A stretch of DNA of 64,000 bases from an uncultured Flavobacteriales bacterium (lineage in GTDB: Bacteria; Bacteroidota; Bacteroidia; Flavobacteriales; Schleiferiaceae), in NCBI GenBank assembly GCA_913055685.1, contig CAJXKC010000001.1, forward strand, positions 992,001 to 1,056,000, given 5' to 3'. Position 1 is the stretch's first letter, and every line of letters starts with the position of its first letter. This document shows positions 1 through 64,000 of the stretch, one piece after another. A program made the position numbers and the translations under genes. The notes under the pieces are model-generated. The model had not been told where the DNA came from and searched no databases. It was given only the letters and a program-made list of their open reading frames with translations.

Positions 1-1121
1 TCGATCACCGGCTAAGTCTTAAACACCACGAAACGGTTTTAGAAGTGCATTTAGATCGATTGGTACATAACTTAAATTACTACCGCGGTCGTTTAATGCC
101 TGAGCAGAAATTAATGGTAATGGTAAAGGCCTTTGCCTATGGCAGCGGTAGTGAGGAAGTGGCTCGCGTACTTCAGTTCCATGGAGTAGATTATTTGGCG
201 GTAGCTTATGCCGATGAAGGGGTAGCCTTGCGCAAGGCGGGTGTTTATATGCCCATTATGGTCTTAAACACTGAGTCGGAAGCACTTTATGAAATGATGG
301 AATACGACTTAGAACCTGAGGTTTATAGTCTCCACCGTTTGCAAGAAGTAGCAGAGATTGCCCAGCAAAGCAATAAAGACCTAAAGATTCACCTGAAATT
401 AGAAACGGGTATGAATCGCCTCGGTTTTACGGAGGCGGACCTTGAGGAGCTTGCACAACTACTAATATCCAACCCCAAATTAAGGGTGCAATCTTGCTTC
501 TCGCATTTAGCAGCATCCGATGATCCTGGGGAAGCCGATTTTACCCGAGCGCAGATTAGTCGTTTTCGCAAGATGTCCGATTTTATAGAAGAAGGTCTTG
601 ATTATAGTTTTATGAGGCATATTGCCAATACGGGTGCGATAGAGAATTATCCTGAGGCATATTTTGACATGGTCCGGCTGGGTATAGGTCTCTACGGGGT
701 AGCTGCCCATCCCGAAGAGCAAGAAAAACTGCGCGCGGTGAGCGAATTGAAAGCTACTGTCTCGCAGGTGAAGAAAGTCGCTAAAGCTGAGTCGGTAGGC
801 TACGGCCGTACTTGGTATGCCGAAAAAGATACTCGAATCGCAGTGGTTTCCATCGGTTATGCAGATGGATTTCCACGTAGTCTAAGCAATGGTCGGGGTC
901 AGGTTAAAATCGGTTCAGATTTATTCCCGGTGGTAGGTCGGGTATGCATGGACATGATAATGGTTGAAATCGCAGATGCTGAGGTTAATGAAGGCGATGA
1001 GGCATTGATTTTTGGAGCCGATTTACCGATTCAAAAAATGGCTGAGGCCATTGGCACCATTCCCTATGAAGTGCTAACGGGAATTTCATCACGCGTAAAG
1101 CGTATCTACTACATGGCTTAG
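1..1121 (+). CDS. alr: Alanine racemase domain, probably C-terminal half of a MurF-Alr fusion (partial)
   Basis: PLP-dependent alanine racemase, interconverting L- and D-alanine for peptidoglycan. Seen: the lysine-bearing motif VMVKAFAYG that holds PLP, the SVGYGRTW segment near the catalytic tyrosine, and VGRVCMDM in the C-terminal beta domain. A GTG at 45 could be taken as a start, but the frame stays open to the left edge and the upstream codons (ending KHHETVLEVHLDRL) read like the linker that joins MurF to Alr in Bacteroidota bifunctional proteins. I therefore treat it as 5'-partial, with 372 residues visible. The MurF half, which adds D-Ala-D-Ala to the UDP-MurNAc tripeptide, would lie outside the window. 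The racemase identity is secure; the fusion is an inference from the open frame and linker. Confidence 0.9.
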   Translation, partial: DHRLSLKHHETVLEVHLDRLVHNLNYYRGRLMPEQKLMVMVKAFAYGSGSEEVARVLQFHGVDYLAVAYADEGVALRKAGVYMPIMVLNTESEALYEMMEYDLEPEVYSLHRLQEVAEIAQQSNKDLKIHLKLETGMNRLGFTEADLEELAQLLISNPKLRVQSCFSHLAASDDPGEADFTRAQISRFRKMSDFIEEGLDYSFMRHIANTGAIENYPEAYFDMVRLGIGLYGVAAHPEEQEKLRAVSELKATVSQVKKVAKAESVGYGRTWYAEKDTRIAVVSIGYADGFPRSLSNGRGQVKIGSDLFPVVGRVCMDMIMVEIADAEVNEGDEALIFGADLPIQKMAEAIGTIPYEVLTGISSRVKRIYYMA

Positions 1122-1176
1122 GGCATTTGTACTAGAAATTAGCTTCCATTTTTCTCAAAATAGGGAAAGTGCCCGA

Positions 1177-1207
1177 TTGAGCACAGACTCCTAAGCCTCT
1201 AGTTTCG
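1177..1207 (+). promoter_or_regulatory. Candidate Bacteroidota promoter for the 1234 lipoprotein gene
   Basis: TTG at 1177-1179, 20 bases, then TAGTTTCG at 1200-1207, close to the Bacteroidota consensus TTTG/TAnnTTTG. It lies 26 bases before the ATG at 1234. Assigned by pattern only. Confidence 0.35.
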
Positions 1208-1233
1208 AATCAAAATTTAAACCCCCTTTTTTG

Positions 1234-1854
1234 ATGAAAAAACTAGTTTACCTTCTCAGCTTCTTAGCCGCTTTTAGTTTGGGCTCCTGTGAAAAGGAAT
1301 CGACCGACACAAGCGATGATCCTACCAATAATAATGGTGGTGGGAGCAGTTCTTTAGCCAATAATACCTTGGTAGCCGGTGCACAAAGTTCCACGCTAAA
1401 TATGTACACGGCGTATATCGCTACCGATGTTAATACCAATAAGGATTATATAGACATATTTATTTTTAAAGATAGCCCTGCTAATCGTGAAAATTACCTA
1501 CAGATTTTCCTGCATGAGATTCCTTCTAGCTCAAAAGCCATGACCTGGATTTCGGGCTCTTCTCACCCCGGAGATATTGCCGCAGACGAATTTATTTTAT
1601 TCCCTAAGGTGGCCGATCAGCGCTGGTATGGTGTGTACTCGACTAATGGTTTTGAGACCACCGGCGATATGCAAGCAACTGTAAATGGATCCAAGCTTAC
1701 TCTTAGTTTCGAGGATATTGAGCTTGCCGATAATTTTATAAGTGCTAATGTGAATGCACGCGAAAACCTATCTGGTAAAGTAACCTTTGATTTGAGCGAT
1801 TTACAAAACCTAGGAAATAGCCCCAGTTCGTTCAAGAACTTAATTGACGAATAG
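1234..1854 (+). CDS. Small lipoprotein of unknown function
   Basis: The 206-residue product starts with a lipoprotein signal peptide whose lipobox is LGSC (cysteine at about residue 19). A low-complexity Asp/Asn/Gly/Ser linker follows, and the rest is rich in beta-strand-like segments with no motif I recognise. ATG 1234 is preferred over TTG 1231, one codon upstream. It is monocistronic, flanked by the alr-domain gene in the same direction and by a convergent aminopeptidase gene, with a strong bidirectional terminator between. The mature protein should sit in the outer membrane, lipid-anchored. I do not assign a function. Confidence 0.75.
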   Translation: MKKLVYLLSFLAAFSLGSCEKESTDTSDDPTNNNGGGSSSLANNTLVAGAQSSTLNMYTAYIATDVNTNKDYIDIFIFKDSPANRENYLQIFLHEIPSSSKAMTWISGSSHPGDIAADEFILFPKVADQRWYGVYSTNGFETTGDMQATVNGSKLTLSFEDIELADNFISANVNARENLSGKVTFDLSDLQNLGNSPSSFKNLIDE

Positions 1855-1861
1855 ATATAAA

Positions 1862-1894
1862 AAAGCCCCGGGACGGATAAGGTCCCGGGGCTTT
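1862..1894. terminator. Bidirectional intrinsic terminator
   Basis: Perfect 13-bp stem, AAAGCCCCGGGAC (1862-1874) with GTCCCGGGGCTTT (1882-1894), and a 7-base loop. A-rich and T-rich flanks serve both strands. It separates two convergent genes. Confidence 0.9.
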
Positions 1895-1913
1895 CAATTA
1901 CCTAGTATTTCTT

Positions 1914-3794
1914 TTATTCTGAGAAATTCAAAAGCGCGTCTAAAGTCTCGCGACTTACCGCATGGTAGTTAGGTCGTGCTTTCGCGTATATGTCTTGGGC
2001 CATTTGTTCTTTACCTGCTTCAAGTAAAGCCTTGTAGGTGGGAGTTAAGAACTTACGACGGCCTACAGAGGTTAGGAAGCTCTCCACCTTAGGGTAAACC
2101 GCTTCATAGCCCGCCGCGATAGTTGGTTGGAACCAAGCGGCAGAAATTTCACTATTACCACTGGCACTTAATTGGTAGGCTTCGTCCAGTTCACTCAGCT
2201 GTTCAATGCTAATATCGGCAGGAATGCTATTGATGAAATGCAGCCACTCGTGGGTGGTCCAAGCGTCACTCTGTTCCTTAGCGGGAAGTGCCCCATTTTG
2301 CATGAAGTTTTCTAATGCGGCATCTACCTTGGCGAAGCGGTCGCTTTTTACTTCCGGAAGATTGTCTGGGATGCCAATTTCATAGATCCATTCTTTAACG
2401 CGAATTTGCTGGAATTCTTCATCACTAAGTAAATTAGCTTTCAAGTAATCCAAAAATTCTTCGGTGGTCATTACTTCGAATTTATGACCTTGGAAATAGT
2501 TTTTCAAAAACTCATCAAAGCGATCGCGACCCACCGTTTCTTCGATTAGACGCAAAAAGAAATAACCTTTATCGTAAGGAATACTGGTTACTCCATCGTC
2601 TGGATTACGACCTTCTAAATCCAATTTTAATTTAGTGTCGTTTGGCATTTCTTTAAGCATATCTGCTGCGGCTTCCTGTAGGCCGGCACGGGTTAAGCTA
2701 GCTAACATCTCGGAGTACTCGCGGCCATAAACCGCTTCCATAATGCGATGCTCAAAGTAAACGGTAAAGCCTTCATTTAACCAGAAATCATCCCAAGTAG
2801 CATTGGTTACTAAGTTACCACTCCAACTATGGGCTAATTCATGGGCCACCAAGCTCACTAAGCTACGGTCGCCAGCGAGGATTGTTGGCGTAGCAAAAGT
2901 TAAACGTGGGTTCTCCATTCCTCCGAAAGGAAATGAAGGAGGAAGAACAATTAAATCGTAGCGTCCCCAAGCATAGGGTCCGTATAATTCTTCTGCAGCC
3001 TGAACCATCTTTTCTAAATCCGCAAATTCATAGGCCGAGGTGTCCAATAAATTGGCTTCAGCATAAACACCAGTGCGTTCGCTGATAGCTTCAAAATAAA
3101 CGTCACCCACGGCAAGGGCTAATAAATAAGAGGGAATTGCCTGAGGCATTTCAAACTCGTATTCACCTTTTTCATTGCGGCTTTGTGGGTTGGAGGCACT
3201 CATTAAGGCCAGCATATGGCTGGGCACTTTAACTTTAGCTTTGTAGGTGAAGCGTACTCCAGGGCTATCTTGGGTAGGAACCCAGCTGCGGGCTAGGATA
3301 GCCTGACTCTGAGTAAATAAGAATGGGTTTTCCTTTCCGGCCGTTTGCTCGGCATCCAGCCATTGTAGGGCGCGGGCATCGTCTCCGGTGCGGTAGCTAA
3401 TGCTCACCTTTTTACTGTTGGCATTAACAGGAATCCGCAATCCTTGACCTAGGTGATGATCGAATTCCCCTAATTGGTAATCGCTCTCCACCCCGTCGAC
3501 GGTAACCTTTTGAATATCGAGATCATATATATCGAAGTAAATGGCTTCGGCGCCTTCCTTTACTTCAATATCCCATTGGGCGCTTGCGGTAATGGTTTTA
3601 CTGTCAAAATCTACCGAGGCATCCCAGTTCAAATGTTTAACTAAGGCATCGGCTTTTGCATAGCTGTGCGGGTCTTGCCCAGTTTCCATAGCAATAGTGG
3701 TTTTTTGGTCCGATTTTTCTTCTTTTTGCGCCTGGTTGTTACAGGCGGCAAGGGCTAGCAGAGATAAGCCCATTAGAAGCGTTTTGGTTCTCAT
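1914..3794 (-). CDS. M1 family aminopeptidase, leukotriene A4 hydrolase-like, lipoprotein
   Basis: Zinc metallo-aminopeptidase that removes N-terminal residues from peptides. Seen: the substrate-binding GGMEN motif (about residue 290), the zinc site HELAH at 318-322 and the downstream NEGFTVYFE glutamate, which together are the gluzincin signature. An N-terminal beta-saddle domain precedes the catalytic domain, and the C-terminal helical region resembles the LTA4-hydrolase C-terminal domain. The N-terminus is a lipoprotein signal ending LLALAAC, so the enzyme is probably envelope-anchored and digests peptides outside the cytoplasm. ATG 3794 is chosen (626 residues); a TTG at 3818 would add eight basic residues. 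It is divergent from the next gene, with only 39 bases between the starts. Confidence 0.92.
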   Translation of the reverse strand: MRTKTLLMGLSLLALAACNNQAQKEEKSDQKTTIAMETGQDPHSYAKADALVKHLNWDASVDFDSKTITASAQWDIEVKEGAEAIYFDIYDLDIQKVTVDGVESDYQLGEFDHHLGQGLRIPVNANSKKVSISYRTGDDARALQWLDAEQTAGKENPFLFTQSQAILARSWVPTQDSPGVRFTYKAKVKVPSHMLALMSASNPQSRNEKGEYEFEMPQAIPSYLLALAVGDVYFEAISERTGVYAEANLLDTSAYEFADLEKMVQAAEELYGPYAWGRYDLIVLPPSFPFGGMENPRLTFATPTILAGDRSLVSLVAHELAHSWSGNLVTNATWDDFWLNEGFTVYFEHRIMEAVYGREYSEMLASLTRAGLQEAAADMLKEMPNDTKLKLDLEGRNPDDGVTSIPYDKGYFFLRLIEETVGRDRFDEFLKNYFQGHKFEVMTTEEFLDYLKANLLSDEEFQQIRVKEWIYEIGIPDNLPEVKSDRFAKVDAALENFMQNGALPAKEQSDAWTTHEWLHFINSIPADISIEQLSELDEAYQLSASGNSEISAAWFQPTIAAGYEAVYPKVESFLTSVGRRKFLTPTYKALLEAGKEQMAQDIYAKARPNYHAVSRETLDALLNFSE

Positions 3795-3810
3795 CTTTCT
3801 CTTAAATTTG
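3783..3810 (+). promoter_or_regulatory. Candidate promoter for the 3834 gene
   Basis: TTTG at 3783-3786, 16 bases, TAAATTTG at 3803-3810, then 23 bases to ATG 3834. The -33 element lies within the 5' end of the divergent aminopeptidase gene, so the two promoters must overlap. Confidence 0.35.
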
Positions 3811-3833
3811 GAACGCAAGTTAAATGATTAGCC

Positions 3834-4196
3834 ATGAATAAACTTCTTATCCGCCTCTTGATTAGTTCACTTAGTGTCTTTTTTGCGGCCTGGATCCTGG
3901 GCGAAGGGGTACAATTAAACGGATTCTTAGGGGCTGTAGCTGTGGCAATCATTCTGGCAATCCTAAATTATACTATTAAACCTTTACTGATAGTTTTTAC
4001 CATACCCGCTACCCTATTTACTTTTGGCCTTTTTCTATTTGTGATCAATGCCTTGGTAATTATGTTGGCCGATTATTTCTTCTCTGGATTCGCCGTGGCC
4101 AACTTCTGGTATGCGCTTTTATTTTCCCTTTTAGTAAGTTTTATTAGCTCTTTATTGCGCAATCTGGGGGAAGAGCCAAATCAGTATAAAGGATAG
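3834..4196 (+). CDS. Phage holin family 4-like small membrane protein (YvlD-like)
   Basis: A 120-residue protein with about four hydrophobic segments covering nearly its whole length. The pattern NYTIKPLLIVFTIPATLFTFGLF (quoted in part: KPLLIVFTIPATLFTFG) is typical of the Phage_holin_4_2/YvlD family of chromosomal membrane proteins. The family name is historical; there are no phage genes nearby and no evidence of lytic function. It is transcribed alone, divergent from the aminopeptidase. Role unknown, possibly envelope-related. Confidence 0.8.
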   Translation: MNKLLIRLLISSLSVFFAAWILGEGVQLNGFLGAVAVAIILAILNYTIKPLLIVFTIPATLFTFGLFLFVINALVIMLADYFFSGFAVANFWYALLFSLLVSFISSLLRNLGEEPNQYKG

Positions 4197-4278
4197 GCAT
4201 CATTTTAATGATTGGTATCAATTTACGGTTGGTGAAGCATTAAATGTGTACTTTCCGTTTATCAAATCTTATCTCCTC

Positions 4279-5664
4279 ATGGCTAAACGTTTATACCTTC
4301 TATTGTGCTGCAGCTTGGCATCTTTTGCTTCTTTGGTGGCGCAAAACGCCTTTAACTTCGACGGTACAGATGACTATGGAGCGGCTGCTAATGGCTCCGC
4401 TTTGATTGCAAATGCAAGTGGTATTTCTTTGTCGCTCTGGGTTAATCCAGAAACTTTAGTTTCGGGATACCCCGATTTTGGCGGAATGGCCGGGTTTCGA
4501 AATGAATCGAATTGTGACTTCTACCTCTTGCAATTAAATAGTAACAATGTAGAGGCGCGCTTACGAAATAGTAGCGGCACGGTTTACACCATCACCTATA
4601 ATAGTGGTATGAATATGAATGCCTGGAATCACTTTGTTCTAGTTTTCAATGGCAGTACCCTTAAGTTGTACCACGACGGAATTCAAGTTTCTTCGATTTC
4701 CGCCAGCGGCTCCATAACTAGTACCACTACTCCTTTTAATATTGGCTATGTACCCTTTGGGGGAGCAAACTTTCATTTCGATGGTAGTGTAGAAGATGTA
4801 GGACTTTGGGATAAGGCTTTAAGTGCCACTGAGGTGAACAACCTTTACACCGGATGTGGCTACGATCTTAGTGCGGCTAATTTAAAGGCAGCTTATGAGT
4901 TTAACCAAGGAATTGCCAGTGCAAATAATACTGCTATAAGTTTATTTTTGGATAGTAAGGGTTCCAGTAATGCCAGTATAAATGGTGCGGCTCGCAGCGG
5001 TGCTAGCTCAAACTTTGTGACCGGCCTATTGGGCTCTTTTGCTGATTCCTTAACGATAACGGCTTGCAAGGAATATACTTCCCCTTTGGGAACAAAATAC
5101 TTAAGTAGTGGCTTTTATGTGGATTCTGTAAGTGGGGCTTCAGGCTGTGATAGTATCTATTATATTGACTTAACCATTAATAATGTCGACTCCACTGTAA
5201 GTCATAATGGTGGTACCTTAAGTAGTAATGACACCAGCGCCGGGGTTAGCTATCAGTGGTTAGACTGCAATACTGGACAAGTGATAATTGGAGTGACTAA
5301 TCGTAGTTTTAGTCCCACCCTAAATGGTAACTATGCAGTTATTGTGAGCAATGGAAATTGTATAGATACCTCAGCTTGTTTTGCGGTTACAGCCTCTGGA
5401 GTGGGCTTAAGTGAATATGGGCGTAGGCTTAAGCTCTATCCCAATCCTAGTAAGGGTATTATTCACCTAGAATTGGCAAAATCTTGGTCTACCTGCCACT
5501 TCGAAATTTTAGATGTGCGAGGTAATTTGCTAAAGCAAGGCCTTCTCCATCAAGGTGATCTGAGTTTAAACCTTAGTGATTTAAAAAACGGGATGTACTT
5601 TTTAAACTTGCGTCTCGACGATTCTTATTTCATCCAACGAAGCTTTCTAATTAATTCGCAATAG
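4279..5664 (+). CDS. Secreted LamG-domain protein with T9SS type A sorting domain
   Basis: A 461-residue surface or secreted protein. ATG 4279 gives a clean signal peptide (MAKRLYLLLCCSLASFASLVAQ); an upstream GTG at 4246 would bury it. Residues about 22-190 form a LamG/concanavalin-like jelly-roll (FDGTDDYG at the start, the WNHFVLVFNGSTLKLYHDG core and the VEDVGLWDKALSATEV motif). A Cys-containing region and an Ig-like segment follow. The last 80 residues are a T9SS type A domain (LKLYPNPSKGIIHLEL, then DLKNGMYFLNL), the export signal read by the SprA machinery. The LamG fold suggests glycan or protein binding; no catalytic residues are visible. Confidence 0.85.
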   Translation: MAKRLYLLLCCSLASFASLVAQNAFNFDGTDDYGAAANGSALIANASGISLSLWVNPETLVSGYPDFGGMAGFRNESNCDFYLLQLNSNNVEARLRNSSGTVYTITYNSGMNMNAWNHFVLVFNGSTLKLYHDGIQVSSISASGSITSTTTPFNIGYVPFGGANFHFDGSVEDVGLWDKALSATEVNNLYTGCGYDLSAANLKAAYEFNQGIASANNTAISLFLDSKGSSNASINGAARSGASSNFVTGLLGSFADSLTITACKEYTSPLGTKYLSSGFYVDSVSGASGCDSIYYIDLTINNVDSTVSHNGGTLSSNDTSAGVSYQWLDCNTGQVIIGVTNRSFSPTLNGNYAVIVSNGNCIDTSACFAVTASGVGLSEYGRRLKLYPNPSKGIIHLELAKSWSTCHFEILDVRGNLLKQGLLHQGDLSLNLSDLKNGMYFLNLRLDDSYFIQRSFLINSQ

Positions 5665-5700
5665 AAAAGACTTGCATCCTTTAGACTGCAAGTCTTTTCT
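5663..5700. terminator. Bidirectional intrinsic terminator
   Basis: 14-bp stem, AGAAAAGACTTGCA (5663-5676) with TGCAAGTCTTTTCT (5687-5700), between convergent genes. It overlaps the last base of the LamG stop codon. Confidence 0.85.
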
Positions 5701-5714
5701 TGAGGATTTTAAAT

Positions 5715-6500
5715 TTAAAGCATCAGCTTAAAGCCGCAGTGCCATTCTACTTTATGGTGATCATTATTACCATTACTACGGTCATTTAAATGGGAGTATT
5801 CAAATGCGGCATAAAGTCCGAGGCTGGTCATCAGGTTTAAAGAAAGGAAGCTTTGGTGAGGCATAGGATGATCGGGATTATCGACCCCATAGGTGATTCC
5901 GACTGGATTGCTAAAATGAAAGCTGTAGTCGTATTGCAGTTCTAAGAGTAACCACTGATTAATTAAAAAGTCGATCGAAGCACTAGGTCCGCCTCCAATA
6001 TACCAACCGTGTGGAACAGGTGTTTCGCGATAATCGTTTCCAAGACTGTCCTCCAAAACAAAAGTGCTGCCCGTTAGAAGATCAGTAATATTCGCCCCTA
6101 GGGCAATTACAAGTCGGTCGCTTACATAGCTATTCCAGGTCCAGCTATGTCCGCCTAAAAGAAAGTGGCTAAAAGTACTGCTCTCCTTGCGGTTGATATC
6201 GGAAATATCGTTACGTACACCCCATAGAATTTCACCCAGTAACTTATTGCGAAAAATATAACGGTGTTTGCCAAGTTCTGGCTGAGCGCTTCGGTAAAGA
6301 CTAAAATCCCCGGTCCAGCCGCTTATTTCATGATTTTCTGAGCGCGGAGCATTTGGCACCTTCAGATGTACATGTCTAATGCTGAGGTTGAGGTAGAGCT
6401 CTTTGGCCCAATAGTCTTCCCCGAGGTACTTGAAATCTTTTATTTGCGCAAAGCTCGCGCTAGAGATACTCAGCAGTATTATGCTAAATAAAACTCTCAC
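5715..6500 (-). CDS. Outer-membrane beta-barrel-like protein, unknown family
   Basis: 261 residues with an N-terminal signal peptide ending at SFAQ. The remainder has alternating polar/aromatic segments (for example WLLLELQYDYSFHF and LGLYAAFEYSHL) and ends in a hydrophobic FKLML tail, as expected for an outer-membrane barrel. The start is GTG 6500; no nearby ATG is in frame. It follows the 6507-7442 gene by six bases and is surely co-transcribed with it. I do not recognise a named family. Confidence 0.65.
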   Translation of the reverse strand: MRVLFSIILLSISSASFAQIKDFKYLGEDYWAKELYLNLSIRHVHLKVPNAPRSENHEISGWTGDFSLYRSAQPELGKHRYIFRNKLLGEILWGVRNDISDINRKESSTFSHFLLGGHSWTWNSYVSDRLVIALGANITDLLTGSTFVLEDSLGNDYRETPVPHGWYIGGGPSASIDFLINQWLLLELQYDYSFHFSNPVGITYGVDNPDHPMPHQSFLSLNLMTSLGLYAAFEYSHLNDRSNGNNDHHKVEWHCGFKLML

Positions 6501-6506
6501 CCTTTA

Positions 6507-7442
6507 TTATTTATTCCATTTAATGAGCGTGAAGCCAAGACCAGCGCTAAGATACCAGCCTAGGTAAGGACGGTAACCAACTTCATAATTGGTAGACATA
6601 CCGAATTTTTTATCAGTGCGGGCTTTCTTTTCAATTTGGTAGGTACTTAAACCCACTCGGAAACCTAGCGGTAAACTACCAATTGCCTCTTTCGCGGCAT
6701 CTTCATTAAAGGCAAGAGTGGCCGCATCTTCATAAGGGTCGCTTATGGAGGTGCCGGCAAAAATGAGGTCGGCATATAGAGTGCGACCGGCCGAATTAAA
6801 TTGGTCACCAAACTGATCAGTTTCAATGAAAACATTGCGGAATGTGCGCATGGCAATACCAGCATAGAGTCCATTTATAGAAGCCTGACCGATGCCATCG
6901 GCAAAAATATCTTGATCATTTGCGTCCTTTACTTCATCTACTGTAATGGGTGAAGAAAGATGGTAAAAACCAGCACGTACCAAATAGTCACGCTTGTTAA
7001 GCGCCTCTACCATAATCGATTTCATTTGAAAAACCTCTTCATTATTGAAGGAGTTACCATCGGCATCCCAATCTACATCAAGTACTACCGGGGTGGCTTT
7101 CTTTTTTAGGTAGCCGCCAAATCTGAAATAGCCCCCAATCTCGAAATTGCTAAATGCGGGCGGACTTTTATAGCCCAGTTGAGCCATGGTGAGGTAGCTG
7201 CGGCGAAATTTAAAATCGGCTCCCAAGCCTTTAATGGGTTCAAAAAAGCCCCATACTCCGGCATTTAGATTTAAGGCGTCTAAACTGCTAAAGGCTAAGT
7301 CGACGTCCAAATAGGAGACATTAAGGTTAAGGAAGGGTAGGAAGTCGGGGTTATCGTAGGAAACTTTGTAATTGATGTTCTGGCCTATTGCTAGGTTTAA
7401 GCAAAGACCTAATCCTAAAATCGTAAAGAATAGCTTTTTCAT
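6507..7442 (-). CDS. Outer-membrane beta-barrel-like protein, unknown family
   Basis: 311 residues with a signal peptide (MKKLFFTILGLGLCLNLAIGQ) followed by many short amphipathic strands and glycine/aromatic turns (YLTMAQLGYKSPP, FEIGGYFRFGGY, YRPYLGWYLSAGLGF). It is first in a two-gene minus-strand operon with the 5715-6500 gene. The start codon lies inside a near-palindrome (7440-7470). Probably a porin-like or assembly barrel; no specific family recognised. Confidence 0.65.
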   Translation of the reverse strand: MKKLFFTILGLGLCLNLAIGQNINYKVSYDNPDFLPFLNLNVSYLDVDLAFSSLDALNLNAGVWGFFEPIKGLGADFKFRRSYLTMAQLGYKSPPAFSNFEIGGYFRFGGYLKKKATPVVLDVDWDADGNSFNNEEVFQMKSIMVEALNKRDYLVRAGFYHLSSPITVDEVKDANDQDIFADGIGQASINGLYAGIAMRTFRNVFIETDQFGDQFNSAGRTLYADLIFAGTSISDPYEDAATLAFNEDAAKEAIGSLPLGFRVGLSTYQIEKKARTDKKFGMSTNYEVGYRPYLGWYLSAGLGFTLIKWNK

Positions 7443-7511
7443 GGTAATTGATTTGAATCAAATTTCCATGGAATGCCTTGGCTTTACAATACGCTATTTG
7501 CCGTATTTCTC

Positions 7512-9761
7512 TTAGTCGATGAATATGATGTAGGACTTGCGGTAACGGCCAATAATATTAAGCTGGGCCTGCTCCGCTTTTGCTCGGTCTTTATAAGAAC
7601 GATAGCTGACGCGGTAAAAATCCAACTCAGGGAAATAAAGCACTTTCACTTGCGAATCTTCAATCTCCGCCATGAAATCGTCGACGTCCGTTTTATCCTT
7701 AAAATCCCCCAGAATAATATGCCAGCGGCCCGTTTCTTCGGCTTCAGAGGATGGGCTCTCTTCTTCATTAGCTTGAGAAGGGAAAACGCCCTTGGCCATG
7801 CGACCGCCAACTGAGAATCGATTGTAATTAGGAAGTACCACGGTACCGTCATCAGCTATAATCTGTTCGGGAGAATCCTCCTCAATATTTTCGCTTTCAG
7901 GGGCCTCATAGGTCTCTTCGTCATCGTCTAAGATAATTTCTGTTTGCTGTGCCTTTTGGGCGTCAATTTCTTCCTGAGTTAGCGGTTTTTTATTTGGAAT
8001 TCTTCCTCCACGCAAGAAGCTTGAGTCAACCGGGCTAGGCTTACGCAGTGCTTCGGGTAGGGCTTCTTCTGCCTCGACCTCCATTATGCTATCTAGAGTG
8101 ATTCGGGCCAGGGAGTCTCTTCGTCTTTGTGCTTCGGCTCTTAGCTTTGAGCGTCGACTTAATTCGGCCGAAGTAAGGGGTAAGGTAACTGGTAATCTTC
8201 CTCCCCGTAGGTAAGCGGAGTCGATTCGGATGTATTCAATGTCGCCAGAGAACTCACCCACCCCACGAATGGAATCTAGGCGCCTTCTGCTAAGCGAGTC
8301 TCGTCTCTGTTTAGCAAACTCTTCGTAGCGTGCTTGATTCTCAAGTTCCTCCAATTCATCGTCGCTGAGGTATACAGTGTCACCGTACTGACCAATATAA
8401 TAACCGGTGCGCGAGGCTTCCTCTTTTTCAGCTTGGAGCACAGAATCTCGGTAGGCCTGTTCCTTATACTCCGAACCGTAGACCCGGTTGGGGTCGTAAC
8501 GCCTACCACTTGCAATAAGGTCTACGTTGGGTAATGGAATATTATTCTGACGATAATAAGGCTCATAATTTCGATGGACAGGCGGTAAAGGTCTGGGACC
8601 CTCGAGGGTGTCCATGGCATCTACATAATCATCAAAAATTCCAGAAACCAGAGGTTCGTAATATTCCCAGAAGAATTTTTTACGATCCAATTCATCGCGG
8701 TTATTGTAGAAGAACTTCCGAACGAATTGGACTCCCTTAAAATAACTCAGGCCAAAAGGAGTTGGAGAATCGGCCCAGTCGCCGCAGAAATACCAACGTA
8801 AATTTTCTTTATGATCGCCCAATACTGCCGGGAACTCATTCGGCAATCCATGTGAGGCTAAGATAGAATCGCCATGTTCGGTAGTATGAATTTTATAGGT
8901 GGCTCTAACATTAGCGGTGTCTTTGGCAAAATTGACATCGAACCAATAAGGGTAGCGAATAAATTCAGGTAGACCGTATTTTTTTATCAGCCAATCACCA
9001 GTATTGATGATAGGCAACTCGTGTTTAAGGTCTAAATCGAGCTGCAAGACAAATATTCGCTCCGTTTCATGAACGAAAACAATACCCGGGATATCGTCAT
9101 AAGCAAAAGGTCGCTTGTAGTATTGACGGTGCAGTCTACGCATCCAGCTTGGAATATCGGGATTTAAGAGAGTGTCTAATGAATGGTAATAACGACCGGT
9201 CCAGCCGGTGAAGTCACTTTCCAAGACCCTTTGCATCGCCTGCCGAATACTAAGTGGGGTGGGGGATGCGAGGTTGTTAAATTCGGTGAGAACCAGTTTG
9301 CGGTTGCGGAACATTTTCTCAAAAAGGCGGTACGACTGTTTATTTAGTCCACCGTAAACCAAACGAGAACGTTCGTTGATATCTCTACCATAAACCCATT
9401 CGTTGGTATAGATTCCATAGGCATCGGTATAGTAGAGAAATTCGAAATGCTCTGCTAAGCTATCAACCTCCCGATTATTAAAAACGGAAAGGTCTTTTAC
9501 CACGTACTCGGGGCGGTTAACCGGAAAGAAACCATAATAGTCGTCGCTGATCTCATATTGAGAACCATCGGGCTTGGTCAGTTTCTTATTAGTAGTAATC
9601 CAGTTAAAAGAGCGGTGTTCTACTCCTGAACGGTCCAAAACAGTTTTGTCCAGAATTATTCCAGGTAATTCGGTTTTTGGATAAAAAAACCAAACCAGGA
9701 AACTCCAGAAGGGGATCAAAATGATCAGGAAGAAAATTATTTTTCGTCCTAGGTATTTCAA
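7512..9761 (-). CDS. Membrane-anchored SPOR-domain protein with internal repeats
   Basis: 749 residues. One N-terminal membrane segment (about residues 8-27) anchors a large periplasmic domain (about 30-400) rich in Trp/Tyr that I do not recognise. A low-complexity Asp/Ser/Arg/Glu-rich linker (about 420-670) carries repeated units: RRDSLxRxxLDSI occurs twice and DSxxLRGGRxP twice (near 513 and 577), with a weaker GGR copy near 645. The last 75 residues form a SPOR domain (GRWHIILGDFKDKTDVDDF), which in known families binds denuded glycan strands of septal peptidoglycan. The TTG at 9761 is the only plausible start, because an in-frame TAA lies just upstream. It is divergent from ftsX, hinting at a cell-division or wall role. 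Confidence 0.8.
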   Translation of the reverse strand: MKYLGRKIIFFLIILIPFWSFLVWFFYPKTELPGIILDKTVLDRSGVEHRSFNWITTNKKLTKPDGSQYEISDDYYGFFPVNRPEYVVKDLSVFNNREVDSLAEHFEFLYYTDAYGIYTNEWVYGRDINERSRLVYGGLNKQSYRLFEKMFRNRKLVLTEFNNLASPTPLSIRQAMQRVLESDFTGWTGRYYHSLDTLLNPDIPSWMRRLHRQYYKRPFAYDDIPGIVFVHETERIFVLQLDLDLKHELPIINTGDWLIKKYGLPEFIRYPYWFDVNFAKDTANVRATYKIHTTEHGDSILASHGLPNEFPAVLGDHKENLRWYFCGDWADSPTPFGLSYFKGVQFVRKFFYNNRDELDRKKFFWEYYEPLVSGIFDDYVDAMDTLEGPRPLPPVHRNYEPYYRQNNIPLPNVDLIASGRRYDPNRVYGSEYKEQAYRDSVLQAEKEEASRTGYYIGQYGDTVYLSDDELEELENQARYEEFAKQRRDSLSRRRLDSIRGVGEFSGDIEYIRIDSAYLRGGRLPVTLPLTSAELSRRSKLRAEAQRRRDSLARITLDSIMEVEAEEALPEALRKPSPVDSSFLRGGRIPNKKPLTQEEIDAQKAQQTEIILDDDEETYEAPESENIEEDSPEQIIADDGTVVLPNYNRFSVGGRMAKGVFPSQANEEESPSSEAEETGRWHIILGDFKDKTDVDDFMAEIEDSQVKVLYFPELDFYRVSYRSYKDRAKAEQAQLNIIGRYRKSYIIFID

Positions 9762-9821
9762 TTAATGTGAGGCCATTGGTTCAACTAAAGTACTGCATCT
9801 CTTTAATCGATACATTGGGGT

Positions 9822-9829
9822 CGAAAGTA
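9822..9829 (-). promoter_or_regulatory. Candidate -7 box for the SPOR gene
   Basis: TACTTTCG on the minus strand, about 60 bases upstream of the TTG start. No clear -33 element at the expected distance. Confidence 0.3.
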
Positions 9830-9928
9830 GTTTTCAACAAAGACTTTTTGCTAAGAATTATACGAAAGGCTGCTTTTATTCGATAAAGCGTTAACGAATA
9901 ATTAAGTAGCCTTTTTTTCGAATTTGGC

Positions 9929-9936
9929 TACTTTCG
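9929..9936 (+). promoter_or_regulatory. Candidate -7 box for ftsX
   Basis: TACTTTCG, 17 bases before ATG 9954. It is the same octamer as the divergent box at 9822-9829. Confidence 0.35.
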
Positions 9937-9953
9937 CTGTATTATTGAACTCT

Positions 9954-10832
9954 ATGAGCAAGAGAGAGGATAAATTCACTCGGAGGAGATTGCGCTCTTC
10001 TTACTTTTCGGTAGTAATTAGCATCAGCTTAGTACTGTTTGTCTTGGGATTATTTGGTTTGCTTATCCTTAATACTCAGGAGATTACTCGATCGGTAAAG
10101 GAGAATTTCAGTTTAACTATTCTTTTAGATGAGGACGCTTCCAAAGCCGAAGTCAACCAATTCTTTACCACCTTGCAAGTGGCACCTTACACCAGAGAAG
10201 TTCAAATAATAAGTAAGGAAGATGCCGCCGAAGAGCTCAAACAAACTTTAGACGAAGACTTTGTTGACTTTTTAGGCTACAATCCATTAAGGGATGGAAT
10301 CGAATTACGCTTGAAGGCAGAGGAGCTGGAAGTTTCAAAGTTGGAAAATTTGCAAGCCGATTTTGAGGCAAGAGACTTTGTAACAGAAGTGGTCTACGAT
10401 AAATTACTCATCGAAAAGATGAATGAAAACTTAAAACTCCTAAGCTATGGTTTGCTAGGGGGTGCGGTTTTGTTAACCCTTATTGCTATCGCCCTTATCA
10501 ATTCGAGCATTCGCTTAGCGATATACAGTAAGCGTTTCTTGATTAAAACCATGCAGCTAGTTGGAGCTACCAAAAACTTTATTCGCAAGCCTTTTTTATT
10601 GAAGAGCCTTTTACACGGAATAATTGGTTCGGTAATGGCGGTGGGTTTATTAGCACTGCTGCTGTATTATTTACAACAATACGTTCCCGGCTTAGCGGAA
10701 ATGCAAAAAATTCAACAATTAATCCTTTTGGCGGCAGGTATAATCGTTTCGGGGCTGGTAATTTCCCTAAGTTGTACTTTCTTTGCTTTACGAAAGTACC
10801 TGAACCTTAAGACTGATCAATTATATTTTTGA
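9954..10832 (+). CDS. ftsX: Cell division protein FtsX
   Basis: 292-residue permease-like partner of the ATPase FtsE; the FtsEX complex links division to peptidoglycan hydrolase activation. Layout: a basic N-terminus, TM1 (about 21-42), an extracytoplasmic domain (about 45-160), then three C-terminal membrane segments, as in the family. ATG 9954 gives MSKREDKFTRRRL, which matches FtsX starts better than the in-frame TTG at 9924. ftsE is not adjacent, as is common in Bacteroidota. It heads the ftsX-DUF3098-uppP-truB run, whose first three genes concern the envelope. Confidence 0.92.
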   Translation: MSKREDKFTRRRLRSSYFSVVISISLVLFVLGLFGLLILNTQEITRSVKENFSLTILLDEDASKAEVNQFFTTLQVAPYTREVQIISKEDAAEELKQTLDEDFVDFLGYNPLRDGIELRLKAEELEVSKLENLQADFEARDFVTEVVYDKLLIEKMNENLKLLSYGLLGGAVLLTLIAIALINSSIRLAIYSKRFLIKTMQLVGATKNFIRKPFLLKSLLHGIIGSVMAVGLLALLLYYLQQYVPGLAEMQKIQQLILLAAGIIVSGLVISLSCTFFALRKYLNLKTDQLYF

Positions 10833-10833
10833 T

Positions 10834-11070
10834 ATGCAAGAGCAAACATTCGTTTTCGGAAAGAAAAATTACATACTGATGGGAGCAGGAATCGTCTTGA
10901 TTCTGCTCGGTTATCTACTTATGTCTGGAGGAGGTAGCGATGATCCCGAGGTTTTTAACCCCGAGATTTTCAATGCACGCCGTTTAACTTGGGCACCTAT
11001 TGTCCTATTAGCGGGTTTAGCCCTAGAGGTTTATGCGATCCTAGCTCCAAACAATAGTGATAATGGGTAA
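10834..11070 (+). CDS. DUF3098 family membrane protein
   Basis: 78 residues with two membrane segments (about 14-30 and 52-70) around a short Gly/Asp/Pro-rich loop (GGGSDDPEVFNPEIFNARR). That sequence is typical of the DUF3098 family found between ftsX and uppP in Bacteroidota. It begins one base after the ftsX stop and overlaps the uppP start by eight bases, so translation is probably coupled. The function is unknown; position suggests an envelope or division role. Confidence 0.88.
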   Translation: MQEQTFVFGKKNYILMGAGIVLILLGYLLMSGGGSDDPEVFNPEIFNARRLTWAPIVLLAGLALEVYAILAPNNSDNG

Positions 11071-11860
11071 TGTAGAGTCGGTAATATTAGGGGTTATCCA
11101 AGGTTTAACCGAGTTTTTACCGGTTAGTAGTAGCGGGCACTTAGAGCTTGCCAAGGCAATGTTTGGCGACCAAACCTTACCCAAGGAGAGCCTTTTATTT
11201 ACGGTGGTGGTGCACTTTGCTACCGCCTTGGCTACAATCTTGGTCTTTCGAAAGGAAGTGGGAATAATCTTTAAAGGTCTATTTCAGTTTAAAAGGAACG
11301 ATGAATTCCGCTTTAGTCTGAATATTGTGATTTCCATGATTCCCGCTGCGATAGTGGGTGTCTTTTTTAATGACCTGGTAGAATCTCTTTTTAGCGAAAA
11401 TGTATTGTTGGTAGGCTCCATGCTTTTAGTGACCGGAGTATTATTATTATTTGCCAACAATACCAAAGCAGGAGACGGCTATGTTACCAGCAGCAATGGA
11501 TTAATTATTGGAATAGCCCAAGCAATTGCTATTCTTCCAGGTATTAGTAGAAGTGGCGCTACCATTTCCACCGCTTTACTTTTAGGTATATCTCGTGAGC
11601 GTGCAGCACGTTTTTCATTTTTAATGGTCGTGCCTTTAATCGTAGGGAAAATGGCTAAAGATCTAATGGATGGTGGTCTTAGTTTGGAAGAAGGTATTCC
11701 CCTTCACATTTTCCTAGGTTTTGGGGCAGCTTTTATTACGGGTTGGTGGGCTTGCAATTGGATGATTGACATCGTGAAACGCGCTAATCTTAATTATTTC
11801 GCCCTCTACTGTTTCATAGTAGGTATTATCGCCATTATTTCTAGCTTCATCATCATTTAA
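11063..11860 (+). CDS. uppP: Undecaprenyl-diphosphate phosphatase
   Basis: Integral membrane BacA/UppP enzyme, about 265 residues. It removes a phosphate from undecaprenyl diphosphate to recycle the lipid carrier for peptidoglycan and other glycans. Seen: the two family motifs EFLPVSSSGHL near the N-terminus and PGISRSGATIS in the middle, plus about eight hydrophobic segments. ATG 11063 (MGNVESVILGVIQGLTEF) is preferred to the GTG at 11057. It overlaps DUF3098 by eight bases, and its stop shares one base with the truB ATG. Confidence 0.95.
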   Translation: MGNVESVILGVIQGLTEFLPVSSSGHLELAKAMFGDQTLPKESLLFTVVVHFATALATILVFRKEVGIIFKGLFQFKRNDEFRFSLNIVISMIPAAIVGVFFNDLVESLFSENVLLVGSMLLVTGVLLLFANNTKAGDGYVTSSNGLIIGIAQAIAILPGISRSGATISTALLLGISRERAARFSFLMVVPLIVGKMAKDLMDGGLSLEEGIPLHIFLGFGAAFITGWWACNWMIDIVKRANLNYFALYCFIVGIIAIISSFIII

Positions 11861-12555
11861 TGTTTTCCAAGGCCGAGATTGAAGCTGGTCAGCTTTTTTT
11901 AATTGATAAGCCTTTGCATTGGACCTCTTTTGATGTGGTCAACAAGATGCGTTATGCTTTAAGGAAAGCCCATGGTTTCAAAAAATTGAAGGTAGGTCAT
12001 GCCGGTACCTTGGACCCCTTAGCGACTGGTTTGCTACTTATTGCAGTAGGTCGCAAAACAAAAAGTATTAATGAGCTTATGGGAATGGATAAAACCTACA
12101 CCGGCGAAATCTTTTTAGGGGCAACGCGACCTAGTTACGACATGGAGACGGAAGTCGATAAAGAGTATCCTGTAGACCATATTACTGAAGAAAGCATAGC
12201 GGCCGTGAAGTCTCAGTTTTTGGGGGAAATTGATCAGGTACCGCCCATATTTTCGGCCATCAAGAAAGCTGGTAAGAAGGCTTATGAGTCGGCCCGCGAA
12301 GGAGAAGAAATAAAAATGGAAGCGCGCAAAGTGCGCATTGAGTCATTGAGTCTCGACGCCCAACATTTCCCTGTAATTCAATTTGAAGTTAGTTGCAGCA
12401 AAGGCACCTATATCCGATCATTAGCCCATGATATTGGCAAAGCCTTAAATAGTGGTGCCTATCTGAAATCCTTGCGCCGCAGCTCAATTGGAAGCTTTAA
12501 AGTTGAGGAGGCGCTTCAACTAGAGGAATTCCTAGCGAGTTTACCTCAGTCTTAA
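11860..12555 (+). CDS. truB: tRNA pseudouridine(55) synthase TruB
   Basis: Makes pseudouridine 55 in the T-loop of tRNAs. Seen: the catalytic loop GHAGTLDPLATGLL with its essential aspartate, the N-terminal DKPLHWTSFDVV motif, and the QVPPIFSAIKKAGKKAYE and SCSKGTYIRSLAHDIG motifs. The 231-residue length is normal for a TruB without the C-terminal PUA domain. It overlaps uppP by one base (TAATG) and is followed one base later by the Crp-like gene. Confidence 0.96.
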   Translation: MFSKAEIEAGQLFLIDKPLHWTSFDVVNKMRYALRKAHGFKKLKVGHAGTLDPLATGLLLIAVGRKTKSINELMGMDKTYTGEIFLGATRPSYDMETEVDKEYPVDHITEESIAAVKSQFLGEIDQVPPIFSAIKKAGKKAYESAREGEEIKMEARKVRIESLSLDAQHFPVIQFEVSCSKGTYIRSLAHDIGKALNSGAYLKSLRRSSIGSFKVEEALQLEEFLASLPQS

Positions 12556-12556
12556 T

Positions 12557-13087
12557 ATGTCCCTTACCAAGATTATAAGCGAACTCCAATCCGCCAATAT
12601 TTGGTCGGATCCAAAAAAGCTTAAGCGTGGAGCGTACTTGTCCTCTGCAGGTGAGGTAAATCAGAAGGTATATTGGGTAGAGCAAGGAACTTTACACTTC
12701 TATCTTTTAAAGGATGGAGAGGAGCAATCGATTCGATTTGCCTATCCTGGTAATGTGGTGTCGGTGCTTGACTCCTACATTAGTGCTAAACCTAGTGTTT
12801 ATTATTTACAGGCGCTTCGCGAAGTGCAGTACCGTGAATGCAGCAAGTCAGCTTTCGATGCTTTTCTGAAGGATTCTGATTTGATAGAGCTTTGGAACTT
12901 AAGTCTGCATCAATTGATTTTGGAAATGATGGAGCGCGAACAAGATCTTTTAGAAAAAAGTCCCGCTCTGCGTTTGCAAAGAGTTATGGAAAGAAGTCCC
13001 CGACTGTTTCAAGAAGTGCCCTTTAAGTACATAGCTAGTTATTTACGCATGAGTCCGGAGACCTTATCCCGTTTATTGAATTCTTGA
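12557..13087 (+). CDS. Crp/Fnr family transcription regulator
   Basis: 176 residues. The N-terminal part is a cyclic-nucleotide-binding-like beta-roll (GEVNQKVYWVEQGTLHFY), followed by a dimerisation helix. The short C-terminal helix-turn-helix IASYLRMSPETLSRLL is characteristic of small Bacteroidota Crp/Fnr proteins, and the protein ends right after this helix. No cysteine cluster suggests an Fe-S sensor, and the phosphate-binding RxS signature for cAMP is not evident, so the ligand is unknown. It starts one base after truB and may be co-transcribed with it. Confidence 0.85.
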   Translation: MSLTKIISELQSANIWSDPKKLKRGAYLSSAGEVNQKVYWVEQGTLHFYLLKDGEEQSIRFAYPGNVVSVLDSYISAKPSVYYLQALREVQYRECSKSAFDAFLKDSDLIELWNLSLHQLILEMMEREQDLLEKSPALRLQRVMERSPRLFQEVPFKYIASYLRMSPETLSRLLNS

Positions 13088-13141
13088 TTTCGAGCAAGAA
13101 TTTTACCATCTCCTTGTAGCACCTTGCCAGAAATTGCCAGG

Positions 13142-13693
13142 ATGAAAATAGAACAGCAAGAACTATATCAGCAGCTGCAAACGCTCTTAGAGTCGCATCA
13201 GGCGAAAGCCAATCAATTAGCTAGCTTAGAAACAAGTCAGCTTTTACAGAAACGAGAGGAAACTGCTTGGAATGCCTTGGAGTGCATCGAACATTTAAAT
13301 CGATACGGAGATTTTTACCTTCCCGAATGCCGCAAACGATTATCAGACCATAGTCCTATTTCTAAGGACCTGATGTTTAAGTCGAGCTGGCTGGGGGAAT
13401 ATTTTGCTCAAAGCATGTGGCCAAAGGAAAACTTCAAAGCCATCAAGACCTTTAAAAGTATGAATCCAATTGATTCTCAGGTAAAGCCTAAAAGCCTAGA
13501 GGTCTTTATCGATCAATTAGAACAATGGTCTCTTTTTCTGGAAGAAGCCCAGCGCTATAATTGGAATAAGGTAAAGACCGGGATTTCCATCAGTAGCTGG
13601 CTGCACCTGCGTTTGGGTGATACATTACGGGTGGTTTTTTACCACCATGAAAGGCATTTGAGGCAAGCTTTCCGAGCTGCTAATTTGGTTTAA
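13142..13693 (+). CDS. DinB-like family protein
   Basis: 183 residues starting at ATG 13142; a TTG at 13124 would add six residues. The segment TAWNALECIEHLNRYGDFY carries the helix-borne histidine of the DinB/YfiT four-helix-bundle fold, with further histidines near the C-terminus (YHHERHLRQAF) that could complete a metal site. Family members are metal-dependent thiol-dependent enzymes or of unknown function. It ends on the same TTAA tetramer as the convergent gene. Confidence 0.7.
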   Translation: MKIEQQELYQQLQTLLESHQAKANQLASLETSQLLQKREETAWNALECIEHLNRYGDFYLPECRKRLSDHSPISKDLMFKSSWLGEYFAQSMWPKENFKAIKTFKSMNPIDSQVKPKSLEVFIDQLEQWSLFLEEAQRYNWNKVKTGISISSWLHLRLGDTLRVVFYHHERHLRQAFRAANLV

Positions 13694-14430
13694 TCCAGGT
13701 ACTTGGAGTTCCAGAGTTCTGAGTTAAAGTTCTTCATTCTACTAAAGCCATAAAGCGCCGTTAAGCCGCTAAAAGCCAAGAATAAGTAGAAGAAGAATAT
13801 CACTCGGATGTTCCAACTGTGTTGGTCGTAAGGCCCCATTACCATAGAGTCGGGGAAAAGGGAAACAACAAAGGCAGCCAGAAAGGCTACACTAAATAAT
13901 AGAGTCTTAAAACTTCTAAAAGGGAATACCAATAGGGCACGCAAGGGGTGTAGGTCATTTCCCCATTTGTGAACCAAATAATAGCGCTCATTCCCTAGGG
14001 GGATTAAAAGTAAAGGGTCCTTATCCTTATTCTCTAAATTGAACATCGGTGCCGGTGCCACCAATTTAAAGGACTGAATTTCTATTTCTTGCTTACGCTG
14101 AAGGGCTTTTACCTTGGATACCGCTTCATAAGGAATTTCCCCTTTAAAATATTTTGAGTCTAGAAAGCGCAGGCGATAGCGCGTGCAGAGCGACTTAATT
14201 TGCTCTAAACTATAAATGCGATCGTGCGCTAATTTTTTAAGGTCAAGAGCCTGAGCTTCTTCACTGCCGCCGGCAAAGATTCGATCCAGAATCTGCTTAT
14301 CCAAGGCATCGTCCTGAGCCAGGATTTCTTTAAAAGCTGCTAATAAAGTATCGGGGTTTTTAGCCTCGCTGCGTTTTTTTTCGGTAGCTAAGGCTTTTTC
14401 TAAATCTACACCATTCATATCAATCCGCAT
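13690..14430 (-). CDS. Hypothetical membrane protein with two membrane segments
   Basis: 246 residues. The first about 165 residues look soluble and helical with a charged N-terminus. Two hydrophobic segments follow (about 178-192 and 207-225) near the C-terminus, leaving a short tail. I recognise no family. It is monocistronic and convergent with the DinB-like gene: the palindrome TTAA at 13690-13693 provides TAA stops for both strands, so the two mRNAs must overlap at their 3' ends. Confidence 0.7.
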   Translation of the reverse strand: MRIDMNGVDLEKALATEKKRSEAKNPDTLLAAFKEILAQDDALDKQILDRIFAGGSEEAQALDLKKLAHDRIYSLEQIKSLCTRYRLRFLDSKYFKGEIPYEAVSKVKALQRKQEIEIQSFKLVAPAPMFNLENKDKDPLLLIPLGNERYYLVHKWGNDLHPLRALLVFPFRSFKTLLFSVAFLAAFVVSLFPDSMVMGPYDQHSWNIRVIFFFYLFLAFSGLTALYGFSRMKNFNSELWNSKYLD

Positions 14431-14531
14431 TATTCCTTTTGTCCGACTAAATTAAAAATTTTTTAGGGCGTGCAATATTTTAATAGTTTAACCAGCTATT
14501 TCGTGCAAGGTTCAATCAAAGCCTGCTATTT

Positions 14532-14888
14532 ATGAATGTCGAAGAATTACGAGATCTGGCCCTTTCCTTTCCTGCGGTGGAAGAGTGCTTTCCTTTTGAT
14601 GAGGATACTTTGGTTTTTAAGGTGATGGGGAAAATCTTTTTGATGGTGGCGCTGGAGAAGAGCCCTGTATTTTTCAACTTTAAGGCGCGACCCGAGGATG
14701 GCTTAAAGTACCGCGAGCGCTATCCGGCGATTACTCCTGGTTATCACAGTGATAAAAGGCACTGGAACTCCTTGCAACTAGATGGCTCTATTCCGAGTGA
14801 AGAAACGGCAAGGTTTATTAAAGATTCCTACGACCTAATCGTAGCCTCTTTACCGAAATACAAACAAAAAGAATTGGAAGCTTTATGA
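14532..14888 (+). CDS. MmcQ/YjbR family protein
   Basis: 118-residue CyaY-fold protein. The start MNVEELRDLALSFPAVEECF, the FDEDTLVFKVMGKIF segment and the C-terminal SYDLIVASLPKYKQKEL are diagnostic of MmcQ/YjbR. The family is often labelled DNA-binding, but its physiological role is not established. Its last four bases overlap the start of the DUF502 gene (ATGA), so the two are translationally coupled. Confidence 0.88.
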   Translation: MNVEELRDLALSFPAVEECFPFDEDTLVFKVMGKIFLMVALEKSPVFFNFKARPEDGLKYRERYPAITPGYHSDKRHWNSLQLDGSIPSEETARFIKDSYDLIVASLPKYKQKELEAL

Positions 14889-15448
14889 AAGTCGTATTAA
14901 AGTATTTGCTGCAAGGCTTATTGGTGAGCGTGCCTTTGGCGGTGACCGTGTATGTAGTTTACGAGGTTTTTGTGGTGCTGGATGGACTGATCCCTTTTGA
15001 GATTCCAGGCTTGGGTTTATTGATAATTTTAGGAGCTTTGATTTTGGTGGGTTTTGTTACTAGCCATTTGGTGTCGGACCGGATCGGATCATGGTTTGAT
15101 AAAACCATTCGAAAGGCGCCATTGATAAATTTAATTTACACTGCGGTTAAGGATGTATTAGCGGCTTTGGTTGGAGAGAAGCGAAGTTTTAATAAACCGG
15201 TTTTGGTGCAATTGGGTTCTGAGCCTGAGGTAAAACGTATTGGATTTGTAACCGATAAGAGCTTTGCTAAAAGGGCCGGCTTGGCCGAAGATTATATCAG
15301 TGTCTATTGTCCGCATAGCTACAACATTTCGGGAAACATCTATTTGGTAAAACGGGATAGGGTGGAAGCATTATCTTTACCGCCCGCCGATGTTATGAAA
15401 TACTTAGTTTCGGCTGGAGTAACCCATATTGAAAGCCCCTCAGAATGA
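14885..15448 (+). CDS. DUF502 domain membrane protein
   Basis: 187 residues with two N-terminal membrane segments (about 7-30 and 40-60) and a soluble C-terminal domain. The PLAVTVYVV segment, the IYTAVKDVLAALVG core and the SYNISGNIYLV motif match DUF502. Function unknown. It overlaps both neighbours by four bases (MmcQ-like upstream, PNGase F-like downstream), giving a coupled three-gene operon of mixed roles. Confidence 0.88.
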   Translation: MKVVLKYLLQGLLVSVPLAVTVYVVYEVFVVLDGLIPFEIPGLGLLIILGALILVGFVTSHLVSDRIGSWFDKTIRKAPLINLIYTAVKDVLAALVGEKRSFNKPVLVQLGSEPEVKRIGFVTDKSFAKRAGLAEDYISVYCPHSYNISGNIYLVKRDRVEALSLPPADVMKYLVSAGVTHIESPSE

Positions 15449-17430
15449 TTAGAAAACTCCTCAGTCTTAGCCTAGTTCTTTTTTTTGGTTTAAATGCTTC
15501 AGCTGCCGATGGCGACACTACTTTGGTGACTGCCCATCAGCAAACTGACCTTACTTGGTACCGCTCTTATAAAGATTGGGCGGTCTTTCCAGCAGCTGGA
15601 ACCAATTGGCAGGAGATTACTTTAAAGTACACGATGGGATGCGCGACCGGAGGTTGCAGCGACTGGGATTATACTACTTTGGTTAATCTTATGCTGCCCA
15701 CGGGAGTATTGGATAGTAACATGGCCAGCATAGACACCATTAGCACTAATCCACTGGTTATCGATACTACTTGGAATGTCTTCGAAGTAAAAGAGCGCAT
15801 GGAACTGTGCAAGGTAATTACTCCTTATGGTGGGAATTTGGCCAATGATTGGACCCGAACCTTTTATTTTGATGTAAGTGATTATTATCCTTTACTGCAT
15901 GACTCATTAGAAATCGAGGTCTTTTATCAAGGGTGGAGCAGTGGCTTTAGCGCAAGTCTGGAGTTTATTATGATAGAAGGCGCTCCCATTCGAGACGTTT
16001 ATCAAATTCAAAACTTATACCGCGGAGGCTTTAATTATTTAAACCCCAGTCAATTTGAAACGAATCATATGCCGGCGCGGAAATTGGATATTGATCCTAG
16101 CGCAGAATATTTCAATCTAAAAATGGCTCCATCCGGACATGGCTTTGTTAATGCCCTTAATTGTGCCGAATTCTGTGAGAAGGATTATTACGTTTATGTC
16201 GATGGGCAAATGCAAGCGCAACAAGCGATGTGGCGTGAGGATTGCGGTTTAAATGATCTTTGGCCGCAGGCAGGGACCTGGTTATACGATCGAGCGAATT
16301 GGTGTCCCGGTGATCGAGTGAATATCTACAATCATGAACTTAATTTAAAAGGAAAGGATAGTATCGATATCGACATCGAGGCCTATAACTATACCGTTCC
16401 TTCGGGTCAGACCCCAGCAGGTTACAACATGTCGGCGACCTTATTTCAATTGGGTGACTTTAATAGAGCAACCGACCTGGCCTTACATGAAATTATTAGT
16501 CCCTCTGAGGAAGATGAATACGCAAGGCTAAACCCCGTGTGCTCCAAGGCTCGAATCAGTTTAAGAAATGAAGGTGGAGATACTATCACCGACTTTTTAA
16601 TCGGATACGGAATCAAGGGGAATGCCAATTGGCAACATTATCAGTGGACGGGCAGCTTAAAACCATTGGAGACGGTGGAGGTAGAACTAGCCATGGATAG
16701 CCTTAGCAATTGGTCTAGCTCCACAGCAGACTTGGAATTTGTAGCTCAGGTTGAGCGGGTAAATAATGCGCCAGGTGATGAGTGGGCATCCAATAATCGT
16801 CGCAGCAGTAAAGTAAAGGTAGCCGATCGCTTACCGAGCAGTATCCGCTTTGAATTGCGCACCAATAATGCGGCTAGCGAAACGTTTTGGCGTTTGGAAG
16901 ATGCGGCCGGAAATGTCCTTTATTCTGGCGATAATTTAAGCAATAGCACTACTTACAGAGATACTTTCAATTTAGCGTCGGGTTGTTACATGCTTTTAAT
17001 TGGTGATCGCGATAAAGATGGTTTAAGCTTTTTTGCCAATAATGATGGCTCGGGCAGAATTATTCTTCGTAATGTGGGGGGTGACTTTTTCTACGAAAAT
17101 GTGAACCCCAATTTCGGTACCGAATTTCGCAAGTACTTTACGGTTGGCTATGGCTTAAGCCTTAAGAAAGAGACGGTGACTAATCTCAGTTGTGAGGTAT
17201 TTCCTAATCCTAGTGCAGGAGAGCTTAATCTAGTTTTTAATCAACTTCTAGAAGGAAGCCTGGACATAGAGCTTAGTGACATGCAAGCACGGCTTGTCTT
17301 GCGAGAAAGCCGAGACTTAAGTCAGGCGGGAGGTTGTAAATTGGATTTAAAGGCTTTGCCCGCAGGTATTTATCAGCTACAGCTGAAGCATAAAGATACT
17401 TATTACCGCACTAAAATTATAAAGCAGTAA
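15445..17430 (+). CDS. Peptide-N-glycosidase F-related secreted protein with T9SS sorting domain
   Basis: 661 residues. A signal peptide (about 1-20) leads into a PNGase F-like tandem jelly-roll (about 25-340). Seen: the GGCSDWDYTT segment (Asp 73/75, near the position of the PNGase F catalytic aspartate), WREDCGLNDLWPQAGTW and DRANWCPGDRVNIYNH, with conserved cysteines. PNGase F cleaves the amide between asparagine and N-linked glycans. A CARDB-like beta domain and a C-terminal T9SS type A domain (CEVFPNPSAGELNLVF, then LKALPAGIYQLQL) follow. The enzyme would be exported to the surface to attack glycoproteins. Activity is inferred from motif context; the exact catalytic set should be aligned. 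It ends seven bases from the convergent glycosyltransferase gene. Confidence 0.85.
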   Translation: MIRKLLSLSLVLFFGLNASAADGDTTLVTAHQQTDLTWYRSYKDWAVFPAAGTNWQEITLKYTMGCATGGCSDWDYTTLVNLMLPTGVLDSNMASIDTISTNPLVIDTTWNVFEVKERMELCKVITPYGGNLANDWTRTFYFDVSDYYPLLHDSLEIEVFYQGWSSGFSASLEFIMIEGAPIRDVYQIQNLYRGGFNYLNPSQFETNHMPARKLDIDPSAEYFNLKMAPSGHGFVNALNCAEFCEKDYYVYVDGQMQAQQAMWREDCGLNDLWPQAGTWLYDRANWCPGDRVNIYNHELNLKGKDSIDIDIEAYNYTVPSGQTPAGYNMSATLFQLGDFNRATDLALHEIISPSEEDEYARLNPVCSKARISLRNEGGDTITDFLIGYGIKGNANWQHYQWTGSLKPLETVEVELAMDSLSNWSSSTADLEFVAQVERVNNAPGDEWASNNRRSSKVKVADRLPSSIRFELRTNNAASETFWRLEDAAGNVLYSGDNLSNSTTYRDTFNLASGCYMLLIGDRDKDGLSFFANNDGSGRIILRNVGGDFFYENVNPNFGTEFRKYFTVGYGLSLKKETVTNLSCEVFPNPSAGELNLVFNQLLEGSLDIELSDMQARLVLRESRDLSQAGGCKLDLKALPAGIYQLQLKHKDTYYRTKIIKQ

Positions 17431-17437
17431 ATAGCGC

Positions 17438-18982
17438 TTAGCTTTTTGATGGTCTGGTGCGCACCGTATTGGTGGGTAAGGGGATATTAGGTGCTTTACC
17501 TTTGGAGTCGCCTCCACCGGTAATTTTTTGGCCGCGGTTAGTAGGACGCTTAAATCCAACCCGCTTCATAGAACCCCAAGCCTTTTTACCTTCAAAGAAA
17601 TAGTCCCAGTTCCCCGTCATCGCACAATAAACTACAAAGGGGTGGAACATTAATGGTTCTAGGATTCCGGCGATAACCAATTTTAAAAGCTGCCTCCTTT
17701 TCTTGTATTGGAAGAAGGTGATTTCCTCGATGTAAAGGGTTGCAATCGTAAACGCCACCGTGTAACCGTAAATAAGGGCAATAAATAAATAGAGGAAGCT
17801 AATGTTAATTACCCCCAAGAGACTAAATAGAATGAGGAGAATGATTCCCATAAACTCAATAATCGGGGCCAGCCATTCAAATAGTAGCCAATAAGGATAG
17901 CTAATCATTCCCATGCGGCCATAGAAGGGATTTAAGAAAAGTCGCTTATGCGATAGCAAGGTTTCTATTGCTCCGCGAGTCCAGCGGTTACGTTGTTTAC
18001 GTAAAATAGACCACGATTCGGGAACTTCCGTCCAACAAAGGGGGTCAGGTACAAAGCCTACCACATAATCGATGCCCCTTTCTCGAGCGTAGCGGCGCAT
18101 GCGCACCGTAAGTTCCATGTCCTCGCCAATTGTTTCATTATCGTAGCCTCCCGACTTAATAACCAGCTCCTTTTGGAATACGCCTAGCGCTCCAGAAATA
18201 AGTAATAATCCGTCCAAAGAACCCCAGGCAACTCGTCCCAATAAGAAGGAACGCAGATACTCCAGTGTTTGAAACTGAGCCAGCATGGTGTTGGGAACAT
18301 TCACATCGATAATGCGTCCTTTTTCTACTCTACAGTTATTGGCAATCCGCACTACTCCGCCACTGGCAATCATGTTGCGCTCTGTTTCTTCGAGGAAGGG
18401 CTTCATGAGTTTAAGGAGGCAGTCTTCTTCTAGGATACAGTCAACATCGATGTTTAAAGTATAATCACCAGTAGAAACATTGAGGGCGGCGTTGAGGGCA
18501 TCCGACTTACCACCGTTTTCTTTGTCGACCACCACCAAATTATTGTAGGCCGGGTCTTTTGATTTATAAACAGCTTTTACCTTTTGGGTTTCTATAATGT
18601 AGTTCACTGCAAAGTCTACCGCTTCGAGATGATACTCCTCAATAAGCATGGTGAGGGAGCGGTCTCTACTACCATCATTAACTACAATAACTTCGTAATT
18701 AGGATAGCGTATGGAAAGCAGGGAACGCACGTTCTCGATAATTGTCGCCTCCTCATTAAAGGCAGGAGCTAAAATCGAAACCGAAGGAGCTTCGGGGCTT
18801 TGTAAGATATTGAGATAGTCGGTGTAGGTATTGCGTCTCAGGTATTTCCGCGCTTGAATTACGGAGATAACACCGAGAGCGAGGTAGGAAACCATCACAA
18901 ATACGGTGTAGCCGTAAGTGATGAAATAGAAAATATAGATGAGAATGTCTACCAGAGAATTCTGGGTATCATATTCGATCAT
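17438..18982 (-). CDS. Membrane-bound family 2 processive glycosyltransferase (PgaC/BcsA/hyaluronan synthase-like)
   Basis: 514 residues. Membrane segments occur near the N-terminus (about 15-42) and in the C-terminal third (about 365-405 and 430-450). The catalytic GT-A core has the processive-synthase set: VNDGS 101-105, NIDVDC 177-182, GED 286-288 and QRNRW 330-334 (the Q/RxxRW acceptor motif). It should polymerise a nucleotide-sugar into a polysaccharide while extruding it; the sugar cannot be told. No PilZ domain is seen, and a basic disordered tail ends the protein. It is last in a minus operon behind a response regulator and a HEAT-repeat protein, overlapping the latter by 14 bases. 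Confidence 0.9.
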   Translation of the reverse strand: MIEYDTQNSLVDILIYIFYFITYGYTVFVMVSYLALGVISVIQARKYLRRNTYTDYLNILQSPEAPSVSILAPAFNEEATIIENVRSLLSIRYPNYEVIVVNDGSRDRSLTMLIEEYHLEAVDFAVNYIIETQKVKAVYKSKDPAYNNLVVVDKENGGKSDALNAALNVSTGDYTLNIDVDCILEEDCLLKLMKPFLEETERNMIASGGVVRIANNCRVEKGRIIDVNVPNTMLAQFQTLEYLRSFLLGRVAWGSLDGLLLISGALGVFQKELVIKSGGYDNETIGEDMELTVRMRRYARERGIDYVVGFVPDPLCWTEVPESWSILRKQRNRWTRGAIETLLSHKRLFLNPFYGRMGMISYPYWLLFEWLAPIIEFMGIILLILFSLLGVINISFLYLFIALIYGYTVAFTIATLYIEEITFFQYKKRRQLLKLVIAGILEPLMFHPFVVYCAMTGNWDYFFEGKKAWGSMKRVGFKRPTNRGQKITGGGDSKGKAPNIPLPTNTVRTRPSKS

Positions 18983-20090
18983 CCAATACGTGTTTTACGA
19001 TGTTTTCACTCTTTTCCGACAACTCTTTTTCTTGATAGCCGCGCAAGACATCGTGTCTGCCCATGCGTTTCAAAGATTTAGCTGCCTCGAGCAAGATATC
19101 ATATTCTTTGGAGCTAGAAATAGTTTCACGTAAGAAACCCACTTCTTCAGCTCCACCTAATTCGCCCATTGCTCTTAGTACCCGAGTTTTGATGCGCGGG
19201 TTTTTGGTGAGTTCAAATACTTCGTAGAGATTCTCTAGACATTCGCCATAGGCCAACTCAATCGCAGTTTCAATTGCTTTTTCTTGTACTCTTTCATTAC
19301 GATGGTACAAGAGTTTTCGCAATTCATTACGCTCGTGGTATTGATTGAGGTGGCGCATAAGGATTAAAGCAAAAATAACTACCGAGTCATTTTTAGATTT
19401 AAGCCAAGGGCCAATATTGTCGATGAGTTCGTATTCAAATTTCAATGCTTGATCTAGGAGGCGAATTTGTTGCCACTCGCTCATGGGTGTCTCTAGGTCA
19501 TCCAAAAACTTCATGGCCTTTTTACCCCCTAACTTCACTGCCGCATACTGCGCTTCGTAGCGGATGTTCTGATCTGGGTCGTCGGTGTATTGAAGGATTT
19601 CAAAAAGCGTTTCCCCCATACGCATGGTGCTGAGGTCGTTTATAGCCTTGGCTTTAAGATGCCAGTCGTCGCTGCGCAGGCTTTCTAGGGCCATTTGCTT
19701 TAAGCCGACTTCACGGTAAAGGTTTTCAATACGGATAAAGGCCTCTCCTCCCAAATTGCGATGATAGTAGAGTAGTAAATCATTGAGGATGGCCATATTC
19801 GACCTCCGATATAGGGGAGAATCGATTGCGCGCTGAATTTTCTTAACCGCATCTTTTAGTTCACTAGAATCCTGATCGGTAAATACTACCTCTTGGATAA
19901 TAGATTCTACCATGCGTTTAATGCGTCGTTCCCTTGCTTCATTACCATTTTTCCGTGAGCGTTCCCGCAATACAATGGTAAGCATGATAACCCCCGTAAT
20001 TAAGAGGGCTAAGATCATGAACAATACAATCTTATATCGCGGCTCGAGCGCTAGAAGGAAATAATATATTTCAACAAAGGTGCTTCGCAT
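18969..20090 (-). CDS. Membrane-anchored HEAT-repeat protein
   Basis: 373 residues. One membrane segment (about 20-41) is followed by a basic stretch and then cytoplasmic helical repeats of HEAT/armadillo type (for example DWHLKAKAINDLSTM, NIRYEAQYAAVKLGG and NPRIKTRVLRAMGELGG). Such repeats are protein-binding scaffolds. It lies between a response regulator (one base away) and a glycosyltransferase (14-base overlap), which suggests it couples the two: a membrane scaffold that passes the phosphorylation signal to the polymerase or assembles it. That role is inference. Confidence 0.85.
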   Translation of the reverse strand: MRSTFVEIYYFLLALEPRYKIVLFMILALLITGVIMLTIVLRERSRKNGNEARERRIKRMVESIIQEVVFTDQDSSELKDAVKKIQRAIDSPLYRRSNMAILNDLLLYYHRNLGGEAFIRIENLYREVGLKQMALESLRSDDWHLKAKAINDLSTMRMGETLFEILQYTDDPDQNIRYEAQYAAVKLGGKKAMKFLDDLETPMSEWQQIRLLDQALKFEYELIDNIGPWLKSKNDSVVIFALILMRHLNQYHERNELRKLLYHRNERVQEKAIETAIELAYGECLENLYEVFELTKNPRIKTRVLRAMGELGGAEEVGFLRETISSSKEYDILLEAAKSLKRMGRHDVLRGYQEKELSEKSENIVKHVLDDRI

Positions 20091-20091
20091 C

Positions 20092-20469
20092 TTATTTCTG
20101 TGCGTTTTTCAGGAGCTTTTTGATACGAACTGATAATTCGTTTGGACTAAAAGGCTTAGTCATGAAGTCATCTGCCCCCAGGTCAAAAGCTTTTAAAACT
20201 GCAGTTTCTGAGTTTAATGAAGTAAGCATGAGTACCGGAGCATCGGTTCCCCGCTCTTTTAAGATTTTAACTAATTCGAAGCCAGAAATAAAGGGCATCA
20301 TTATATCACTAATAATGATCTGGTATTCCTCGCTTTCAATTTTTTGAATGGCTTTTTCGCCATCTTCCGCAGTGTCTACATCGTAGCCATCTTTGGTAAG
20401 TTTAAAAGCCAAAGCATCGCGAATCAATGGTTCGTCGTCTACAATTAGAATTTTTGCTTTATCGCTCAT
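20092..20469 (-). CDS. Single-domain CheY-like response regulator
   Basis: 125 residues, a receiver domain alone. The acidic pair is Asp11/Asp12, the phospho-acceptor Asp55 (IIISDIMMP), with Thr83 and Lys105 (TKPFSP) as the switch residues; all are present. There is no DNA-binding output domain, so it should act by protein contact. It is first in the operon with the HEAT-repeat and glycosyltransferase genes. No histidine kinase is encoded in the window. Confidence 0.95.
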   Translation of the reverse strand: MSDKAKILIVDDEPLIRDALAFKLTKDGYDVDTAEDGEKAIQKIESEEYQIIISDIMMPFISGFELVKILKERGTDAPVLMLTSLNSETAVLKAFDLGADDFMTKPFSPNELSVRIKKLLKNAQK

Positions 20470-20497
20470 GACATGAATTTTAGCCTATTCCAGCAAT

Positions 20498-20505
20498 CAA
20501 AAGTA
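20498..20505 (-). promoter_or_regulatory. Candidate -7 box for the response regulator operon
   Basis: TACTTTTG on the minus strand, 28 bases upstream of ATG 20469. No clear -33 element. Confidence 0.4.
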
Positions 20506-20574
20506 TTTTGAAAGCTTAGTTTAGGTGAGTTATATTAGATGAAAGGTAATTTTTTGAAGATTTAAGGTAATTAG

Positions 20575-21318
20575 ATGGATCATCAAATTAATCAGCTCAA
20601 AGACTATTTAGAACGGACGAAATTTACAACATCCTCTCCAATAATTGTATTTAGCGGGGCGGGAATGAGCGCAGAAAGTGGAATTGATACTTTTAGGGCG
20701 AAGGGCGGCTTATGGGAGCAGCATTCTATTGATGAAGTTGCTACCCCCGAGGCTTGGCAACGTAATCCTCGCAAGGTCCTCGATTTTTACAATATGCGAA
20801 GGAAGCAATTGCTGCAAGTAAAACCCAATGAAGCCCACCAAATAATTGCTCGACTGGAAGCAGATTACAAGGTGAAAGTGATTACCCAAAATATAGATGA
20901 CTTGCATGAAAGAGCGGGTTCTACGGAGGTATTGCACTTACACGGTGAATTGAGAAAGTCGCGCAGCACCGCAGACGAAAGTTTGGTCTATTCAATTGAG
21001 GGGGCCGATTTAAACTGGGGTGATCTATGTGAAAAGGGCGCGCAATTAAGGCCACATGTAGTTTGGTTTGGGGAAATGGTCCCGGCTATGGATGAAGCCA
21101 TTCCACTGGTGCGAAATTGCGCTTTACTTATTGTCATTGGGAGCTCACTTCAGGTTTGTCCAGCGGCTGCTTTGTTGCAAATGGTCGAGGAGGAGGCAGC
21201 GGTAGTGGTAATCGATCCAGGTGAACCAAATTATAGTCCGGCTGATAATGTTTTTCACCTCCCCTTAAAAGCGATTGAAGGTATGCGGCTATTATCCAAT
21301 TTGATAAAGTCCTTTTAA
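20575..21318 (+). CDS. Sirtuin family NAD-dependent deacylase, zinc cysteines absent
   Basis: 247 residues. Seen: the NAD-binding FSGAGMSAESGIDTFR, TQNIDDLHERAG, the catalytic histidine in HLHGE, and VIGSSLQVCPA. The FYNMRRKQ segment holds the Tyr-x-x-Arg pair that class III sirtuins (CobB, SIRT5) use to accept succinyl or malonyl lysine. The two CxxC pairs that normally bind structural zinc between HLHGE and WFGE are missing; that interval has one cysteine only (DLCEKG). It should remove acyl groups from protein lysines in the cytoplasm. It is divergent from the response regulator operon. ATG 20575 is the natural start. Confidence 0.9.
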   Translation: MDHQINQLKDYLERTKFTTSSPIIVFSGAGMSAESGIDTFRAKGGLWEQHSIDEVATPEAWQRNPRKVLDFYNMRRKQLLQVKPNEAHQIIARLEADYKVKVITQNIDDLHERAGSTEVLHLHGELRKSRSTADESLVYSIEGADLNWGDLCEKGAQLRPHVVWFGEMVPAMDEAIPLVRNCALLIVIGSSLQVCPAAALLQMVEEEAAVVVIDPGEPNYSPADNVFHLPLKAIEGMRLLSNLIKSF

Positions 21319-21341
21319 TGAGGATTTGGTAGAATAATTTG

Positions 21342-21349
21342 TATATTTG
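21342..21349 (+). promoter_or_regulatory. Candidate -7 box for rimP-nusA-infB
   Basis: TATATTTG, a full match to TAnnTTTG, 45 bases before rimP ATG. Transcription would begin just ahead of the leader hairpin at 21361. Confidence 0.5.
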
Positions 21350-21360
21350 CAGCCACTTTC

Positions 21361-21387
21361 GAGGGGACATTGGTCCCCTCTTTTATT
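21361..21387 (+). terminator. Terminator-like hairpin in the rimP leader
   Basis: Perfect 8-bp stem GAGGGGAC (21361-21368) with GTCCCCTC (21373-21380), loop ATTG, then TTTTATT. It lies 42 bases after the sirtuin stop and 8 bases before rimP ATG. It could end sirtuin transcripts, or act as an attenuator of the rimP operon if the -7 box at 21342 is used. Confidence 0.75.
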
Positions 21388-21394
21388 GGGTTAT

Positions 21395-21862
21395 ATGTTA
21401 GATCAGGATAAAGTTCGAGACTTATTAGAGAGGGGTTTGGAGGAGCAGGATGCTTTTCTAATCGACTTTCAGATTGCGCCTGGTAACCTTATTCAGGTAA
21501 CTGCCGACACCTTGTCGGGTATAAGTTTGGAGAAGATTACTGCTATATCTCGAGCGATCGAACACAATCTGGATCGCGAGGAAGAGGACTTTGAGCTACA
21601 AGTGAGTTCACCTGGAGTTGGATCTCCATTAAAGGTTGCTCAGCAGTATGAGCAAAATCTAGGTAGAGACTTAAAGGTTTCTACTTTAGATGGAGAGAAA
21701 TACAAAGGAGAATTGGCGGAGTTCGATGGGCAAGCGATTGTCTTGCAATGGAATGTGAGGGAGCCTAAGGAAGTGGGAAAAGGAAAAGTAACGGTAAAAA
21801 AAGAAGTTCGACTAGACCTTTCTGATATCAAGGAAGCTAAGGTTCAAGTCAGATTTAATTAA
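21395..21862 (+). CDS. rimP: Ribosome maturation factor RimP
   Basis: 155 residues. It helps assemble the 30S subunit. Seen: an N-terminal alpha/beta domain with the SRAIEHNLDREEEDFELQVS stretch and SSPGVGSPLK motif, and a C-terminal SH3-like domain (YKGELAEFDGQAIVL). ATG 21395 fits the family start; an in-frame TTG at 21347 lies within the leader hairpin region and is unlikely. First gene of the rimP-nusA-infB operon found across bacteria. Confidence 0.95.
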   Translation: MLDQDKVRDLLERGLEEQDAFLIDFQIAPGNLIQVTADTLSGISLEKITAISRAIEHNLDREEEDFELQVSSPGVGSPLKVAQQYEQNLGRDLKVSTLDGEKYKGELAEFDGQAIVLQWNVREPKEVGKGKVTVKKEVRLDLSDIKEAKVQVRFN

Positions 21863-21875
21863 GCATAATTCAGCT

Positions 21876-23111
21876 ATGGAAAATCAGGCTATCATCGACA
21901 GTTTTGCTGAGTTTAAAGACGAGAAGAATATCGATAGGGTTACCCTAATGGCTATTCTTGAGGAGGCTTTACGCAATCAGTTGCGCAAGAAATACGGAGA
22001 TGATGAGAATTTTGACATCATTGTAAACCCAGATAAGGGTGATGTGGAAATTTGGCGAAATCGTGTTATCGTAGAAGACGGTGCGGTGGAAGATGAGAAT
22101 AAAGAAATTGAATTAACCCAAGCGCTGAAGATTGAGCCCGATTTTGAAGTAGGCGAGGAAGCTTCAGAGGAATTAAAGTTAATTGACCAGGGTCGTCGTT
22201 TTGTCTTGGCCTTCCGCCAGAATTTGGTGCAGAAAATCCAAGAACACGACAATGGTATTATCTATAAGAAATACAAGGATCTCGAAGGTGAAATTTTAAC
22301 TGGAGAGGTGCATCATGTGCGCCCGCGTGCGGTTATTATTTACGATGATGATCAGAATGAATTAATCCTTCCTAAAGATCAGCAGATTCCACGTGACTTC
22401 TTCCGTAAGGGAGATACCGTGCGTGCGGTGGTTAAAGATGTTGACTTACGCGGAACCAAGCCGGTGGTAATACTTTCAAGAACCGATGAGCGGTTCCTAG
22501 AGAAACTATTCGAGCAGGAAATTCCGGAAGTATTCGACGGTTTAATCACCGTGAAGAAAGTGGTTCGTGAACCAGGTGAAAAGGCCAAGGTAGCGGTAGA
22601 GTCTTATGATGATCGCATCGATCCCGTAGGTGCTTGCGTAGGTATGAAAGGTAGCCGTATTCACGGAATTGTACGTGAATTGGGCAATGAAAATATTGAT
22701 GTAATTAATTACACCAACAATGATCAGCTGTTTATTCAAAGAGCGCTAAACCCTGCTAAGATTAGTAGTATTGTGCTGGATGAAGAAAATTCAAGAGCTG
22801 ATGTGTATTTAAAACCAGATCAAGTTTCTTTAGCTATTGGTAAGCGCGGTCTTAATATTAAATTAGCCGGACAATTGACCGGTTATGAGATCGATGTTTA
22901 TCGTGACGTTGATGAAGACGAAGATGTGGAATTAACTGAGTTTGGTGACGAAATCGAATCTTGGGTAATTGATGCCTTAAAGGCGATTGGCTGTGATACG
23001 GCTAAGAGTGTTTTGGAATTATCTACCGATGAGTTAGCATCTCGTACCGACCTAGAAGAAGAAACAATTGAGGAGGTTCGCGCTATATTGCGAGCTGAAT
23101 TTGAAGAATAA
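21876..23111 (+). CDS. nusA: Transcription termination/antitermination factor NusA
   Basis: 411 residues: N-terminal RNA-polymerase-binding domain (about 1-125), S1 domain (about 130-200), then two KH domains (about 205-345) including VGACVGMKGSRIHGIVREL and VSLAIGKRGLNIKLAGQLTG. A short C-terminal helix-hairpin-helix-like region (about 360-411) follows. NusA modulates pausing and intrinsic termination. It starts 13 bases after rimP and ends 14 before infB. A NusA-dependent leader hairpin upstream of its own operon would allow autoregulation, which is only a possibility here. Confidence 0.97.
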   Translation: MENQAIIDSFAEFKDEKNIDRVTLMAILEEALRNQLRKKYGDDENFDIIVNPDKGDVEIWRNRVIVEDGAVEDENKEIELTQALKIEPDFEVGEEASEELKLIDQGRRFVLAFRQNLVQKIQEHDNGIIYKKYKDLEGEILTGEVHHVRPRAVIIYDDDQNELILPKDQQIPRDFFRKGDTVRAVVKDVDLRGTKPVVILSRTDERFLEKLFEQEIPEVFDGLITVKKVVREPGEKAKVAVESYDDRIDPVGACVGMKGSRIHGIVRELGNENIDVINYTNNDQLFIQRALNPAKISSIVLDEENSRADVYLKPDQVSLAIGKRGLNIKLAGQLTGYEIDVYRDVDEDEDVELTEFGDEIESWVIDALKAIGCDTAKSVLELSTDELASRTDLEEETIEEVRAILRAEFEE

Positions 23112-23125
23112 TTTAAATCAAGTAC

Positions 23126-25990
23126 ATGGCTGAAAAGTCGCTGCGACTTAGTCAATTAGCAAAAGAGTGCAATATCGGAGTTAGTACCGTTTCGGATTAT
23201 CTCCAGGAATTGGGTATGGACGAAAAATTACGTCCGAATACCAAAATTACTGGTGATTATATCCAAAAGGTATTGGAGAAATTTGCTCCCGATAAAGCCA
23301 AGAAGGAGGCCTCGGCCGAAGTAGTGCGTAAGAAGCAGGAAGAGAAAGAGGCCATGCTGCGCGAAAAGGAAGAGGAAGTTAAGGAAGAGCCTGCTGCCAA
23401 GGAAGGGGAAGTAATTTCTCGTCCCACTCTTAGTGGTCCAAAAATGGTAGGCAAAATTGACTTAGATAAAAAACCTGAGGCAACTGCTAAGGAAGAGGAA
23501 AAATCAGCTGAGCCCAAGGAGGAGAAAGCTGAGCCTAAAGCTGAGGAAGCTCACAAGGAAGAGATAAAGCAGGAAGAAGAGCCTGCTAAAGCTGAGAAGC
23601 CTGAGGAAGAGCCTAAAGCCCCTAAAAAAGAAAAAGCCGCTCCTGTAAAAGAAGAGGCTAAGCCAGAGGAAGAGCCGAAGAAGGAGGAAAAAACTTCGGA
23701 GGCACCTAAGGCCAAAGCGCCTAAGAAAGAAGAGGCTAAACCGGCTGAGGAAAGTCCTAAGGCGGATGCTCCTGCTAAGGCAGAAGACACCGAGGCAAAA
23801 ACCGAAGCAAAATCTGAGGCTAAGCCAGAGGATGGTACCATTAAGACCAAGTACGAAAAGCTTAGTGGGCCTAAGTTTACCGGTGAAAAGGTAGATCTCT
23901 CAAAATTTGAGAAGAAACCTAAAAAGAAGGTAGCCTCTAGTACTGACAATAAGGAAGATCTCAAGAAAAAGCGCAAGCGTAAGCGTATTTCCAATGATGG
24001 AGGTGGTGCCAATGCTGGCGGAGATAATCGTCGTGACAACCGTCGCGGAGGTAAAGGCCGTGGTCGCAAGCCCGAGCCCAAACCAGAATTGACGGAGGAA
24101 GAAGTACAAAAGCAAATTAAAGAGACCCTCGAAAAATTAACCGGAGGTCGTAAGAATAAAGGCGCTAAACTTCGTCGTGAGAAGCGTCAGGAGCGTCGTG
24201 AGCAAGATGCGCTTAATGAAGCGATGGCTCAAGAAGAAGATAAGACCTTAAAGGTAACGGAGTTTGTTACCGTTAGCGAGGTAGCCAATATGATGGACGT
24301 TTCCTCTACGGAGGTGATTTCTTCTTGTATGTCTTTGGGTATGATGGTAACTCTGAATCAGCGCTTAGATGCAGAGACTCTAACCATCGTAGCGGAAGAA
24401 TTCGGTTATCAAGTGGAATTCGTAGATAGTGAAGTTACCGAAGCTATCGTCGAAGAAGAAGATAAGGAGGAAGATTTAGAGTCAAGAGCGCCCATCGTTA
24501 CCGTAATGGGTCACGTTGACCATGGTAAAACCTCATTGCTCGATTACGTTCGTAAAGCCAATGTTATTGCCGGTGAGTCTGGTGGGATTACCCAGCATAT
24601 CGGTGCCTATTCGGTAGAATTAGAAAGTGGTCAGCATATTACATTCCTTGATACTCCTGGTCACGAGGCCTTTACCGCTATGCGTGCGCGTGGTGCTAAA
24701 GTAACCGACGTTGCCATTATTGTGATTGCAGCGGATGATGCGGTGATGCCTCAAACCAAAGAAGCTATTTCCCATGCTCAGGCGGCAGGAGTGCCAATCG
24801 TATTTGCCATAAACAAAGTAGACCGTGAAACAGCTAATCCAGATAAGATCAAGGAGCAATTAGCTTCTATGAACTTATTGGTAGAAGACTGGGGTGGTAA
24901 GATTCAGAGCCACGACATCTCTGCCAAGACGGGAATGGGCGTTAATGAGCTACTAGAAAAAGTATTATTAGAAGCGGAACTATTAGATCTTAAGGCTAAT
25001 CCTAATAAGCGTAGTAATGGAGCGGTTATAGAAGCTGCTTTAGATAAAGGTCGTGGTTACGTGACTACCGTGCTGGTGCAAAATGGTACCCTAGAAATCG
25101 GGGACTATGTACTTGCTGGTCAATATAGTGGTAAGGTAAAAGCAATGCTCGATGAGCGTGGTCACCGCATGAAAACTGCTGGCCCTGCTCGACCAGTAAC
25201 TATCCTTGGATTAGATGGTGCACCTCAGGCCGGTGACGGATTTGTGGTAATGGAAGATGAGCGTGAAGCGAAAAACATTGCCGCGAAAAGAACTCAATTG
25301 CAGCGCGAGCAAAGTGCCCGTTCTCAGAAGAATCTTACCCTTGAAGAAATTGGCCGTCGTTTAGCGGTGGGTGACTTCCAAGAGTTAAACGTTATTGTTA
25401 AGGGTGATGTGGACGGTTCGATTGAAGCCTTGTCAGACTCTTTACAAAAACTTTCTACGGAAGAAATTCAGGTGAATATTATTCACAAAGCGGTGGGTCA
25501 GATTTCCGAAAGCGATATTCTTCTTGCCGCAGCTTCGGATGCCATTATCGTAGGCTTCCAGGTACGTCCTTCCGCCAATGCTAGAAGGTTAGCGGAAAAA
25601 GAGCAGGTAGATATTCGTCTATACTCTATTATCTACGACGCGATCAATGAAATCAAGGACGCGATGGAAGGAATGCTTTCTCCAGATGTTAAAGAGGAGA
25701 TTGTATGTAATGTTGAAATCCGTGAGACCTTTAAAATCTCCAAAGTGGGTACCATTGCCGGTTGTTATGTTCTTGACGGAACCATAACCCGAAATACCAA
25801 AGTGCGCATTATTCGCGATGGCGTAGTGGTTTACACGGGTGAGCTCGCTTCCTTGAAGCGCTTTAAAGATGACGTTAAAGAAGTGAATAAGGGCTACGAA
25901 TGTGGTCTCAATATTAAGAACTTCAACGATATTAAAGTTGGCGATATAATTGAAGGTTACGAAGAGGTTGAGGTAAAGAAAACCCTCTAA
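23126..25990 (+). CDS. infB: Translation initiation factor IF-2
   Basis: 954 residues. The N-terminal IF2 domain (about 1-50: [19 protein letters not shown]) is followed by a long Lys/Glu/Ala/Pro-rich low-complexity segment (about 55-250), a Gly/Arg/Lys-rich patch, a second IF2-N-like helical domain (about 380-440), then the GTPase: GHVDHGKTS (G1), DTPGHEAF (G3) and NKVD (G4). Domains II-IV follow to the end. It positions fMet-tRNA on the 30S and promotes subunit joining. The acidic/basic linker is typical for Bacteroidota and accounts for spurious long reading frames on the opposite strand. Confidence 0.98.
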
Positions 25991-26016
25991 GTATCTTTAA
26001 TATAAAGTATTACTAT

Positions 26017-26046
26017 AAGCCGCTGATTTTCAGCGGCTTTTTTTAT
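26017..26046 (+). terminator. Intrinsic terminator of rimP-nusA-infB
   Basis: Stem AAGCCGCTGA (26017-26026) with TCAGCGGCTT (26030-26039), 3-base loop, then a T run. Confidence 0.9.
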
Positions 26047-26079
26047 TCGTCACCATTTTAAGTTCATTCACATACAAAC

Positions 26080-26113
26080 TTTGATTCTAAAGGATTAGAT
26101 CTTTCTACTTTCG
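26080..26113 (+). promoter_or_regulatory. Candidate promoter for the AraC-type gene
   Basis: TTTG 26080-26083, 22 bases, TACTTTCG 26106-26113, then 28 bases to ATG 26142. Confidence 0.45.
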
Positions 26114-26141
26114 ACATGCAACTAATTACCCTCTTCTTGTC

Positions 26142-26519
26142 ATGTCGGAACATTTGAACTACTCAATTCCGCTTACGAAACTCACTAATTTCCAGATAGT
26201 ATTCTATCGGGAGGCGTATATGTGCGTGGATGCTCATTACAGCAATCCACAGTTTAACGCCTGCAAATTGGCCGAGGCCATGCAGATTACAAGAAGACAG
26301 TTGTACCGTGAAATGGACAAACTCAATACGAGTCCAGCTTCTTTTATCCGAGAATTCAGATTGCGCAGAGCGCTTCAGTTTTTAGAGTCGGGTACGGTAC
26401 GAAGAGTTAAAGACCTATGCTTTCTGGTAGGCTATGAGAATTCGGAAACCTTTTCTAAACACTTTATCGAGTACTACGGATACCGTCCTTCTGGACTTAT
26501 CCGTAAGCAAGTAGCCTAG
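26142..26519 (+). CDS. Stand-alone AraC-type helix-turn-helix regulator
   Basis: 125 residues, essentially only the two-HTH AraC DNA-binding domain: first HTH around CKLAEAMQITRRQLYREMDK, second around VKDLCFLVGYENSETFSKHF, ending in the family signature YYGYRPSGL. It resembles the output domain of Bacteroidota hybrid two-component regulators but has no receiver, kinase or ligand domain. It has its own terminator upstream and promoter candidate. It sits directly upstream of two secreted-protein genes in the same direction, so local regulation is plausible but not shown. Confidence 0.88.
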   Translation: MSEHLNYSIPLTKLTNFQIVFYREAYMCVDAHYSNPQFNACKLAEAMQITRRQLYREMDKLNTSPASFIREFRLRRALQFLESGTVRRVKDLCFLVGYENSETFSKHFIEYYGYRPSGLIRKQVA

Positions 26520-26716
26520 AATTGTTGCTCCGAGCGCAATTAAGGGCGCTTTCAGCTAAAAATAAACTATCAATAAAAACACACTAGTTGGTTGACTCAA
26601 TTAAAATAAAGGCCTTTACGCTAACACATTATGGTGAGTCACCATCTAATTACGATAATTCTTTAACCCCGATTAATCAATTTCAAAAACTCCTTCTATT
26701 AACCAATCTATTATTT
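26520..26716 (+). promoter_or_regulatory. 197-base intergenic region with a 15-base perfect palindrome
   Basis: No gene seen. It contains ATGGTGAGTCACCAT at 26631-26645 (7+1+7 perfect inverted repeat), 72 bases before ATG 26717, and an AT-rich tract (26660-26716). The related half-site TTGACTCAA occurs at 26592-26600. This looks like an operator, perhaps for the AraC-type regulator just upstream or another dimeric factor. No clear TAnnTTTG box is visible. Confidence 0.4.
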
Positions 26717-27124
26717 ATGAATCTTAGAAAACTATTCGGCCTTTTAGCCGTGCTATGTCTAATGACAAGCTACAGCCTAAGTGCTCAATCTGAGTCAGCT
26801 GGCGACATTACCTTCCACCAAGGGTGGACACAGCTTCCAGAAGATGCAGAGCGTCATACGGAAGTTGCTTATGCAGTTGTTAACTGCAATCAGAGTGATG
26901 TGATTTTATTCAACATCTTCAACGAAACAGGAGATCAAAAAGATATTGCCTTGACCATTCATATTGTTGATGGGGAGCAAACATTTGATCTCGAATTTGC
27001 CAAGCGCAGCTTTGGTCCAACTGAAATGTTGGTTGGAGAATGTCACTTAGATAATGAGGCGAAGATTGCCGTTCCTGATGGAATGAACCCCTCAAGTTTA
27101 ACCGTTAGTGTAACCTATAAATAA
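26717..27124 (+). CDS. Small secreted protein of unknown function
   Basis: 135 residues from ATG 26717, giving a good signal peptide (MNLRKLFGLLAVLCLMTSYSLSAQ); the frame extends upstream to a TTG at 26588 but that would bury the signal. The mature 111 residues look like a single beta-sandwich and hold two cysteines (AVVNCNQ and GECHLD) that could form a disulfide. No T9SS sorting domain, so it is likely periplasmic or outer-membrane associated. It ends seven bases before the giant surface protein gene and is surely co-transcribed with it, suggesting a partner or chaperone role (inference). Confidence 0.75.
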   Translation: MNLRKLFGLLAVLCLMTSYSLSAQSESAGDITFHQGWTQLPEDAERHTEVAYAVVNCNQSDVILFNIFNETGDQKDIALTIHIVDGEQTFDLEFAKRSFGPTEMLVGECHLDNEAKIAVPDGMNPSSLTVSVTYK

Positions 27125-27131
27125 GCCAGTG

Positions 27132-30100
27132 ATGAAAAAGTTATTTTCTCTTTTAGCATCCCTAGCTCTTATAGGGACCATTAATGCTCAGAATTGCAAT
27201 ACGCGTCCGATCATTAACGGATTTACACCGAACACCGGTTTTATCGGGTCTACGGTGACTATTAATGGTGCCAACTTCGACGCCAACAATCCACAGAATA
27301 ACATAGTTTACTTTGGTGCTACAAAGGCTCAAGTCGTTACAGCCACTTTTGGTCAGTTAGAAGTTATTGTGCCGGTTGGTGCAACAACTGGCGCCATTTC
27401 GGTTACTAACCAATGCGAATTAACTGCTTACTCAAAGTCTCAGTTTAACGGTATCTTTTGTCCTACTCCTTTGGATAATCAGACTTATGCCCAAACTAAT
27501 TTCTATCTCAATGGAATTTATGGTGCATATAATATGATGAGTCAGGATATGGACCTAGACGGAAAGCCTGAAGTAATTATGGGAAGTAATGGTGGAGGTA
27601 TCACCATTGCTAGAAACAATTCTACTCCAGGTGCTCCTAGCTTCTCAGCTTTAAATTACGGCTCTGGATATGTGGGTAACCTTTTTCCTGCTGACTTTGA
27701 TGGCGATGGATTTAAGGACTTAGTGACTACTTATGCGATTTACGAAAACACTAGTACTGGTCCAGGTTCATTTGGGTTGCGTTACGTTAATGATGCTAGA
27801 AGCGTAAGTAGCTATCAAGTTGCTGCAGCTGACTTTAATAATGACGGTAAGATTGATATTGTCGGTGAAAATGGTGGCTACGTTTGGGTTGCCCTTAACC
27901 AGAGTACTGGACCGGGTAATTTTAATTTTAGTGGCCGCATTAATGCTGGCTACGTTTTACATCGTTGTACTGGCCTTCAAGCAGCTGACATCGATGGCGA
28001 TGGCAAGGCAGATATTGTAGCTACTCAGGGTAATGGTGATCGTGCTGTATCAATTAGAAATACCACGGCCAATGGATCCAGTAGCTTAAGTTTTGAAAAT
28101 CCTGAATACTGGGCTACTGGTGGGGATTATCCATATCGTATGCTTATTGCTGATTTTAACCGTGATGGTAAAATGGATATGTGTACGCCAAACTTTAGAA
28201 ATGGTTATGATAATTTTCTACAACAGAACTCAAATGCAAACACTGCAATCCTTGTAAATACCTCTACTCCTGGCGATATTTCGTTTAATCAACGCATCAA
28301 TCGTATTGCGCCTAACTCTAATTACCGGATTGGCGTGGGTGACGTAGATGGAGACGGCTATGCCGATATTGTTACCAAATCAAGTGGTTCGAATGTATTT
28401 AGTGTTTACAAGAACACTACCGTAGGTAATGCAACTAATTTCAATAATCGTATTGACTATTTCTCTAGTGCTCGCGCGGAGGTTAGTGGTATTGTGATTG
28501 GTGACCTAGATGGTGATTTTGTTCCGGATATTGCTACTTCAGGAACTTCAAGTAGACAATTGAGAATTCACCGAAACACCTCTTCACAAAATGATGTAAC
28601 GGCTCCTACGGCCATCTGTAAAAATATTACCGTTGCCTTAGATCCAACTGGAAATGTTACCATTACTCCAGCGGATATCGACAATGGTTCATCCGATGCT
28701 TGTGGTATCGATAACTTAGCTATCTCTCAAAGTAGCTTCACTTGTGCTGATATCGGTCCAAACCAAGTTACTTTAACCGTTACCGATAATGCCGGTAATC
28801 AATCTACTTGTACGGCTACCGTTACCGTTGCTCCAGCAGCAATTATCGTAACTGGTCAGACTACCGTTTGTGCGGGTGGTACTGTAACAATGAACGCCAA
28901 CCAAGGTGATTCTTACCAATGGTATAAAGATGGTGTGGCCATCTCTGGTGCGACTAACCAAACTTATGGTGCTACTTCAACCGGTGCTTACACTGTTGCG
29001 GTTACCAATGCTGGTGGTTGTTCAGGAACTTCAGATCCTACCAATGTGGTGGTAAATAATAACCCAACTGTAAACGTTAGCCCCGCTAACAATGCTTACT
29101 TATGTAATGGAACGGCTACTTTAACCGCATCTCAATCGGCTACCTATCAGTGGAAACTGAATGGTGTTGATCTTACTAGTGCAGATGCAAATCTTCAGTC
29201 GATTACTGTAAGCCAAACTGGAGTTTACACTGTAGAGGTGATTGATCAATTTGGTTGTTCAGCTACTTCTAGCCCAGTGGCGGTTAATCCACAAGCTGCT
29301 CCTGTTGCAAGTGCACAAAACTTTACCGTAAACTTAGATGGTACTACCGGTACCGCAAGCATTACTGCTTCGGATATCGAAAATGGTAGCACAGGTTGCG
29401 GACTGAGCTATAGTGTAAGCCCAAGCTCATTTGACTGTAACTCTATTGGTACTAACACCGTTACTTTAACAGTAACAGATAATCAAGGCCAGACTTCTAC
29501 CGCTACTGCCGTAGTTACTGTTCTTGATCCTACTAGTTATTGTAATGTTGCTCCTGTAGCAGTTGCCCAAAACATCACTGTTGGTGTAGGTGCGAACTGT
29601 ACCGCTACTATTAGCGCTGCTCAAGTAGACGGTGGTTCTAGTGATGCCGATCAGGATCCTTTAACTTTAAGTATTGATAATGCTGGTCCTTTTGGGGTAG
29701 GTACTTACAGCGTAACGCTTACCGCTGATGATGGTCAGGCTAGCTCTACCGACGTTGCAACAGTAACGGTAGTAGACAACTCTAATCCTTCTGCCTTAGT
29801 GCAGAATGTTACCGTGGCCTTAGATGCTAATGGTCAGGCTACCATTTTAACTAGCGGTGGTTCTACCGTTGTGTTCGACGGAAGCTTCTCTAATGACGGT
29901 GGTGGTACTAAGTTTAGCGGTACGGGCTTAACCAATTGGAATATTACCGCTGGATCGGTTGATGTAGCGCCATTTATTTCTGGATCTACGCAGAGTATCG
30001 ACCTTGCGGGTAATAGCAATGGTAAGATTGAAAGCAATAGCAATATTAGCTTGGCTCCCGGTTCATATGAATTGAGCTTTATCTATAAGAACAATGATGG

Positions 30101-32438
30101 TAGTCCGGGTACAGCGAACAGCTTTAGTGTAAACTTAGGTTCGGCTTTCTCGAAATCGTACACCTCTGCTTTAGGAAGTGGAAATGTAAGTGTAACCGAA
30201 TCAATTACTGTTTCGGCTAATGAAACCGCTACCTTAAGCTTCGAGCAGACTGGTTCAAACGATGCTAGTGGTACTTTCTTGGCGGATATCGTATTGAAGC
30301 GTATTACACCAGCTGGACTAATGATCAACAATGGAAGCTTTGACAACTGTGGATTAGCTTCAGTTACTGCTAGTCAGGTGAACTTTACCTGTGCCGACTT
30401 AGGAGCAAACAATGTAACGCTTACTGCTACCGATATTCACGGTAATAGCAGCACTGCTACTGCAGTAGTTACTGTAGTAGATAATATCAACCCAGTAGCT
30501 TCGGCTCAGGGTATGACGGTACAATTAGATGCCAATGGTTCGGCTAGCATTACTGCTGCTCAAATCAATAATGGATCAAGCGACAACTGTTCTATTGCTA
30601 ATATGAGCCTTAGTCAGTCTAGCTTCGGTTGTGGTGATGTAGGTCCGAATAACGTGACTCTAACTGTAACCGATCAGTCGGGTAACTCTAACTCTGCTAC
30701 CGTGGTAGTGGACGTACAAGACAATGTGAACCCAGTTGTTTCTACGCAGAACATCAGCGTAAACTTAGATGCTGCTGGAAATGCTAGCATTAGCGCTGCT
30801 GATGTTAACTTAAACAGCTCTGATGCTTGCGGTATCGCTAGCATGAGTTTAGATGTAAGTTCATTTGATTGTTCAAATGTTGGTGCCAATACCGTAACTC
30901 TTACTGTTACTGATGTAAACGGAAACTCTTCTACTGGAAGTGCTACCGTTACTGTAAATGATGTAACTGCACCCAACGTTGTGACTCAGAATGTTACCGT
31001 TTACCTTGATGCAAGTGGAAGCGCTTCTATCGCGGTAGCGGATATTGAAAATGGAAGTTCTGATGCTTGTGGAATTGCTTCTTCAAGCTTAGATATCACC
31101 AGCTTCAGCTGCGCTGACTTAGGTGCTAATACTGTTGTTTTAAGTGTTACTGATGTAAACGGAAACACTGGAACTGCCAATGCAACAGTTACTGTTGTTG
31201 ATGATATTGATCCAGTAATCTCAAATATGCCTCCGAGCATGGTAGTGGTTCCTCAACCAAACGATTGTACGCCAAGCGTAAATTGGACTGCTCCATCTGC
31301 TAGTGATAACTGTTCGGTTACTCTTACCAGTACCCATAATCCTGGCGATAATTTCGCGGTTGGAACTACCACAGTTACTTATACTGCTACCGATCAATCA
31401 GGTAATTCAGTAAGTGCAAGCTTTGATGTAACTGTAGATCCAACTCCAGTAGTTGTAACTAGCATTACTTCTCCAACCTTTATTGGCGGAGATAATATTA
31501 GCTGTAATGGTGCCAGCGATGGTAGCATTAACATTACTGTAGATGGTGGTTGTGAGCCTTACACTTACGCATGGAGTAATGGTTCATCTGCTCAAAACCC
31601 AAGCGGATTAAGCGCTGGTGCTTACGATGTAACGGTTACTGATGCGAATGGTCAAACTACCACGGCTACCATTACCTTAACTGAACCAGCTCCAGTATTA
31701 GCTAGCGCAAGCAGCGCAGGATATTTAAGTGGTAATGGTGTTACTGGTACTACCTTGTATTTAGGATACGGTCCGCAATCGATTAACCTAAGCGCTAGCG
31801 CAGTAGGTGGACATGGTGGATACACTTATTCTTGGAACAATGGTGCCGGTACGGGTGCTAATGTAACGGTAAGCCCAACGGCCACTACTACTTATACTGT
31901 AACGGTAACTGATGTAAACGGTTGTACCGATACCGAAGATGTAACAGTTACGGTATTAGACGTACGTTGTGCTCCAGGAAACAGTCCAAGCTCTAAGGGT
32001 AAGGGTAACAAAGGAAATGGCAATGGTCGTCAAGTAACTAAGGTGAATGTATGTCACAATGGTAATACCATTTGTATCGACTCTAGCGCGGTTGCGGCGC
32101 ATTTAGCGAACCATAACCACGGTAACAAATCATGTTACTTAGGTGCTTGTGGTACGAGTGCTAAGAATGCTACTGCGATTACTAGTGCCCTAGACCTACA
32201 CATCTATCCTAACCCAACTGAAGGTATCCTTAATGTACAGATCCACTCTGATATTGATGCTGATATTCAGATTGTGTTAACTGATATTCAAGGTCGCATT
32301 ATTGATGTACGTAGCGATTACGTAGTAAATGGTGTGACGGAAGCACAATTCGACTTGAGCGCATACGCCAGTGGTGTATACATCGTGAAAGTGATTGGCT
32401 TAAACGAGCAACAAGTTAGTCGCTTAATCAAAGACTAA
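27132..32438 (+). CDS. Giant multidomain T9SS surface protein (IPT, beta-propeller, HYR-like repeats, SprB repeat)
   Basis: 1768 residues. In order: signal peptide (1-20); IPT/TIG domain (about 22-105); seven FG-GAP/VCBS blades with D-x-D-x-DG calcium loops (DFDGDGFKDLV, DFNNDGKIDIV, DIDGDGKADIV and others, about 135-485), predicting a 7-bladed propeller; HYR-like repeats from about 489, with two Ig-like domains interleaved; one repeat split by a 150-residue insert (about 905-1057); a classical HYR; a SprB repeat (about 1456); a PKD-like domain; a Cys/His CHNG module (about 1639); and a T9SS type A domain (YPNPTEG, about 1692 on). ATG 27132 is preferred over GTG 27129. Probably an adhesin exposed on the cell surface; ligand unknown. 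Confidence 0.88.
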   Translation: MKKLFSLLASLALIGTINAQNCNTRPIINGFTPNTGFIGSTVTINGANFDANNPQNNIVYFGATKAQVVTATFGQLEVIVPVGATTGAISVTNQCELTAYSKSQFNGIFCPTPLDNQTYAQTNFYLNGIYGAYNMMSQDMDLDGKPEVIMGSNGGGITIARNNSTPGAPSFSALNYGSGYVGNLFPADFDGDGFKDLVTTYAIYENTSTGPGSFGLRYVNDARSVSSYQVAAADFNNDGKIDIVGENGGYVWVALNQSTGPGNFNFSGRINAGYVLHRCTGLQAADIDGDGKADIVATQGNGDRAVSIRNTTANGSSSLSFENPEYWATGGDYPYRMLIADFNRDGKMDMCTPNFRNGYDNFLQQNSNANTAILVNTSTPGDISFNQRINRIAPNSNYRIGVGDVDGDGYADIVTKSSGSNVFSVYKNTTVGNATNFNNRIDYFSSARAEVSGIVIGDLDGDFVPDIATSGTSSRQLRIHRNTSSQNDVTAPTAICKNITVALDPTGNVTITPADIDNGSSDACGIDNLAISQSSFTCADIGPNQVTLTVTDNAGNQSTCTATVTVAPAAIIVTGQTTVCAGGTVTMNANQGDSYQWYKDGVAISGATNQTYGATSTGAYTVAVTNAGGCSGTSDPTNVVVNNNPTVNVSPANNAYLCNGTATLTASQSATYQWKLNGVDLTSADANLQSITVSQTGVYTVEVIDQFGCSATSSPVAVNPQAAPVASAQNFTVNLDGTTGTASITASDIENGSTGCGLSYSVSPSSFDCNSIGTNTVTLTVTDNQGQTSTATAVVTVLDPTSYCNVAPVAVAQNITVGVGANCTATISAAQVDGGSSDADQDPLTLSIDNAGPFGVGTYSVTLTADDGQASSTDVATVTVVDNSNPSALVQNVTVALDANGQATILTSGGSTVVFDGSFSNDGGGTKFSGTGLTNWNITAGSVDVAPFISGSTQSIDLAGNSNGKIESNSNISLAPGSYELSFIYKNNDGSPGTANSFSVNLGSAFSKSYTSALGSGNVSVTESITVSANETATLSFEQTGSNDASGTFLADIVLKRITPAGLMINNGSFDNCGLASVTASQVNFTCADLGANNVTLTATDIHGNSSTATAVVTVVDNINPVASAQGMTVQLDANGSASITAAQINNGSSDNCSIANMSLSQSSFGCGDVGPNNVTLTVTDQSGNSNSATVVVDVQDNVNPVVSTQNISVNLDAAGNASISAADVNLNSSDACGIASMSLDVSSFDCSNVGANTVTLTVTDVNGNSSTGSATVTVNDVTAPNVVTQNVTVYLDASGSASIAVADIENGSSDACGIASSSLDITSFSCADLGANTVVLSVTDVNGNTGTANATVTVVDDIDPVISNMPPSMVVVPQPNDCTPSVNWTAPSASDNCSVTLTSTHNPGDNFAVGTTTVTYTATDQSGNSVSASFDVTVDPTPVVVTSITSPTFIGGDNISCNGASDGSINITVDGGCEPYTYAWSNGSSAQNPSGLSAGAYDVTVTDANGQTTTATITLTEPAPVLASASSAGYLSGNGVTGTTLYLGYGPQSINLSASAVGGHGGYTYSWNNGAGTGANVTVSPTATTTYTVTVTDVNGCTDTEDVTVTVLDVRCAPGNSPSSKGKGNKGNGNGRQVTKVNVCHNGNTICIDSSAVAAHLANHNHGNKSCYLGACGTSAKNATAITSALDLHIYPNPTEGILNVQIHSDIDADIQIVLTDIQGRIIDVRSDYVVNGVTEAQFDLSAYASGVYIVKVIGLNEQQVSRLIKD
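28590..31440 (+). repeat. Tandem HYR-like repeat units within the giant surface protein
   Basis: Coding repeats of about 80 codons with the core LDxxGxAxIxxxDIxNGSSDxCGI and ending NxVTLTVTDxxGN. Units lie near 28590, 29300, 29535, 29785 (interrupted), 30485, 30725 and 30970, then a more typical HYR near 31206. Two Ig-like domains separate the first from the second. Neighbouring copies near 30.5-31.2 kb are the most alike, suggesting recent duplication. Confidence 0.8.
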
Positions 32439-32458
32439 TAGAGGGAGTTGCAAAACTA

Positions 32459-32488
32459 AAAGGGGCACCATTTGGTGCCCCTTTTTTT
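32459..32488 (+). terminator. Intrinsic terminator between convergent genes
   Basis: Stem AGGGGCACCA (32461-32470) with TGGTGCCCCT (32473-32482), flanked by A and T runs, so it can serve both strands; it overlaps the last two bases of the SPOR-like gene. Confidence 0.88.
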
Positions 32489-32891
32489 ATTTGGGATAAG
32501 AAATCTTTGTTTTCAGAACAAAGCTACCCGGGAAATCGGCTATGATTTTCCTGAGAAAGGCTTCTGCTTCTAATCGGGTTCTAAAGTCGCCAATCTGAGT
32601 GCGGTATTCGGGCACTTCATACAATAGATAGGCGGGCATTTCTGGATAGACTTTCAAAAAATTACCGCGACTTTCGAGGCAATCGTCTTTACGGCCATTA
32701 AAAATTTGAATGCGATAACCTTCAATTTGAGGCTGTTTTCGAGCTTTTTCTTGATAGATGTCTAGCATTCGGGAAACATTTGAAGCAATTTCCACGCGTA
32801 CTTTTGGAGGCTCAGTTTCACTTTTTTCGGCCTGAGCATGAGCATTATTGGCGATAATTACTGTAAAAAATAAGACTAGAAAACGCTTCAT
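32487..32891 (-). CDS. Small secreted SPOR-like protein
   Basis: 134 residues from ATG 32891 (a GTG at 32909 adds six). A signal peptide (about 1-19) precedes a charged linker and a C-terminal domain with SPOR-like topology: YRIQIFNGRKDDCLESRGNF, YEVPEYRTQIGDFRTRLEAEAFL and a terminal strand. SPOR domains bind septal peptidoglycan. Unlike the large SPOR protein at 7512-9761 there is no membrane anchor, so this one would be free in the periplasm. Monocistronic, divergent from the act operon. Confidence 0.75.
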   Translation of the reverse strand: MKRFLVLFFTVIIANNAHAQAEKSETEPPKVRVEIASNVSRMLDIYQEKARKQPQIEGYRIQIFNGRKDDCLESRGNFLKVYPEMPAYLLYEVPEYRTQIGDFRTRLEAEAFLRKIIADFPGSFVLKTKISYPK

Positions 32892-32908
32892 TGTCGCAAA
32901 ATTTGACA

Positions 32909-32916
32909 CAAAAGTA
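32909..32916 (-). promoter_or_regulatory. Candidate -7 box for the small SPOR gene
   Basis: TACTTTTG on the minus strand, 17 bases upstream of ATG 32891. Confidence 0.4.
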
Positions 32917-33017
32917 GTTTATTTGCCAAAAGGAAAAAGGCAAGCTTTAAGCTTATTTAGACCTATTTTAAATTGTCAGGACAGCCAAGCTGGCCCTGAT
33001 AGAACGTCTATAAACTT

Positions 33018-33025
33018 TAAATTTG
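33018..33025 (+). promoter_or_regulatory. Candidate -7 box for the act-cox operon
   Basis: TAAATTTG, 37 bases before actA ATG 33063. No convincing -33 element. Confidence 0.4.
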
Positions 33026-33062
33026 CCCACCAAAACAGATATCTATTATTATAGGTTCTTCT

Positions 33063-34304
33063 ATGATTAAACGAACTACCCTCAGGCTGTTATCGCCGGC
33101 CCTTTTAGTACTAATGATGGTTCTCTCGTCGCTAGGCCTTAGTGCACAAGAGATTCAAGGGGATGCCGCGAATGGAAAATCTTTATTCAATAGTCAGTGT
33201 GCTGCCTGTCACAAGTTGGACAAGAAGGTGGTGGGCCCTGCTCTAGGTGATGTGACTCAGCGTCGCGATTTAGAGTGGTTAACGGCTTGGATAAAGAATA
33301 ATCAAGAACTTCGTGAATCTGGCGACGCAGATGCGATTGCTATTTTCGAAGAGTACAATGGTTCTGTGATGCCTGCTTTCCCAGGTTTATCGGATCAAGA
33401 TGTAATGGACATCTTAACCTATACCATTGAAGGATCTAAACCAAAAGAGCCTACCAATGGGGGTGACGGTACCACCGTGGTGGTAGCGGAAGAGGATAAC
33501 TCCACCTTACTTTACATCTTAGGCGCCCTGCTATTATTCATGGTGGTTTTATTGGCCCGTGTGAAGAATACTTTAAAATCTGTTCAAGGTGAGGCAACAA
33601 CTTCTATGTTGGAAGATGCCAACGTATTCACTCGTACGGCGCTTAATAACCCTAAGGTGGTAACCGTACTTACCATTGTAGTTGCCATTGTGTTCTTCCA
33701 GCAGCTCTACGTAAACCTTATGGCGGTAAATGTTGAAGAGGGTTATCAGCCTCATCAGCCAATTAAGTTCTCGCATAAATTGCATGCTGGGGATAATCAA
33801 ATCGATTGTAATTACTGTCATAGTGGAGCGCGTAAATCCAAGCACTCCAATATTCCTTCGGCCAACGTGTGTATGAACTGTCACATGTATATCCAAGAAG
33901 GTCCGAAGTATGGTACTGAAGAAATCTCTAAGATCTACGCAGCGGTAGGCTTTAACCCAGAGACGGGTTCTTATATCGAAGACTACGAGCAGAAACCAAT
34001 CAAATGGGTGCGTATCCACAAACTTCCTGATCTGGCTTATTTCAACCACGCACAGCACGTTAGCGCCGGACAGGTAGAATGTCAGGCTTGCCACGGTCCA
34101 ATCGAGGAAATGGAAGAAGTATATCAATACTCTCCCTTAACCATGGGCTGGTGTATTAACTGTCACCGTGAAACAAAGGTGCAGGTAGAAACCAATGATT
34201 ACTACGAAGAGATGCATGCCAAGCTTAAAGAGAAGTACGGCGCCGATGCAGATATCACCGTAGAAATGATCGGTGGATTGGAATGTGGAAAATGTCACTA
34301 TTAA
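33063..34304 (+). CDS. actA: Alternative Complex III multiheme cytochrome subunit ActA with fused N-terminal cytochrome c domain
   Basis: 413 residues with six CxxCH haem sites: CAACH (from residue 46), then CNYCH, CMNCH, CQACH, CINCH and CGKCH. Order: signal peptide (about 1-29), a class I cytochrome c domain (about 30-125), membrane segment (about 147-162), a second membrane segment (about 198-218), then the pentahaem domain. ActA passes electrons from quinol oxidised by Alternative Complex III to the terminal oxidase, on the periplasmic side. First gene of actABCDEF-coxBA. The extra mono-haem domain is a fusion relative to minimal ActA and may act as the electron exit. Methionine ligation (SVMPAFPGL) supports the class I domain. 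Confidence 0.93.
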   Translation: MIKRTTLRLLSPALLVLMMVLSSLGLSAQEIQGDAANGKSLFNSQCAACHKLDKKVVGPALGDVTQRRDLEWLTAWIKNNQELRESGDADAIAIFEEYNGSVMPAFPGLSDQDVMDILTYTIEGSKPKEPTNGGDGTTVVVAEEDNSTLLYILGALLLFMVVLLARVKNTLKSVQGEATTSMLEDANVFTRTALNNPKVVTVLTIVVAIVFFQQLYVNLMAVNVEEGYQPHQPIKFSHKLHAGDNQIDCNYCHSGARKSKHSNIPSANVCMNCHMYIQEGPKYGTEEISKIYAAVGFNPETGSYIEDYEQKPIKWVRIHKLPDLAYFNHAQHVSAGQVECQACHGPIEEMEEVYQYSPLTMGWCINCHRETKVQVETNDYYEEMHAKLKEKYGADADITVEMIGGLECGKCHY

Positions 34305-34326
34305 AAAGCTAAATCTCACAAGAAGA

Positions 34327-37300
34327 ATGGCTGAAAACAAGAAATACTGGAGAGGAATCTCAGAATTGGAGAATCCGGAATTAACGCAAACTTTAAGTGA
34401 GCAGGAATTCCCTAGTCAAATTCCAGCAGACGAGTTTTTAGGAAATGAAGATAATCTCGATCGTACGCATACTTCACGTCGTGATTTCTTGAAATATATG
34501 GGCTTCTCCACCGCTGCCGCAACTTTGGCTGCCTGTGAGTCTCCAGTATATGAATCACTTCCTTATGTAGTTGGTCCAGAGGAAATCATTCCTGGTATCG
34601 CAAACTATTACGCGAGTTCTTATTATGATGGTCACGACTATGCTTCCATCTTAATTAAAACGCGTGAAGGTCGTCCTATTAAGATTGAAAACAATAAAGA
34701 GGCAGCCTTAAATGGTGGTGCGAATACTCGTGTTCATGCTTCTGTATTAAACTTATACGATTCAACTCGCCTGCAAAAGCCAGTTGTTAAAGGTCAGGAG
34801 TCAACCTGGTCTGCTTTAGACCAAGGTGTTGCCGAAGGTCTTAAGGCAGCCGAAGCGGCGGGAAAACAGGTGGTAGTTCTTACCTCTTCGGTATTAAGTC
34901 CTTCACAAAAGGCATTAATTAAGAAGTTTGGTGCTGCGTACAGCAATTTCCGTCACGTTTCATTCGATCCAATTAGCTATTCTCAAAAGCTTGATGCTTG
35001 GCAAGAAGCCACTGGAAAGCGTGCTTTACCGCTATACAACTTTGCTAATGCGAATGCGATTGTATCGGTAGGAGCCGATTTCTTAGGTGATTGGATTGGC
35101 CAATCGGTGAGCAGCGATTACGCTCAAAACCGTAAGCCAGGTAAAGACATGTCTCGTCACTTGCAGTTCGAGGCGGGTATGAGTCTTACTGGTTCTAATG
35201 CTGATAAGCGTTACAAAGTAAAAGCTTCCCAGTACGGTGCCGTATTGGTGAATATCTATAATGAAATTGCTTCTGCCAAGGGTATGACTACCATGTCGGG
35301 TAGCGATATTATGAAGGCCGAAGCTAAGGCCGCTGCTAAGGAATTATTAGCCGCTGGTAAAAATGGTCTTATCGTATGTGGTGGTAACAGCAAGGCGAAT
35401 GAGCACTTGTGTATTGCCATTAACGCGATGCTAAGCAATACTGAAACCACTCTTTCTTACGATAATCGTTCTTATTTCCGTCAGGGAGATGAGAAGGCTA
35501 TGCAGGCATTAATTGCCGATATGAAAGCAGGTAAAGTTGGCGCTGTAATTAGCCACAACTTAAACCCTGCTTATATTTTATCTGGTAATGCCGATTTTGC
35601 AGAAGCCTACAAGAAAGTAGCTTGCTCAGTAGCAGTTACTCAGAAGTACGACGAAACTGCGCAGATCTCAACTTATGTTGCGGCTGAGCATCATTACTGT
35701 GAAAGCTGGGGTGATTTTGCGCCAGCCGATGGGCATTACAGCCTTCAGCAGCCTACTATTAAACCATTATTTAGTACTCGTCAATTCGAGGTGAGCTTAA
35801 TGGCTTGGGCTGGAATTAGCGGTACTTACCACGATTTCATTAAAGGAAACTGGACCAGTATCCTAGGTGGAAATGATTGGTCTCAAGCCTTACACGATGG
35901 GGTGTTTGTTAAGTCTTCAGCGGTAGCTGATGAGATGGCCGCTGACGCCGAAATGGAAGCGGGGGTAAGTGTAGATGTTGCATCAGCAGCAGCTACCGCC
36001 TTAGCAATGGCTAAGAAAGCGCCAGCCATGGAAATCAATTTTACCCAAATGACCGGTATGGGCGTGGGGACTATTGCTAATAATCCATGGTTATTGGAAT
36101 TCCCAGATCCTATTTCACGTGTAAGTTGGGATAACTACTTAAGTGTAGCTGCAGCTGATGCGGCAGAGATGGGTCTTAAAAATTGGAATGAGTCCAATGG
36201 AGCCTTAAACGGTTCTACTGTTAATATTACGGTAAATGGAAAGGTATTGGAAAATGTTCCAGTATTTATCCAGCCAGGTCAAACTATTGGTACCGCATCT
36301 TTAGCGGTAGGTTATGGCCGCTATGGCGCCGGTGAAGTTGCCGATAAAGTAGGGGTAAACGCTTTTGCTTTAATGGGTATGGATCACCAAGCGGCCGCAG
36401 AGATAAGCGCTGTTGCCGACTCTAAACACGAGTTTGCTTGTATTCAGTTAGCGCACACCATGATGGGTCGCGACATTGTAAAAGAAGTAAACTTAGATAC
36501 TTATTTAAACGAAGATGCTCAGAATGGTCACGATGGCTGGAATGAGCCCCCAATCTTCGAAACTTATAAAGGCCCATTAGTGGGTGACGATGTAAACCTT
36601 TGGGACGATTTCGATCACGAAACTGGTCACATGTGGAATATGTCTATCGACTTAAACCTATGTAATGGTTGTGGTGCCTGTGTAATTGCTTGTCACGCTG
36701 AGAACAACGTTCCAGTAGTAGGTAAGGATGAAATGCGCAAGCATCGCGATATGCACTGGTTACGTATCGACCGCTATTACAGCTCAGATACTACCGAGGA
36801 TACTGCTGAGGCAGAAGGTTTAAGTGGTATCGATATGTATGCTAATATGGAAGTGCCTTCTGAAAGTCCAGAAGTATTCTTCCAGCCAGTTATGTGTCAG
36901 CACTGTAATCACGCTCCATGTGAGACGGTATGTCCAGTAGCTGCAACTAGCCACAGTGCAGAAGGTACTAACCATATGACTTACAACCGTTGTATTGGTA
37001 CCCGTTACTGTGCAAACAACTGTCCTTATAAAGTACGTCGTTTTAACTGGTTCCAGTACCACGACAATACCGTGGGCATGTTCAAAGAAAATTACGCGAT
37101 GAACGATGATTTAGGTCGTATGGTATTAAACCCAGACGTTACCGTTCGTTCTCGTGGTGTGATGGAGAAATGCTCTATGTGTATCCAACGTACTCAATTG
37201 GGTAAATTGGAAGCTAAGAAGCGTGGCGAGAAATTGAAGGATGGTCAAGTACAAACTGCTTGTCAGTCGGCTTGTGATACCGGTGCTATCGTTTTCGGTG

Positions 37301-37428
37301 ATGTAAACGACAAAGACAGTAAGGTGTTCGCATTGAAACAAGACAAGCGTATGTACCACTTATTGGGTTCGGTAGGAACGCAGCCTTCAGTGTTCTATCA
37401 AGTGAAAGTTCGAAATACAAAAGCTTAA
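34327..37428 (+). CDS. actB: Alternative Complex III Fe-S/molybdopterin-like subunit ActB
   Basis: 1033 residues from ATG 34327; a TTG at 34273 overlaps actA and is unlikely. A Tat-type twin arginine (TSRRDFLKYMGF, near residue 51) and a following AAC suggest Tat export with lipid attachment. The first about 750 residues resemble a molybdopterin oxidoreductase but in ActB proteins no cofactor is bound. The C-terminal part has ferredoxin-type cysteine sets: CNGCGACVIAC (from 779), CQHCNHAPCETVC (from about 857), a CIGTRYCANNCPY set and CSMC/ACQSAC, enough for three 4Fe-4S and one 3Fe-4S cluster. Periplasmic electron wire from quinol site to ActA haems. Confidence 0.93.
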   Translation: MAENKKYWRGISELENPELTQTLSEQEFPSQIPADEFLGNEDNLDRTHTSRRDFLKYMGFSTAAATLAACESPVYESLPYVVGPEEIIPGIANYYASSYYDGHDYASILIKTREGRPIKIENNKEAALNGGANTRVHASVLNLYDSTRLQKPVVKGQESTWSALDQGVAEGLKAAEAAGKQVVVLTSSVLSPSQKALIKKFGAAYSNFRHVSFDPISYSQKLDAWQEATGKRALPLYNFANANAIVSVGADFLGDWIGQSVSSDYAQNRKPGKDMSRHLQFEAGMSLTGSNADKRYKVKASQYGAVLVNIYNEIASAKGMTTMSGSDIMKAEAKAAAKELLAAGKNGLIVCGGNSKANEHLCIAINAMLSNTETTLSYDNRSYFRQGDEKAMQALIADMKAGKVGAVISHNLNPAYILSGNADFAEAYKKVACSVAVTQKYDETAQISTYVAAEHHYCESWGDFAPADGHYSLQQPTIKPLFSTRQFEVSLMAWAGISGTYHDFIKGNWTSILGGNDWSQALHDGVFVKSSAVADEMAADAEMEAGVSVDVASAAATALAMAKKAPAMEINFTQMTGMGVGTIANNPWLLEFPDPISRVSWDNYLSVAAADAAEMGLKNWNESNGALNGSTVNITVNGKVLENVPVFIQPGQTIGTASLAVGYGRYGAGEVADKVGVNAFALMGMDHQAAAEISAVADSKHEFACIQLAHTMMGRDIVKEVNLDTYLNEDAQNGHDGWNEPPIFETYKGPLVGDDVNLWDDFDHETGHMWNMSIDLNLCNGCGACVIACHAENNVPVVGKDEMRKHRDMHWLRIDRYYSSDTTEDTAEAEGLSGIDMYANMEVPSESPEVFFQPVMCQHCNHAPCETVCPVAATSHSAEGTNHMTYNRCIGTRYCANNCPYKVRRFNWFQYHDNTVGMFKENYAMNDDLGRMVLNPDVTVRSRGVMEKCSMCIQRTQLGKLEAKKRGEKLKDGQVQTACQSACDTGAIVFGDVNDKDSKVFALKQDKRMYHLLGSVGTQPSVFYQVKVRNTKA

Positions 37429-37441
37429 TTTTAAGGATAAC

Positions 37442-38836
37442 ATGCATTACGAAGCGCCAATACGCAAACCTTTAATTGAAGGCGACAAGTCTTACCACGA
37501 TATTACGGTTGACGTAGTACGTCCGGTAGAGTCTTCTGCGCCAAAGTCATGGTGGCTGGTATTCAGCTTGGCCCTAGTTGCTTTCCTATGGGGTGTGGGA
37601 TGTATTCTCTATACCATCGGAGTAGGTATCGGAACTTGGGGTCTTAACAAGACCGTAGGTTGGGCCTGGGATATCACCAACTTCGTATGGTGGGTAGGTA
37701 TCGGTCACGCCGGAACGCTGATCTCGGCGGTACTCTTACTTTTCCGTCAGAAGTGGAGAATGTCTATTAACCGTTCTGCGGAAGCGATGACAATCTTCTC
37801 GGTTATCCAGGCAGCATTATTCCCAGGGATTCACATGGGTCGTATTTGGATGGCCTATTTCGTTTTACCAATTCCTAACCAATTTGGTAGCTTATGGGTA
37901 AACTTTAACTCTCCGCTACTTTGGGACGTGTTTGCGATTTCTACTTATTTCTCGGTATCGGTAGTATTCTGGTATGTAGGTCTTATCCCTGACTTTGCCA
38001 TGATCCGCGACCGTGCTGTGAAACCGGTACAAAAGCATATCTATAAGATTCTAAGCTTCGGATGGGGCGGTAAAGCCAAGCACTGGCAGCGCTTCGAAGA
38101 GGTTTCTTTGGTATTAGCAGGTTTAGCTACACCACTGGTACTTTCGGTACACACCATTGTATCGATGGACTTTGCGACCTCGGTAATTCCCGGATGGCAC
38201 ACCACCATTTTCCCACCCTATTTCGTTGCGGGTGCGATTTTCTCTGGTTTTGCCATGGTACAGACCTTGTTGATCATCGTTCGTAAGGTGTTTAAGATGG
38301 AGCAATACATTACCATCCAGCACATCGAAATGATGAATATTATTATCATGCTTACCGGTTCTATCGTAGGTATTGCTTACATCACCGAGCTATTCATCGC
38401 TTGGTACTCAGGCGTAGAGTATGAGCAATATGCCTTCTTGAATCGTGCTACTGGACCTTACTGGTGGGCTTATTGGAGTATGATGACCTGTAACGTATTC
38501 TCACCACAGTTCATGTGGTTCAAGAAATTGCGTACCAGCTTGATGTTTACCTTCTTTATTTCAATCGTGGTAAACATCGGTATGTGGTTCGAGCGTTTCG
38601 TAATTATCGTAACCTCTCTGCACCGCGATTACTTACCATCTAGCTGGAGTATGTTCTCTCCAACTTTCGTTGATATCGGAATTTTCATCGGTACTATCGG
38701 ATTCTTCTTCGTATTGTTCTTGCTTTATGCACGTACCTTCCCGGTTATTGCTCAAGCAGAATTAAAGACGATTTTGAAATCTTCTGGTGATAACTACAAG
38801 AAACTACAAGAGAAAAACGAGCATGTCGAGCACTAA
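37442..38836 (+). CDS. actC: Alternative Complex III quinol-binding subunit ActC (NrfD-like)
   Basis: 464-residue integral membrane protein of the NrfD/PsrC family with about ten membrane helices, starting MHYEAPIRKPLIEGDKSYHD as typical for ActC. Conserved loops include WWVGIGHAGTLISAVLLL and FPGIHMGR, where polar residues line the quinol site, and HTIVSMDFATSVIPGWHTT. It oxidises menaquinol at the membrane and hands electrons to ActB. The gene follows actB by 13 bases and overlaps actD by 14. Confidence 0.94.
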   Translation: MHYEAPIRKPLIEGDKSYHDITVDVVRPVESSAPKSWWLVFSLALVAFLWGVGCILYTIGVGIGTWGLNKTVGWAWDITNFVWWVGIGHAGTLISAVLLLFRQKWRMSINRSAEAMTIFSVIQAALFPGIHMGRIWMAYFVLPIPNQFGSLWVNFNSPLLWDVFAISTYFSVSVVFWYVGLIPDFAMIRDRAVKPVQKHIYKILSFGWGGKAKHWQRFEEVSLVLAGLATPLVLSVHTIVSMDFATSVIPGWHTTIFPPYFVAGAIFSGFAMVQTLLIIVRKVFKMEQYITIQHIEMMNIIIMLTGSIVGIAYITELFIAWYSGVEYEQYAFLNRATGPYWWAYWSMMTCNVFSPQFMWFKKLRTSLMFTFFISIVVNIGMWFERFVIIVTSLHRDYLPSSWSMFSPTFVDIGIFIGTIGFFFVLFLLYARTFPVIAQAELKTILKSSGDNYKKLQEKNEHVEH

Positions 38837-39368
38837 TCAAACAATAATCAATGCACTTTACGACGACGATGATGTGTTGTTGTCTGGTGTGAAAGAGGTT
38901 CGCGAGAAAGGATATGAAATCCAAGAGGTGTACACTCCTTTTCCCGTACACGGTTTGGATAAGGCGATGGGCCTTAAAGAAACCCGTATCGCGATTGCGG
39001 CCTTCTTATATGGAGTATTAGGTTTAACCACTGCCATTTCGATGACCTACGGTATGATGATCGTAGATTGGCCCATGAATATTGGTGGTAAACCAAGCTT
39101 CTCATGGGGTGAGAACATGCCGGCCTTTGTGCCTATCATGTTCGAATTAACGGTATTCTTCGCCGCTCACCTAATGGTATGGACCTTTTTCTTCCGTAAT
39201 AAAATTTATCCAGGTGCTAAAGCTCAGAATCCTGATCCTCGCACTACCGATGATAAGTTCTTGATGGAAGTTATTGCTAAAGATGGTAGCAGTAATGAAG
39301 ATATTATGGCTCTGTTAAAAGAAACTGGAGCAATTGAAGTAAGTGTAAATTCCGCTGAGCATGCTTAA
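38823..39368 (+). CDS. actD: Alternative Complex III subunit ActD (DUF3341)
   Basis: 181 residues from ATG 38823, within the end of actC. Starts with a soluble region (NALYDDDDVLLSGVKEVREKGYEIQEVYTPFPVHGLDKAMG) and has two membrane segments (about 57-77 and 100-122), typical of DUF3341/ActD. A structural subunit with no cofactor. Overlaps actC by 14 bases and actE by eight, indicating coupled translation. Confidence 0.93.
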   Translation: MSSTNQTIINALYDDDDVLLSGVKEVREKGYEIQEVYTPFPVHGLDKAMGLKETRIAIAAFLYGVLGLTTAISMTYGMMIVDWPMNIGGKPSFSWGENMPAFVPIMFELTVFFAAHLMVWTFFFRNKIYPGAKAQNPDPRTTDDKFLMEVIAKDGSSNEDIMALLKETGAIEVSVNSAEHA

Positions 39369-39966
39369 GAAAGTTACGATTCACAAATTATTCGCCCTTG
39401 CTACTGCTGGTATTTTATTGGTAGCTTGTAACGACGATCCTAATGCACGTGGATGGCAATATATGCCAGACATGTATGATGGTCCGGCTTTAGAGGCATA
39501 CTCGCCTACTCATTTATTTGCGGATAGCACTTCTGCTCGTAAACCAGTTGAAGGAACTATTCCTCGTGGTTTTATGACCTATGTAGATTACGGTGCAGAT
39601 GCCGCTGGTTACGATTCAGCGAAAGCGCATTTAGAAATGCCAAGCTCGATCATGGCTGATGAAAAAACCATGAATGAGGCTAAAGAGCTTTACGATATTT
39701 TCTGTGTACACTGTCACGGTGACAAAGGAATGGGACAGGGTATCCTAGTTAAGAATGAAAAATTCTTAGGGGTTCCTTCCTATGGAGATCGCGATATCAA
39801 CTATGGAAGTATTTTCCATGTTGTTACTTACGGTAAAGGTGTGATGGGTTCTCACGCTACTCAGGTTACTCCTGAAGAGCGTTGGAAACTTGCCCTTTAT
39901 GTGATGAAGTTGAAAGAAGATATGAGCGCTCCTGCAGAAGAGGAGGAAAGTACTACAGAAAGCTAA
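39361..39966 (+). CDS. actE: Alternative Complex III mono-haem cytochrome c subunit ActE
   Basis: 201 residues. A lipoprotein signal with the lipobox LLVAC (cysteine about 21) and one haem site, CVHCH at 115-119, with a GVPSYGDRDI segment after it as in the family. Carries electrons on the periplasmic face, anchored by lipid. Ends in a Glu/Ser-rich tail. The start overlaps actD by eight bases. Confidence 0.92.
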   Translation: MLKKVTIHKLFALATAGILLVACNDDPNARGWQYMPDMYDGPALEAYSPTHLFADSTSARKPVEGTIPRGFMTYVDYGADAAGYDSAKAHLEMPSSIMADEKTMNEAKELYDIFCVHCHGDKGMGQGILVKNEKFLGVPSYGDRDINYGSIFHVVTYGKGVMGSHATQVTPEERWKLALYVMKLKEDMSAPAEEEESTTES

Positions 39967-39998
39967 ATAGAAGCCTAACAATTTTAACGACCGCCAAG

Positions 39999-41435
39999 AT
40001 GTTTGAATTTTCAAGCCGCTTAAAAACCATTTCTTACGTGCTGATGCTAATCGGTGCGATTGCCGTTGGATACAGCTTCCTGGCCGGAGGAGGTCACGAC
40101 GAAGCCCACGGTGAGGGAGAACACGCTGCTATGCATGACGATCATGCAGATGCTGAACACGGAGAACATGCAGAGCATCACGCTCCTGCAGCGCATCATG
40201 GTCATGGTGACCACGCTATGCCAGATGCCGATGACTTTAGCTACCACAAAGGTGCCTCACGTGCCGTTCCCGAAAACAACCATTTCTACAGTTCACCAGA
40301 ACACCATGATGCTGAACATACACATCACCAAATGGAAAATAAGCCTTGGGCTAATCTATTGGTGAATAGCTTCTGGGCTTTAGCTTTAGGTTTAGGTGCT
40401 TTGTTCTTTATGGCGGTGCAATACGCAGCCCAAGTAGGTTGGTCTGCCGTAGTATTACGTATTCTTGAAGCCATGTCTGGTTTCATTTGGGTACCAGGTT
40501 TAGTAATCTTAGTAATTATCTTAACCGGTTGGTTCCACATCGGTGGTAACCATGTGTACCACTGGATGGCGGAAGGAATTATGGATCCAGAGAGCGCCAA
40601 TTACGATTCTATCATTGCTGGAAAAGAGGCATTCTTAAACGGACCATTCTTTACTCTTCGTGCCATTATCTATTTAGTAGGTTGGGTTGGAGCTGCCTTC
40701 CTTTTACGTAAGATGAGTCTTAAGATGGAGCAGTCTGGTGTAGATTACAACCAAAACTGGGTGAAGATGCGTAACCTCGGAGCAGGATTCTTAGTGTTCT
40801 TTGCGGTTACTTCTTCTACTAGCGCTTGGGACTGGATTATGAGTATTGATACCCACTGGTTCTCTACCTTATTTGGATGGTATGTATTTGCTACCATGTT
40901 TGTATCGGCGCTTACCGCACTAATGATGATTGTTCTTTACCTTAAAGGAAAAGGGTATTTACCTGAAGTAAATACTTCGCATATTCATGATATTGCGAAA
41001 TTCATGTTCGCCTTCTCGATCTTCTGGACTTACCTGTGGTTCTCGCAGTTTATGTTAATCTGGTATTCTAACATTCCAGAAGAAGTAACTTATTACATGG
41101 CTCGTTTTGGTGAGTACAAAGGTTTGTTCTTTACCATGGTAGCCTTGAACTTTATTTTCCCAGTAACCGTATTAATGAGCCGCGACTCAAAACGTAACCG
41201 TGGCTTTGTGTTTACTGCCGGTATTGTGATTTTGTTTGGTCACTGGTTAGATATCTTTATCATGATTATGCCGGGAACCGTAGGTTCTAATTGGAGCCTT
41301 GGTTTAGTGCAAATCGGTACCATGTTAGGTTTTGTAGGCTTGTTTATTAATGTAGTGTTCCGTGGCTTAAGCAAGGCACCATTAATGATCAAGAATCACC
41401 CAATGTATACGGAGAGTAAACACTTCCACATTTAA
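39999..41435 (+). CDS. actF: Alternative Complex III second NrfD-like subunit ActF, His-rich N-terminal region
   Basis: 478 residues from ATG 39999 (MFEFSSRLKTISYVLMLIGA); the frame runs back into actE but this start matches the family. One N-terminal membrane segment precedes a loop (about 30-112) with about 20 histidines, then about nine further membrane helices of the ActC/NrfD type. Known structures show ActF paired with ActC in the membrane. The His-rich loop is common in Bacteroidota ActF but unusually dense here; metal binding is possible and not established. Confidence 0.92.
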   Translation: MFEFSSRLKTISYVLMLIGAIAVGYSFLAGGGHDEAHGEGEHAAMHDDHADAEHGEHAEHHAPAAHHGHGDHAMPDADDFSYHKGASRAVPENNHFYSSPEHHDAEHTHHQMENKPWANLLVNSFWALALGLGALFFMAVQYAAQVGWSAVVLRILEAMSGFIWVPGLVILVIILTGWFHIGGNHVYHWMAEGIMDPESANYDSIIAGKEAFLNGPFFTLRAIIYLVGWVGAAFLLRKMSLKMEQSGVDYNQNWVKMRNLGAGFLVFFAVTSSTSAWDWIMSIDTHWFSTLFGWYVFATMFVSALTALMMIVLYLKGKGYLPEVNTSHIHDIAKFMFAFSIFWTYLWFSQFMLIWYSNIPEEVTYYMARFGEYKGLFFTMVALNFIFPVTVLMSRDSKRNRGFVFTAGIVILFGHWLDIFIMIMPGTVGSNWSLGLVQIGTMLGFVGLFINVVFRGLSKAPLMIKNHPMYTESKHFHI

Positions 41436-41456
41436 TTTTTAAACGAGTAGCTGTAA

Positions 41457-42485
41457 ATGGAGACTTTGTTAATAGTAGTAATATCTCTTCTAGCCGTAAT
41501 GGCTCTGACCCAAGCGGTACGAATCTTTGAGATTAGTTCTAAGATTAAAGGTGGAGATAATGATGTTAAAATCAATGATAAGGACAACAATACCCAAGGT
41601 TGGTTATTGATTCTTTTCTTGGTATTCTTCTTTGGGGCTTTTGCCTGGATGGTTATGGAGTATATGGAAGTAACCCTTCCAGTGTCCGCTTCTACCCATG
41701 GTAAGGATATCGATAGCCTCTGGAATATCTCAATGGGTGTAATCCTAGTTGCATTCTTGGTAACCCAACCTTTATTATTTGGTTTTGCCTTTATGTTCCG
41801 TGGCCGTAAGACGCGTAAAGCGACTTACATGGAGCACAATAATAAATTGGAGCTATTCTGGACTGGAATTCCAGCGGTGGTATTAGCGGGATTAATCCTT
41901 TACGGTCTAACGACTTGGACTAACGTAATGAACCCCGAGAATACAGAAGAGCCAATGGTAATCGAATTGTATGCTAAACAGTTTGGTTGGACCGCGCGTT
42001 ATTCTGGTGAAGACAATACCTTAGGTTTTGCCAATGTTCGCCTTATCGAAGGGGCCAATGTTTTAGGTGTAGATGCTAATGATAAGTTCGCCAAGGACGA
42101 CGTTATTACCAGCGAACTACACTTACCTAAGGATCGTCCCGTTCTTTTAAAATTCCGCTCTCAGGATGTTATTCATTCAGCTTATCTACCACACTTCCGT
42201 GTGCAGATGAACTGTGTACCCGGTACGGAAACACAATTCCAATTTACTCCGGATATTACTACCGCTGAAATGCGTAATGACCCTGAAGTGATTGAAAAGG
42301 TAAAGCGTGTAAATGCTTTGCGTGCTGAGCGTGGTGAAGACCCATGGGAATTCGACTACGTATTACTTTGTAACAAGATTTGTGGCTCTGCGCACTACAA
42401 CATGCAATTGAAAGTGGTTGTTGAGAGTCAGGATGAGTTCGATAAATGGATGAAGGAACAGCAGACTTTTGCTGAAATGTTATAG
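41457..42485 (+). CDS. coxB: Cytochrome c oxidase subunit II
   Basis: 342 residues. Three hydrophobic stretches (about 2-22, 45-65 and 85-110) and another near 138-155, then a periplasmic cupredoxin domain with the complete CuA site: His in QDVIHSAYLPHFR and the cluster Cys305, Cys309, His313, Met316. CuA accepts electrons from the Act cytochromes and passes them to subunit I. It follows actF by 21 bases. No cytochrome c domain is fused at the C-terminus, so it is not a caa3-type subunit II. Confidence 0.95.
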   Translation: METLLIVVISLLAVMALTQAVRIFEISSKIKGGDNDVKINDKDNNTQGWLLILFLVFFFGAFAWMVMEYMEVTLPVSASTHGKDIDSLWNISMGVILVAFLVTQPLLFGFAFMFRGRKTRKATYMEHNNKLELFWTGIPAVVLAGLILYGLTTWTNVMNPENTEEPMVIELYAKQFGWTARYSGEDNTLGFANVRLIEGANVLGVDANDKFAKDDVITSELHLPKDRPVLLKFRSQDVIHSAYLPHFRVQMNCVPGTETQFQFTPDITTAEMRNDPEVIEKVKRVNALRAERGEDPWEFDYVLLCNKICGSAHYNMQLKVVVESQDEFDKWMKEQQTFAEML

Positions 42486-42527
42486 TGAGATAAAGAAAGA
42501 ATAAAGGATAGAAATCGAAAGAAACAC

Positions 42528-44291
42528 ATGGAAGCACACGCACATCACAAAGAAACTTTCATAACTAAATACATCTTCAGTACCGATCACAAAATGATCG
42601 CGAAGCAATTCTTGATCACCGGTATGATCATGGGTATTGTGGGTGTAGGTATGTCTTTACTATTCCGTTTACAGTTGGCATGGCCCGATCAAGAATGGCC
42701 AATCCTCGAAGCTCTTTTGGGTAAATGGGGAACCGACGGTATTATGGACCCTAACATTTACTTGGCCCTGGTTACCATCCACGGTACCATCATGGTATTT
42801 TTCGTGTTAACCGCTGGTCTTAGTGGTACATTCTCAAACTTGTTAATTCCACTTCAAATTGGAGCGCGTGATATGGCCTCAGGATTCATTAATATGTTAT
42901 CCTACTGGTTCTTCTTTGCTTCTTCAGTGGTTATGTTAGCCTCTTTATTCGTTGAGAATGGTCCCGCTGCTGCTGGATGGACAATCTACCCTCCTTTATC
43001 AGCATTACCACAAGCCGTACCTGGTTCTGGTTTGGGTATGACCTTATGGTTGGTATCGATGAGTTTGTTTATTGTATCCTCATTATTGGGAGCATTAAAC
43101 TATATCGTTACCGTATTAAACTTGAGAACCAAAGGAATGAGCATGACGCGTCTTCCTCTTACAATCTGGGCATTCTTTGTAACCGCTATCCTTGGTGTGC
43201 TTTCTTTCCCAGTATTGTTCTCAGCCGCTCTATTATTAATCTTCGATCGTAGCTTCGGTACCTCTTTCTACTTATCTGATATTATGGTAGCAGGTGAGAT
43301 GCTAACGAATCAAGGTGGTAGTCCAATTTTATTCCAGCACTTGTTCTGGTTCTTGGGTCACCCTGAAGTATATATTATTCTTTTACCAGCCTTAGGTATT
43401 AGTTCTGAGGTGATTTCCACCAATGCCCGTAAGCCAATCTTTGGATACCGTGCGATGGTTGGTTCTATCCTAGCGATTGCTTTCTTAAGCTTTATCGTAT
43501 GGGGTCACCACATGTTCGTTACTGGTATGAATCCATTCTTAGGTTCGGTATTTACCTTTACCACCCTTTTAATCGCGATTCCATCGGCAGTAAAAGCCTT
43601 TAACTATATCACCACCTTATGGAAGGGTAATTTACAATTTACTCCTGCCATGTTATTCTCCATCGGTTTGGTTTCCACCTTTATCACTGGTGGTCTAACC
43701 GGATTAATTCTCGGTGATAGCGCCTTGGATATCAACGTACACGATACATACTTCGTGGTAGCTCACTTCCACATTGTAATGGGTCTTTCGGCTATCTTTG
43801 GTTTGTTTGCCGGTGTTTACCACTGGTTCCCAAAACTATTTGGTCGTCGTATGAATAAGAATTTAGGTTACGTACACTTCTGGGTTACCTTCATTTCGGC
43901 TTATGGTGTATTCTTCCCAATGCACTTCTTAGGAATGGCTGGTTTACCACGTCGTTACTACACCAATACTGCATTCCCAATGTTTGACGACTTAGCAGAT
44001 ATCAACGTTCTGGTAAGTTACTTTGCCATCATCGGTGGTATTGCTCAGGTAATCTTTATTTGGAACTTCTTCTACAGTGCACTACGTGGTAAGAAGGCCG
44101 AGCAAAACCCATGGAAATCGAATACTTTGGAGTGGACTACTCCAGTGGAGCATATCCATGGCAACTGGCCTGGTGAAATTCCAGAAGTACACCGCTGGCC
44201 TTACGATTACTCGAAGCCAGGTATGGAAGAGGATTTTGTGCCTCAAACGGTTCCACTGTCTAAAGACGAAGTTGCCACTGGTGGTCACTAA
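42528..44291 (+). CDS. coxA: Cytochrome c oxidase subunit I
   Basis: 587 residues, about twelve membrane helices. Haem-copper oxidase hallmarks: HGTIMVFFVLTAGLSG (haem a ligand), GHPEVYIILLPALG (CuB His and cross-linked Tyr), WGHHMFVTG (CuB histidines) and HDTYFVVAHFHIVMG (haem a3 and a ligands). Reduces oxygen to water and pumps protons. Last gene of the act-cox operon; subunits III and IV are not encoded next to it. A clear terminator follows. Confidence 0.97.
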   Translation: MEAHAHHKETFITKYIFSTDHKMIAKQFLITGMIMGIVGVGMSLLFRLQLAWPDQEWPILEALLGKWGTDGIMDPNIYLALVTIHGTIMVFFVLTAGLSGTFSNLLIPLQIGARDMASGFINMLSYWFFFASSVVMLASLFVENGPAAAGWTIYPPLSALPQAVPGSGLGMTLWLVSMSLFIVSSLLGALNYIVTVLNLRTKGMSMTRLPLTIWAFFVTAILGVLSFPVLFSAALLLIFDRSFGTSFYLSDIMVAGEMLTNQGGSPILFQHLFWFLGHPEVYIILLPALGISSEVISTNARKPIFGYRAMVGSILAIAFLSFIVWGHHMFVTGMNPFLGSVFTFTTLLIAIPSAVKAFNYITTLWKGNLQFTPAMLFSIGLVSTFITGGLTGLILGDSALDINVHDTYFVVAHFHIVMGLSAIFGLFAGVYHWFPKLFGRRMNKNLGYVHFWVTFISAYGVFFPMHFLGMAGLPRRYYTNTAFPMFDDLADINVLVSYFAIIGGIAQVIFIWNFFYSALRGKKAEQNPWKSNTLEWTTPVEHIHGNWPGEIPEVHRWPYDYSKPGMEEDFVPQTVPLSKDEVATGGH

Positions 44292-44313
44292 GATTTAGAA
44301 AAGAAATTTATGG

Positions 44314-44345
44314 AAGTCCTGACCTAAGTGTCAGGACTTTTTATT
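44314..44345 (+). terminator. Intrinsic terminator of the act-cox operon
   Basis: Stem AAGTCCTGAC (44314-44323) with GTCAGGACTT (44330-44339), 6-base loop, T run after. Confidence 0.9.
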
Positions 44346-44350
44346 TTGGA

Positions 44351-44358
44351 TACCTTTG
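44351..44358 (+). promoter_or_regulatory. Candidate -7 box for ruvB-queG
   Basis: TACCTTTG, a full TAnnTTTG match, 14 bases before ruvB ATG 44373, immediately after the operon terminator. Confidence 0.5.
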
Positions 44359-44372
44359 TTAAAACGGTTTAA

Positions 44373-45398
44373 ATGTCACGTTTCCTAGACGGCGAAGAAG
44401 AATTACAAGACGGACACCAGGAGTTTGAGCAGAGGCTACGGCCGCTCAGTTTCGATGACTTTGCTGGGCAAGACAAGGTTCTGGAGAACTTGCGGGTTTT
44501 CGTAGCGGCAGCAAATCAGAGGGGCGAGGCTTTAGATCATGTATTGCTCCACGGTCCTCCGGGATTGGGTAAAACCACCTTGGCCCATATTATCTCCAAT
44601 GAATTGGGAACGGGGCTCAAACTTAGCTCTGGGCCAGTGATTGATAAACCCGGAGAATTAGCTGGTTTACTTACGAATCTGGAAGAGCGTGATGTACTCT
44701 TCATCGATGAAATACATCGCCTTAGTCCCGTGGTTGAGGAATATCTCTATTCGGCCATGGAAGATTACCGTATCGATATTATGATTGATAGCGGTCCAGC
44801 GGCACGCAGTGTTCAGATTAACCTAAATCAGTTTACCCTTATTGGAGCAACCACGCGTAGTGGATTACTCACCGCTCCGCTTCGCGCACGATTTGGTATT
44901 AATAGCCGACTACAGTATTATTCGGTGGAATTGCTATCCAATATCGTAGAACGTTCGGCGCATATATTAAATGTTCCCATTGAGCCTAATGCGGCGGTAG
45001 AAATCGCCCGCAGAAGCCGAGGGACTCCGCGTATTGCTAACGCGCTTTTACGTAGGATGCGTGACTTCGCTCAGGTGAAGGGCAATGGCACCATTAGTCT
45101 AGAAATTGCACAATTTGGCTTGGAAGCCCTGCATGTAGATACCTATGGTTTAGATGAAATGGACCATAAGATTCTCCTTTGTATTATTGATAAGTTTAAA
45201 GGTGGTCCGGTTGGATTAAACACCGTTGCTACTGCAGTAGGTGAACAAGCTGGTACCTTAGAAGAAGTGTACGAGCCTTATCTAATCCAACAAGGGTTTA
45301 TGGTGCGTACGCAAAGAGGTAGAATGGTCACCGAAAAGGCTTATAAGCACCTCGATAAGAAAGATCCCAATTTACAAAACGGTTTATTTGACCTCTAA
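44373..45398 (+). CDS. ruvB: Holliday junction branch migration helicase RuvB
   Basis: 341-residue AAA+ motor that drives branch migration with RuvA. Seen: Walker [14 protein letters not shown], Walker [10 protein letters not shown], sensor 1 [18 protein letters not shown] and the C-terminal winged-helix DNA-binding domain. Its partner ruvA lies in the same window at 52668 but is separate. Overlaps queG by 11 bases. Confidence 0.97.
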
Positions 45399-46320
45399 GA
45401 CGCTTTATACTGAAAAGATAAAGGAAGAGGCTCAAAGGCTAGGTTTCCTCGCTTGTGGGGTCGCAAAAGCACGTTATTTGGAAGAAGAGGCTCCTAGGTT
45501 AGAGGAGTGGTTGACCAGGAATTACCAGGGTGAAATGGCTTATCTCGCCAATCATTTTGACAAGCGATTGGACCCTAGACTTTTGGTGCCTGGGGCCAAG
45601 TCGGTAATCTCGCTGCTCTACAGTTATTATCCAGCCGAGCAGCAGAAGGATGATAGCGCACCTAAATTGGCGAAGTATGCTTATGGGGAAGACTATCACT
45701 TCGTCATCAAGCCTAAGCTTAAAGACTTATTAAACTTTATTCGAGAGGAAATCGGTGAAGTGGATGGCCGCGTCTTTGTTGATTCTGCACCGGTAATGGA
45801 AAGGGTTTGGGCTCAGGAGGCTGGCTTGGGCTGGTTGGGTAAGAATACGCTTCTCCTCAATAAAAGAGAGGGCTCTTTTTTCTTCTTGGCGGAACTCATC
45901 ATTGACCTTGACCTCGACTATGATAATCCGATTCGGACCGATCATTGCGGTACTTGTACCCGATGTATTGACGCTTGTCCCACCGAGGCAATCTTGGCCC
46001 CGAATCTCTTGGATGCATCGAAATGTATTTCTTACCTCACCATAGAGCTTAAGGACGCTATCCCTAATGATTTTAAAGGACAAATGGAGAACTGGGCTTT
46101 TGGCTGCGATATTTGTCAGGATGTCTGTCCATGGAATCGTTTTTCAAAGCCACATCAGGAGGAAGCCTTTAATCCGCATCCCGATTTACTGGAAATGTCG
46201 AGCGGCGATTGGCATGAAATGACCGAAGAGGTATTCCGTAAAGTCTTTAAGAAAAGTGCAGTAAAACGCACCAAGTATAGCGGTTTAAAAAGAAATCTAG
46301 GCTTCATTAAGCCCCAATAA
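45388..46320 (+). CDS. queG: Epoxyqueuosine reductase QueG
   Basis: 310 residues. Cobalamin-dependent enzyme that completes queuosine in the tRNA wobble position. Seen: [24 protein letters not shown], which is the cobalamin/active-site region, and two ferredoxin-type sets [12 protein letters not shown] and [11 protein letters not shown] for two 4Fe-4S clusters. The start is TTG 45388, inside the end of ruvB; the first in-frame ATG lies some 47 codons later and would remove conserved sequence. Confidence 0.95.
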
Positions 46321-46321
46321 A

Positions 46322-46350
46322 AAAGTCCCTCTTTTCGGAGGGACTCTTAA
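46322..46350. terminator. Bidirectional intrinsic terminator
   Basis: Stem AGTCCCTC (46324-46331) with GAGGGACT (46338-46345), 6-base loop, A-rich left and T-rich right flanks. Between queG and the convergent Omp28-like gene. Confidence 0.85.
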
Positions 46351-46371
46351 TTTATTATTCCATAAACCTGT

Positions 46372-47205
46372 TTAAATCTCTATCGATTGAGCTTGCAGAA
46401 TTTCGTAAGTGTCTTTGTCGTAAATAAAAGCAATGACCTCGCAATTTTCCTTTACCGCAATGTCACCATTGGCAGTATTATTTACTAAAGTGATACTTTC
46501 ACTAAAGGTAGCGTTGCCAGAGCTTAGATCGATAGGCGCGCCATAGGTGCCATTAAAGGAACCGCGGAACACATGATCATGCTTATAGTTCTCGTTAACC
46601 GACTTATCGCCCATGGTTTGAGGGGAGATAATTCCGTTTTCGGCTAAGTACAAGCAAAGGTGTACATTGCTCGAGTTAATGGTGCCTGTTACCTGTACGG
46701 TGCCCGAAACACTTAACTCGCGGGTGGAAGAATTATAGGAGTCCTCCTGAATGGTGATTTCCGCCACTGGTAGACGCTCTAATTCCTGAGCAACTAAGCC
46801 AGCCCAATCGCCTTCACCTTTAATAATGCCACCTGTAGAATGATCAATGCGGTTTACAAAACCAACCGGTACACCAAAAAGCTGAAAGAAGTTAAAAAGC
46901 TCTGTTCCCTCTGGGGTGTTAAAAGCCTTTGGATGTTTAGCATCGGTAGTAGCTAAGTTTCCTGCGTGAATGCCAAGTAGAATTAAGTTCTCCTTGCCAT
47001 AAATTGACTGCAATTCTTTGGCTTTGGCGTTTGCAGCCGGACAGTTATTACACTTAACCCCGGTGAACTCTTCTAAGAAAACTTTATGGCCTGTGCCTTC
47101 GTAACCACCTACTTCTACATTTTTTAAATATTCACCCTCTGGAATTTCATCGCAGGCGCTTAAGGCGAATAGTAGGCTCAAGGCAAAAAATAATGTCTTT
47201 TTCAT
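46372..47205 (-). CDS. Omp28-related lipoprotein with thioredoxin-like CXXC
   Basis: 277 residues. Lipobox LSAC with cysteine 18, then an Omp28-type thioredoxin-like domain: HKVFLEEFTGVKCNNCPAAN with the pair Cys52/Cys55, and GVPVGFVNRID as the cis-proline-like region. The C-terminal half is beta-rich (adhesin-like). Outer-membrane lipoprotein, redox role probable. It is last in a minus operon, four bases after the DUF6029 gene. Confidence 0.85.
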   Translation of the reverse strand: MKKTLFFALSLLFALSACDEIPEGEYLKNVEVGGYEGTGHKVFLEEFTGVKCNNCPAANAKAKELQSIYGKENLILLGIHAGNLATTDAKHPKAFNTPEGTELFNFFQLFGVPVGFVNRIDHSTGGIIKGEGDWAGLVAQELERLPVAEITIQEDSYNSSTRELSVSGTVQVTGTINSSNVHLCLYLAENGIISPQTMGDKSVNENYKHDHVFRGSFNGTYGAPIDLSSGNATFSESITLVNNTANGDIAVKENCEVIAFIYDKDTYEILQAQSIEI

Positions 47206-47209
47206 GATC

Positions 47210-48898
47210 CTAGAAATTTGAAGTGATCATCATACTAAATCCGTTTGAGGCAGGAACTACCCTACATATACCACCAACGCAGAACACCCCTTCTTGTTGT
47301 CTACCATAGTTTACTTGGAACTTAGTAGTGCCACGGGTATAACCCATAGAAATAATAGGGTAATGAACTCTTAAATCGGGGTCGGGATGGCCATAGTTAT
47401 AGGCATCCTGCACCGCTACAAACCACTCTGGAGCAATACTGTATTCTAATAATAACATAGCCCACGAGCCACGGTCTTGTTCGGTAAGCATAATCTGCGC
47501 CTCGGTTCGTAAGCTATGCTTGGGTTTAATCTTCCATAAAAATTCGGCCACGGCGGCATTTACATAAACCATGTCCAAATTATTGGGGTCGCTAACCAAG
47601 TCATCGATTACCCCATCTAATAAGGCACTGCGGTTGTAAACGAAATTATAGTAACTAAATGTTCCCTTAAGGTTTTTGTTGATCTTGGTTTTTACTTCAA
47701 CATTAAAGTCTTGAGAGTACTGAATATTGCCAATACCTGCCCAATCTTGATAGCCATCGGTACCGGATATAGTTTGACTGGAATCCAATCCCTGACGGAA
47801 GGTGAAGTCCTTATTTAAAGCATAGGCATTGCTAAAGTTTAAATTAAGGAGGGTACCATATTTACCGCCGAGTAAAGTTCCGCGGTCAAACTTATAGCTC
47901 AGTTCGGCCTGAATACCCGTTTCACCATTCGACTGAATGTTGTAAGAGTATAATGCCGGTAGGGCATAGGTATGCAATTCTGCTAAGGGAGGCAGATAGT
48001 TAATCATGGCCTCTGTAAAGTTTCCTACTCTTTGCGAACGGAACATAAAATTATCGTAGTACTTATAGCCTAAAATCAAGCCCAGGTTTCCCTTAGCATA
48101 AGAGCCGGTTGCATATATAGCGTGCCCTGGTTTATAGATAAAGCGGTTGGTACTGTTAGGGTCTTGCGATTTATAAGCATATTCCGCAAAGATGTTGAAA
48201 TCACCGGCAATGAAATTCGCTCTTAATCCGGCTGAAGCCACATTCTCCGGCAGGTTGTAAATAGGATCTTGCGCCTCTTGAAAACGCGAAATCATGCTGG
48301 CTCCAACAATAAGATTGGTACTGCTGGCTTTATCACGAAATTCGTTAAGGTTTAATTCGAGGTCCCCACCGCGTACAATACCATCACCGGTTTGGAAGTA
48401 GATACGTTGGCGACCCACCAAAGCTTTGGCGGTTAAACCCGGCCTAATATCAAATATCAGGCGCAAGCCATCCATGGCATTATCTAGACCCAGGCCGCGC
48501 TCTTCGTAGGTTCTAAATACTAGTCCCGAGCCAAATTGCTCGTAATAGTTACCTACGGTAATATCGAGACCGTCTTTCTTGTAACGGGCAAAACGGTAGG
48601 GAATACCTTCCCCTTTAAAACCTTCGGGAAGGCCAATTAGGTTATTTTGATAGTTCTCATAGCGAATACCAGCCATGAAATTCCCTTTGGTATAAACCAA
48701 GTTAAGGAAGCCAGCGGCCAACAGCCTTTCATCTGGAAAAGCGTTGCCATTGGGGTCAATTAAAGTATCACGGAGGTAGTACTGAGCATTAGTCTGAAAG
48801 TTACCATGGATCTGACCATAGTCTTTTCCATCACCTTGAGCGCTAGTCTGTCCAATCAGACCTAAGCCAAGGAAGAGTGCAAGTAAAATTCTTTTCAT
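47210..48898 (-). CDS. DUF6029-like outer-membrane beta-barrel protein
   Basis: 562 residues. Signal peptide (about 1-20), then a long run of amphipathic strands consistent with a large outer-membrane barrel; the DGLDITVGNYYEQFGSGLVF motif and the IHGNFQTNAQYY start are those of DUF6029. Two cysteines near the C-terminus (VFCVGGICRV) form a CxxxxC pair. It ends in an aromatic SNF, a usual barrel-assembly signal. Sandwiched between TlpA-like and Omp28-like genes, so possibly an outer-membrane partner of a redox system. Confidence 0.8.
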   Translation of the reverse strand: MKRILLALFLGLGLIGQTSAQGDGKDYGQIHGNFQTNAQYYLRDTLIDPNGNAFPDERLLAAGFLNLVYTKGNFMAGIRYENYQNNLIGLPEGFKGEGIPYRFARYKKDGLDITVGNYYEQFGSGLVFRTYEERGLGLDNAMDGLRLIFDIRPGLTAKALVGRQRIYFQTGDGIVRGGDLELNLNEFRDKASSTNLIVGASMISRFQEAQDPIYNLPENVASAGLRANFIAGDFNIFAEYAYKSQDPNSTNRFIYKPGHAIYATGSYAKGNLGLILGYKYYDNFMFRSQRVGNFTEAMINYLPPLAELHTYALPALYSYNIQSNGETGIQAELSYKFDRGTLLGGKYGTLLNLNFSNAYALNKDFTFRQGLDSSQTISGTDGYQDWAGIGNIQYSQDFNVEVKTKINKNLKGTFSYYNFVYNRSALLDGVIDDLVSDPNNLDMVYVNAAVAEFLWKIKPKHSLRTEAQIMLTEQDRGSWAMLLLEYSIAPEWFVAVQDAYNYGHPDPDLRVHYPIISMGYTRGTTKFQVNYGRQQEGVFCVGGICRVVPASNGFSMMITSNF

Positions 48899-48918
48899 TG
48901 AGAGAGAGGAATGGAGAA

Positions 48919-49431
48919 TTATTCTTCGATGGCTAATCCTGCGTTTAGTTTTTCGATGAGTTCCAATAAGTGGTCTTCATCACCAGGAATATAGCCATTG
49001 TGCTGCCAAACAATATTTCCTTCACCATCTAATAAGAAGGTATGGGGAATGTTATTTACGTTTAAGGCACGCTTTAATTCTTGGTTTTCGTCGAGGTATA
49101 CTTCGTATTCCCAACCCTGACTTTTAGTAAAGGGTTTCACTCGACTTGAATTTCGAGAATCATCCACTGATACCGCTACTAATTTCACCCCGGTTTCTTC
49201 TTGCCAATCAATGTATTGGTCATTAATGGCGTTAAGTTCACGAATACATGGCTTGCACCAAGTGGCCCAAAAGCTTACTACGATTGGCTTGCCATCGTTC
49301 TTAAGACTTGAGGCATCAATCATATTGCCGCTTAGGTCTTTTAATTGAATATTAGGAAGCTTGTCTTGGGCAGAGAGAGAGAAAGATAAGATTAATCCTA
49401 GGCTAAGGGTGGATAATAAATTACGCATCAT
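48919..49431 (-). CDS. TlpA-like periplasmic thioredoxin
   Basis: 170 residues. Signal peptide (about 1-21), then a TlpA/ResA-type thioredoxin fold with the active site WATWCKPC (Cys59/Cys62), the NNIPHTFLLDGEGNIV cis-proline region and DLSGNMIDASSL at the start. Thiol-disulfide oxidoreductase or reductase in the periplasm. First in the operon TlpA - DUF6029 - Omp28 (20- and four-base spacing). Second Met of the MM start is equally possible. Weak minus-strand -7 box TTACTTTG at 49463-49470. Confidence 0.88.
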   Translation of the reverse strand: MMRNLLSTLSLGLILSFSLSAQDKLPNIQLKDLSGNMIDASSLKNDGKPIVVSFWATWCKPCIRELNAINDQYIDWQEETGVKLVAVSVDDSRNSSRVKPFTKSQGWEYEVYLDENQELKRALNVNNIPHTFLLDGEGNIVWQHNGYIPGDEDHLLELIEKLNAGLAIEE

Positions 49432-49647
49432 TTTAAATAGGGCTTAAAAATAATTTAGGCGGCAAAGTAATGATTTTTAGGAGATAATAAGGTCTGGAAT
49501 GGGCTCAGAATAAGTCTATAAATGGCAAGATGCACCAAAGTCTTGGCCTTTTTATAGGAAGCATAAGCTTAAGCTGGGCCAATTGAAATAGGCTAAAAAA
49601 ATAGCCCCGGCAATTGCCGGGGCTAGAAATATTAAGATGGAAAAATC
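49432..49647. other. Intergenic region with two hairpins
   Basis: No gene seen. Holds the minus-strand terminator of the 49648 gene (listed separately) and a second terminator-like hairpin on the plus strand, GGCAAGA (49524-49530) with TCTTGGCC (49541-49548, one bulged G), followed by five T. No plus-strand gene lies upstream, so its role is unclear. A palindrome AGCTTAAGCT is at 49566-49575. Confidence 0.4.
49594..49624 (-). terminator. Intrinsic terminator of the 49648-51714 gene
   Basis: Perfect palindrome with arms AGCCCCGGCAA and TTGCCGGGGCT (49603-49624). On the minus strand it is followed by a T run (plus-strand A run 49596-49602), separating this gene from the TlpA operon. Confidence 0.9.
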
Positions 49648-51714
49648 TTAGTGGGTAACAGCGATACGCTGAGTAGCCATTTTTCCGTCAGTAACAACTT
49701 GTAGGATGTACATACCGGCGTTAAGATCGCTAGTATTAATTACTTCACCCATGCTAAGACCGAAGTCTTTGCTCATTACAGTTTTACCGCTTAAGTCGAT
49801 AATGCTAATGCTTAAGTCTTGCTCTTCCGCTAGCTCGATGTTTAATACATCATTAGCAGGATTAGGATAGATGTTAGCGATAACTACATTTTCGTCTTCT
49901 AAACCAACCCAAGTCATTCCGGCCATGTTAGCGTTCATGATTTGACCATTGTCACGATCTTCAACGAAGATTACTACTTCAACATCGTTGTTCCACAGGT
50001 TAAAGTTACCAGTAGAACCACCGCTTACACCACCAACAGTAAAGTTGTAGCTTTCAGTGAAGCTAGCGCTAGCACCAGCAGCTAAAGAAAGGGCAGTACC
50101 ATTAGGGTTAGGTAACATTTTACGCATTACGTGCTTGTAGTTGAAGTCGCCATTAGTAGCTCCATTAAATACGTAGTTATTTTGCATAACTACCATTTGA
50201 AGGGCATAGTTACCAGCGGTAAGGTCCAAGTTAGAAGTAACGGTAGCGTTTACAGTTACGTCAGCTGAGTTAGAACCTGAAGAACGATCGTAAGTAGCGT
50301 AACCATTTAAGCTAACAAATGCAGGCTCTGAACCACCAGCTTGCTCAGCAGCTTGGTAAGCAGCAAGGGCATCACCCCAAGTCTGTACTGCACTATAGTC
50401 TACTTCAGTACCATTAGCTAACATAGTAGGAGCCGCGTTTACACCATAGTAAGAACGACGAGCGTCAGAATCTGGGTTGTGACTTGGATCTCCTGGGCTT
50501 GGAATAGGCACTTGGTATTTTACTACTAAAGGATTACCTGCTTTGTTGTAGTTAGCAAGAGCGGTGTTGTATACGTTGTCGTTCCAAGACTTACATGGAG
50601 GACAAGTAGAACTAGAAAATTCTTCCGCTAAGAAACGACGTGGAACATCCTGAGCAGCTTGTAAGTTTACAGTTACGCTGTTATCACCAGGATTGGCGTC
50701 CGTGTTGTTGTTAGGATCGCTAACGTCTAAATCAATGCTGTATGAACCAGCCGCTGGAGCAGTCCAACCTGGATTCATGGTAATGGTAGTGAAGTCACCA
50801 GTTCCTAAGGAACCAGAGAATGCAGTAGTACCAGTGTTACCAGCGTTATCGTCGAAGTTGTAGTTGAAAGCGGTAATAGTTTCAGAACCTTTGTTACGAA
50901 CTACTGCTTCGAAAGTTTCAGTGCTAGATAAACCAGCGATTTCGTTTGCAGATACACTTACTAAAGTAAGGTCGTACTGAGGCTGAGTACCGTAAACGAA
51001 CTCGTAGTAGGTATTGTCTAAAGCGTCAGACTGGCTACCACCAGTAGCAGTGTTCTGAGAAGTTAATGCAGGAGAACCAGCTACAGTGTATGCAGTTGAT
51101 CCGTTGATCTGAATACCAGCAGAAAGAGCTACGTTGGTACCACCTTGAGAATAGCTACGCATGTCTACAATGTAAATATTGTCGCTAGTTTCTTCAAATA
51201 CGATACCCCAGTAAGTCCAACCAGCACCTAAAGTAGAGCTAGAGGCTGAAGCCCAGATAATCCAGTGCTGACGGTTTGGAGCAGTACCAAAAGTCTTCGA
51301 TACAACTGCATCGTTGGAACCTGTAAGATCCATACCCCAAGCACAAACAGAGTTGTTTGGAATACTAGCCGATGGTAAAAGGGCTGGAGTAAATCCTGGA
51401 GTAGTTGAAGGAGCAGCACTTGAGAAAGTAACTACACCAGAAGAAGCAACAAAATAAGTTGTTACCGCATTACCATTAAAGTTAAAGCTAAATGGTAAAG
51501 TCTGTGCAGAAGACCAAGCGTCGGCAGTGCTAGAACTTAGTACGCTGGTGTAACCGAGGTTGTTTCCAGCAAGGAAGGCCTCTGGTTGTTCGGGGTCATT
51601 GTTTAGGTTACCTGGATTGAAACCGGCGTTAATCGCTGGTAACTGGTAGTAACCCTGACCCATTAAGCCAAGTGTCATGGCCATCAAGAATAGGGATAAG
51701 TAATACTTTTTCAT
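49648..51714 (-). CDS. T9SS-secreted protein with Omp28/thioredoxin-like domain
   Basis: 688 residues. Signal peptide (about 1-20), an N-terminal beta-rich domain of about 220 residues, a CARDB-like domain (about 245-350), then an Omp28-type thioredoxin-like domain with FLAEEFSSSTCPPCKSW (Cys371/Cys374) and a GVNAAPTMLANG cis-proline-like loop. It ends with a T9SS type A domain (ANIYPNPANDVLNIEL, DLNAGMYILQV). So a predicted thiol-active domain is carried to the cell surface. Separate transcript from the TlpA operon, but same strand and adjacent. Confidence 0.85.
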   Translation of the reverse strand: MKKYYLSLFLMAMTLGLMGQGYYQLPAINAGFNPGNLNNDPEQPEAFLAGNNLGYTSVLSSSTADAWSSAQTLPFSFNFNGNAVTTYFVASSGVVTFSSAAPSTTPGFTPALLPSASIPNNSVCAWGMDLTGSNDAVVSKTFGTAPNRQHWIIWASASSSTLGAGWTYWGIVFEETSDNIYIVDMRSYSQGGTNVALSAGIQINGSTAYTVAGSPALTSQNTATGGSQSDALDNTYYEFVYGTQPQYDLTLVSVSANEIAGLSSTETFEAVVRNKGSETITAFNYNFDDNAGNTGTTAFSGSLGTGDFTTITMNPGWTAPAAGSYSIDLDVSDPNNNTDANPGDNSVTVNLQAAQDVPRRFLAEEFSSSTCPPCKSWNDNVYNTALANYNKAGNPLVVKYQVPIPSPGDPSHNPDSDARRSYYGVNAAPTMLANGTEVDYSAVQTWGDALAAYQAAEQAGGSEPAFVSLNGYATYDRSSGSNSADVTVNATVTSNLDLTAGNYALQMVVMQNNYVFNGATNGDFNYKHVMRKMLPNPNGTALSLAAGASASFTESYNFTVGGVSGGSTGNFNLWNNDVEVVIFVEDRDNGQIMNANMAGMTWVGLEDENVVIANIYPNPANDVLNIELAEEQDLSISIIDLSGKTVMSKDFGLSMGEVINTSDLNAGMYILQVVTDGKMATQRIAVTH

Positions 51715-51772
51715 AACAAAAACTTAAGATTGTAGAGGCCGAAAATAATTGAAAAATAATTCAAATACCACC

Positions 51773-51798
51773 TTGAATGCGTGAATTTTATACTTTTG
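51773..51798 (+). promoter_or_regulatory. Candidate promoter for the 51822 gene
   Basis: TTG 51773-51775, 15 bases, TACTTTTG 51791-51798, 23 bases before ATG 51822. A minus-strand TATTTTCG at 51740-51747 could serve the divergent 51714 gene. Confidence 0.45.
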
Positions 51799-51821
51799 TC
51801 TTTGAAAGTTAAAACTCTGCT

Positions 51822-52541
51822 ATGATCAGAAAAATATTCTCCACTCTTATCGTATTTAGTACACTTACTATTGGTGCCCAAGCTCAGCAAAGCTTAGAGA
51901 TCACTTGGCAAGATACCTTGGTAGAAGGAAATGCCTGGGTAGATGGCGATTTGGCCGGCTACGCTGTAGTTAAAAATATTTCTAGCCTTCCGGTGGAAGT
52001 AGCCTTTAAAAGGATAGATGCTAATTACACAGCATTAACCGATAGCAATGCTATTTGCTGGGGACTTTGCTTTACAACTAACATTTCGCAAAACCCAGTA
52101 TCCTTTAATAGAACCATTCAGCCTGGTGCTACAGATACCGCTATCGTACACGTGTATCCCGATTTAGATGGCTACACGCGTGATGGTTTTATCGATTATG
52201 TTTTGTTTGATTATTACAATCCTACTGACTCGGTTGCTTTCCGAATCGACTTTAAAGTTAATGGTCAGCCTTTAAACCTAGTAGAAGCACCTAAAGCAAG
52301 TCTTTCGGTATACCCAAATCCTGCTAAAGACTTCTTGAAAATTAACTATCAAGTGAATAGTTCTGACGAGGCTCAATTTGAACTAATCAATATTGTGGGT
52401 GCTCGTGTGCTAAGTAAAAGACTTGATGCCCAAAAGAACAAGGCAGAGGTAGATTTAAGTACATTGAAACCTGGTGTCTATTTCTACACCCTTAAAGTGA
52501 ATGGCAGCCTCCAGGTATCTAAAAAATTAGTTATCGAATAA
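51822..52541 (+). CDS. Small T9SS-secreted protein
   Basis: 239 residues. Signal peptide (about 1-21); a single beta-sandwich-like domain (about 22-150) with a Cys pair in CWGLCF; then a T9SS type A domain (SLSVYPNPAKDFLKINY, LKPGVYFYTLKVNG). The N-terminal domain has the look of an Ig-fold with PGATDTAIVHVYP but no named family. Monocistronic, with its own promoter and terminator; divergent from the T9SS thioredoxin-like gene. Confidence 0.82.
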   Translation: MIRKIFSTLIVFSTLTIGAQAQQSLEITWQDTLVEGNAWVDGDLAGYAVVKNISSLPVEVAFKRIDANYTALTDSNAICWGLCFTTNISQNPVSFNRTIQPGATDTAIVHVYPDLDGYTRDGFIDYVLFDYYNPTDSVAFRIDFKVNGQPLNLVEAPKASLSVYPNPAKDFLKINYQVNSSDEAQFELINIVGARVLSKRLDAQKNKAEVDLSTLKPGVYFYTLKVNGSLQVSKKLVIE

Positions 52542-52566
52542 TATTGACGAATATTCATCGTTAAGT

Positions 52567-52597
52567 AGCCGTCCTCCTAAGGGGCGGCTTTTTTTAT
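52567..52597 (+). terminator. Intrinsic terminator
   Basis: Stem AGCCGTCC (52567-52574) with GGGCGGCT (52582-52589, one G-U pair), then T7. Confidence 0.85.
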
Positions 52598-52626
52598 TTG
52601 TCAGGAGTATTAAAAGCTTATTTTTG
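52597..52626 (+). promoter_or_regulatory. Promoter candidate for ruvA-sprA
   Basis: TTTG 52597-52600, 18 bases, TATTTTTG 52619-52626: both elements match the Bacteroidota consensus. 41 bases to ruvA ATG. Confidence 0.55.
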
Positions 52627-52667
52627 GCGTTTTTTAAGCAGATAAGCAACCAAGCCAGCTTAGTTTT

Positions 52668-53249
52668 ATGCTACACCACATCAAGGGAATGTTAACCGAA
52701 ATCAAGCCAACTACCGCTATCATTGAATGTGGTGGGATAGGTTATGAAATCAATATCTCCTTACATACCTATTCGGAAATCAGCCGCAATAAAGAGGTGA
52801 TGCTTTTCCTTTATCCTATTTATAAGGAAGATTCGCAAAGCCTTTATGGTTTTGCTAGTCGCTTGGAAAGAGAAGTGTTTGGACACCTTATAAGTGTAAA
52901 CGGGGTAGGTGGAAATACTGCCAGAACAATATTAAGTAGTTTAAGTCCGGCCGAAGTAATTGCGGCAATTGGTCGTGAGGACGCCGCTCTTTTGCAATCA
53001 GTAAAAGGCATTGGTGGTAAAACGGCCCAAAGGGTTATCATCGACCTTAAAGATAAAATGGCTGCATTGGTTCCTGAATCAGAAAGTCTAGGCAGCCTCG
53101 ATCACAATTTGAAAAGAGAGGCTTTGGCAGCCTTAGAGGTTTTGGGCTATTCGGCTCGACAAACCGACCGGGTTATTTCGAAGATCTTACAGCAAGAGTC
53201 TCAAATTACCATTGAAGAACTTATAAAAGCGGCGCTTAAAAAACTTTGA
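52668..53249 (+). CDS. ruvA: Holliday junction DNA helicase subunit RuvA
   Basis: 193 residues. OB-fold N-terminus (MLHHIKGMLTEI, VIIECGGIGYEINI-type strand), two helix-hairpin-helix motifs (LISVNGVGGNTARTIL and LQSVKGIGGKTAQRVI) and the C-terminal RuvB-binding domain. Tetramer that holds the four-way junction for RuvB. Its TGA overlaps the sprA TTG start by three bases. Confidence 0.97.
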   Translation: MLHHIKGMLTEIKPTTAIIECGGIGYEINISLHTYSEISRNKEVMLFLYPIYKEDSQSLYGFASRLEREVFGHLISVNGVGGNTARTILSSLSPAEVIAAIGREDAALLQSVKGIGGKTAQRVIIDLKDKMAALVPESESLGSLDHNLKREALAALEVLGYSARQTDRVISKILQQESQITIEELIKAALKKL

Positions 53250-56200
53250 CGCAAAAAGGTATATACCGATTTTTTATAGCGGCTGCTACGCTTTTTCTCA
53301 TTTACTCTTTTACAAAAAGGGAAAGGGCGGCGGTAATAGTTGCTGCACCCGATATGACTAGTCTGGCGATTAGTTTAGCGGATACAAATGACCCGGATTC
53401 TACTCTTCGCTATCCCTTTTCGAACGGAGAAAGTGGTGGGCTTTACGGTAATCAACCAGGGAATTACCAGGAAAAGGTGGAATACGATGCTTCAAGTGGC
53501 AACTATTTTGTCTACCGACAATATGGTCGCTTTAGTGCGGAGCCGCCTATTGTTATGAATCCTGATCAATACCGCGCCTATGTTGCGCGTAAGCAGGCTT
53601 TGGATTATTGGAATAGCAAGACTAAAAGTGCCGAAGCAGCTAAAGCGGAAGGTCGCGATCCTGAAAGTGGACTTATTCCTCAGATAACCGTTAACAGTGA
53701 AACCTTTAGTCGCATTTTCGGCTCTAATACCATTGATATTCGTCCGCAGGGTTTTGCCGAATTGACTTTTGGGGGGCGTTTTCAAAAAATTGATAATCCT
53801 ATTATTCCCGAACGAAATCGAAATGTTTTTACCTTCAATTTCGATCAACGCATTCAAATGAATGTGAATGGTAGTGTCGGGGAAAAGTTGAAAGTAAATG
53901 TAAACTACGATACCGAAGCCACCTTTGCTTTTGAGAATCAGGTTAAAGTAGAATTTACAGGCTTTGAGGATGATATTATCAAAAAGATAGAATTAGGTAA
54001 TGTAAACCTACCCTTAAACTCTTCCTTAATTACGGGAGCACAAAGTCTCTTTGGGGTAAAAGGGCAATTTCAGTTTGGTAAGCTAACCTTAACAGGTGTT
54101 TTCTCGGAGCAGCGTTCACAGTCAAGTTCCCTAAATATTCAAGGGGGTGCCACTACTACCGAGTTTGAGATTTGGGGTGATCAATACGAGGCTAACCGAC
54201 ACTATTTCCTTTCGCATTACTTCCGTAATAATTACGAGCGTTTCCTCGAAAACTCGCCCCTGATTACTTCCCCGGTTCAAATTACCAAGGTCGAAGTATG
54301 GGTAACGAATAACCGTCAGAATACGCAAGATGTCCGCAATATTGTGGCATTTATGGATTTGGGTGAGAGTCAGGCTAACGCTTACCGCGACGGTAGTCAG
54401 ACCTCGGGTCCCAATATTTTCGCAACTAATTCGAGTACTAATTTTCCCGATAACCTTTCCAACGATTTAGATCCGGTTACCCTCGCCTCGCAATATCCGG
54501 GGGTGCGAGATATCGCTCAGGTTAACCAGGTTTTAAATGGAGCGGGCTTTGAAGAAGCTACGGAATACGTGGAGCTGGCTAATGCCCGGAAACTGAATTC
54601 CAATGAATATAATTTTCATCCCCAATTAGGTTATATAACCTTAAATACTGCCCTTAATCAGGATGAGGTTTTAGCAGTAGCATTCCAGTATACTGCCGGT
54701 GGACGAACTTACCAGGTGGGTGAGTTTAGTACCGACGGAGTTACGCCTCCTAATAATTTGGTAGTAAAAATGCTGAAGAGCTTTATTCTGGATGTGCGGG
54801 CGCCTAATTGGGACTTAATGATGAAGAACGTGTACTCATTAAGTGCTTTCCAAGTAGGTTCGGAAGATTTCCGCTTGCAGGTTTTGTATCAGAATGATGA
54901 AACTGGAACGCCGGTCCCCTTCTTGCCGGAAAGTAATCTGCGTTCGGAGCTATTACTGCGGGTGATGGACCTGGACCGTCTAAATCAGAATAATGATCCG
55001 CAGCCCGATGGATTCTTCGATTTTATACCTAATGTTACCATTTACCCGCAGAACGGTCGAATCTTTTTCCCAGTCTTAGAGCCTTTCGGTTCTAACTTGG
55101 CCAATAAGCTAAATACTGATGAGTCGAAGGAGAAGTACGTTTTTCAGGAACTTTATGACTCGACCCGTTTTGTGGCCCAGAATGAGACACAGAAGAATAA
55201 ATACCTCATTCGCGGTCAGTTTAAATCTTCCTCCTCGAGTGAGATTCAGTTGAATGCTTTTAATATTCCGCCGGGTTCGGTGAGTGTAACTGCGGGAGGT
55301 ACGCGTTTAATTGAAGGCCAGGACTATCGCGTAGATTATAATTTAGGCCGGGTGAGTATTCTTAATGAAGGCATATTAAATTCAGGGGTGCCCATTAAGG
55401 TGGATTTTGAGAACAATGCTCTTTTCAACTTCCAGACCAAGACCTTCATGGGGCTTAATGCCGATTATCGCTTCAGTGAGAATTTTAACCTTGGAGCCAC
55501 CATGGTTCATTTAAATGAGCGGCCTTTAACCCAAAAGGTGAATATTGGTGATGAGCCTATCTCCAATACCATTATGGGCTTTAATGGTAATTACAGTACC
55601 GATGCGCCCTTCCTAACCCGAATGGTGGATGCTATTCCCTTTATTTCCACTAAAGAAAAATCGAATTTATTGGTAAGTGGGGAAGTGGCACAGATTTTCC
55701 CAGGTTCGCCAAGAGGTATAGAAATAAATGGCGAGCAAACCACTTATTTAGACGACTTTGAAAGTTCGCAAACTACCATTGATATTCGTAATCCAGCCGC
55801 CTGGCGCTTAGCCTCTACTCCGGCTGGGCAACCTTTACTTTTCCCGGAGGCTACCGAAAATAGCATTGCTTATGGCTTTAATCGGGCGCGCTTAGCTTGG
55901 TATACGATTGACCCACTTTTTCATAATGATGAGGCACGTACTCCCGATAATATTAAGAATAACAAAGGCCTACAATCCATAAATCCAGTACGTGAGGTTT
56001 TAGTAGATGAGGTATTCCCGAACTTGCAATTAGACCCATCGCAGCCGCGGAATATTGCTACCCTTGATTTGGCCTATTATCCACGCGAAAGAGGTCCCTA
56101 TAATTACGACGTGGAACCTACTACCTTCTCGGCTGGACTTAATCAGAATGGCTTATTAAACGATCCCCGTAGTCGTTGGGCGGGTATCATGCGCGATGTT

Positions 56201-59200
56201 TCGGTTACCAATTTCGAGGAGCAGAATATTGAGTTTATCCAATTTTGGGTAATGAACCCATTCGTGGGGGTAAATAATCCACCACAGGGAGGGGATTTAT
56301 ACTTTAACCTCGGTAGTGTTTCGGAGGATATTTTGCGCGACGGGGTGCAAGCCATTGAAAATAGTATACCCGTAGATGGAGACTTAAGCAAACTGGATTC
56401 CACAAGGTGGGGTTATGCTAGTAATGTTAGGCCTCCAGTGGTGGCTTTCGATGCCGATCCTGCCGCTCGGGATTTGCAAGATGTGGGTTATGATCTTTTG
56501 AATGATGATCAGGAACGAACCTGGGTGAGTGATTCTGCTTACGCTAATTATATTCAGCGTATCAGTAATACATTTGGTAATGCTGCGCCCGCCTATGTTT
56601 TAGCGAATGCAGACCCAGCAGCAGATAACTTTCAGTATTACCGAGGTAGCAATTTAGATGCCGATGCAGCGGATATTCTCGAGCGCTATAAAGCCTTTAA
56701 TAACCCCCAAGGAAACTCTAATCCCACTCCTATTGGTGGGGTGTCGGCTTTCGCTACTAACTTGCCGGACATTGAGGATATTAACCGAGATCAAACCTTA
56801 AGTAAGGCCGAAACCTATTACCAATATCGCGTGAGTATGCGCCCTCAAGACTTGCAGGAAGTGGGGCAGAACTACATAACCGATATCTACCGCACTCGCT
56901 CTCCCGAGCAGCCTAATGGTCAGGCTTACGATGTAGAATGGATTCAGTTTAAAATTCCTGTTTTTAATCCCGATTCTCGCGTCGGACCTATAAACGACTT
57001 CCGTTCGATTCGTTTTATCCGAACCTTCTTGCGTGATTTCCCAGAGCCGATAGTGCTTCGCTTTGCGCGGATGGAGCTGGTTCGAGGAGAGTGGCGTCGT
57101 TTCCAATTTGCTTTGGACGGTACCCGTGACCGTTTAAATAGCGACGATCAGCAGAATACTATTTTTGAGGTTAATGCGGTGAATATTGAACAAAATGGTT
57201 CAAGAAGTCCGGTACCTTATGTGCTACCTCCTGGAATCGACCGCCAAGTTTTGTTTGGCACCACGGCGGCTAACCAGCAGAATGAACAGGCTTTATCGCT
57301 ACGTATCCTAAATTTAGAAGATGGCGACGGCAGGGCGGTATTCCGGAATATCGATTTCGATATGCGCTTGTATAAGCGACTCAAGCTTTTTACTCACCTT
57401 GAGTCGGCCGGCGAATTCGATGACCTTAATGATGGCGATTTATCGGTGTTTATTCGTTTAGGCTCCGATTATAACTTTAACTTTTACGAGTACGAAATTC
57501 CATTAAAGGTTACCCCTTGGGGAGTAAGTAATTCGGATGTTGGCTTAATCTGGCCTAGCGAAAACCAAATGGATTTTGCCCTACAAATTTTAAAGGACGT
57601 TAAATTAGAGCGTAATCGCGCGTACCGTAATACGGGTGATCCGCTTAACGAGCCTTATACTGTAAATAGGGGTGGAGGTCGCGTTACCGTGGTAGGTTCT
57701 CCAAACCTTGGGAATGTGCGCACCATGTTAATTGGGGTGCGGAACCCTAAGAAACGATTGGCGAATGATCCCGATGATGGTTTGCCAAAAGATGCCGAAG
57801 TCTGGATCAACGAATTACGTTTAACCGAGTTTGATCAGGATGGAGGCTGGGCGGCAAATGCACGGGTGGCAGCAAAGCTGGCCGACTTTGCTAATGTTTC
57901 GATAACTGGTAGTACTAGCTCCATCGGATGGGGATCCTTAGATCAAACGGTATCGGAGTTCCAGCAAGAGGAACGTTATTCATACGACTTGCAGACCAAT
58001 GTGGAGCTCGGCAAGTTCTTCAATAAGGACCTAGGTATTCGTATTCCTATGTTCTATGGTGCTTCAGAAACTTGGATCAACCCTCGTTTTAATCCGCTTG
58101 ACCTGGACATTGAGTTTGATGATGCCTTGGCAAATATTGAAGATCCGGTTGACCAAGACTCCCTGCGGCAGGCCACCCAAGATTATACCCGTCGACGTTC
58201 CATCAATTTCACCAATGTGCGGAAGGAACGTAATGCGAATAAGGCGAACCGAAATCCACAGATTTACGATATCGAGAACTTCGCCGCCAGCTACTCCTTT
58301 TCGGAGGTTTTCCGGAGAAATATCAATACTCGATTCGATTTAAACATCCGGCATACTGCCAGTTTAAATTATACGTATCGGGCCCGTCCTAAGCTAATCA
58401 AACCTTTTAGTAAGGTCAGTTGGCTGAAGAGCGATTGGTTTGGTTTAATTCGCGATTTCAACTTCTATCCCTATCCAAAGAACTTCACCGCTATTGCCAG
58501 TTTGGATCGTAATTATACGGCAATGCAGATGCGGAATACGGATGCCATCCTTAACGATATTCCACCTGAGCTATTGGGTAATATGGAGGCGACTTACAAC
58601 AAGAATTTCAATTTAAATCGCCAGTACACCCTACTATATGACATTACCCAAAACCTGCGTCTCGATTTTAATGCCAGGATGGGTACGCGTATCGATGAAT
58701 TGTTAGGTGCGCCGGGCACCGATTCGAACCGAGCAGAAATCATGAACAACCTACGTGATTTCGGGCGACCGCTAAACTACCACCAAAAGATTACCATCAA
58801 CTGGCAAATTCCAATCAATAAAATTCCATTGCTGGATTTTGCTACGGCTACTGCAACTTATAATGGTGACTACGATTGGCAAACTCCTTCTCAAAGGGCC
58901 AATGGCATCGCAAATCAAGGGCAGCAAGGCGGAAATGCCAATTCAAATTTCAATTTGAACTTTGGTAATACGATTCAGAATAACCGCCAAATTCAGTTAA
59001 ATAGTACTCTAAACTTTAATGCGCTTTACAATAAAGTGCCTTATTTGAAGAAGGCCATGGCGGGTGGGACGCAGACGAACCAACGTCGCAGGCCAAGAGG
59101 GGTTCCCGTGCCTGGACAAAGACGTAGACCCAATGAAGGGGACAGTGGCGAAGGCGATGAGGAGGATGAGCCTTCCGTATTCGATAAAATTTTGATGAGT

Positions 59201-60637
59201 AGCGCACGCTTCCTAATGATGGTGCGTTCGGGTTCGGTGAATTACTCTGAGTCCTATGGGCAGCTTCTACCTGGTTTTAATCGCAGTCCGCAATTATTTG
59301 GTCTAGATAATTCAGGCGGTAATTTCGCCCCAGGCTTCTGGTTTACCATGGGCGATACCTCCGATATTAGGCAAAGGGCGGTGGACAATAATTGGTTGGT
59401 AATTAATCCCGACTTAAATACCCAGTATACCCGCACTCAAACTAAGAATTTGAATATGCGCCTTACGGCTGAGCCCGTAAATTCATTGCGGATTGTTATT
59501 ACCGCACAAAGGACTAGTAATGGTAATATGAGCGAGTTCTTTAGGGCGGATAGTACCTTTTTTGCGGATGGTGGTTTTGACCGCATGACCTTTAGAAGCT
59601 TAAACACTTTTGAGACCCAGTCTTACAACAGCTCCTGGATGATGTTAGGTACCGCCTTCGAAGGTATTTCGGCGCCTAGTTATAACTCCGCTACCTTCGA
59701 TGCTTTCTTGGAAAATCGCCTTATTATTTCCCGTCGCTTAGCCGAAGGAGGCAACCCTGCTTTGGATAGTATTGTAGGCTATGCTCCAGAACTTGTGGGT
59801 AGTCCCGATAGCTCCAATTACGGCTACCGCTACTTTAGTGTGAGCTCTCAGGAAGTACTTATTCCGGCCTTTATTGCGGCTTATTCGGGTTTGGATGCCA
59901 ATAATGTCGACTTAGGCTATCAAAGACGTAGTCCCTTACCTAACTGGCAGGTAACTTATGATGGTTTAAGTAAGATGAACTTCTTTAAGAAATGGTTTGC
60001 AAGCTTTACCCTTAGTCACGCTTATCGCTCCAATTACACCGTCTCATCTATTACCACCAATTTGCTGCGTCAAAAAGCAGTACAGGATCGCCCAGGTGAT
60101 TTACCTCTAGATGTGAATGGCGATTTATTACCGGTAAATCAAATTAATTCGATAAGTCTCAGCGAGCAATTTGCCCCTTTAATTGGCTTGAATACCAAAT
60201 TTAAGAATGGTGCTACCCTGCGTCTGGAATACAAGCAAGATCGTAATATCATGCTTAGCCTAACCAATAACCAGATTACCGAGAACCGAGGAACCGAATG
60301 GGTTATCGGGGCGGGCTACATTATCAAAGACGTGAAACTGAAGTTCATTCGCATGGGTAAACGACGTACCAACCCAGTTTCTAACCTAGAGCTTCGAGCA
60401 GATATCGGTATACGCGACAACATTATTCTTATCCGAAAAATTTTGGAGGAAGTTAATCAGCCCACGAGCGGACAAACTGTAACTACCGTTAAGGTATCGG
60501 CCGACTACCGTCTTAGTCAGCGTATCCAAGCTAAGTTATTCTACGACCTTAATATGTCGAGGTTTAAAACTTCCAATGCTTTCCCACTCACCACTAATCA
60601 ATTTGGATTAAGTGTTCGCTTAAATTTGGGTCAATAA
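53246..60637 (+). CDS. sprA: SprA, outer-membrane translocon of the type IX secretion system
   Basis: 2463 residues, the size of SprA, the giant single-chain beta-barrel that forms the T9SS pore and is required for gliding in Flavobacterium. Seen: N-terminal hydrophobic signal (about 6-20), the FAELTFGGRFQKIDNPIIPERNRN-type opening (quoted in part: GGRFQKIDNPIIPER), and repeated barrel strands with aromatic girdles throughout, ending in NQFGLSVRLNLGQ. The start is TTG 53246 inside the ruvA stop; the first ATG would lose the signal. Synteny ruvA-sprA-gcvH is seen in many Bacteroidota. All five T9SS cargo proteins in this window depend on it. Confidence 0.96.
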   Translation: MTQKGIYRFFIAAATLFLIYSFTKRERAAVIVAAPDMTSLAISLADTNDPDSTLRYPFSNGESGGLYGNQPGNYQEKVEYDASSGNYFVYRQYGRFSAEPPIVMNPDQYRAYVARKQALDYWNSKTKSAEAAKAEGRDPESGLIPQITVNSETFSRIFGSNTIDIRPQGFAELTFGGRFQKIDNPIIPERNRNVFTFNFDQRIQMNVNGSVGEKLKVNVNYDTEATFAFENQVKVEFTGFEDDIIKKIELGNVNLPLNSSLITGAQSLFGVKGQFQFGKLTLTGVFSEQRSQSSSLNIQGGATTTEFEIWGDQYEANRHYFLSHYFRNNYERFLENSPLITSPVQITKVEVWVTNNRQNTQDVRNIVAFMDLGESQANAYRDGSQTSGPNIFATNSSTNFPDNLSNDLDPVTLASQYPGVRDIAQVNQVLNGAGFEEATEYVELANARKLNSNEYNFHPQLGYITLNTALNQDEVLAVAFQYTAGGRTYQVGEFSTDGVTPPNNLVVKMLKSFILDVRAPNWDLMMKNVYSLSAFQVGSEDFRLQVLYQNDETGTPVPFLPESNLRSELLLRVMDLDRLNQNNDPQPDGFFDFIPNVTIYPQNGRIFFPVLEPFGSNLANKLNTDESKEKYVFQELYDSTRFVAQNETQKNKYLIRGQFKSSSSSEIQLNAFNIPPGSVSVTAGGTRLIEGQDYRVDYNLGRVSILNEGILNSGVPIKVDFENNALFNFQTKTFMGLNADYRFSENFNLGATMVHLNERPLTQKVNIGDEPISNTIMGFNGNYSTDAPFLTRMVDAIPFISTKEKSNLLVSGEVAQIFPGSPRGIEINGEQTTYLDDFESSQTTIDIRNPAAWRLASTPAGQPLLFPEATENSIAYGFNRARLAWYTIDPLFHNDEARTPDNIKNNKGLQSINPVREVLVDEVFPNLQLDPSQPRNIATLDLAYYPRERGPYNYDVEPTTFSAGLNQNGLLNDPRSRWAGIMRDVSVTNFEEQNIEFIQFWVMNPFVGVNNPPQGGDLYFNLGSVSEDILRDGVQAIENSIPVDGDLSKLDSTRWGYASNVRPPVVAFDADPAARDLQDVGYDLLNDDQERTWVSDSAYANYIQRISNTFGNAAPAYVLANADPAADNFQYYRGSNLDADAADILERYKAFNNPQGNSNPTPIGGVSAFATNLPDIEDINRDQTLSKAETYYQYRVSMRPQDLQEVGQNYITDIYRTRSPEQPNGQAYDVEWIQFKIPVFNPDSRVGPINDFRSIRFIRTFLRDFPEPIVLRFARMELVRGEWRRFQFALDGTRDRLNSDDQQNTIFEVNAVNIEQNGSRSPVPYVLPPGIDRQVLFGTTAANQQNEQALSLRILNLEDGDGRAVFRNIDFDMRLYKRLKLFTHLESAGEFDDLNDGDLSVFIRLGSDYNFNFYEYEIPLKVTPWGVSNSDVGLIWPSENQMDFALQILKDVKLERNRAYRNTGDPLNEPYTVNRGGGRVTVVGSPNLGNVRTMLIGVRNPKKRLANDPDDGLPKDAEVWINELRLTEFDQDGGWAANARVAAKLADFANVSITGSTSSIGWGSLDQTVSEFQQEERYSYDLQTNVELGKFFNKDLGIRIPMFYGASETWINPRFNPLDLDIEFDDALANIEDPVDQDSLRQATQDYTRRRSINFTNVRKERNANKANRNPQIYDIENFAASYSFSEVFRRNINTRFDLNIRHTASLNYTYRARPKLIKPFSKVSWLKSDWFGLIRDFNFYPYPKNFTAIASLDRNYTAMQMRNTDAILNDIPPELLGNMEATYNKNFNLNRQYTLLYDITQNLRLDFNARMGTRIDELLGAPGTDSNRAEIMNNLRDFGRPLNYHQKITINWQIPINKIPLLDFATATATYNGDYDWQTPSQRANGIANQGQQGGNANSNFNLNFGNTIQNNRQIQLNSTLNFNALYNKVPYLKKAMAGGTQTNQRRRPRGVPVPGQRRRPNEGDSGEGDEEDEPSVFDKILMSSARFLMMVRSGSVNYSESYGQLLPGFNRSPQLFGLDNSGGNFAPGFWFTMGDTSDIRQRAVDNNWLVINPDLNTQYTRTQTKNLNMRLTAEPVNSLRIVITAQRTSNGNMSEFFRADSTFFADGGFDRMTFRSLNTFETQSYNSSWMMLGTAFEGISAPSYNSATFDAFLENRLIISRRLAEGGNPALDSIVGYAPELVGSPDSSNYGYRYFSVSSQEVLIPAFIAAYSGLDANNVDLGYQRRSPLPNWQVTYDGLSKMNFFKKWFASFTLSHAYRSNYTVSSITTNLLRQKAVQDRPGDLPLDVNGDLLPVNQINSISLSEQFAPLIGLNTKFKNGATLRLEYKQDRNIMLSLTNNQITENRGTEWVIGAGYIIKDVKLKFIRMGKRRTNPVSNLELRADIGIRDNIILIRKILEEVNQPTSGQTVTTVKVSADYRLSQRIQAKLFYDLNMSRFKTSNAFPLTTNQFGLSVRLNLGQ

Positions 60638-60658
60638 AGATTAAAGATTATACATTTG
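60625..60658 (+). promoter_or_regulatory. Promoter candidate for gcvH
   Basis: TTTG 60625-60628 (inside the end of sprA), 22 bases, TACATTTG 60651-60658, 19 bases before ATG 60678. Confidence 0.5.
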
Positions 60659-60677
60659 CCAGAGTAAAATTTAAGGC

Positions 60678-61055
60678 ATGAATATTCCACAGGATTTAAA
60701 GTACACTAAGGACCACGAATGGGTTCGTGTTGAAGGCGAAGTAGCCACTATTGGTATCACCGATTTTGCACAAGGTGAGCTAGGAGATATTGTTTTCGTA
60801 GAAGTTGAAACAGAAGGTGAAACCCTAGACAAGGAAGAAACCTTTGGTTCTGTAGAAGCGGTAAAAACCGTGTCTGATTTATTTATGCCTATTTCGGGAG
60901 AAATTACCGAATTTAATGAGGAAGTTGAGTCTAATCCAGAAATCGTAAATGAAGATCCTTATGGAAAGGGTTGGATGGTTAAGGTGAAAATTAGCGATAC
61001 CTCTGAATTAGATGATTTATTAGATGCTGAAGCTTATCAAGAATTAGTAGGTTAA
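60678..61055 (+). CDS. gcvH: Glycine cleavage system H protein
   Basis: 125 residues. Carries lipoate on Lys63 within [11 protein letters not shown] and shuttles the aminomethyl group between the P, T and L proteins. Start [20 protein letters not shown] is family-typical. It follows sprA by 40 bases with its own promoter candidate. The terminator for it appears to lie inside the next coding region. Confidence 0.97.
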
Positions 61056-61067
61056 TTTCCGCTTTAC

Positions 61068-61445
61068 TTGAAGAACAAGTTTACATACTATGCCCCAGCA
61101 CTAGCCTGGGGCTTTTTTATGACCTATATGACCTTGCTTCCCGCTGATGAGGTACCGCAAGGTTTAAAGGACATGAATGATAAAATCCTGCATGCGGGCA
61201 TCTTTTTTTTCACGGCGAGTCTAATAATCGCGGCGGGACTTCGTTATAATTTAAGACGACGCCTTAAGCCGGCGCAATATTTAAAGATCTTTTTACTGTG
61301 CGTTGTTTATGGAGGAGCGATAGAGCTGCTTCAATACTACTATGTTCCCTTGCGTGAAGGAGATTGGTTCGATTTCTGGGCCAATAATTCTGGCGCATTG
61401 TTGGCGGTGCTTTGTTGGTCACTTTTTACGGGCCGCAAGGCCTGA
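61068..61445 (+). CDS. VanZ-like small membrane protein
   Basis: 125 residues. About four hydrophobic segments and the VanZ-type pattern: an N-terminal helix ending in TLLPADEVP, the DKILHAGIFFF helix, and GGAIELLQYYYVPLREGDWFDFWANNSGALLAV. Start TTG 61068, 12 bases after gcvH; the N-terminal helix is needed for the family, so a later ATG at 61119 is less likely. Role unknown in this family; no resistance function should be read into the name. Confidence 0.85.
   Translation: MKNKFTYYAPALAWGFFMTYMTLLPADEVPQGLKDMNDKILHAGIFFFTASLIIAAGLRYNLRRRLKPAQYLKIFLLCVVYGGAIELLQYYYVPLREGDWFDFWANNSGALLAVLCWSLFTGRKA
61092..61118 (+). terminator. Intrinsic terminator embedded in the start of the VanZ-like gene
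   Basis: Stem GCCCCAG (61092-61098) with CTGGGGC (61106-61112), 7-base loop and T6 (61113-61118). The same style as the other terminators here, but it lies within codons 9-17 of the VanZ-like reading frame, 36 bases after the gcvH stop. Confidence 0.7.
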
Positions 61446-61486
61446 ATGGTCCTCGGGCCTAGTGATTGAACAAAAAACACCAAAGC

Positions 61487-62209
61487 ATGGAGCCTAAAAA
61501 GTCAAAAAAGGCTAATCTAGAACAGTATCGTCCTATATTTTTAATGTTCGGCATTGCCCTTAGTTTACTATTGGTATCCGAAGTATTGCAATGGCAAAGC
61601 GAGTTTAGTAAACCCAAGCCAAAGCAAAGGGAGATTGTGGAGGTAGCTGGCATTACCATTCCGATTACCGTTCCCGAAAAGCCAGAAATCCCCAAGCAAA
61701 AGAAGAAGCTCAATACCAAGCTTAAGCCTCGCCTTAATCAAAATTTTAAGCCGGTACCTAATAATAGCCCAGAGGCCGATCCGAAAATTGACATCGATAG
61801 CTTAGGCCTAGATAGTATCGGGCAGGAGCCTTTCGTGGGTGAAGTTCCCGATCCGGTTATGCCGATGTTGGTGCAAAATATGGCTCGTCCTTTAGCTTGT
61901 CGGGATTTGCGTGATAAGGAAGCGCAAATGGAATGCTTTAACCGCTGGATTTTTCAATACCTAAGCGAGGAAATCGAATACCCTGCCATGTTGCGAAACT
62001 TAGGGGTGGAAGAGCGCTTATTCATGGAGTTTGTTATTAATGAATTTGGAGAAGTACAGTCGATAGAAGCGGTGCGCGGCAAAGAGCAAGAATTTATCAA
62101 GGAGGCCAAGCGCGTACTCGAATCCATGCCGCCTTTTGAGCCAGCTAGCCAGCAAGGTAATCCGGTGCCAGTGCGAATTATTATTCCTGTGAATTTCAAA
62201 TTGCAGTAG
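61487..62209 (+). CDS. TonB-like energy transducer, divergent paralogue
   Basis: 240 residues from ATG 61487. A short cytoplasmic start (MEPKKSKKANLEQYRPIF), one membrane helix (about 20-38), a Lys/Pro-rich linker and a C-terminal TonB domain (about 160-240: EEIEYPAMLRNLGVEERLFMEFVINEFGEV). The linker lacks the poly-proline and acidic runs of its neighbour. Two cysteines precede the TonB domain with C-x11-C spacing, as in the next gene. Probably transfers proton-motive energy to outer-membrane receptors. Confidence 0.85.
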   Translation: MEPKKSKKANLEQYRPIFLMFGIALSLLLVSEVLQWQSEFSKPKPKQREIVEVAGITIPITVPEKPEIPKQKKKLNTKLKPRLNQNFKPVPNNSPEADPKIDIDSLGLDSIGQEPFVGEVPDPVMPMLVQNMARPLACRDLRDKEAQMECFNRWIFQYLSEEIEYPAMLRNLGVEERLFMEFVINEFGEVQSIEAVRGKEQEFIKEAKRVLESMPPFEPASQQGNPVPVRIIIPVNFKLQ

Positions 62210-62273
62210 AAATCCATTTTGGATTTCCAAGGCTGCAGTTTTTAATTATCTTTACCCCTGCAAAATCTAAGAG

Positions 62274-62981
62274 ATGCAACCAAAAAAATCAGAAAAAGCC
62301 GATTTGGAAAACTACCGCGGACTGTTCATGCAGTTCGGATTGGTAGTGGCGCTTCTACTTTGTATTATTTTAATCGAGTGGAAGACTTATGATCAATCTG
62401 TGGCAAACCTAGGTGAGCTAGAGGTTGAAATTGAGGATGAAATTATTCCGATTACCCAAAGGGAAATTGCACCCCCACCACCCCCACCACCCCCACCCCC
62501 AGAAGTGATTGAAGTTGTTGAGGATGACGTAGAGTTGGAAGAAGAATTAGAAATCCAAACTACCGAAACCGATATGATGGAAGAAGTGGAGGTAATTGAG
62601 ATGGAAGAAGAGGTATCCGATGAGGTACTTAGCTTCGCGGTGGTAGAATCGGTACCAGTATTTCCTGGTTGTGAGGATGCTAAAGACAATAATGAACGTA
62701 AGATGTGCTTCCAGCAGAATATCTTAAGGTTCGTGAGCCGAAACTTCGAGTTTCCCGAAATGGCACGCCAGATGGGAATTCAGGGTCGGGTTTACGTAAA
62801 CTTTGTGATTGAAAAAGATGGTAGCGTATCTAATGTGGAAGTGGTGCGGGGTATTGATGCCTTATTGGATGATGAGGCCGTTCGCGTAGTAAAAAAGTTA
62901 CCCAAATTTACTCCTGCAAAACAACGTGGTAAACCGGTTCGAATGAGCTTTACTTTACCGATAAACGCTAAGCTACAATAA
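62274..62981 (+). CDS. Energy transducer TonB
   Basis: 235 residues: MQPKKSEKADLENYRGLFMQ, a membrane helix (about 21-36), ten consecutive prolines (about 66-75), a long acidic Glu/Asp/Val/Thr linker, then the motif VESVPVFPGCE, a second cysteine 12 residues later, and the TonB C-terminal domain (FPEMARQMGIQGRVYVNFVIEKDG). Spans the periplasm and powers TonB-dependent transporters. Tandem with the divergent paralogue, 64 bases apart. Confidence 0.9.
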   Translation: MQPKKSEKADLENYRGLFMQFGLVVALLLCIILIEWKTYDQSVANLGELEVEIEDEIIPITQREIAPPPPPPPPPPEVIEVVEDDVELEEELEIQTTETDMMEEVEVIEMEEEVSDEVLSFAVVESVPVFPGCEDAKDNNERKMCFQQNILRFVSRNFEFPEMARQMGIQGRVYVNFVIEKDGSVSNVEVVRGIDALLDDEAVRVVKKLPKFTPAKQRGKPVRMSFTLPINAKLQ

Positions 62982-63001
62982 GACATTTATCGTAACTTTA
63001 T

Positions 63002-63035
63002 AGCCGCTGCGAAGCTTTCGTAGCGGCTTTTTTTA
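63002..63035 (+). terminator. Intrinsic terminator after tonB
   Basis: 12-bp stem AGCCGCTGCGAA (63002-63013) with TTCGTAGCGGCT (63017-63028, one G-U), then a T run. Confidence 0.9.
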
Positions 63036-63053
63036 TTCCCTAAATTTAAAACC

Positions 63054-63863
63054 ATGGACCATATCGAAACCAAAGTTTTGCTTTTTGATGCTGTGCTAGC
63101 ATCCATTGAAGCAGGAAAGGAGATATTAGATGTATATGAGAACACCTTCGAGGTAGAATATAAAGACGATAACTCACCCCTAACCATTGCCGATAAACGA
63201 GCGCATCGTAAAATCATGCAGATGCTCGAGGAAACCGGTATTCCAGTTTTGAGTGAAGAAGGTAAGCAGCTGGCCTACGAGGAGCGAGCTAAATGGGGGA
63301 CTTTATGGATCGTTGATCCGCTTGATGGAACCAAAGAGTTTATCAAACAAAATGGCGAGTTTACCGTAAATATTGCCCTAGTGGAAAAAGGGGTTCCGGT
63401 GCTTGGGGTAATCTACGTTCCAGTAGATGAAACCCTTTATTTTGGCTGTCCGAAATTAGGCGCTTACCGTGTAGATTCGGCTGCGCATTTAAAGGAGAGT
63501 GACAATATAGAAGACTGGGTAGCCAAAGGAATGAAGCTTCCAGAAAAGCAAAACCGACCCTTTACTATGGTGGGCAGTCGTTCGCATATGAGTGATGAAA
63601 CTGCTGCCTATTTCGATGATGTGCGTCGGGAGCATCCAGAAGCAGAAATTATTTCTAAAGGATCCAGTCTTAAAATTTGTATGGTGGCCGAAGGCTCAGC
63701 CGATGTTTATCCCCGCTTTGCTCCTACTATGGAGTGGGATACTGCAGCTGGTCATGCAATTGCGAAAGCAGCCGGCTTTGAAGTATACCAGGCCAAGCGA
63801 GAAGGTGAAGCATTGGTCTACAATAAAGAGGATTTACTGAACCCTTGGTTCATTGTAAAATAG
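63054..63863 (+). CDS. cysQ: 3'(2'),5'-bisphosphate nucleotidase CysQ
   Basis: 269 residues of the inositol monophosphatase fold. Magnesium-site motifs: PLTIADKRAH, LSEEGK, WIVDPLDGTKEFIKQNGEFTVNIAL and the C-terminal PTMEWDTAAGHAIAKAAG. It hydrolyses 3'-phosphoadenosine 5'-phosphate, a by-product of sulfate activation, to AMP. The terminator upstream separates it from tonB. The gene downstream may belong to sulfur metabolism but is truncated. Confidence 0.95.
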   Translation: MDHIETKVLLFDAVLASIEAGKEILDVYENTFEVEYKDDNSPLTIADKRAHRKIMQMLEETGIPVLSEEGKQLAYEERAKWGTLWIVDPLDGTKEFIKQNGEFTVNIALVEKGVPVLGVIYVPVDETLYFGCPKLGAYRVDSAAHLKESDNIEDWVAKGMKLPEKQNRPFTMVGSRSHMSDETAAYFDDVRREHPEAEIISKGSSLKICMVAEGSADVYPRFAPTMEWDTAAGHAIAKAAGFEVYQAKREGEALVYNKEDLLNPWFIVK

Positions 63864-63885
63864 GGCTAAGTTAGAATCACTCTAA

Positions 63886-63917
63886 TTTGTTGGGTATGGG
63901 CTAGTAATGTATTTTTG
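63886..63917 (+). promoter_or_regulatory. Promoter candidate for the truncated right-edge gene
   Basis: TTTG 63886-63889, 20 bases, TATTTTTG 63910-63917: close to ideal consensus and spacing. Confidence 0.55.
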
Positions 63918-63935
63918 CGGCCTTAAGTTTAAGGC

Positions 63936-64000
63936 TTGAACACGAGTACAGATATTGAAATGCCACCCCAAACCTTTGCTTTGAAAGCTAAGGCAGTTTT
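63936..64000 (+). CDS. Start of a gene truncated by the right edge
   Basis: An open frame from TTG 63936 or ATG 63960 (MPPQTFALKAKAV...) runs off the window. Too short to identify. The promoter candidate at 63886-63917 and location after cysQ support a real gene. Confidence 0.4.
   Translation, partial: MNTSTDIEMPPQTFALKAKAV

Follow-up and report, generated by a model that had tools for sequence, protein, structure and literature searches.

Closest described systems

Across membranes, thiol reducing power is moved by DsbD and ScsB via membrane-embedded cysteines; both are helical proteins of the inner membrane, unlike the beta-barrel considered here. ResA/TlpA oxidoreductases are known to work with cytochrome c apoproteins or with copper proteins, not with an outer-membrane barrel, and proteins like TlpA commonly act in the maturation of cytochrome c or in folding. 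We know of no way by which electrons from thiols cross the outer membrane, and surface thioredoxins such as HBP35 of P. gingivalis are therefore left without an evident electron source. HBP35 shows cysteine-dependent insulin reductase activity, has one form at the surface, binds hemin and supports growth under hemin scarcity, and earlier work cited with it had complemented a dsbA mutant of E. coli with a plasmid carrying hbp35; the HBP35 study obtained no positive result on protection from oxidative stress, and the available text states neither a barrel partner nor an electron source (PMC2907840).

The MtrCAB complex of Shewanella unites a redox carrier on its inner side, a large barrel in the outer membrane and a redox partner outside the cell; it works with c-type haems, and its barrel has 26 strands and surrounds MtrA (available text of PMC7198977). 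In Bacteroidota, SprF/PorG and GldK are outer-membrane proteins with twin cysteines and exchangeable disulfides, described in the available text as a mechanical attachment via a C-terminal tail and not as a thioredoxin redox relay (PMC12635249).

Here we describe a locus in a 64,000-nucleotide stretch of DNA (the window) from an uncultured Flavobacteriales bacterium of the Schleiferiaceae. Its likeness to MtrCAB would be one of layout: its redox groups would be thiols in thioredoxin folds, with a cysteine pair in the barrel itself. Multihaem cytochromes carry CXXCH motifs, which are absent from the translations of all five genes described below. Chain 6r2q_B of the Mtr complex ranked 32nd among the Foldseek matches of the barrel, and no Mtr chain was among the 50 matches listed by VIA-align. 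All of the proteins fall into known families; the system would be new if the relay proposed below is real, and our literature search, judged by titles and abstract openings and with most subscription papers outside its coverage, found no description of a relay of this type.

Layout of the locus

49648-51714, minus strand: protein with a T9SS tail and, internally, a thioredoxin-like domain of the HBP35/Omp28 type; CPPC at 50593-50604; Por_Secre_tail 57.2 bits, Omp28 35.3 bits
49602-49625, minus strand: terminator-like hairpin between the T9SS gene and the three-gene core; 10-pair stem, 8 GC pairs, T run
48919-49431, minus strand: TlpA/ResA-like thioredoxin, predicted periplasmic; WCKPC active site, CKPC at 49246-49257
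47210-48898, minus strand: DUF6029 outer-membrane beta-barrel; PF19494, 561.5 bits
47264-47281, minus strand: CX4C pair of the barrel (CVGGIC, residues 540-545), from alignment and model, in the hairpin predicted to be the last extracellular one
46372-47205, minus strand: lipoprotein of the Omp28 family with a thioredoxin fold and a beta sandwich; CNNC at 47041-47052, lipid-attachment Cys18 at 47152-47154
46324-46345, strand unassigned: hairpin with T runs, lying where the Omp28 and queG genes converge; listed on the plus strand by the scan, with a minus-strand T run visible
51822-52541, plus strand: small protein with a T9SS tail and a CX3C pair (CWGLC at 52056-52070); divergent fifth neighbour

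The four minus-strand genes lie where the original prediction had placed them, all the families it named were matched by profile, and the CKPC, CNNC and CPPC motifs are present in the predicted translations; it had missed the CX4C pair of the barrel and the fifth neighbour. TlpA, DUF6029 and Omp28 form an operon-like core, a tight three-gene run with intergenic gaps of 20 and 4 bp. The T9SS gene is probably its own transcription unit, because a strong terminator-like hairpin stands at its end (49625-49602), in a region where the hairpin scan found eight such structures against 4.9 expected. The side-by-side cluster first proposed is confirmed and was even understated; its fourth gene lies behind a terminator-like hairpin and is more loosely linked than the core. 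The hairpin at 46324-46345 is possibly a terminator shared by Omp28 and queG. Rfam at gathering scores gave no match within 46200-52700, and PADLOC gave no result.

The barrel and its cysteine pair

The DUF6029 protein (PF19494 cut-off, 27 bits) is modelled with a pLDDT of 90.8 and a pTM of 0.86 as a barrel of 24 strands, counted on the predicted structure. Foldseek and VIA-align matched its fold to OprD/Occ porins, the alginate exporter AlgE and ushers; the DUF6029 profile found no match among PDB sequences. Two strongly conserved loops of the model, 118-142 and 282-326, may plug the lumen. The cysteines C540 and C545 face each other in the model hairpin 537-541/544-548, in the loop before the last strand, which strand counting on the predicted model would place outside the cell as the last extracellular loop. 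Both are invariant in 16 aligned sequences (alignment A1, built from the window and 15 of 29 loci; a second alignment, A2, combined the window with 66 of the 80 named loci). Among DUF6029 genes found by profile in the phylum sample, 41/42 carry CX4C within their last 60 residues, the one miss being a gene split in two pieces (L133), and the motif occurs at the same terminal position in 0/467 control ORFs of at least 400 aa.

The thioredoxin-like proteins

The TlpA protein (AhpC/TSA-TlpA type, 83.2 bits) combines the AhpC/TSA-Redoxin fold with a WCxPC motif and has an N terminus that looks signal-like by eye. C59 and C62 are invariant in 36 aligned sequences (A4, 35 of 72 TlpA plus the window). 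Its own genome (2.96 Mb) contains 13 AhpC/TSA-type matches, so chance would rarely put a TlpA beside any one barrel. The nearest solved chain is the uncharacterised 2m72 (E = 2.6e-48), followed by the ResA reductases (chains at E = 6e-20 to 2e-17). Presumably 2m72 is PG_2175 and PG2174 a DUF6029 protein; together with PG2173, these neighbouring P. gingivalis tags fit the gene order seen here. PG2173 is named as an Omp28 lipoprotein, Omp28 being an immunoreactive P. gingivalis lipoprotein (available text of PMC9722745), and PG_2174 is given as an uncharacterised vesicle protein (available text of PMC4335976).

The Omp28 lipoprotein (NF033782, 187 bits against a cut-off of 150; Pfam Omp28, 78.9 bits) keeps C18, C52, C55 and P113 in all 65 aligned sequences (A3, 64 of 71 Omp28 plus the window). 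C18 would be the lipid-attachment residue, with Pfam LPAM_1 at 14.1 bits, below its cut-off of 20. At least two acidic residues at positions +2 to +6, found in 52/65, give a charge like that of a published export signal without being identical to it (available text of PMC5080379); the protein may be at the surface. Its AF2 model (pLDDT 90.4) aligns with HBP35 (5y1a) at Z 25.1, rmsd 2.6 and 19% identity over 220 residues, and the profile comparison gave E = 3.4e-8. The HBP35-type layout, a CXXC thioredoxin fold followed by an Omp28-type beta sandwich, is thus found in the lipoprotein by model and in the T9SS protein by profile. The latter has a borderline Pfam Omp28 match (35.3 bits against a cut-off of 34.9) and aligns with the lipoprotein profile over 216 columns with the CXXC in register (hhalign prob 97.6, E = 4.3e-12); T9SS delivery, predicted for it, is a further likeness to HBP35. 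The sorting domain PF18962 (cut-off 27) scores 57.2 bits in this protein and 57 bits in the small divergent one. The three cell locations that had been assigned to the CXXC proteins remain predictions, that of Omp28 being the least certain.

The divergent gene 51822-52541 seems to belong to the module. It is present at 41/62 evaluable named loci (best 80 of 584) and 16/41 evaluable phylum-sample loci; by genome it occurs in 21/148, 17 of them with DUF6029 (15 at the locus) and four without. A CX3-5C pair is kept in 55 of the 58 members and absent from three. Alignment A5 (42 of the 58 matches) omits 16 members, including all three without the pair, so the invariance seen there is partly our own choice and 55/58 is the fair count.

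Conservation across the phylum

Our phylum sample comprised 148 genomes (Bacteroidota, judging from named relatives), of which 42, more than a quarter, have DUF6029 by profile search. A separate set of 80 named loci, the best 80 of 584, was found via the cysteine motif itself and is uninformative on the conservation of that motif; the 42 profile-found loci were used instead. There, the CXXC of the adjacent TlpA is kept in 38/38 and that of Omp28-type proteins in 36/36; the named loci (best 80 of 584) give 74/74 and 111/112. Conservation among orthologues, a preset test of the original prediction, was therefore borne out, and near-complete retention across both sets led us to reject a chance origin of the motifs.

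Co-occurrence in relatives, also a preset test, held as well, with looser linkage for the T9SS gene than for the core. In 42/42 DUF6029-positive genomes a module-type TlpA reaches 90.9 bits or more, and none exceeds 85.8 in the 106 others, with at most 24 first-look candidates scored per genome and the 90-bit line drawn after the scores had been seen. TlpA lies within 400 bp of DUF6029 in 38/42 genomes and 15/17 families. With an iterated search profile that covers both lipoproteins and T9SS types, DUF6029 and Omp28 occur together in 29 genomes, DUF6029 alone in 13 and Omp28 alone in two (G086 and G120; Fisher exact test, P = 1.8e-18, phylogeny ignored). An Omp28-type gene is directly downstream of DUF6029 in 23/42 phylum-sample loci, and a T9SS-type Omp28 gene lies at most 2.6 kb upstream in 34/68 evaluable named loci (best 80 of 584) and 5/41 evaluable phylum-sample loci. 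Named carriers of the complete set include Phaeocystidibacter luteus (L033) and Hymenobacter duratus (L089).

Where the arrangement is broken, partners mostly persist. Omp28 is absent from the locus despite long flanks in five named-set genomes, four of which have a full-length copy elsewhere (the L060 genome gave no full-length Omp28 lipoprotein match), and all three named-set genomes lacking the adjacent TlpA keep one elsewhere. Twelve of the 13 DUF6029-positive genomes without Omp28 belong to one family, and in 12/12 a CXXC redoxin follows DUF6029, a second, longer redoxin then being present in 11/12. Pfam confirmed AhpC/TSA for three of them, and the single second redoxin that was scanned has a T9SS tail. 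Replacement of Omp28 by redoxins leaves the layout intact. We accordingly rejected merely inherited operon order as the explanation of adjacency, as unlinked partners are mostly retained and other redoxins can stand in for Omp28. In family f22, at least six further sampled genomes lack DUF6029.

A candidate thiol relay and its alternatives

The cluster may encode a thiol-disulfide relay across the outer membrane in which reducing equivalents would most likely travel outwards, a reading to which we give just under an even chance. It builds on the genes, their co-conservation, the conserved cysteines, the predicted folds and the thioredoxin-fold swap for Omp28, and the presence of the T9SS translocon SprA in every DUF6029-positive genome also speaks for it. 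Against it count the plug-like loops of the barrel, its porin-like fold matches, the incomplete linkage of the Omp28-type and T9SS-type genes, and the genomes that have Omp28 or the CX3C protein but no DUF6029. An inner-membrane transporter of the DsbD/CcdA type would pass electrons to the periplasmic TlpA (CKPC), which would reach a labile CX4C disulfide of the DUF6029 barrel via the lumen; the barrel pair would in turn reduce the CXXC of a surface Omp28 lipoprotein, and this would supply T9SS-delivered surface partners, the HBP35-like CXXC protein and the small CX3C protein. The original interpretation is partly supported, its relay gaining from the barrel cysteine pair, the replacement of Omp28 by redoxins in the same layout and the HBP35 match; electron transfer by thiol exchange is what we infer, along with protein contact and a lumen that would admit TlpA. 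An outward-facing Omp28, the direction and the final customer are likewise conjectural.

As to direction, DsbD_TM matches occur in 148/148 genomes. The window's own genome has two, but neither VKOR nor DsbB was matched there, and this favours reduction over oxidation; the sample-wide VKOR counts (6/42 with DUF6029, 26/106 without) are uninformative. More tentatively, DUF6029 itself may be a thiol conduit, with TlpA docking in or under the 24-strand barrel and reducing the cross-strand CX4C to power a surface thioredoxin network. The network would consist of Omp28, the HBP35-like and CX3C proteins, or other redoxins. If true, the module would do with thiols what the Mtr wire does with haem, would account for the recharging of surface thioredoxins like HBP35, and would give a function to Omp28 and to DUF6029, a name found in one paper of the literature searched. 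By naming a barrel, a donor in the periplasm and acceptors at the surface, it makes the electron-source question testable.

The barrel pair could also be a plain structural disulfide. Disulfide-dependent barrel assembly is known for LptD, and TlpA may make, break or check such a bond while DUF6029 folds, with Omp28 as a chaperone of the same barrel and no electrons crossing the outer membrane. TlpA is indeed the tightest partner of DUF6029, exactly two cysteines, the barrel pair, follow residue 25 in 31/42 DUF6029 genes, and facing each other in the model they could simply staple the hairpin. We nevertheless consider dedicated biogenesis unlikely, as it leaves unexplained the further CXXC proteins (one T9SS-tailed), the redoxin replacement in 12 genomes and the CX3C protein.

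Redox-gated or redox-assisted transport, in which DUF6029 would be a porin or exporter (for polysaccharide, haem or metal) and the thiol proteins would prepare the substrate or open the pore, appears improbable. It draws on the porin, AlgE and usher matches of the barrel, the hemin phenotypes of HBP35, and an HHpred link of DUF6029 to Wzi-like polysaccharide porins, from which a polysaccharide role has been proposed (available text of PMC9603273). However, we recognised by eye no polysaccharide-export genes among the neighbour families listed (at most 30, each in at least six loci), and cysteine pairs are among the few residues kept by all partners. Two neighbour families are TonB-receptor-like, each beside seven phylum-sample loci.

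An oxidative relay, in which electrons would pass into the periplasm from the thiols of surface proteins that have just been exported and T9SS cargo would gain its disulfides, as in the folding role originally suggested, is very improbable. In its favour, SprA is present in 42/42 DUF6029-positive genomes, DsbA-like CPHC motifs occur in most redoxins of one family, and hbp35 complemented dsbA. The folding role is nevertheless not supported: 75/117 SprA-positive genomes lack DUF6029, TlpA resembles ResA reductases, and DsbD_TM occurs in the window's own genome with no VKOR or DsbB match to accept electrons.

Compared with that inward flow, outward reduction remains our preferred reading. We also set aside T9SS dependence as a defining trait of the module: 19 of the 20 SprA-negative genomes listed (of 31) are one family, which makes the 42/42 co-occurrence a weak test. 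Cytochrome oxidase genes adjoin the cluster and recur in 17-20 of the named loci (best 80 of 584), a neighbourhood that reads as local synteny.

Gene order and transcription units

Profile matches confirmed the gene families named in the original prediction (TlpA, DUF6029, Omp28 and a T9SS-secreted protein). The four genes do lie side by side on the minus strand, as it had stated, but they probably do not make up one transcription unit, as a hairpin sets the T9SS gene apart.

Features of the locus, minus-strand genes in transcription order
51714-49648, minus strand: T9SS-tailed protein, first in transcription order
49625-49602, minus strand: strong terminator-like hairpin between the T9SS gene and TlpA
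49431-48919, minus strand: TlpA, after the hairpin
48898-47210, minus strand: DUF6029, 20 bp gap from TlpA
47205-46372, minus strand: Omp28 lipoprotein, 4 bp gap from DUF6029
51822-52541, plus strand: 239-aa T9SS-tailed protein with CWGLC, divergent from the T9SS gene (49648-51714)

Given the intervening hairpin and core gaps of only 20 and 4 bp, TlpA, DUF6029 and Omp28 are an operon-like core of three genes, and the T9SS gene is probably transcribed on its own. Beyond the fifth gene (51822-52541) lie ruvA (52668-53249, named by eye) and sprA (53246-60637), encoding SprA, the T9SS translocon; among 80 DUF6029 loci from named relatives (the best 80 of 584; 'named loci'), 24 have members of both families in their fetched flanks. 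Ahead of the module, at 41457-46320, are genes for cytochrome oxidase subunits together with ruvB and queG (named by eye except QueG), whose families recur in 17-23 of the 80.

Conservation of the core

TlpA adjoins DUF6029 in 74 of 77 evaluable named loci. Pfam profile matches among 148 sampled genomes of the same phylum gave 42 DUF6029 genes in 42 genomes ('genome loci'), and in 38 of these TlpA lies within 400 bp (upstream and co-directional in 35, divergent in 3), a pairing spanning 15 of 17 families. Two further genome loci have TlpA at 1.0-1.3 kb, and the last two (genomes G109 and G128) have it on contigs other than that of DUF6029. The module-TlpA profile, applied to no more than 24 candidates in each genome, reached at least 90.9 bits in all 42 DUF6029-positive genomes, versus at most 85.8 in the 106 others. 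The genomes of the three named loci without adjacent TlpA (L060, L083 and L070) have kept a TlpA scoring 244-263 bits, the next best reaching at most 65.

An Omp28-type gene lies downstream of DUF6029 in 73 of 78 evaluable named loci, and 34 of 68 have a second one no more than 2.6 kb upstream. This arrangement often fails to hold outside the closer relatives, where Omp28 is unlinked from DUF6029, lies on its other side or has been replaced: among genome loci, an Omp28-type gene was found downstream in 23/42, anywhere in the fetched stretch in 27/42 and upstream within 2.6 kb in 5/41 evaluable. One locus (L137) has four Omp28-type genes upstream of DUF6029, one also with a CX3C domain. Across the 148 genomes, Omp28 (PF11551) occurs in 31, comprising 29 DUF6029-positive ones and two (G086 and G120) that lack DUF6029; both matches in the window's own genome are at this locus. 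Five named-set genomes lack a downstream Omp28 despite long enough flanks: four (L083, L051, L075 and L095) encode a full-length Omp28 elsewhere, and the fifth (L060) gave weaker matches only. The L070 genome, searched as well, has Omp28 at the locus.

Of the evaluable loci, 41 of 62 in the named set and 16 of 41 in the genome set contain a homologue of the fifth gene. A CX3-5C pair is present in 55 of 58 family members, and its two cysteines are the sole invariant columns in an alignment of 42 members, the three pair-less ones being among those left out. The domain is found in 21/148 genomes; 17 are DUF6029-positive (15 at the DUF6029 locus) and four lack DUF6029. In G109 it lies beside the unlinked TlpA.

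The barrel and its cysteine pair

Both cysteines of CVGGIC (540 and 545) are invariant in an alignment of 16 DUF6029 sequences (the window protein and 15 loci, 22-44% identical to it). A CX4C within the last 60 residues is encoded by 41 of the 42 profile-found genes, and exactly two cysteines follow residue 25 in 31/42. The sole exception to the CX4C count, L133 (8714-10333, genome G023), is in two pieces, probably through a frameshift, with TlpA and Omp28 adjoining. As a control, the fetched loci supplied 467 other ORFs of 400 aa or more, and none had a CX4C-type motif in the same C-terminal stretch.

The AlphaFold model (pLDDT 90.8, pTM 0.86) has 24 strands by our count on its DSSP line, with short turns on one side. 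It ends in a strand (525-534), a hairpin (537-541/544-548) and a last strand (551-561); because the hairpin falls on the long-loop side, strand count predicts the cysteine pair to lie outside. Among re-aligned chains, the nearest folds were OprD/Occ/AlgE porins (Z up to 18.9, rmsd about 6), with usher barrels also near (FimD 3ohn, Z 17.9, rmsd 4.4, 376 aligned); Z values differing by 1 or less were treated as tied. In the single paper of the searched literature to mention DUF6029, a role in polysaccharide secretion is suggested from HHpred similarity (PMC9603273). Exchangeable disulfides are known in twin-cysteine outer-membrane proteins of T9SS and gliding (PMC12635249).

Omp28, a predicted thioredoxin-fold lipoprotein

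C18, C52, C55, P113 and three other residues are invariant in 65 aligned Omp28 lipoproteins, and hhalign aligns the Omp28 and TlpA-set profiles to each other (probability 83, E 8.5e-6). The model (pLDDT 90.4) looks like a thioredoxin fold followed by a beta sandwich, with CNNC starting the first helix and a proline at the thioredoxin cis-proline position. Its best solved match is P. gingivalis HBP35 (5y1a; Z 25.1, rmsd 2.6, 220 aligned, 19% identity), also recovered by the sequence profile (E 3.4e-8). HBP35 is reported to reduce insulin in dependence on Cys48/Cys51, and earlier work cited there had an hbp35 plasmid complement an E. coli dsbA mutant (PMC2907840). By profile comparison, the T9SS protein (49648-51714) aligns to most of the Omp28 length.

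At least two acidic residues stand at +2 to +6 after the lipid cysteine in 52 of the 65 lipoproteins. As this stretch resembles in charge the described Bacteroidetes export signal (PMC5080379), surface exposure of Omp28 is plausible. The window Omp28 (46372-47205) weakly matches NCBIfam NF045500, 'Omp28-related selenoprotein' (48.9 bits, cut-off 200), a hint that Sec may stand in for Cys in relatives.

A rebuilt module in one family

The strongest argument that redox function rather than one protein pair is conserved comes from family f22, where a similar layout is rebuilt from other thioredoxin-fold proteins. Its 12 DUF6029-positive genomes have weak DUF6029 matches, all with CTSGIC, and none has a PF11551 match. 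The TlpA and DUF6029 genes share a few bases, and directly downstream of DUF6029 all 12 encode a redoxin-like protein of 172-196 aa (CPHC, CTHC or CSHC), followed in 11 by a second of 265-275 aa. Pfam AhpC/TSA was confirmed for both proteins of locus L119 and the first of L111; Pfam also gave a T9SS tail for the second L119 protein, and the tails of the remaining second proteins look alike by eye. A strict lipobox in only 4/12 first proteins suggests lipid anchoring for a few of them.

Near the swapped module, L112 encodes a further thioredoxin-like protein (CTYC, 6409-6936, opposite strand). By eye, another protein encoded at L112 (11102-12160) and L119 (6719-7840) resembles a lipoprotein and carries TolB-like repeats; its relatives lie upstream of DUF6029 in 11/42 genome loci and 1/80 named loci (median 627 bp).

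A possible thiol relay

Our tentative reading of the module is a trans-outer-membrane thiol relay, whose contact, exchange, direction and customer we infer. Reduction outwards is favoured, since DsbD_TM is present in 148/148 genomes (two matches in the window's own), a search of the own genome matched neither VKOR nor DsbB, and TlpA is ResA-like. Thiol reducing power would pass from the ResA-like TlpA through the DUF6029 barrel to a surface carrier. MtrCAB, as described in PMC7198977, has a similar layout of inner carrier, barrel and surface carrier, whereas the module would use thiols instead. Judged by titles and the starts of abstracts, none of the papers listed in literature searches describes such a relay.

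The nearest solved TlpA structure is 2m72, which we take to be PG_2175 of P. gingivalis. PG2173 is listed as Omp28 (PMC9722745), and PG_2174 as an uncharacterised vesicle protein (PMC4335976). With these assignments, the TlpA-DUF6029-Omp28 trio is probably present in P. gingivalis.
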